Notes under the pieces: generated by a model
Told to the model about the DNA's origin: nothing
What the model saw: the letters and a program-made list of their open reading frames with translations, nothing else
Database searches by the model: none
IMG/VR virus record: IMGVR_UViG_3300029265_000735
Coordinates: 1 to 23,400 of that record
Source of the DNA: a virus
DNA: 23,400 nucleotides
Direction: 5' to 3' (one strand)
Shown here: piece by piece, positions 1 to 23,400 of the stretch
Layout of the letters: every line of letters starts with the position of its first letter
Numbering within the stretch: the stretch's first letter is position 1
Program-made: the position numbers and the translations under genes

Positions 1-81
1 GAAACTAAAAATGATAAAGGTGGTACTAGTTTAAGATTCCCAACTATGAAGCACGTACATGGGGATGAACGTGAAATGTAA
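1..81 (+). CDS. C-terminal end of an unidentified gene (partial)
   Basis: Frame 1 is open from the first base to a TAA at 79-81 and gives 26 residues ending HVHGDEREM. The piece is hydrophilic and carries a GGTSLRFPTMKH segment that looks like ordinary protein sequence. The next gene starts 24 nt later in the same direction, so they are probably co-transcribed. I do not recognise the family from this short tail. The reading frame is likely real because codon use matches the neighbouring genes, but its function cannot be told. Confidence 0.55.
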   Translation, partial: ETKNDKGGTSLRFPTMKHVHGDEREM

Positions 82-105
82 ATAAAATTTAAAAAAATAA
101 AAGTT

Positions 106-300
106 ATGAAATTTAAAGAAAATTTATTAGCAACTATTGAAGATAATCGATTAGAAATGTTGATACCTTCCCGAGAATACTCCGAAGAAGAACGCGTGTA
201 CATGCGTGGTTATAATCAAGCACTGGAGGATATGTTGGATGATTTTACCAATGAATTAGACGTGATTTTACACGAAGAATACACATTTTCACTAAATTAA
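106..300 (+). CDS. small hypothetical phage protein (64 aa)
   Basis: A 64-residue acidic protein, probably all helical, with charged heptad-like stretches (EEERVYMRGYNQALEDML) and no membrane segment or metal motif. I do not recognise the family. The start is preceded by AAAAGTTATG, and the AAAGTTATG context recurs before the genes at 549 and 2164, which supports this start. The next gene begins 5 nt after the stop, so they are probably one transcript. Small acidic proteins of this kind are typical of the early region of T4-type phages, but no role can be assigned. Confidence 0.7.
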   Translation: MKFKENLLATIEDNRLEMLIPSREYSEEERVYMRGYNQALEDMLDDFTNELDVILHEEYTFSLN

Positions 301-305
301 CACAT

Positions 306-503
306 ATGAATAAAACACAAAATCAATTCTTAGAAGAATCTACATCTATTGAAATGTTAAAATTCGTACAACTCATCAGTGATGCCGAAGATATGGGGTT
401 GTTAGTAGAAATAGTACATACGGCATTGAAGGATATGAAATCAAACCCATCATCATCACCACTTAGTAGTATGCAAATAGCATCAGATAATTGGGATTTG
501 TAA
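306..503 (+). CDS. small hypothetical phage protein (65 aa)
   Basis: A 65-residue protein with a helical first two-thirds (FLEESTSIEMLKFVQLISDA) and a Ser/Pro-rich linker (SNPSSSPLSS) before a short acidic end. It follows the 106-300 gene by 5 nt and precedes a promoter-like motif at 511. There is no Shine-Dalgarno sequence; the start is preceded by ACACAT. No family is recognised. It is accepted as a gene because of its tight spacing, direction and ordinary amino-acid composition. Confidence 0.65.
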   Translation: MNKTQNQFLEESTSIEMLKFVQLISDAEDMGLLVEIVHTALKDMKSNPSSSPLSSMQIASDNWDL

Positions 504-523
504 AAAATTGTTCGTATATTACA
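491..523 (+). promoter_or_regulatory. candidate promoter, motif TTCGTATATTACA
   Basis: TTCGTATATTACA at 511-523 resembles ATCGTACATTGACA at 1913-1926 and TTCGTATATTGACA at 22321-22334. All three precede genes outside the virion block. A TTG at 491-493 lies 21 nt before the TATATTAC, comparable to the TTG ... TAnnTTTG arrangement described for Bacteroidetes promoters. The downstream gene starts at 549. This is a weak motif in AT-rich DNA. Confidence 0.35.
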
Positions 524-548
524 ATCAATTAATTAAATAAATAAAGTT

Positions 549-734
549 ATGTCAAAATCAAAGTCAAAAGAAGAGGAAGAATTAATCAACGAATTAATAT
601 TTTTAACTGAAATTGCTGAAAGAGTATGGAAGTACCACCCAAATAATCCAGATATGGTTGATGTTGAGGAGGAAATGGAAATACTTAAGGGAGAAATGTA
701 CCTTATTGAGCTAAAATTAGAAAAATTTTTGTAA
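549..734 (+). CDS. small acidic helical protein (61 aa)
   Basis: A 61-residue, strongly acidic, probably fully helical protein. It opens with a charged MSKSKSKEEEEL segment and continues with amphipathic helices containing EMEILKGEMYLIELKLEKFL. It has no membrane segment. The start sits in the conserved AAAGTTATG context and 26 nt downstream of a promoter-like motif, so it may head its own transcript. The transcript would end at the intrinsic terminator at 817-843. The family is not recognised. Its size and charge would suit an early host-takeover or DNA-mimic protein, but nothing in the sequence proves that. Confidence 0.65.
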   Translation: MSKSKSKEEEELINELIFLTEIAERVWKYHPNNPDMVDVEEEMEILKGEMYLIELKLEKFL

Positions 735-843
735 AAAGAGGAGAGAACACACGTAGTTATATGCCGTAGTCTTAGGACATGCTCGCAAAGAACTCAAACT
801 CCTTACCAAGAGAATTAGCCCTACAGATATGTAGGGCTTTTTT
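735..843 (+). ncRNA. candidate small RNA or structured 3' UTR ending at a terminator
   Basis: About 80 non-coding bases separate the stop codon at 734 from the strong hairpin terminator at 817-843. This stretch is visibly richer in G and C than the surrounding genes. GAGGAG at 738-743 can pair with CTCCTT at 799-804, including one G-T pair, which would enclose the segment. A short GTC/GAC hairpin lies inside it. No convincing ORF is present. It may be an RNA gene, a processed 3' UTR or a regulatory leader. Existence as an independent RNA is inference. Confidence 0.3.
817..843 (+). terminator. intrinsic (Rho-independent) terminator
   Basis: AGCCCTACA (817-825) and TGTAGGGCT (830-838) form a perfect 9-bp stem closed by a GATA tetraloop. 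It is followed by an uninterrupted T run through 843. This is the clearest intrinsic terminator I see in the window. It would end transcription of the small-gene cluster at 106-734, or of the RNA candidate before it. Confidence 0.85.
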
Positions 844-1072
844 ACTATATTAAAGTATTTGAAAAGTTATAATTGGGGGTTAATGGAAGTTATCCTCTTT
901 GGTTATTCCATGTAATACGCGCATTATTATGCGTTTTAACCGCGTCTTCATGCGTTTTAACGCGCAGTAAACCATTTCCTACCACAATCATAACAACCCA
1001 CCAATACTACGAATTACACGCTGTTCTAATCTTTAATATTGGTTGGAATGCTAGCAATTTAATTGTATATTT
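844..1072. other. non-coding stretch with no convincing gene
   Basis: Together with 735-843 this makes a gap of about 340 nt without a credible gene. It begins after the terminator. It contains GAAAAGTTATAATTG at 861-875, which resembles the conserved start context but lacks ATG, and the CG-rich direct repeat at 914-966. It ends in ATATTTATGG at 1067-1076, an imperfect copy of the late promoter motif overlapping the next start. One reading frame from a TTG at 873 is open but gives an unlikely protein. Confidence 0.6.
914..966 (+). repeat. CG-rich direct repeat, ATGCGTTTTAAC(C)GCG
   Basis: ATGCGTTTTAACCGCG at 929-944 recurs as ATGCGTTTTAACGCGC at 950-965, a 21-nt period. Just upstream, CGCAT-TATT-ATGCG around 920-933 can form a small hairpin with the first copy. 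CGCG and GCGC tetramers are concentrated here, while CpG is sparse in the AT-rich DNA around it. It could be a protein-binding site, an RNA structure or a remnant. No coding use is apparent. Confidence 0.6.
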
Positions 1073-1270
1073 ATGGACATAATTAACAAAATCGACATGG
1101 GACACTACGAAGATGGATTTTATGAAATTTACCAAGCTGTTAAAAATGAAGGTAAAAGGATAGAATTTGATGGGCAAATTGAGAAAATGAAGAGTCAAAA
1201 TAAACATCGATTTAAATCCGCTAAGGAGATATGGGAATATGCCTATCTGAGGATAAGTCAAAAAGAATAA
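1073..1270 (+). CDS. small hypothetical protein (65 aa)
   Basis: A 65-residue mixed-charge protein (MDIINKIDMGHYEDGFYEIY...) with a lysine-rich second half (KRIEFDGQIEKMKSQNKHRFK) and a predicted helical end. The ATG at 1073 overlaps an imperfect late-type motif. If that motif is a promoter, the ATG at 1097 (residue 9) would be the more likely start. The next gene follows by 3 nt or 24 nt depending on its start. The family is not recognised. A 90-aa reverse-strand frame over the same bases is a shadow. Confidence 0.6.
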   Translation: MDIINKIDMGHYEDGFYEIYQAVKNEGKRIEFDGQIEKMKSQNKHRFKSAKEIWEYAYLRISQKE

Positions 1271-1273
1271 TAC

Positions 1274-1720
1274 ATGCATATTAATAATAAAAAAATGAGT
1301 ATAGATAATATTTTCGAATTATTTTCTGAGGGAGATGATTTAGATGGTATCAATAATGAAGTGTATATTGATTTCTCAACAACCCCAATTTACTGGATTG
1401 GGATGTATAAGAAACTTGTACTTAATCATATAAATTTTAATAAAAAAGTCCTTAAATTCTTTAAAGAAGCTAATTGTGAGTTAGATATAGAAGATATGAA
1501 AGAAGCCGGTGAATTTGTAGTATACAATAAAGCTTGGTATTATATCCAAAATATAGATTTAACAAATGTTGATCATCTACTAGCAATACACGAATATTCA
1601 GACGAATATTTGGATACATCATTAAAATTAGGAGTACATTTTTTCGAACAACATGAACAGTTTGAAAGATGTGCACTACTTAAATCTATTCTTGATATAA
1701 ATGAAGAATCTCAAATTTAA
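1274..1720 (+). CDS. hypothetical acidic protein (148 or 141 aa)
   Basis: An acidic, probably alpha-helical protein of up to 148 residues. Notable segments are IYWIGMYKKLVLNHINFNKK in the middle and HFFEQHEQFERCALLKSILD near the end. There is no signal peptide, membrane helix or recognisable catalytic motif. Two starts are possible: the ATG at 1274, and the ATG at 1295, which follows an A-rich run (AATAATAAAAAA) like most starts in this phage. I slightly favour 1295 but give the longer frame. It is followed by the 227-nt repeat-bearing gap. The function is unknown. Confidence 0.7.
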   Translation: MHINNKKMSIDNIFELFSEGDDLDGINNEVYIDFSTTPIYWIGMYKKLVLNHINFNKKVLKFFKEANCELDIEDMKEAGEFVVYNKAWYYIQNIDLTNVDHLLAIHEYSDEYLDTSLKLGVHFFEQHEQFERCALLKSILDINEESQI

Positions 1721-1779
1721 ACTTGGATACTAGATTTATCCCCCGTAACTTCAAATCACAGGTTTAAAGGGTAAAGGAA

Positions 1780-1907
1780 ATATTAGGAATATTGAGAAAT
1801 AAGATATTAGGAATATAGGATAAAGGGAATATGAGGTAATGGAAATATAGGATAATGAGATAATGGGGTAATGAAAATATAGGATAATATGGGTTGGATA
1901 ACCGGAA
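1780..1907 (+). repeat. purine-rich tandem repeat, 32-nt period
   Basis: AATATAGGATAA occurs at 1812-1823, 1844-1855 and 1876-1887, exactly 32 nt apart. A degenerate fourth unit precedes them: ATATTAGGAATAT at 1780-1792, repeated at 1804-1816. Within units there is an 8-nt sub-repeat of the form GATAATGR (GATAATGA, GATAATGG, GGTAATGA at 1851-1874). The + strand has no C from 1760 to 1901. The last unit decays into GGGTTGGATAACCGG. Its role is unknown. Confidence 0.8.
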
Positions 1908-1926
1908 ATTAGATCGTACATTGACA
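1894..1926 (+). promoter_or_regulatory. candidate promoter, motif ATCGTACATTGACA
   Basis: ATCGTACATTGACA at 1913-1926 matches the motif upstream of 549 and 22338. A TTG at 1894-1896 lies 20 nt before TACATTGA, a spacing like that described for Bacteroidetes TTG ... TAnnTTTG promoters. The downstream ATG is at 1948. TTGACA at 1921 could alternatively be read as a sigma70 -35 box, but the matching -10 would overlap the start codon. Confidence 0.4.
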
Positions 1927-1947
1927 TTATATTAAAACATAGACATT

Positions 1948-2142
1948 ATGGATATTAGAAATAAAGAGTTAATCGATAAACGATTCGACCAAATTGATGG
2001 TAAGATTAGACACCTTCGTCATCTATTAAATGGACAAAGTACTACCCAAGATTTCACTCAAGCATTAGATGAATTACAAAATATGCAAGATGAAATTAGA
2101 TCCATGTTGGATCGTGATACTACTCCACTTAGAAGAGGTTAA
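1948..2142 (+). CDS. small coiled-coil protein (64 aa)
   Basis: A 64-residue, highly charged helical protein. Residues 5-55 form heptad-like helices (KRFDQIDGKIRHLRHLL and ALDELQNMQDEIRSML), suggesting a dimeric coiled coil. It ends in a basic TPLRRG tail. No membrane segment or enzyme motif is seen. It is the first gene after the C-free repeat and the candidate promoter, and lies 21 nt before the HD hydrolase, so it probably heads that operon. The family is not recognised. Confidence 0.7.
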   Translation: MDIRNKELIDKRFDQIDGKIRHLRHLLNGQSTTQDFTQALDELQNMQDEIRSMLDRDTTPLRRG

Positions 2143-2163
2143 TATAGATTAAAAATTAAAGTT

Positions 2164-2943
2164 ATGAAATTAGAAGCAGAAAAAATCCAATCTAATTGGG
2201 TAGAATTTATGAGTAATATTGATACTCATATCTCATCACCTCGTAAAGAGAAATTAGTTAAATTTTATGAAAAGTATCAAGAGCGTATTTTACTTATGCC
2301 TGCGGCTCATAAAAAGGAATATCATTCATCCTTTCCTGGAGGATATGTTGATCATGTAAATCGTGTTGTACGTTGTTCTCTTAAACAAGCTGAATTATGG
2401 AATAGTGAGGGATGTGATATGACTACATTTACCACTGAAGAATTAATATTCTCAGCTATAAATCACGATTTAGGTAAAATGGGAGATTCGGAAAATGAAT
2501 CATATATACCTCAGACCGATAAGTGGAGAAAAGATAAATTAGGTGAAGATTATATGTTTAATAAAACATTAGCATTCGCATCAGTCCCAGATAGAGGATT
2601 ATTTCTACTTCAAGAACATGATATTAAGTATACCTTCAATGAGATGGTAGCAATTCAAACACATGATGGATTATATGATCCAGCTAATGAGAAATATTTA
2701 AAGGGGTTTATGGTAGAACAAAAACCTAGGACATCACTTCCATTTATTTTACATCAAGCCGATATGATGGCAGCTCGTATTGAATGGGAAGTTGAATGGT
2801 TACCTAAATTCAATATTGTAGGTACAACAAAAAATCCCACATTAAATTCACCATCAACCCCTAAAACAACTAATAATACTAGAAATAAAGCTCTTGGTTC
2901 TATTAAAAGTGAAGGGTTGAAAAACATGTTAGAAAATTTATGA
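2164..2943 (+). CDS. HD-domain metal-dependent phosphohydrolase
   Basis: A 259-aa protein with the ligand pattern of the HD phosphohydrolase superfamily: H64 in GGYVDHV, the HD doublet at H101-D102 in NHDLGK, H152 and H167-D168 (QTHDGL), and a final aspartate D200 in HQADMMAAR. HD enzymes use these residues to bind one or two metal ions and hydrolyse phosphate esters such as nucleotides. The substrate here is not evident; nucleotide-pool or signal-nucleotide hydrolysis would be typical. Residues 220-245 form a Thr/Asn/Pro-rich linker before a short helical tail. The start has the AAAGTTATG context. Its stop overlaps the next start (ATGA), so it is translationally coupled in an operon with the sigma factor. 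Confidence 0.8.
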   Translation: MKLEAEKIQSNWVEFMSNIDTHISSPRKEKLVKFYEKYQERILLMPAAHKKEYHSSFPGGYVDHVNRVVRCSLKQAELWNSEGCDMTTFTTEELIFSAINHDLGKMGDSENESYIPQTDKWRKDKLGEDYMFNKTLAFASVPDRGLFLLQEHDIKYTFNEMVAIQTHDGLYDPANEKYLKGFMVEQKPRTSLPFILHQADMMAARIEWEVEWLPKFNIVGTTKNPTLNSPSTPKTTNNTRNKALGSIKSEGLKNMLENL

Positions 2944-3227
2944 TTTATACAGATATATTAATCCCATCCCTATCAGTTTTAGTAGTAATTTTTGGTTATA
3001 CAACCTTTAACCTATTACGTAAGAATGAGAGAGCAGAGGACATAGTAGTAGGTTACCTTATTTATTTAGATAAAATTTCTAAGGTGATTGAAGCAGCCGA
3101 TGAGAAGCTTAAAAAAATAGATTATAAAGGATCTTTTGAAAGCGATGATGAAATCGGATTTTTCTTCGAACAAGTAAAGAAGATACAAGAAATATTAAAT
3201 GAATTCAAGCTAAAAAAACTTAAATAA
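2940..3227 (+). CDS. small one-pass membrane protein (95 aa)
   Basis: Residues 5-26 are a hydrophobic helix (ILIPSLSVLVVIFGYTTFNL) followed by positive charges (RKNER), predicting a single N-terminal membrane anchor with the rest in the cytoplasm. The soluble part is helical and acidic, with YLDKISKVIEAADEKLKK and an ESDDEIGFFFEQVKKIQEIL segment. Small membrane proteins with a similar ESDDEIGFFF stretch are, from memory, present in marine T4-type phages, but I know no function. It overlaps the HD gene by 4 nt and lies 4 nt before the sigma gene. An acidic-hydrophobic tail could suggest a gp33-like partner of gp55, but the membrane helix argues against it. Confidence 0.75.
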   Translation: MIYTDILIPSLSVLVVIFGYTTFNLLRKNERAEDIVVGYLIYLDKISKVIEAADEKLKKIDYKGSFESDDEIGFFFEQVKKIQEILNEFKLKKLK

Positions 3228-3231
3228 TTCT

Positions 3232-4047
3232 ATGGATTCTATTATAAGAAAACACAAAGCAAAAAAACAATCTAGAAGATATTTTACCCAAGAAACCGAA
3301 GATGCAATTGTTCAATACAATTCATCTACGGATTCGGGGGAACGTAGTCAATTATATGCCGAATTTATCCATTGGCCCTTTTATAAGTTAACACAAAATA
3401 TAATTCATACTTTTAAGTTTTACTATACTGATGGTGTTGATAATTTAGAGGATCTACAACATGAAATTATAACATTTCTACTATCAAAAATACATCTATT
3501 CAGCCCTGAACGTGGAGCTAAGGCATATTCTTATTTCGGAACTATTGTTAAACGTTGGCTTATAGTTTATAACCAAAAAAATTATAAAAATAAGATTCAA
3601 AATATTCAAATAACATCTTTAAATAACTATTCTAATAATGATAGTAATAAGACAGGATTTGTTAATTCTCCAAGAATAGAAAAGGAAATTAATTCATTAA
3701 TGTTAGACAATAATGAAAATAATGATGGTGATGAGTTAAGTCTTTTAGGATATAAATACGAAGACAAATTATCGGTATTCATAGATTTATATACAAACTA
3801 TTGTACTAAACATATTTATACTATTTTCCCTAAAGAATATGATGCTAAGATAGCAGATGCAATTTTAGAATTATTTAGAAAGAGAGATGCGATTGATGTT
3901 TTCAATAAGAAGGCACTTTACATATACATTCGAGAACAGATTGATGTTAAAACACCAAAAATTACAAAAATTGCAAATGTTTTATATGTTATATTTAAGG
4001 AAAAATATTTATTTTATTTAGAACATAATAGGTTCCCACACAAATAG
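3232..4047 (+). CDS. 55: late-transcription sigma factor, T4 gp55-like
   Basis: A 271-aa protein resembling gp55, the phage sigma factor that directs host RNA polymerase to late promoters. The N-terminal half matches the family pattern: a basic start, RRYFTQETEDAIVQYN (15-30), then a sigma region 2-like stretch at about 48-112 with FYKLTQNIIHTFKF, DLQHEIITFLL and AKAYSYFGTIVKRWLI. Residues 230-262 (REQIDVKTPKITKIANVLY) look like a helix-turn-helix. At 271 residues it is much longer than T4 gp55 (about 185). No obvious gp55-type clamp-binding C-terminus is visible; the protein ends NRFPHK. It is the last gene before the first late motif at 4061, a sensible place for the late sigma. Confidence 0.85.
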   Translation: MDSIIRKHKAKKQSRRYFTQETEDAIVQYNSSTDSGERSQLYAEFIHWPFYKLTQNIIHTFKFYYTDGVDNLEDLQHEIITFLLSKIHLFSPERGAKAYSYFGTIVKRWLIVYNQKNYKNKIQNIQITSLNNYSNNDSNKTGFVNSPRIEKEINSLMLDNNENNDGDELSLLGYKYEDKLSVFIDLYTNYCTKHIYTIFPKEYDAKIADAILELFRKRDAIDVFNKKALYIYIREQIDVKTPKITKIANVLYVIFKEKYLFYLEHNRFPHK

Positions 4048-4060
4048 ATTTTATTTTTTG

Positions 4061-4070
4061 ATATTTATAA
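4061..4070 (+). promoter_or_regulatory. candidate late promoter 1, ATATTTATAA
   Basis: An exact ATATTTATAA lies in the 32-nt gap between the sigma-factor gene and the first virion gene, 9 nt before the ATG at 4080. The same ten bases recur at 7684, 12008 and 19083, each just upstream of a virion gene. The reverse complement contains the T4 late octamer TATAAATA. Confidence 0.6.
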
Positions 4071-4079
4071 CAAAAACAT

Positions 4080-4424
4080 ATGGGACAATTAGACTCAGTA
4101 ATATTTGGAGATAAAAAATTTTCAGACATCTTAGAAGAGATATACAATAACCAAAAGAAAAAAGAATCACAAGTAACAGCACTAATCTCAGAATTAAAAC
4201 CTTTAGTTCAAGAAATAGGTGATGCTACTTTAATCGTACCTCTTATAAAGGAGTATATGGAAATTGGTGTTAAAAATGATGAGCAATTAATTAAAATGGC
4301 TACTATTATCCAACGTGTTATCAATAATAATCCTAACGATGATGGTGGTTTGGGTATTTCTGATGAAGAAAAAGCACAACTACTAGCTGAGATGGATAAA
4401 CTTACAAATAGTAAAAGTGAATAA
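4080..4424 (+). CDS. small helical protein, first gene of the late block (114 aa)
   Basis: A 114-residue acidic protein, probably all alpha: SDILEEIYNNQKKKESQVTA, LISELKPLVQEI and a C-terminal DEEKAQLLAEMDKL helix separated by an Asn/Gly linker (NNNPNDDGGLG). No membrane segment or enzyme motif is seen. It follows the late motif at 4061 and lies 5 nt before the spike gene, so it is expressed late with the baseplate genes. It may be a minor virion protein or assembly chaperone, but I do not recognise the family and the role is inference from position. Confidence 0.75.
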   Translation: MGQLDSVIFGDKKFSDILEEIYNNQKKKESQVTALISELKPLVQEIGDATLIVPLIKEYMEIGVKNDEQLIKMATIIQRVINNNPNDDGGLGISDEEKAQLLAEMDKLTNSKSE

Positions 4425-4429
4425 TAATA

Positions 4430-5659
4430 ATGGCAAAAAGAGCAACAGGTAAATCCGGAGGTGGTTCTTCATCTAATGGTGGAGGAGGCGGAGGTGGTAT
4501 CTTTGCAGCTAGGACTTCACAAATTATATTAGATAATAAAACATTCCCTGATTCTTTTAATAGATTGGGTGATTGGTCTAGTATAGGGACTATCTTCTTC
4601 ACAAGAATAGAATCTCCTTCACCAACCCCTGACCCAACAAAAAAAGAAAGTGCTAAACCATTATTCCCCAACACTAAACATTATCCGTTAATAAATGAAA
4701 TAGTTTATATATTAGGTCTTCCTAATAGCGATAATGCTCAAAATCCAAATAGTACATCTTTTTATTATTTTGCACCTTTAAGTATATGGAGTAGTAATCA
4801 CCACAATGGTATTCCAAACCCATTTGAGAATACAATACCAAATTCTCAACAACAAGATTATACAGAAACCGAAGCAGGTGCCGTGAGAAGAGTTACTGAT
4901 GGGGGTACAGAAATAGAATTAGGATCTACATTTACCGAAAAATTAGATATAAAAACCATTTTACCTTATGAAGGAGATATAATACATGAAGGTAGGTGGG
5001 GGCAAAGTTTTAGGTATGGTTCAACAGTAAACAACGCAGTTATACCAAATCCTTGGTCCAACGCAGGTAAAAATGGTGATCCAATTCTTATTATTAAAAA
5101 TGGTCAACATAAAGACGAAGAAGATCCTTGGGTACCACAAGTAGAAAATATTAATAAAGATTTATCTAGTATTTATATTACTTCAACCCAACAAATACCA
5201 ATTGAACCCCCAAGTACTAATTATAAAGGATATAAAAAACCTCCAACTTCACCTAATGAATTTACAGGAGAACAAATAATTTTAACATCAGGTCGTTTAT
5301 TATTTAATGCTAAAAATGATTCAATATTACTTAATGCAGCTAAAACAATTAACTTAAATTCACTTGAAACTGTAGTAATTGAATCACCCACAACTGTTGT
5401 ACAATCAAAAGAAGTATATTTAGGAGATAAATCAGCAACCGAACCTGTAATTTTAGGTGATAAATTTTTATCTGATTTATCTAAAGTATTAACACAACTA
5501 GTTGCCCTAGGAACGGCTTTACAGTCTCCTGTAGGTACAAGTGTTCCCTTCGTTCCCAACGCAGCAATTCCTGTACCTGCTGTACAGTTAACATTAGAAG
5601 CAAATAGTATGCTTAGTAGTATCCAAACTTATAAATCTAAAGTTTCAAAAACAAAATAA
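4430..5659 (+). CDS. 5: baseplate central spike protein, gp5-like without lysozyme domain
   Basis: A 409-aa protein with the layout of a contractile-tail spike. It has a Gly/Ser-rich N-terminus (residues 9-23, including seven consecutive glycines), a mixed beta domain containing EGRWGQSFRYGS (187-198), a Pro-rich linker (258-276) and a beta-repeat segment at about 280-345 (QIILTSGRLLFNA, SILLNAAKTINL, TVVIESPTTVV) typical of the trimeric beta-helix needle. T4 gp5 is about 575 aa with a lysozyme domain between OB-fold and needle. Here no lysozyme motif is visible and the protein is shorter. The C-terminus adds an Ala/Val/Pro-rich helical tail. It overlaps the next gene by one base (TAATG). Confidence 0.75.
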   Translation: MAKRATGKSGGGSSSNGGGGGGGIFAARTSQIILDNKTFPDSFNRLGDWSSIGTIFFTRIESPSPTPDPTKKESAKPLFPNTKHYPLINEIVYILGLPNSDNAQNPNSTSFYYFAPLSIWSSNHHNGIPNPFENTIPNSQQQDYTETEAGAVRRVTDGGTEIELGSTFTEKLDIKTILPYEGDIIHEGRWGQSFRYGSTVNNAVIPNPWSNAGKNGDPILIIKNGQHKDEEDPWVPQVENINKDLSSIYITSTQQIPIEPPSTNYKGYKKPPTSPNEFTGEQIILTSGRLLFNAKNDSILLNAAKTINLNSLETVVIESPTTVVQSKEVYLGDKSATEPVILGDKFLSDLSKVLTQLVALGTALQSPVGTSVPFVPNAAIPVPAVQLTLEANSMLSSIQTYKSKVSKTK

Positions 5660-7638
5660 TGGGACTAGAAAAAATAATAATAGGTCAAATAACAGGGGCA
5701 ACTGCAAATGCTTTTAAAATGAATCTTGCTATAAGAACTATAAAAGATAAACTTATAGATAAAGTAGTTGAGGAGATTGATAAAGAAATACCTTTTGAAT
5801 TACCTATTAGTACTAAAGAAATATTATTAAGACAGGTTGAATTACCTACTAGTTTCTTAGATCCTTCATATATTAATAATGTTAAGAAAGACATAACTGT
5901 AATACCTGAAGTAAGTAAACAAAAAATTAGGGATGCTTTAGATTTACTAGAAGATAACGTAGCAGTAACCGTTGGAGTTAAAAATGACTTATCAGGAGCT
6001 ATAAATACTTTAATCAAACCTATAACTACATTAGAAACATTATCTACTACTTTAGGTGCTGTAATCCCACCTTTAAAATCAACAGTAACAACATTAAAGC
6101 TAGTTCCACTACCAACATCAGTACCACCAGGTATAGGTATTCCTACTAATGTTATATTAGGATTTGCAACTTCTTTAGATGCATTAAGTTTAATACTATC
6201 AAAAACAGAAGGCCCTCTTGGGATAATAGAGGGTAGTATAGGTTCGATTCAAAAAGTAATTTCTCCATTACTGCCTAAATTAGCGACATTTGACTTCACA
6301 TTCCAACTAATAACAAAAATAATTTCTTTTATTAGACTTCTACTATATAGTAATGATGTTAATCAAACAGATATTAATACAGTAATGGCTGCGACAGCAA
6401 CCAAAATAACATCAAATTTATCAGCTAACCCAGGCCCATTTACTTCAAATTCTAATCCTGATGATAATATCCTAGCCGATAAAGTATTATTAGCGAGATT
6501 ACAACCAGGTGCACTAAACCCACTAGTATATAGAGGTTACCAACTAGAAATTCAATATGATCCTGATAATATCTTTTATTTTCCTTCAAGGAGAATTAAA
6601 GGTTCATACATACCAGGATTCTTAATAAATAGTATAATAAGTATTGGAGGAACTTTTGGCAGTTCTCTCCAAACAACTAATAATGTAAGACTTTCGGCTA
6701 AGCTCGAGGGAGATGTTCGTTATAATTTACCTAACTATACATTAACTAATCCACCAACAGTAATTAGTAAAACCCCAACATCAAGAGGAAATACTCCAAC
6801 TAAAACATTTTTCCCTGCCCCATATTCATTTTCATCATCAGTACAAGTTTTACTAAGTGAAATTAAATATGAAATAGACCAATTTATTACTGATAGAGAC
6901 AGTATAATAGCAAATGAGATCTCAAATATTGTAACAGATAAAAATTCAATTCCTATAGGTTTTATCCCAAACACACCTGGAATTAGTTTAAATACACAAG
7001 ATCAAGCCGCGATTGATTATGTACTCCAAACAACTTCAAAGTTAACTAACTCACCTTCAAATAATACTATAAATACAAATAGGAATATTGGGGTTGTTTA
7101 TAAATCATACATCGCCAGAACTGAGAAAAGATCTTGGGTTAGAGATTCATTAAATATAAAAATAGGACGAATACCAGATCAGTATGGTATAAACTTAAAT
7201 TTTATAGGTAGTAAGGCATCAAATTATGTTATTAGTAATGGTGGGACAGTTCTTCCTGATTATGATACTTCACTATTCCCACCTGCATCTACAAATCAAT
7301 TGCCTAATACTCCAAGCAATTCATTTGCATCCCCAGTATATACCTTCCCACCATTTGGATTATCAGGTGTAATAGGTGAGGTAAAAAGATTTATACCAAT
7401 CTCAAATAGTGGATTAACACCAACAAACACAGCATCAGTACAATTTTTTAGATTTGAATCAATTCTTCCTACTGGTGGACCTTATTCAAATGTTAATATA
7501 ATGGGAACTTGGGTTAGGGCTCAACCCAATGTTTCACCATTCACAACACCCGGTAGTTTTAATGGTGAAACTCGTACAAAGGTGGGATTTTTATATTACT
7601 GGCATGAATCAACTTTAAGTTGGTCACTTTTCCCCTAA
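5659..7638 (+). CDS. large virion protein of unknown function (659 aa)
   Basis: Residues 1-245 are Leu/Ile/Thr/Val-rich and helical, with repeated amphipathic stretches (LIKPITTLETLSTTL, VIPPLKSTVTTLKL), no clear signal peptide and no obvious catalytic motif. Residues 250-659 look beta-rich with Ser/Thr/Asn/Pro-rich segments. They include the distinctive VYKSYIARTEKRSWVRD (about 478-494) and end in YYWHESTLSWSLFP. Translationally coupled to the spike (TAATG) and upstream of gp25, it is most likely a baseplate hub or spike-associated structural protein. No T4 counterpart is recognisable; a hub (gp27-like) role is possible but unproven. Confidence 0.7.
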   Translation: MGLEKIIIGQITGATANAFKMNLAIRTIKDKLIDKVVEEIDKEIPFELPISTKEILLRQVELPTSFLDPSYINNVKKDITVIPEVSKQKIRDALDLLEDNVAVTVGVKNDLSGAINTLIKPITTLETLSTTLGAVIPPLKSTVTTLKLVPLPTSVPPGIGIPTNVILGFATSLDALSLILSKTEGPLGIIEGSIGSIQKVISPLLPKLATFDFTFQLITKIISFIRLLLYSNDVNQTDINTVMAATATKITSNLSANPGPFTSNSNPDDNILADKVLLARLQPGALNPLVYRGYQLEIQYDPDNIFYFPSRRIKGSYIPGFLINSIISIGGTFGSSLQTTNNVRLSAKLEGDVRYNLPNYTLTNPPTVISKTPTSRGNTPTKTFFPAPYSFSSSVQVLLSEIKYEIDQFITDRDSIIANEISNIVTDKNSIPIGFIPNTPGISLNTQDQAAIDYVLQTTSKLTNSPSNNTINTNRNIGVVYKSYIARTEKRSWVRDSLNIKIGRIPDQYGINLNFIGSKASNYVISNGGTVLPDYDTSLFPPASTNQLPNTPSNSFASPVYTFPPFGLSGVIGEVKRFIPISNSGLTPTNTASVQFFRFESILPTGGPYSNVNIMGTWVRAQPNVSPFTTPGSFNGETRTKVGFLYYWHESTLSWSLFP

Positions 7639-7683
7639 TCCCTATACTTTATAATAAAAAACATACAAAAATTAATTACTTTA

Positions 7684-7693
7684 ATATTTATAA
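7684..7693 (+). promoter_or_regulatory. candidate late promoter 2, ATATTTATAA
   Basis: An exact ATATTTATAA lies in the 59-nt gap after the 659-aa gene, only 4 nt before the ATG at 7698. It would drive the gp25-gp6 segment. The short spacing leaves little or no room for a leader if it acts as a -10 element. Confidence 0.6.
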
Positions 7694-7697
7694 TAAA

Positions 7698-8069
7698 ATG
7701 AAGACAACAGAATTAAAAAAACTAATAAAAGGCGCCGTAAAGGAAGCTATTCAAGAAGAATTGAAAGAAATTCTATTGGAAGCTGTTCGCGCTCCGAGGA
7801 TTAGTAACACTACTGCCATGTCACCAGTTATGGAATCTACTATAATGAGTACTCCTCCAACAAATATAGCACAACCTACTAACCAAACATTATCAGAACA
7901 AGAGAAGAGAGAAGCATATAAAAATATCTTAGGTGATATGTCCTCTCCAATTAATTCCAATAGTGCCCCAGGAACATTTCAACCTCAAGCAGGGTATGAT
8001 GTTGCTAATGGATCTCTACCAGGAGGTGCTGTCGATATGGATCAGATTATGGGATTAATGAAAAAATAA
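7698..8069 (+). CDS. small helical protein upstream of gp25 (123 aa)
   Basis: The frame is open from an ATG at 7620, but that start would overlap the preceding gene and translate the late motif. The ATG at 7698, right after ATATTTATAATAAA, is chosen, giving 123 residues. Residues 1-32 form a charged amphipathic helix (TTELKKLIKGAVKEAIQEEL). The middle is Ser/Thr/Pro/Met-rich and disordered (about 36-80), then come a short helix (EQEKREAYKNILGDM) and a Gly-rich tail ending MDQIMGLMKK. It lies 6 nt before gp25, so probably a late virion or assembly protein. The family is not recognised. Confidence 0.75.
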   Translation: MKTTELKKLIKGAVKEAIQEELKEILLEAVRAPRISNTTAMSPVMESTIMSTPPTNIAQPTNQTLSEQEKREAYKNILGDMSSPINSNSAPGTFQPQAGYDVANGSLPGGAVDMDQIMGLMKK

Positions 8070-8075
8070 AATATT

Positions 8076-8483
8076 ATGGCACAGATAATAGCAAACAAAA
8101 ACCCAATTGATAATCAACCCCGAAAGGCGGTTGGTTTTGGATTTCCATTAAATGGTGATGCTGTTTTTGTACCTACATATACAACACGAGAACAAATAAA
8201 ATCTAACTTAGTTAATTTTTTACTTACCAATAAAGGAGAAAGAGTATTTAAACCTAACTATGGGGCAGATTTAAGAAGTAGAGTTTTTGAATTGTTAGAA
8301 GGAAGTAATTTAGATGATTTAGAAAGCACAATTACAGAGTATATAGCAACACAATTCCCTATAGTAGAAGTAAAACAAATAGATTTTGATCCTCAACCTG
8401 ATAATAATACTTTGTATTTTACATTAACTTATCAAGTAGTTTTATTAGGATTTGAAGACACCGTAAATATATTATTACAATAA
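8076..8483 (+). CDS. 25: baseplate wedge protein gp25 (GPW/gp25 family)
   Basis: A 135-aa protein matching the gp25/P2 gpW family of baseplate wedge subunits, close to the T4 size (132 aa). The hallmark is residues 41-72: IKSNLVNFLL, TNKGERVFKPNYGADLR and VFELLEG. The Glu of the KGER segment is the conserved EPR-type position. A beta-strand end (TLYFTLTYQVVLL) follows. The protein joins the inner wedge to the sheath/tube end of the baseplate. Its stop overlaps the start of gp6 (TAATG), the usual order for this pair. Confidence 0.93.
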   Translation: MAQIIANKNPIDNQPRKAVGFGFPLNGDAVFVPTYTTREQIKSNLVNFLLTNKGERVFKPNYGADLRSRVFELLEGSNLDDLESTITEYIATQFPIVEVKQIDFDPQPDNNTLYFTLTYQVVLLGFEDTVNILLQ

Positions 8484-10354
8484 TGGCAAACTTACAAAGA
8501 GATATACGATATATTGATAGAGATTTTAATGATTTTAGAAGTTCTCTTATTGAATATTCTAAAACATATTTCCCTAACACATATAATGATTTCACCCCAG
8601 ATTCTACTGGGATGTTATTTATTGAGATGGCTTCATATGTTGGAGATGTTCTATCATTTTACCTAGACAATCAGGTTCAAGAAACATTTATCCAACATGC
8701 TCGTGAAACTGAAAACTTATTCAATATGGCTTACATGTTAGGTTACACTCCAAAAGTGACAACTGTAGCCTCTGTTGATATTGATTTCTTCCAACAACTC
8801 CCTGCAAAAACGGTAGGTGGGATTGCAGTACCAGATTATGATTATGCTTTATTAATTCCACAAAATACTTCGATTACGTCTAATACAGATACAAACCAAA
8901 AATTTATAATTGAAGATATAATTGATTTTTCATCATCAAGTTCATTAGATCCAACAATAGTATCTGTATATCAGCTTACGGGAACAGTTCCAACCTCTTT
9001 CTTACTAAAAAAATCAAGAAAAGCAATTTCAGCAAATATCATTACCACATCATTTGATTTTACATCCGGTATTAGGTTTGATACTCGTAATCTTAATGCT
9101 AATAACATAATTGGTGTTTTAGACGTATTTGACGATCAGGGTAATGAATGGTATGAAGTACCTAACCTAGCCCAAGAAAATGTATTTGATACAATACGAA
9201 ACACTAATACTAACGATCCTAATGTAGTTGATGATGGTACAGGTAATGATGTTCCGTATTTATTACAACTGAAACAAGTGCAAAGAAGATTTGTATCTCG
9301 TTTTCAAAATACAGGATCTTTACAACTCCAATTTGGGGCAGGTAATTTTGGAGATAACGATGAAGAAATCGTTCCTAATCCTGATAATGTTGGGTTAGGT
9401 TTACCATTTGAAAAAACGAAACTTACAACAGCATTCTCACCCTTAAATTTTGTATTTACAAATACTTATGGTATAGCACCTTCAAATACAACCTTAACGG
9501 TTAGATATTTAACAGGTGGAGGAATTTCATCTAATGTTGAATCCGGTACTTTAACAACTGTAAATGGTAGTGGTATTAAATTTATAAATACCAATATTAC
9601 TAATACAGCACTAGCAAATCAAATTTTTAACTCAGTTGCTTCCAATAATGTTATAGCAGCTAATGGTGGTCAAGATGGAGATACAACCGAGGAATTAAGA
9701 CAAAATGCTTTAGGTAATTTCCAAACCCAACTTAGAACTGTAACTAGAGAAGATTATTTAATTAGAGCAATGTCTATGCCCTCAAATTTAGGTGTAATTG
9801 CAATGGCATTTGCTGAATCAGTTAAAGTAGCAGAATATGAAACAGGAACCTTACCAGCAATATTAGACTTATATGTTTTATCTTATGACATTGATACAAG
9901 ACTAAGAACAGCATCTCCAACTTTGAAACGGAATTTAATGACATACCTATCAGAATATAGAATGATAAATGATGCCATTAATATTAAAGATGCTTTTATA
10001 ATTAATATAGGATTAGATTTCGATATAGTAGTTAGACCTAACTTTAATAATAACGAAGTTTTAACTAAGTGTATAGCAGCTTTAACTAATTATTTCAACA
10101 TAAAAAATTGGCAAATTAACCAACCAATCATATTTAGAGATTTATATCTACTTCTAGATAAAATAGAAGGTGTTCAAACTGTTAAAAATTTATCAATTGA
10201 TAATAAAGCAGGTGGGGCTTTGGGGTATAGTACGTACGCTTATGATGTTATAGGAGCTACAGTAGATGGTGTAGTTTATCCTTCAATAGACCCAATGGTT
10301 TTCGAAGTTAAATTTCCAAACACAGATATTAGAGGTAGAGTAGTACCATTATAA
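8483..10354 (+). CDS. 6: baseplate wedge protein gp6 (baseplate J family)
   Basis: A 623-aa protein, close to T4 gp6 (660 aa), the main wedge subunit forming the inner ring of the baseplate. The N-terminus is characteristic: IRYIDRDFNDFRSSLIEYSK, then TPDSTGMLFIEMASYVGDVL and SFYLDNQVQETFI. The baseplate-J core is at about 394-445, with GGQDGDTTEELRQNAL, RTVTREDYLIRAMSMP and GVIAMAF. The C-terminal part (residues about 505-600) is the alpha/beta end domain with IFRDLYLLLDKIEGVQTVKNL. It is coupled to gp25 by a one-base overlap and lies 10 nt before the next gene. Confidence 0.93.
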   Translation: MANLQRDIRYIDRDFNDFRSSLIEYSKTYFPNTYNDFTPDSTGMLFIEMASYVGDVLSFYLDNQVQETFIQHARETENLFNMAYMLGYTPKVTTVASVDIDFFQQLPAKTVGGIAVPDYDYALLIPQNTSITSNTDTNQKFIIEDIIDFSSSSSLDPTIVSVYQLTGTVPTSFLLKKSRKAISANIITTSFDFTSGIRFDTRNLNANNIIGVLDVFDDQGNEWYEVPNLAQENVFDTIRNTNTNDPNVVDDGTGNDVPYLLQLKQVQRRFVSRFQNTGSLQLQFGAGNFGDNDEEIVPNPDNVGLGLPFEKTKLTTAFSPLNFVFTNTYGIAPSNTTLTVRYLTGGGISSNVESGTLTTVNGSGIKFINTNITNTALANQIFNSVASNNVIAANGGQDGDTTEELRQNALGNFQTQLRTVTREDYLIRAMSMPSNLGVIAMAFAESVKVAEYETGTLPAILDLYVLSYDIDTRLRTASPTLKRNLMTYLSEYRMINDAINIKDAFIINIGLDFDIVVRPNFNNNEVLTKCIAALTNYFNIKNWQINQPIIFRDLYLLLDKIEGVQTVKNLSIDNKAGGALGYSTYAYDVIGATVDGVVYPSIDPMVFEVKFPNTDIRGRVVPL

Positions 10355-10364
10355 AATAAAAAAT

Positions 10365-11420
10365 ATGGCAGTATATAAAATTTTTCCAACAAAAGATGCT
10401 TCACTTTATAGTGAATTTCCCAGTATGAATACGGGGTTAGACGAAATTATTGAAGCCTCAACTTATTTTGTTTTAGGTCAACCTCAAGTTAACAGGTATC
10501 TAATACAATTTTCAACTACAGAAATACAAGGTATTTTGAATGATAAAGTTAATGGTGCTTCATTCTCATCAAGTTTAAAAAACTCTGCTGCAGTTGTAAC
10601 AGCAATTAATCTCGACTCAAAATTAGAGGTGCATACAGTATCTGGTAGTTGGGGTATGGGAAGTGGTAAATCTTACGATAAACCAAAAGTAACTAATGGT
10701 TGCAGTTGGTTTTTTAGAAGCTACTCAGGCTCTAATGCTTGGGTTAATACAGGTAGTGATGCTTATGCATCACCAATTTACTCACAATCATTTTCATATG
10801 GTAGTCCAATTGATCTTTCAGTAAACGTAACACCTTCAATTTTATCATGGCATAGTGGTTCAATTCCAAATGATGGTTTTTTAGTTAAACAACCTTCAAG
10901 TGCCGAATTTGTTCAAAACCCAGCAGTGGTATCTACTTTTAAATATTTTTCAATTGATACAAATACAATTTATCCTCCATTTTTAGAATTTGGGTGGGAT
11001 GATTATACATTTAACACAGGTTCATCTACAAATACAATTTTAGGTACATCACAGACATTTATGTCAATTTATAACAATGTTGGTACATACTATTCTCAAA
11101 GTGTAGCTAGAATGAGATTAGCCGCGATACCAAAATATCCTGACAGACAATTTATTACATCATCATATTATACGACAAACTACTACCTACCAGAAACAAC
11201 ATCATTGTATGCTATTAAAGATACAGAAACAAATGAATTTGTAGTTGATTTTGATAGTAATTTCACAAAAATAAGTGCAGACACAACATCAAGTTATTTT
11301 GATGTTTACATGAATGGTTTAGAACCAGAAAGATATTATACAGTATTAATCAAAACATTATTAGATGGTACCACTCAAGTGTACGATGAAGATATAATGT
11401 TTAAAGTAATTAACGGTTAA
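10365..11420 (+). CDS. virion protein with N-terminal DNRLRE-like beta domain
   Basis: Residues about 3-120 resemble the DNRLRE (CBM96-type) domain, a beta-sandwich best known from secreted and cell-surface proteins: KIFPTKDASLYSEFPSMNTG at the start, NRYLIQFS as the strand after it, KLEVHTVSGSWGMGSG and TNGCSWFF later. The middle is Ser/Tyr-rich beta structure. The end (KISADTTSSYFDVYMNGLEP, YYTVLIKTL) looks like a fibronectin/Ig-type strand set. It has no membrane segment. Located straight after gp6, it sits where T4 carries gp7/gp8, so it is probably a baseplate-peripheral or fibre-attachment protein. A glycan-binding role is inference from the domain resemblance. Confidence 0.7.
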   Translation: MAVYKIFPTKDASLYSEFPSMNTGLDEIIEASTYFVLGQPQVNRYLIQFSTTEIQGILNDKVNGASFSSSLKNSAAVVTAINLDSKLEVHTVSGSWGMGSGKSYDKPKVTNGCSWFFRSYSGSNAWVNTGSDAYASPIYSQSFSYGSPIDLSVNVTPSILSWHSGSIPNDGFLVKQPSSAEFVQNPAVVSTFKYFSIDTNTIYPPFLEFGWDDYTFNTGSSTNTILGTSQTFMSIYNNVGTYYSQSVARMRLAAIPKYPDRQFITSSYYTTNYYLPETTSLYAIKDTETNEFVVDFDSNFTKISADTTSSYFDVYMNGLEPERYYTVLIKTLLDGTTQVYDEDIMFKVING

Positions 11421-11422
11421 CT

Positions 11423-11962
11423 ATGCCCATAACTCCACCAAGACCAGAATCACCACCTATATCTGATAATCCTACTAATACAGGATTACCACCTTTAGGT
11501 TCAGGGATGGATCCATCACTTAGGGAAAAATCACCAAAGTTAGATGCCGCTGATAAACAGGTTGCGGCTAGTTCATTATTAGAATTATCTAATTTAAATA
11601 GAACTGTATTCGATAAAAATAAATTCAATGAAACAGTTGATACTTCATTCTCAGAACTCGGAGATACAGTCCAACCTGATCCAAGTTTTTTTGATTTAGA
11701 CTTGGCTACCCAATCTGACTTTTGGATATTATACGACAAGTTTTTTTACGAAATACCTAAAGAAGGAGATACAAATTCACATGAATACCTAGCTAAGACA
11801 AGTGGCGATTATGTTAATTTTGAAAGAGATCAAACCGCAATTCAAGAATTATTAGAAGAAATATCTCAATTAAGAATAGAAAATTTAGATTTAAGAACCG
11901 ATGCTGTAAGTTTAGAAGTTGAGGCTGCAACAGCAAATGCCGCTTTAGCAGCTAGTGTGTAG
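11423..11962 (+). CDS. Pro-rich and coiled-coil virion-cluster protein (179 aa)
   Basis: Residues 1-33 are Pro-rich and probably disordered (MPITPPRPESPPISDNPTNT). The middle holds an aromatic, acidic stretch (FFDLDLATQSDFWILYDKFF). Residues about 137-175 form a strong coiled coil (QTAIQELLEEISQLRIENLD) ending in an Ala-rich tail. It starts 2 nt after the preceding stop and is the last gene before a 59-nt gap with a late motif. It may be an adaptor between the wedge and the giant protein that follows. The family is not recognised. Confidence 0.75.
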   Translation: MPITPPRPESPPISDNPTNTGLPPLGSGMDPSLREKSPKLDAADKQVAASSLLELSNLNRTVFDKNKFNETVDTSFSELGDTVQPDPSFFDLDLATQSDFWILYDKFFYEIPKEGDTNSHEYLAKTSGDYVNFERDQTAIQELLEEISQLRIENLDLRTDAVSLEVEAATANAALAASV

Positions 11963-12007
11963 TAATTAGTAGGATAAGAACAAATAGACAAGTAGATTGT
12001 TTTAAAA

Positions 12008-12017
12008 ATATTTATAA
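12008..12017 (+). promoter_or_regulatory. candidate late promoter 3, ATATTTATAA
   Basis: An exact ATATTTATAA lies 4 nt before the ATG of the 2333-aa gene, in the 59-nt gap after 11962. Here the sequence continues as ATATTTATAAATA, so TATAAATA is also present on the + strand at 12013-12020. That forward octamer is not shared by the other three sites. Confidence 0.6.
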
Positions 12018-12021
12018 ATAA

Positions 12022-15000
12022 ATGGTAACGGAAGTAACATCATCAGTAGAATTAATAGATCCAAATTCACTTTCCCAAGATGGGTATGAATTAGTAGATC
12101 AAAAGATAATCCCAAATGAAGACATTCGTTCATCATTTGTACCATTTCAAGATTTAGTAGAATTTTGGGTATATGATGCCAATAAAAATCTTCTTGATGG
12201 GGTATATAATTTTATAGACTATATATTGGTACCAGATCCAGATTCTAAATTGGTTTCGGTTAATGGGGAAGATCAACCCTCAAATACTAGTAAATTAGAA
12301 TTAAATCCAACCCAAGATACAGCTAATTTAGGATATGATGTTGGTGAGATGAATACTGTTTATAATTTTATTACTTATAAATTAGGTTCAACTCAAGAAA
12401 CAAAGTATTTTATCTCAGAAATTTCTGCAGATAGAACAGAGTTAAGATTAAGCACTAACTTTATTGAGAATGCCTCGATGCAGGCTGAATATGTAGATTT
12501 CAAAGCTGAGATGGATAGTAATATCTACTTCGATGAATTTTACCTAAATTTCGATAATAACCAATACCAAGTATGTGTAAATTCACAACTTGATACCTCA
12601 GCTGACCAATACACAATTTTAATAAAACTATATGAGGCCTTACCTCCTAAATTTAGTTTAAAGGATGAATTATCTGTAGTTGTAAAAGCAGCAGAATCTG
12701 TTGCCTATAAGGTAACTCACCCACCTTTAGAAGCTTTAATATTATCTGATGTAACCTTTCTTAAGGGTCCCAATACTAATTTAAAGATTAATGATTTTTT
12801 AAATAATTCAACAGAGTTACAATCAAAAGATGATTTATTAAATACAGCATCAACTGCATCAGCTGATAGTTTATCTAATGTTTTAAATCAAAAGGGTATA
12901 GCATTAACTCCAAACTATTCATATGATACTTTCCACGAGTTTATTAATTTTTCATCCGCACAGAGAAGAATTGAAAATTTTGTTGAAAAAGTAACACAAA
13001 TACAATCATATGAATCTGACATAGCAACTTTAAATGCTATAACTGGTTTAACATCAGGTTCTGTACAAGTATCTTCAAGTGTTGCAACAGCAACCCTAAA
13101 TATTGAAACATTAATAAAGAATTTTGATGGATATGAATATTCATTATATTATAGTTCGGGTTCATCATCATACCCTAAAACAGGATCATACCAACCTTAC
13201 GAATTACTCCCAACTACAGATGTTAGAGTCTCAGTATGGTTAGGTAGTGATGTTGAAGATTCCCAATATTATGGTGGAATATCATTATCAGCATCTTTAT
13301 TTGATAATAGTAATCAAAACTGGTTATATTACACAATACCAGAATTTATTAGGGATAATGGTGATAACAACCAATATTTAGAATTTTCGAATATGGTTGG
13401 CCAACATTTCGATGAAGTGTGGTTATATACAAAATCAATTACAGAAAAATTAAATACAACTTCTCAGTTAACAGATGGTGTTCCTTTAGATTTAGCTGAT
13501 GATGTTATTGCATCTTTAGGTTATGATGGTTTTGGTAGTAATTTCAATAATCAAGATCCATACATAGGTTTAATAGGTGAAAATAATGGTATTTATGTTC
13601 CTCCAACAGGAAGTGAGTTAATTACAAATTATATAGCTGTTAATAATGGTGAAGTTGTCAATTATTGGAATCCTGAATATTCATTTGAAAATTATGTTGA
13701 ACAATTAAATAATCCAGGTTACCCCTATGCAATCGATAAAGTAAGTAAAGAAATATTTAAACGTCTTTACCACAATATGTCTTACCTTGTTAAGAAAAAA
13801 GGTACAATTAGTGGATTGAGACAACTTATTAATATTTGGGGTATACCAAACACCATCCTTCGTATCAATGAGTTCGGGGGTAAGAATAAAGACAATATAG
13901 ATGACTATGATTTATGGTATAATAGATATAGCTATGCTTTTACTCCCGTATCAACTCAAAATGTAGCAAGTGCATCTGTTGTATTTCCTTGGATGCCATT
14001 GGAAAGAAATAGAATAGCAGAGGATAAATATATAGTACCTGATAACTTCCAATTTAGATTTAAAACTACAGGATATCCATCTTCATCTAATTCCGGTGAG
14101 TTTTTTACTCAATCATTAGCAGTTAAAAAATCAGATGGTAGCATCACAAGTACAGAATTTGATTTTGGTATTAGTTTATTTTACGAACCCGTAGTAACAG
14201 GTTCATATTCCGGTTCACATTCAAGTGAATATGAAAATTGGGGTAAAATGCGTTTTTATATGTCGGGATCTGTGGCTAATGGTGGTGTAGCAACGTCAAA
14301 TGACATATACCTACCATTTTATGACAAAGGTTGGTGGAGTATAATGCTCCAACGTAATCAACACGTAAGTGCCAGTAATAATACAGAAGATACAACATAT
14401 ACACTATATGCTAAAAATAAAATCAATAATGGTGCTGATGGAAATAGTATAGGATTTGAAGGATCAGCAAGTATAATATCCAATGATTCAGAATCAATAA
14501 ATGAATCATGGAATAAATTTGGTTTAGACGAAAATGACGGAATTTATTTAGGTGGATTTGTTTCAGGTTCAATTGTAGGTGGAGTTACAACTGGTTTACC
14601 AGGTAAAATATTCTCAGGTTCCTTACAAGAATTTAGATATTATTCAAACGATATACCAGAAGCAACATTTAATGATTTTGTTATGAATCCTGAATCAATC
14701 GAGGGTAATAATATTACAGGATCTGAATCATCATTTGATATAGTTAACTTTAGGGCACCATTAGGTAATGAATTAGAAAATGTATTTACATCTTCTTTAA
14801 GTTCATCATATAGTGATGAATTAACATCTATGCACCCTGCAATTCAAGGTACAGCAAATATATTAATAACAGGTTCATTTGTTAATCCAACAGGTAATGT
14901 TACTTCAAGTGTCTATAATATACTGTATTACGAAAATTCAACAACAAAAACATATAGTAAAACGAATACTGAAGTTTATTTCTTAGATCAACCTGCAATT

Positions 15001-18000
15001 GGATTTAGAAATAGAATTTCAAATAAAATACAAATCCGAGACGGTGAAGATTATGGTACAATTTTATCAAATAGAATTAGTATCCAACAAGATTACCAAA
15101 TAAGCCAAAGTTATACTGAAAATATAAATAATTTAGAAGTTGCTTTTTCACCACAAGATGAGGTAAATGACGATATTATTGCTTCGTTTGGGTATGGCGT
15201 AATAGCAGATGCTATTGCTGATCCTAGATTTTTATCATCATCAGATGATTATTACCCACAACTAAGAAAAATTGCAGAAGATTACTTTAAGAAATATACT
15301 GAAGGTAATGCCTATGATTATTTAAGATTAATTGGATATTTTGATAATTCAATATTTAAAGCAATTAAATCATATGTTCCTGCTCGTACAAGTGTTTCTA
15401 CTGGTATTGTAATTAAGCAACATATGCTTGAAAGAAATAGATTCCCACCAGTAGAAATATCTGAGGGAACTATAGTAGCAGTAACACCTTCAGGTAGTAT
15501 GAATACTCCTATCATAATGGAGAATATAATAATATCAGGTAGTATTGAAGTAGTTAACCAAGAAACAACAGTAGAGGGAGGTACCGGAAATTCATTATCT
15601 AAGTTTAATTATGTAGGTAACCAATTCCTAAAACAATCAGGCTCAAATCAAGGCAATCCTGCATCTGCCTCATTTTTTGAAATTCCAATTTCACAATCTT
15701 GGAATGATAGTATTGCTACAATAGTAGGACTAGAAACATTTGTAAGAGATGAACAAGATGAATTTTATGATGGTGAATTTAGTGGTAGTGAATTAATAGT
15801 AACTACACAATCACTATTTGACAACCCTTTTGCTAGAACTTCAAATATAAATATCAGTTATAAAACTGAAGTAAATAACATACAATCAACACTCCAACCT
15901 ACAAATAACCATTATACAACACCTGCAAATTTTGCAAAATTTGCAAATGGTCATGCCTATGGTTCAAATTCACCAGTATTAATAATAACGGGAAGTGCGT
16001 ATAATAATTCTTATACTTATGAGTCATTCCAAGCAAATGCACCAACAAATATTGGTAATCCCACTACAGCAACAACATTTTATAATGGTGGGCAAGCCCC
16101 AATAGTAGTGGGTTTATGGAGAACAGGTTTTTCCGATGATCAAACTCAAGGACCTGCTCCTACTAGTGTAGCTGATACACAAAATTATTACGTATCATAT
16201 ATAATAATACCTGAAGAATTAGATCCAAGATTAGGTTTATCTCTTTTAACATCATACCTAGACAATTCAGTCGTATTTGGGGATGGTGGTACAACAAATT
16301 CCTCACATAATCCCTCACCTAGTGGTAGTTACCCATACGAGAGATATGGTTATAATGATTTAGCACCATATTTTAGATTAGAATTAACCTCTTCATTTGG
16401 GGAATGGGATAATGGTAGTAGTACAAAAATAGATTCAGAATTTGGTAATCTTCCATATACTACAATTGACACATCTACTATGAATAATAGAGCATCTACA
16501 GTATTTGATGAAATACCCTCATCTGGTGGTGTATATTTAGGAAAAAATGGGAAAAAGTGTAGATATCAATATTTTAATAATTCTAGTAATTATGAAGAAT
16601 CACGACCTATAACATTTGCCCCTAATTTGTTAGGAGAAGAATACAAATTTCCCCAATTAACAGCATCTTTCATAATTGCCGAACCTACACAAGCTGGTGG
16701 TTATAAAAGTGTATATGCAATTGATGAATCAACACCTGGAACCCCTGTACAATACCCATCATCTCAAGGAGATTCAGGTTCATTTCAATGGTTAATTACT
16801 AATTTTAAAACAGCACAAAATTCAGCATTTGATAATTTAACATCTGATCCAGTACTTATAAGTACAGCTAGTTTATATACATTCCCAGTAAATTTTACGA
16901 ATTCATTTAGCGGCGTAACAGCAGCCACTGATGATCTATTTTTTAACGGAGGTGGTCAATTAATTCCCACTGCATTGTCAATTCATAATAGGAGTCGTGA
17001 TCCATTGGATAGTACTAATATTAACAATAACTTACCATCATTTCAACTAAATCCAACAATAAAATTTTCATTAGACCATTTATCTACTATTGAACCAGGA
17101 AAACAATCAAATTTTATACTAACGGATCAGTTGATATCATCATCAAAACCCTCAACTCCTACTACATCAACCAATTATCTGTACAACCCAATTGGTAGTA
17201 GAGTAAACTATGGGAAACCTAACTTTTCTCTTCGAACTACTTTAGCATCTCAATATATCATAAACCCATACATTTTAGATTTTAAAATTCCCTTCTTTGA
17301 AAATAGTATATATTATGCAACACCTAATAATTTCAATGCTAATAGACCAAACACCGAAAGATATATAGTTGAAAACCAATTTGGTATAAATACAATATCA
17401 AATCTAAAAGCAATTGCATCAGGCTCAGCAATAAAAGCACAAACCCCCAATAGTAATTACACAGCAAAGAAGGTAATACTCCCAAGATATTTAGGTACTA
17501 AAATAACTAGTGCTAACTATAACACATTCTCACCATCAGGAAGCACATCACAATCTTTTGCTAATGGTACAACTGGTAGTTGGGGTGGAGATAATGTTTA
17601 TGGTAAAACAGCAGCTATTGATAAAAATTCAATATACTTTGCCCATTTCCAATCATCAAAAGAAAACTATGAATTAAACGGAACATATACTTTTAATATA
17701 GATCAATTAATTGAAGTCCCATTTGAAGATATAACTGAAAATTCACTTACCATTGAACCTAAAACAATTAAAGTTGATGGTTCAAATAATAATCTACTAA
17801 CGATAGCTAATACATTTGAAAAATCTAGAAATGTAATGGTTTCATATCAATCTAAATATTTACCCGCTGATTTTATTAATATCGAGGAATCTGGAGGTAT
17901 CTATATCTCCCAAACAGGATCCTCAACAATAGATTATAATACTTTAACATCTGAAGGAAATTTAATAGCTCAAGGTGGTTTAGAATATTCAACTCTAATG

Positions 18001-19023
18001 ACAAGCCAACCAACACCAATAACAACTTTATCCTCAATGAGTTTACAGATTGGTGAGAATATTGATATATTCTTTGAGGGAAGTGGTTTATCCCCATCTA
18101 CAGGATTAATTAATGGGAAAGAAGCTATAGGTTATTCATACTCAACTCCTAGAAATATACCCGTTACTTCAGGTGGTGTGGCTACATATGGTAGTGCTAG
18201 TTGGATGATTACAGGTAGTGGATATTTACAATTAGAAGGCCCAGCAACTTTAATGTCATCATCATTAGTAATTCTTAATCCTGCAGATCCAGTTCCACCA
18301 ACAACAATTCAGGAACAACTATATTTTGGTAGTTTATTATCTTTAGCTCATAGTTACAACTATTGGGTTAAAAACCAATTACCGGCATCATCTGTTTCAT
18401 CTGGTTTTAATCCTATTGGAGTCCAACCAGGTATCCCTACTAATTCAGAAATAAAACCTCAAATTGAATCAAATTATTTTAAATTCAATGTATCTTCTTC
18501 AAAAGCCGGAGCAAGTACTTTGGGATATACTAATTTTGATCTACCCTTTATAATAGAACGAGGAGATGAAATTAGGGTTACTTATAATACTGCAGCAGAT
18601 TCATCAGCAATCCAAATATTTGAAAACCAAGATTTTGTAGTAACAGATATACCGGATAGAGGATTTGATCTTACTAATGATATACAATTCATACAGAAAG
18701 ACGAAACAATAGGAGCTGTTAGTGGTATTCAAAGTAATAGAGCCTTTAATAGAATTAATGTAATACCCGACCCTAGTACACTACCAATAAAAATATTAGG
18801 TGGAAAAATAAGTAATTTTACAATTAGAAGAAGAATTAATACTGATGACAGGGTAGTTGTCTTCCAAACACCTCCACTTAACTCAAGAGGATCACAAACC
18901 CCAACGAAGGATGGTTTTTTAATACCTGAAGACATGACAGATATTCAGAAGAGAAATATAAATACATTAATAAACCAATTAAGAAGTCAAAATGCTGTAG
19001 AACCAAACTCAGATTCTACATAA
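12022..19023 (+). CDS. giant baseplate/tail-fibre protein (2333 aa)
   Basis: At 2333 residues this is by far the largest gene. Order of parts: a beta-rich N-terminal region (1-430) opening with SSVELIDPNSLSQDGYELVD; a helical region (about 436-510) with YLEFSNMVGQHFDEVWLYTK; a tail-protein-I-like segment at about 583-621 with KKGTISGLRQLINIWGIPN and ILRINEFGGK; a concanavalin/LamG-like beta domain (about 676-893), with strands FQFRFKTTG, KMRFYMSG, WWSIMLQRN and GSLQEFRYYS; a second helical segment (1050-1148) with YPQLRKIAEDYFKKYTEG and FKAIKSYVPARTSVSTGI; then about 1180 residues of Ser/Thr/Asn-rich beta sequence. After gp25-gp6, the P2 gpW-J-I order suggests a gp7/gpI-like wedge part fused to long fibre-like domains. 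That fusion is inference. Confidence 0.75.
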   Translation: MVTEVTSSVELIDPNSLSQDGYELVDQKIIPNEDIRSSFVPFQDLVEFWVYDANKNLLDGVYNFIDYILVPDPDSKLVSVNGEDQPSNTSKLELNPTQDTANLGYDVGEMNTVYNFITYKLGSTQETKYFISEISADRTELRLSTNFIENASMQAEYVDFKAEMDSNIYFDEFYLNFDNNQYQVCVNSQLDTSADQYTILIKLYEALPPKFSLKDELSVVVKAAESVAYKVTHPPLEALILSDVTFLKGPNTNLKINDFLNNSTELQSKDDLLNTASTASADSLSNVLNQKGIALTPNYSYDTFHEFINFSSAQRRIENFVEKVTQIQSYESDIATLNAITGLTSGSVQVSSSVATATLNIETLIKNFDGYEYSLYYSSGSSSYPKTGSYQPYELLPTTDVRVSVWLGSDVEDSQYYGGISLSASLFDNSNQNWLYYTIPEFIRDNGDNNQYLEFSNMVGQHFDEVWLYTKSITEKLNTTSQLTDGVPLDLADDVIASLGYDGFGSNFNNQDPYIGLIGENNGIYVPPTGSELITNYIAVNNGEVVNYWNPEYSFENYVEQLNNPGYPYAIDKVSKEIFKRLYHNMSYLVKKKGTISGLRQLINIWGIPNTILRINEFGGKNKDNIDDYDLWYNRYSYAFTPVSTQNVASASVVFPWMPLERNRIAEDKYIVPDNFQFRFKTTGYPSSSNSGEFFTQSLAVKKSDGSITSTEFDFGISLFYEPVVTGSYSGSHSSEYENWGKMRFYMSGSVANGGVATSNDIYLPFYDKGWWSIMLQRNQHVSASNNTEDTTYTLYAKNKINNGADGNSIGFEGSASIISNDSESINESWNKFGLDENDGIYLGGFVSGSIVGGVTTGLPGKIFSGSLQEFRYYSNDIPEATFNDFVMNPESIEGNNITGSESSFDIVNFRAPLGNELENVFTSSLSSSYSDELTSMHPAIQGTANILITGSFVNPTGNVTSSVYNILYYENSTTKTYSKTNTEVYFLDQPAIGFRNRISNKIQIRDGEDYGTILSNRISIQQDYQISQSYTENINNLEVAFSPQDEVNDDIIASFGYGVIADAIADPRFLSSSDDYYPQLRKIAEDYFKKYTEGNAYDYLRLIGYFDNSIFKAIKSYVPARTSVSTGIVIKQHMLERNRFPPVEISEGTIVAVTPSGSMNTPIIMENIIISGSIEVVNQETTVEGGTGNSLSKFNYVGNQFLKQSGSNQGNPASASFFEIPISQSWNDSIATIVGLETFVRDEQDEFYDGEFSGSELIVTTQSLFDNPFARTSNINISYKTEVNNIQSTLQPTNNHYTTPANFAKFANGHAYGSNSPVLIITGSAYNNSYTYESFQANAPTNIGNPTTATTFYNGGQAPIVVGLWRTGFSDDQTQGPAPTSVADTQNYYVSYIIIPEELDPRLGLSLLTSYLDNSVVFGDGGTTNSSHNPSPSGSYPYERYGYNDLAPYFRLELTSSFGEWDNGSSTKIDSEFGNLPYTTIDTSTMNNRASTVFDEIPSSGGVYLGKNGKKCRYQYFNNSSNYEESRPITFAPNLLGEEYKFPQLTASFIIAEPTQAGGYKSVYAIDESTPGTPVQYPSSQGDSGSFQWLITNFKTAQNSAFDNLTSDPVLISTASLYTFPVNFTNSFSGVTAATDDLFFNGGGQLIPTALSIHNRSRDPLDSTNINNNLPSFQLNPTIKFSLDHLSTIEPGKQSNFILTDQLISSSKPSTPTTSTNYLYNPIGSRVNYGKPNFSLRTTLASQYIINPYILDFKIPFFENSIYYATPNNFNANRPNTERYIVENQFGINTISNLKAIASGSAIKAQTPNSNYTAKKVILPRYLGTKITSANYNTFSPSGSTSQSFANGTTGSWGGDNVYGKTAAIDKNSIYFAHFQSSKENYELNGTYTFNIDQLIEVPFEDITENSLTIEPKTIKVDGSNNNLLTIANTFEKSRNVMVSYQSKYLPADFINIEESGGIYISQTGSSTIDYNTLTSEGNLIAQGGLEYSTLMTSQPTPITTLSSMSLQIGENIDIFFEGSGLSPSTGLINGKEAIGYSYSTPRNIPVTSGGVATYGSASWMITGSGYLQLEGPATLMSSSLVILNPADPVPPTTIQEQLYFGSLLSLAHSYNYWVKNQLPASSVSSGFNPIGVQPGIPTNSEIKPQIESNYFKFNVSSSKAGASTLGYTNFDLPFIIERGDEIRVTYNTAADSSAIQIFENQDFVVTDIPDRGFDLTNDIQFIQKDETIGAVSGIQSNRAFNRINVIPDPSTLPIKILGGKISNFTIRRRINTDDRVVVFQTPPLNSRGSQTPTKDGFLIPEDMTDIQKRNINTLINQLRSQNAVEPNSDST
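15924..15945. repeat. perfect 22-bp palindrome inside the giant gene
   Basis: GCAAATTTTGCAAAATTTGC (15925-15944) is its own reverse complement, and the flanking T and A extend it to 22 bp. It lies in frame and encodes part of a PANFAKFANGHAYG segment. It may be a coincidence of Ala/Asn/Phe/Lys codons in AT-rich DNA, or a protein-binding site. Confidence 0.5.
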
Positions 19024-19082
19024 TAATTCAAGGAGATGCTAGTATTTAATAGAATAGCTTGGATTAAAAACAAAAATAATGT

Positions 19083-19092
19083 ATATTTATAA
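19083..19092 (+). promoter_or_regulatory. candidate late promoter 4, ATATTTATAA
   Basis: An exact ATATTTATAA lies in the 85-nt gap after the giant gene, the longest gap in the late block, 16 nt before the ATG at 19109. It would drive the three remaining virion genes. Confidence 0.6.
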
Positions 19093-19108
19093 CTAAAACG
19101 ATTAAACA

Positions 19109-19777
19109 ATGGGATATTTAAATAACCAAGTAGTAACAATTGATGCTATTTTAACAACAAAAGGCCGAGAATTACTTGCTATGGGTGATGGTGGGTTTAA
19201 TATAACACAATATGCGTTATCGGATGACGAGATTGATTACACTATGTACAATCCAAGTCACCCATCAGGATCAGCATATTATGGTGAAGCTATTGAAAAT
19301 ATGCCTCTATTAGAAGCATTCCCAGATGAAACACAAATAATGAAATATAAATTAGCTACACTACCTCGTGGTACTAGTAGATTACCTATATTAAATACTC
19401 CACCAAGCGTTGTATTACAACAATTAGCTACACAAGCTTTAACTCCAACAACCCTAAATTATATCTCAACATCAGAACCAAGTGGGTATACATTTACTGT
19501 TTCGGATGCTAGATTATTTTCAAGTTTCCAAGGTACAGGAATTGAAACTGCAAATGCAGCAGCATTAAATACATCAATAATATCAACAACAAATGGTACT
19601 AATGTTTCACAAACTGTAATAGGAACTACATTAACAATGGCTGCGACAGGAGTTAATACATTATTTGGTTCTCAAACATCCCTATATGCCACACTTACGA
19701 TAGTTGGTAGAGATAGTGGAGCAAGAGTACAAGTTCCAATTACTATAAATAAATCAGCTACCACAACAGGTGCATAA
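19109..19777 (+). CDS. conserved T4-type phage virion protein, unknown function (222 aa)
   Basis: The N-terminal 95 residues form a compact module that looks strongly conserved: MGYLNNQVVTIDAILTTKGR, ELLAMGDGGFNITQYALSDD, then NPSHPSGSAYYGEAIENMPL and EAFPDETQIMKYKLATLPRG. I recall similar proteins among uncultured marine T4-type phages, annotated only as structural. The rest is Ser/Thr-rich and ends in a beta-strand set (SLYATLTIVGRDSGARVQVP) resembling an Ig-like fold. No enzyme motif is seen. It follows its own late motif and is followed 23 nt later by the first fibre-type protein, so it is probably a tail or baseplate surface protein. Confidence 0.75.
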   Translation: MGYLNNQVVTIDAILTTKGRELLAMGDGGFNITQYALSDDEIDYTMYNPSHPSGSAYYGEAIENMPLLEAFPDETQIMKYKLATLPRGTSRLPILNTPPSVVLQQLATQALTPTTLNYISTSEPSGYTFTVSDARLFSSFQGTGIETANAAALNTSIISTTNGTNVSQTVIGTTLTMAATGVNTLFGSQTSLYATLTIVGRDSGARVQVPITINKSATTTGA

Positions 19778-19800
19778 CAAAGGTATAATAAAAAAACAAA

Positions 19801-20853
19801 ATGGCATTTACTAGATTCGAAGACGGAGACATAGTTGTAAGTAACGACGCAGTGGCTTCCACAATGTGGAGTGCTAACTCTCCAACATTAACTAATTTTT
19901 ACACATCATCAGTACAGATAGAAAGCAGTACTAAAGAATATTACTTTGATGTTTACCAAACTTCCTCAACTGAAGCAGCAGCAGCAGTTCAATTTGCAGT
20001 TGCGTATTGTGATCAAGAAGGTAGTGGTAGTACATTTTTTAACGCTTTAGTAACAGGTTCAACTGCAACTAGATCAAATTATGGTCAATATAGAACATTA
20101 GTTCTAGGAGATGAAAATGCCAGCTTTATATTTGGTAATAAATCTTCATCTTATTTCTATGCTCTTGCTATAGAAAGAGCCCGTTATAAAGAATCAATAC
20201 TACCAGGTCTTACTTCAATAAAACTTACTAATGGTACTTCAAGTATTACATTAACAGATGATAGTCAAATAGATCAAACAGCCGTATTTACGGATGCAGG
20301 TAGAAGATATAACCTAGTTTCGGGTTCTGCAGGTGATATTTACACAGGTCTTGAATCTAATGGTTGGACACCAGCATCAGGTTCATATGGATGGTTATTA
20401 CCTGACATTGGGGTACTTTTATTAAATGGTCAGGCACTAGATGGTGGTTTTACAGTTGCTCAAGGAAGTGGAGGGGGAATTAATTTAAATATTTCTCGTT
20501 CGAATTCACCAACGGTTGGGTTTGATACATCATCATTGAATCAAACACATCTCATAGATGCGTTAAATGCAGGTGCTGCGTTTACATTAAATAGTAGTGA
20601 AACATTATCATCTGATTTTGTATTTGTTAGAGCAAAAAACTCATCATTTAATTACTCTGAAAATCCATCATTTATTTCAGGTTCAACCGGTGTAGTAATT
20701 TTCCCATCATTTGTTGATAACCCACAAACATATATTACAACAGTAGGATTATATAATGATAATAGTGAACTATTAGCCGTTGCTAAACTATCAAGACCCC
20801 TACCTAAAGATTTCACAAAAGAACTACTCGTTAGAGTAAAACTAGATTTTTAA
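19801..20853 (+). CDS. fibre-type virion protein, paralogue 1 (350 aa)
   Basis: N-terminal module (about 1-135): MWSANSPTLTNFYTSSVQIE, then YYFDVYQTSS, AAVQFAVAYCDQEGSGS and YGQYRTLVLGDEN. The middle module has ESILPGLTSIKLTNGTSSIT and SYGWLLPDIGVLLLNGQ. The C-terminal module begins TYITTVGLYNDNSELLAVAK at residue 310 and runs to the end. Middle and C-terminal modules recur in the next gene. All parts look beta-rich with Gly/Ser linkers, and there is no enzyme motif. It is probably a tail surface or short-fibre protein exposed on the virion. The start follows an A-rich run (AAAAAAACAAAATG). It lies 5 nt upstream of its paralogue. Confidence 0.78.
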   Translation: MAFTRFEDGDIVVSNDAVASTMWSANSPTLTNFYTSSVQIESSTKEYYFDVYQTSSTEAAAAVQFAVAYCDQEGSGSTFFNALVTGSTATRSNYGQYRTLVLGDENASFIFGNKSSSYFYALAIERARYKESILPGLTSIKLTNGTSSITLTDDSQIDQTAVFTDAGRRYNLVSGSAGDIYTGLESNGWTPASGSYGWLLPDIGVLLLNGQALDGGFTVAQGSGGGINLNISRSNSPTVGFDTSSLNQTHLIDALNAGAAFTLNSSETLSSDFVFVRAKNSSFNYSENPSFISGSTGVVIFPSFVDNPQTYITTVGLYNDNSELLAVAKLSRPLPKDFTKELLVRVKLDF

Positions 20854-20858
20854 AATGG

Positions 20859-21848
20859 ATGGCTGCATTCAAACAACTTACAACCAACGATGTTACAATA
20901 AATCCCTTCAAAGCAAATAAAGGATTTATCTACTCGGGTTCTGCTATAACAGCTTCCGATGTGGGTATTGATGTATTTCGAGGAACAAACCCCACAGGGT
21001 CGATAATGTCAGAAATATCACCCCAAACAGGACTTATTTCTTTCCAAAATGCAACTGGGGTTTATAATAGTATCAAACAATTATATTATTCTAATTACTT
21101 AACTAGTAGTTGGGGAGATATGGTACCAACCGCAAGTATATTGCCTGGTGCACTTCAATCAACAATTACAGCTTTTGGACCTGTTGAATCTCCTAGATAT
21201 GAAAATTATCTCCAATCAACATTAACACAATCCAGAGACTTCCCGACAGGGAGTGGTAGCTCTGATGGTGATCTTACTGTAGTATCAATCCCACAAAAAT
21301 TATTTGGTGAAAATATCGTACCAACAACATTTGAACTTAGTTATACTGGCTCTGGGGGAACAAGTTATAAAGTTAAAGATGATGGTGATGGTAATTTAGT
21401 ACTAAAAAGTAAAACTGGTGGAGATGAAGGAGAGGTTAATGATGTGATAGGGCAAGTATTTTATTCTCATGGTATTGCGGTGTTTACAACTAGTTCGCTT
21501 ACCTCAATGGGGCTAGAAATGAGCATGTCGGCAGCCCAATTAGATGATTTTGAAGTTTCATTCTCATCATCAATTACAATATTTGAACACCAGTATAAAT
21601 GCATGATAAGTGAAAATGAGTTTGGTTATTCATTAAACCCATCAATCATTTCAAGCAGTTTAGATTTAACCGGAAGTCAAAACGATATTTATCGTGATTT
21701 TGCTACTGGATCATATTTCGACCCCTATATTACAACTGTAGGGTTATATAATAACAACTCAGACCTAATAGCAGTGGGTAAATTATCCTACCCCATACCA
21801 GTATCTAAATTCTGTGATACAACAATATTGATTAATTTCGATACTTAA
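20859..21848 (+). CDS. fibre-type virion protein, paralogue 2 (329 aa)
   Basis: The last 41 residues align without gaps to the last 41 of the preceding protein, beginning PYITTVGLYNNNSDLIAVGK at residue 289. The middle portion (FGENIVPTTFELSYTGSGG, then VFYSHGIAVFTTSSL) also parallels it. The N-terminal part differs (AAFKQLTTNDVTINPFKANK, YNSIKQLYYSNYLTSSWGDM). Gly/Ser-rich linkers (TGSGSSDGD) separate the modules. An out-of-frame ATG at 20855 precedes the true start at 20859. It is the last gene of the late block, 4 nt before the nuclease gene, and is probably a tail surface or fibre component sharing an attachment module with its neighbour. Confidence 0.78.
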   Translation: MAAFKQLTTNDVTINPFKANKGFIYSGSAITASDVGIDVFRGTNPTGSIMSEISPQTGLISFQNATGVYNSIKQLYYSNYLTSSWGDMVPTASILPGALQSTITAFGPVESPRYENYLQSTLTQSRDFPTGSGSSDGDLTVVSIPQKLFGENIVPTTFELSYTGSGGTSYKVKDDGDGNLVLKSKTGGDEGEVNDVIGQVFYSHGIAVFTTSSLTSMGLEMSMSAAQLDDFEVSFSSSITIFEHQYKCMISENEFGYSLNPSIISSSLDLTGSQNDIYRDFATGSYFDPYITTVGLYNNNSDLIAVGKLSYPIPVSKFCDTTILINFDT

Positions 21849-21852
21849 AAAT

Positions 21853-22299
21853 ATGAATTGGACTTATAACACAAATATAATGGGGAGTATATCTGACTTC
21901 CCAGATAACACATATGGTTTTGTTTATAAAATAGAACACATACCCACTGGTAAATCCTATATCGGTAAAAAAATATTAAATTTTACACGTAAAACTAAAC
22001 TAGGTAAAAAAGAACTTAAATTATTAGAAGGTGGAATTGGTAGACGACCAGTATTTAAAATGGTAGTAAAAGAATCAGATTGGGCTTCATATTGGGGTTC
22101 AAATAAATATTTAAAGGATTTATATAAGACCGAACCAAAGAAAAACTTTGAAAGATCTATATTAATAACAGCACCCACAAAAAAACTATTAACTTACTAC
22201 GAAGTAAAATATCAAATGTTTTACCAAGTACTAGAAAAACCCGATGAGTTTTTCAACTCTAACATCCTCGGGAAATTCTACCAAAAAGATTTCATTTAA
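21853..22299 (+). CDS. GIY-YIG-family nuclease (148 aa)
   Basis: Residues 22-38 hold the two defining strands of the GIY-YIG nuclease fold: GFVYKI (22-27, the GIY strand) and SYIG (35-38, YIG) inside PTGKSYIGKK. The usual downstream ligands are present as candidates: R101, E117 in TYYEVKY (the metal-binding Glu) and N135 or N137 in FFNSNILG. A WASYWGSNKYLKDLYK block lies between. Such proteins in T4-type phages include Seg-like homing nucleases and nucleases of unknown target. There is no DNA-binding repeat region, so it is a stand-alone catalytic domain. It lies between virion and replication genes, 4 nt after the last virion gene. Confidence 0.8.
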   Translation: MNWTYNTNIMGSISDFPDNTYGFVYKIEHIPTGKSYIGKKILNFTRKTKLGKKELKLLEGGIGRRPVFKMVVKESDWASYWGSNKYLKDLYKTEPKKNFERSILITAPTKKLLTYYEVKYQMFYQVLEKPDEFFNSNILGKFYQKDFI

Positions 22300-22320
22300 G
22301 CTAGGAATATTCAATTAACA

Positions 22321-22334
22321 TTCGTATATTGACA
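22321..22334 (+). promoter_or_regulatory. candidate promoter, motif TTCGTATATTGACA
   Basis: TTCGTATATTGACA matches the motifs at 511 and 1913 and sits at the change from virion genes to replication genes. It ends 3 nt before the primase ATG at 22338, so a TSS at the usual distance would fall on or near the start codon. No TTG is seen at the -33 position. Confidence 0.35.
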
Positions 22335-22337
22335 CCT

Positions 22338-23264
22338 ATGATAAATGAGCTATTAGTCAATTTAGTCGACTCTGTATTAGGTATAGGTAAGCGTACCGCT
22401 AGAGGTAATAAAGCTTATAACTGTCCCTACTGCCATCATCAAAAACCAAAGTTAGAAATTAATTTTACAACCCATAAAAAAGGATATAATCCTTGGCATT
22501 GTTGGGCTTGCGATAAAAAAGGAAGTCGTATTTCCCCACTATTTAAACAGGCAAAATGCTTACCCGAAAAATTCGAGGACTTAACAAAATTAATAGGTAG
22601 TGAAATTGTAAGCAAACGAGAAATTGTTGTTAATGCCTTAAAACTTCCTGAAGAATTCAAATCAATTATAGGAAGTCGAGATATTTTAGCTCGACATGCT
22701 TTTGCTTATCTTAAATCAAGGGATATTACAAAAGACGATATCGAAAAATATAATATAGGTTATTGTGAGACTGGTAGATATGGTAAAATGGTAATTATTC
22801 CATCTTACGATGAGACTGGTACTTTAAATTATTTTACAGGTCGTTCATTTGAGAAGGATCCATTTGTAAAATATCGTAATCCAGAAACCTCACGTGATGT
22901 AGTCCCATTTGAACTGTTTATTAACTGGGAAATACCGTTGATATTATGCGAAGGACCATTTGACGCCATAGCCATTAAGAGGAATGCAATTCCCCTATTA
23001 GGTAAAAACATACAACAAAATTTAATGAAGAAGATAATAACATCTACTGTAGAAAAAATATACATTGCACTAGATACCGATGCTATGAAGCAAGCACTTA
23101 AGTTTGTGGAATATTTTATAAATCAGGGCAAGGAGGTTTACTTAGTAGACCTAGAAGGAAAAGATCCAAGTGAAATAGGATTTAAAAATTTCACTAATTT
23201 AATCCAACACACCTACCCTATAGACCAATATGGTTTAATGAAGAGAAAATTACAATTAGTATGA
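22338..23264 (+). CDS. 61: DNA primase, T4 gp61-like (zinc-binding and TOPRIM domains)
   Basis: Primase makes the RNA primers for lagging-strand synthesis, working with the phage helicase. Counting from the ATG at 22338 (308 aa), an N-terminal zinc ribbon is formed by C29 and C32 (NCPYCHHQK) and C55 and C58 (HCWACDKKG). The catalytic core includes GRYGKMVIIPSY (147-157). The TOPRIM motifs are CEGPFDA (204-210, Glu205) and ALDTDA (244-249, Asp246 and Asp248), with a following GKDPSE (274-279). It is slightly shorter than T4 gp61 (342 aa). The frame also extends upstream to a TTG at 22329, but that lies in the promoter-like motif, so the ATG is preferred. It overlaps the next gene (ATGA). Confidence 0.88.
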   Translation: MINELLVNLVDSVLGIGKRTARGNKAYNCPYCHHQKPKLEINFTTHKKGYNPWHCWACDKKGSRISPLFKQAKCLPEKFEDLTKLIGSEIVSKREIVVNALKLPEEFKSIIGSRDILARHAFAYLKSRDITKDDIEKYNIGYCETGRYGKMVIIPSYDETGTLNYFTGRSFEKDPFVKYRNPETSRDVVPFELFINWEIPLILCEGPFDAIAIKRNAIPLLGKNIQQNLMKKIITSTVEKIYIALDTDAMKQALKFVEYFINQGKEVYLVDLEGKDPSEIGFKNFTNLIQHTYPIDQYGLMKRKLQLV

Positions 23265-23400
23265 AAAAAAACATTAAAAAATCTTATAATAGGATACTAG
23301 AAATATCTGCAGATTCAAAGCAGATAACAATGCCAGATTCAAGGTATTATCAAAGAAATGGCGATTTTTACCCATCAATAACATATGTTCTAGGAACTTA
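23261..23400 (+). CDS. probable PD-(D/E)XK exonuclease, Cas4/RecB-like, N-terminus only
   Basis: The gene starts at the ATG overlapping the primase stop (ATGA) and runs off the window after 46 codons. The visible residues MPDSRYYQRNGDFYPSITYV followed by LGT match the opening of Cas4/RecB-like PD-(D/E)XK exonucleases of phages, where a D-x-R-Y-Y...Y-P-S-(V/I)-T pattern precedes the nuclease core. Catalytic residues would lie beyond the edge. In T4-type phages such proteins accompany replication and recombination genes, consistent with coupling to the primase. The assignment rests on the N-terminal pattern only. Confidence 0.6.
   Translation, partial: MKKNIKKSYNRILEISADSKQITMPDSRYYQRNGDFYPSITYVLGT

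Follow-up and report, generated by a model that had tools for sequence, protein, structure and literature searches.

A conserved TATTTAT(A) element before virion gene blocks of T4-like phages: very probably a late promoter whose consensus has changed

What is the role of a ten-base sequence that recurs before the virion genes of a T4-like phage? The sequence, ATATTTATAA, was found in a viral DNA of 23,400 nt (the window), which is the entire deposited record; the genome-wide test was therefore run in relatives. The first-pass annotation had taken the element for a late promoter and had offered two accounts of it, namely the T4 late element used in the opposite orientation, or an altered element that coincidentally equals the reverse complement of the T4 one.

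Results

ATATTTATAA occurs in the window as four exact copies, all on the plus strand. The copy at 4061..4070 follows a gene for a sigma-like protein (3232..4047) and heads the operon 4080-7638. The copy at 7684..7693 heads the operon 7698-11962, which includes gp25- and gp6-like genes, and is retained in front of the orthologue in dozens of relatives. The third, at 12008..12017, precedes a 2333-aa gene (12022-19023) and is also kept in relatives, while the fourth, at 19083..19092, heads the operon 19109-22299 and is kept before MGYLNN genes. The gaps that hold these copies (32, 59, 59 and 85 nt) are the four longest of the virion block, and the downstream ATG follows after 9, 4, 4 and 16 nt, respectively; positions, gaps and distances were re-measured and all agree with the first-pass annotation. 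Shuffled sequences gave an expectation of 0.99 copies, and four were reached in 1 of 100 shuffles. Taken alone, the count in the window is slightly above chance, and it is the relatives that settle the matter.

A tblastn search with the gp6-like wedge protein returned matches in the cultured Flavobacterium phage immuto (160 kb), in Microcystis phage Mel-JY01 (190 kb) and in one uncultured phage, each covering >99% of the query. The strand-wise enrichment count and the comparison with related phages, both proposed in the first-pass annotation, were run in the relatives and indicate that the element lies on the sense strand before genes and that its placement is not random. In the window and 57 related loci from IMG/VR, ATATTTATAA was present in the sense direction ≤40 nt before a plus-strand gene in 97 of 115 cases; the reverse complement on the same strand occurred five times, once before a gene. 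In dozens of contigs the sense-strand element stands before orthologues of the four window genes, and both its flanks and its distance to the ATG vary. Because the count of 97/115 includes near-identical contigs and orthologues that are not independent, we examined a second sample of 78 separately fetched loci, for which the sigma-like protein served as bait. The octamer TATTTATA followed the sigma-like gene within 110 nt in 71 of these 78 loci and the core TATTTAT in 77, six of them with a base other than A next; in the remaining locus the contig ends before the site. The consensus of 89 distinct sites from the clade is ATATTTATAAtaAA, and no conserved upstream (-35/-33) box was detected in these 89 sites.

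The whole genome of immuto (NC_055915.1; loci L062-L065) gave the same picture. Fifteen of 17 copies of TATTTATAA lie ≤30 nt before a gene, a number expected to be 0.7 from position shifts and reached in none of 2000. They precede virion genes, e.g. those for gp20, the sheath, the tube and the tail spike. In addition, the octamer TATTTATA stands before terL, before the genes for hub and tape measure, and before a small number of non-virion genes. The major capsid gene of immuto has no copy of the element within 65 nt. The earlier statement that the motif marks the head of every late virion operon is thus too broad as to "every".

The orientation of the element follows that of the gene in nearly all relatives. 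In contig G005, which is reversed, a minus-strand gene follows 15 of the 20 copies on the minus strand, and a plus-strand gene follows none of the 13 copies on the plus strand; in Mel-JY01 two minus-strand examples have matching orientations. Contig G004, which shows no orientation bias, is the exception. Mel-JY01 (PP395634.1; L066-L069) has TATTTATA without TATTTATAA because TTATAA is avoided in this genome: the hexamer occurs twice in 190 kb, compared with 215 TATAAT and 400 AATATT. The avoided hexamer is a palindrome and perhaps a restriction site.

A second promoter class was recognized in immuto. At ~61-76 kb a strong element, GTTG-N20-TAHHTTTAGgTATcaatAATTAAAA, precedes many small genes. 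The -33 GTTG is present at 22 of 27 early-type sites, at 2 of 24 late immuto sites and at none of the 89 late clade sites. From their gene content and the T4 precedent we infer that the two classes correspond to early and late expression. In the window, the imperfect copy ATATTTATGG (1067-1076) looks like a member of the early or a mixed class, with TTG 20 nt upstream of TATATTT; the whole candidate, TTG-N20-TATATTTATGG, spans 1043..1076 on the plus strand. The first-pass annotation correctly noted such a copy, but the start at 1073 that the copy was said to overlap is doubtful: the true start of the gene is probably 1097 (MGHYEDGF), which matches the relative L007. Two further plus-strand candidates of the early type are pattern matches only, TTG-N21-TATATT at 491..520 before gene 549 and TTG-N20-TACATT at 1894..1922 before gene 1948. 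Upstream of the latter gene, at ~1770-1905, the window contains degenerate ggaatat/aggataat repeat units; the region ~740-1000 is gene-poor and includes a terminator-like hairpin at about 818-844 as well as, at about 930-962, two gcgttttaac repeats.

The gene at 3232..4047 (plus strand), which lies directly upstream of the first site and is kept together with it in relatives, encodes a candidate for the reader of the element. Pfam Sigma70_r2 matched weakly in 11 of 14 members of the protein family, the window protein scoring under the curated cut-off. The full structural model has modest confidence (pLDDT 64). Residues ~1-119 align with sigma factors in all of the reported matches, with a best Z of 10.3 (2.2 Å over 91 residues), a value that helical bundles may also reach. 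As modelled, the product is a protein with a sigma region 2 domain; its C-terminal domain, modelled alone (pLDDT 83), gave no convincing structural match. The region 2 fold and the location make the protein a likely reader of the late element and a proposed late sigma factor. We infer that it would work like gp55, the T4 late sigma, which has region 2 but no region 4 and is activated by the gp45 sliding clamp. Similarity to gp55 was not detected by phmmer against PDB, hhalign, tblastn or PHROGs, the alignment being shallow. A search for the clamp family PF02916 gave no match in immuto, Mel-JY01 or two contigs, while the T4 control was found. The immuto orthologue is KNV73_gp118 (78174-78872), annotated as a hypothetical protein. 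In L023 and L056 (5037-5912) an insertion of ~58 residues lies inside region 2.

The surroundings of the sites bear on how they act. In five genomes, twelve late sites (two of these sites overlap each other) lie ≤40 nt behind terminator-like hairpins; the expectation from shifts is 0.02-0.10 per genome. Two of the twelve have 3 nt left before the ATG. A hairpin in G005 is followed by a T-run, GA, TATTTATA, 3 nt and the ATG, and G004 has a comparable case. Since 3 nt leave no room for another promoter at such hairpin-adjacent sites, a promoter is the best reading of the element itself. The spacing between element and ATG ranges from 3 to >25 nt, and is mostly 27-43 nt in Mel-JY01; T4's own TATAAATA sites are 14-28 nt from the ATG. 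An apparent preference for spacings in multiples of three is produced by repeated orthologues.

The -7 element of F. johnsoniae covers -12 to -5, and RNA starts 4 or 5 nt further on (PMC6847099); with this geometry an ATG 3-5 nt past TATTTATA would leave almost no leader. Where 4 nt separate the motif from ATGA[A/G], the motif creates an in-frame stop in 19 of 19 distinct relatives, so that this ATG is not misplaced. In T4-type late promoters RNA starts about one helical turn downstream. The T4 geometry (PMC2988020) would put the start inside that ATG, so that the geometry has to be host-like or the start flexible. A sigma70 -10 box, read from TATAA[T/C] within the motif, was rejected, as the RNA start would land in coding sequence at genes whose ATG is only 3-5 nt off.

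Discussion

Judged from sequence, TATTTAT(A) before the virion gene blocks very probably serves as a late promoter, one of altered consensus. The best overall explanation of the four copies, to which we give a probability of about 0.8, is that they are late promoters of a T4-like phage, read by a sigma-like protein that recognizes this consensus. The most likely host is a member of the Bacteroidota. The product of 3232-4047 would join the host RNA polymerase and read TATTTAT as an element of the -10/-7 type, oriented like T4 TATAAATA. RNA would start ~4-6 nt downstream of TATTTAT. For genes with an ATG 3-5 nt away, the predicted late mRNAs are leaderless or nearly so; most F. johnsoniae mRNAs carry leaders (PMC6847099).

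A chance occurrence of the four copies in an AT-rich genome, for which the expectation of about one copy in the window might speak, has a negligible probability and is ruled out by conservation in the relatives (the 57 loci, immuto and the 78 separate loci). It is unlikely that the element acts in RNA, either to signal translation initiation or as an AU-rich site of processing ahead of start codons. Many genes do have a very short spacing between element and ATG, and Bacteroidota, which lack Shine-Dalgarno sites, prefer A-rich starts (PMC6847099). However, most genes have no element, a spacing of 3 to >25 nt is unlike a translation signal, and the sites right after terminators require a promoter there. 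Spacing is longer in Mel-JY01, a phage richer in Shine-Dalgarno-like sites (85 of 238 genes vs 13 of 221 in immuto), which also speaks for a promoter.

A promoter could be read by the host sigma factor (sigma-ABfr, -33/-7) with no phage sigma involved. ATATTT does resemble the host -7 box TAHHTTTG (PMC6847099), and the fourth copy (19083) has a TTG at the right distance. This is equally improbable, because the G and the -33 GTTG are missing from the late sites (GTTG at 0 of 89 in the clade), the promoter classes split by gene content, and the element is kept in a phage recorded from a cyanobacterium. It is still less probable that the T4 late element is truly inverted, with a phage sigma reading TATAAATA on the template strand. 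The octamers TATAAATA and TATTTATA are exact reverse complements, and phage AR9 provides a precedent, since its non-virion RNA polymerase reads the -10 element on the template strand (PMC9209446). Yet TATAAATA appears as TATTTATA on the other strand because both have TAT..ATA ends, and in the same direction they differ at two central bases, AA vs TT. A change of these two bases in the ordinary orientation gives the same sequence and is the simplest account and the best fit. There is no other hint of template reading, and AR9 has its own multisubunit polymerase and deoxyuridine DNA, neither of which is indicated here.

Of the two accounts in the first-pass annotation, the opposite orientation is therefore best regarded as a coincidence of near-palindromy, the orientation to the gene being fixed in nearly all relatives, and the changed element is retained. 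Its wider proposal of a late, strand-oriented promoter element of virion genes is supported by the relatives, the enrichment before genes, the separate promoter class and the placement behind terminators.

These results give a large and little-studied group of T4-like phages a promoter map that can be tested, and they point to an unannotated late sigma factor. They suggest that the tightly kept T4 late consensus has been altered at its center in this clade. The predicted near-leaderless late mRNAs would represent an unusual mode of virion-gene expression in hosts that make no use of Shine-Dalgarno sites. If template-strand reading were true, the T4 promoter signal would be functionally inverted in the clade.

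No published TATTTATA late promoter was found in the literature searched, subscription papers being outside its coverage. The Bacteroidota housekeeping promoter TTTG/TAHHTTTG (PMC6847099) is closely resembled by the early-type GTTG-N20-TAHHTTTAG of immuto. The late core shares with it the T-rich TATTT but, unlike it, lacks both a -33 box and the G at -5; the TTG-type -33/TAHHTTTG -7 pair was not found at the late sites (89 clade, 24 immuto). The late promoter of T4 is TATAAATA, used with gp55 (PMC2988020), and that of cyanophages is NATAAATA (PMC2984593). The clade element differs from both in its central TT instead of AA and in an ATG that is far closer, and from T4 also in a reader without detected gp55 sequence similarity and in the PF02916 clamp not being found. 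With two changes from TATAAATA, TATTTAT(A) is neither the T4-type octamer nor a single deviation from it; it does lie before virion genes and is oriented with them, G004 excepted. In common with the T4 and cyanophage late promoters it is an AT-only octamer at the -10 place, without a conserved upstream box and with AT-rich sequence downstream, which sits before virion genes in phages that carry a sigma-like gene of their own.
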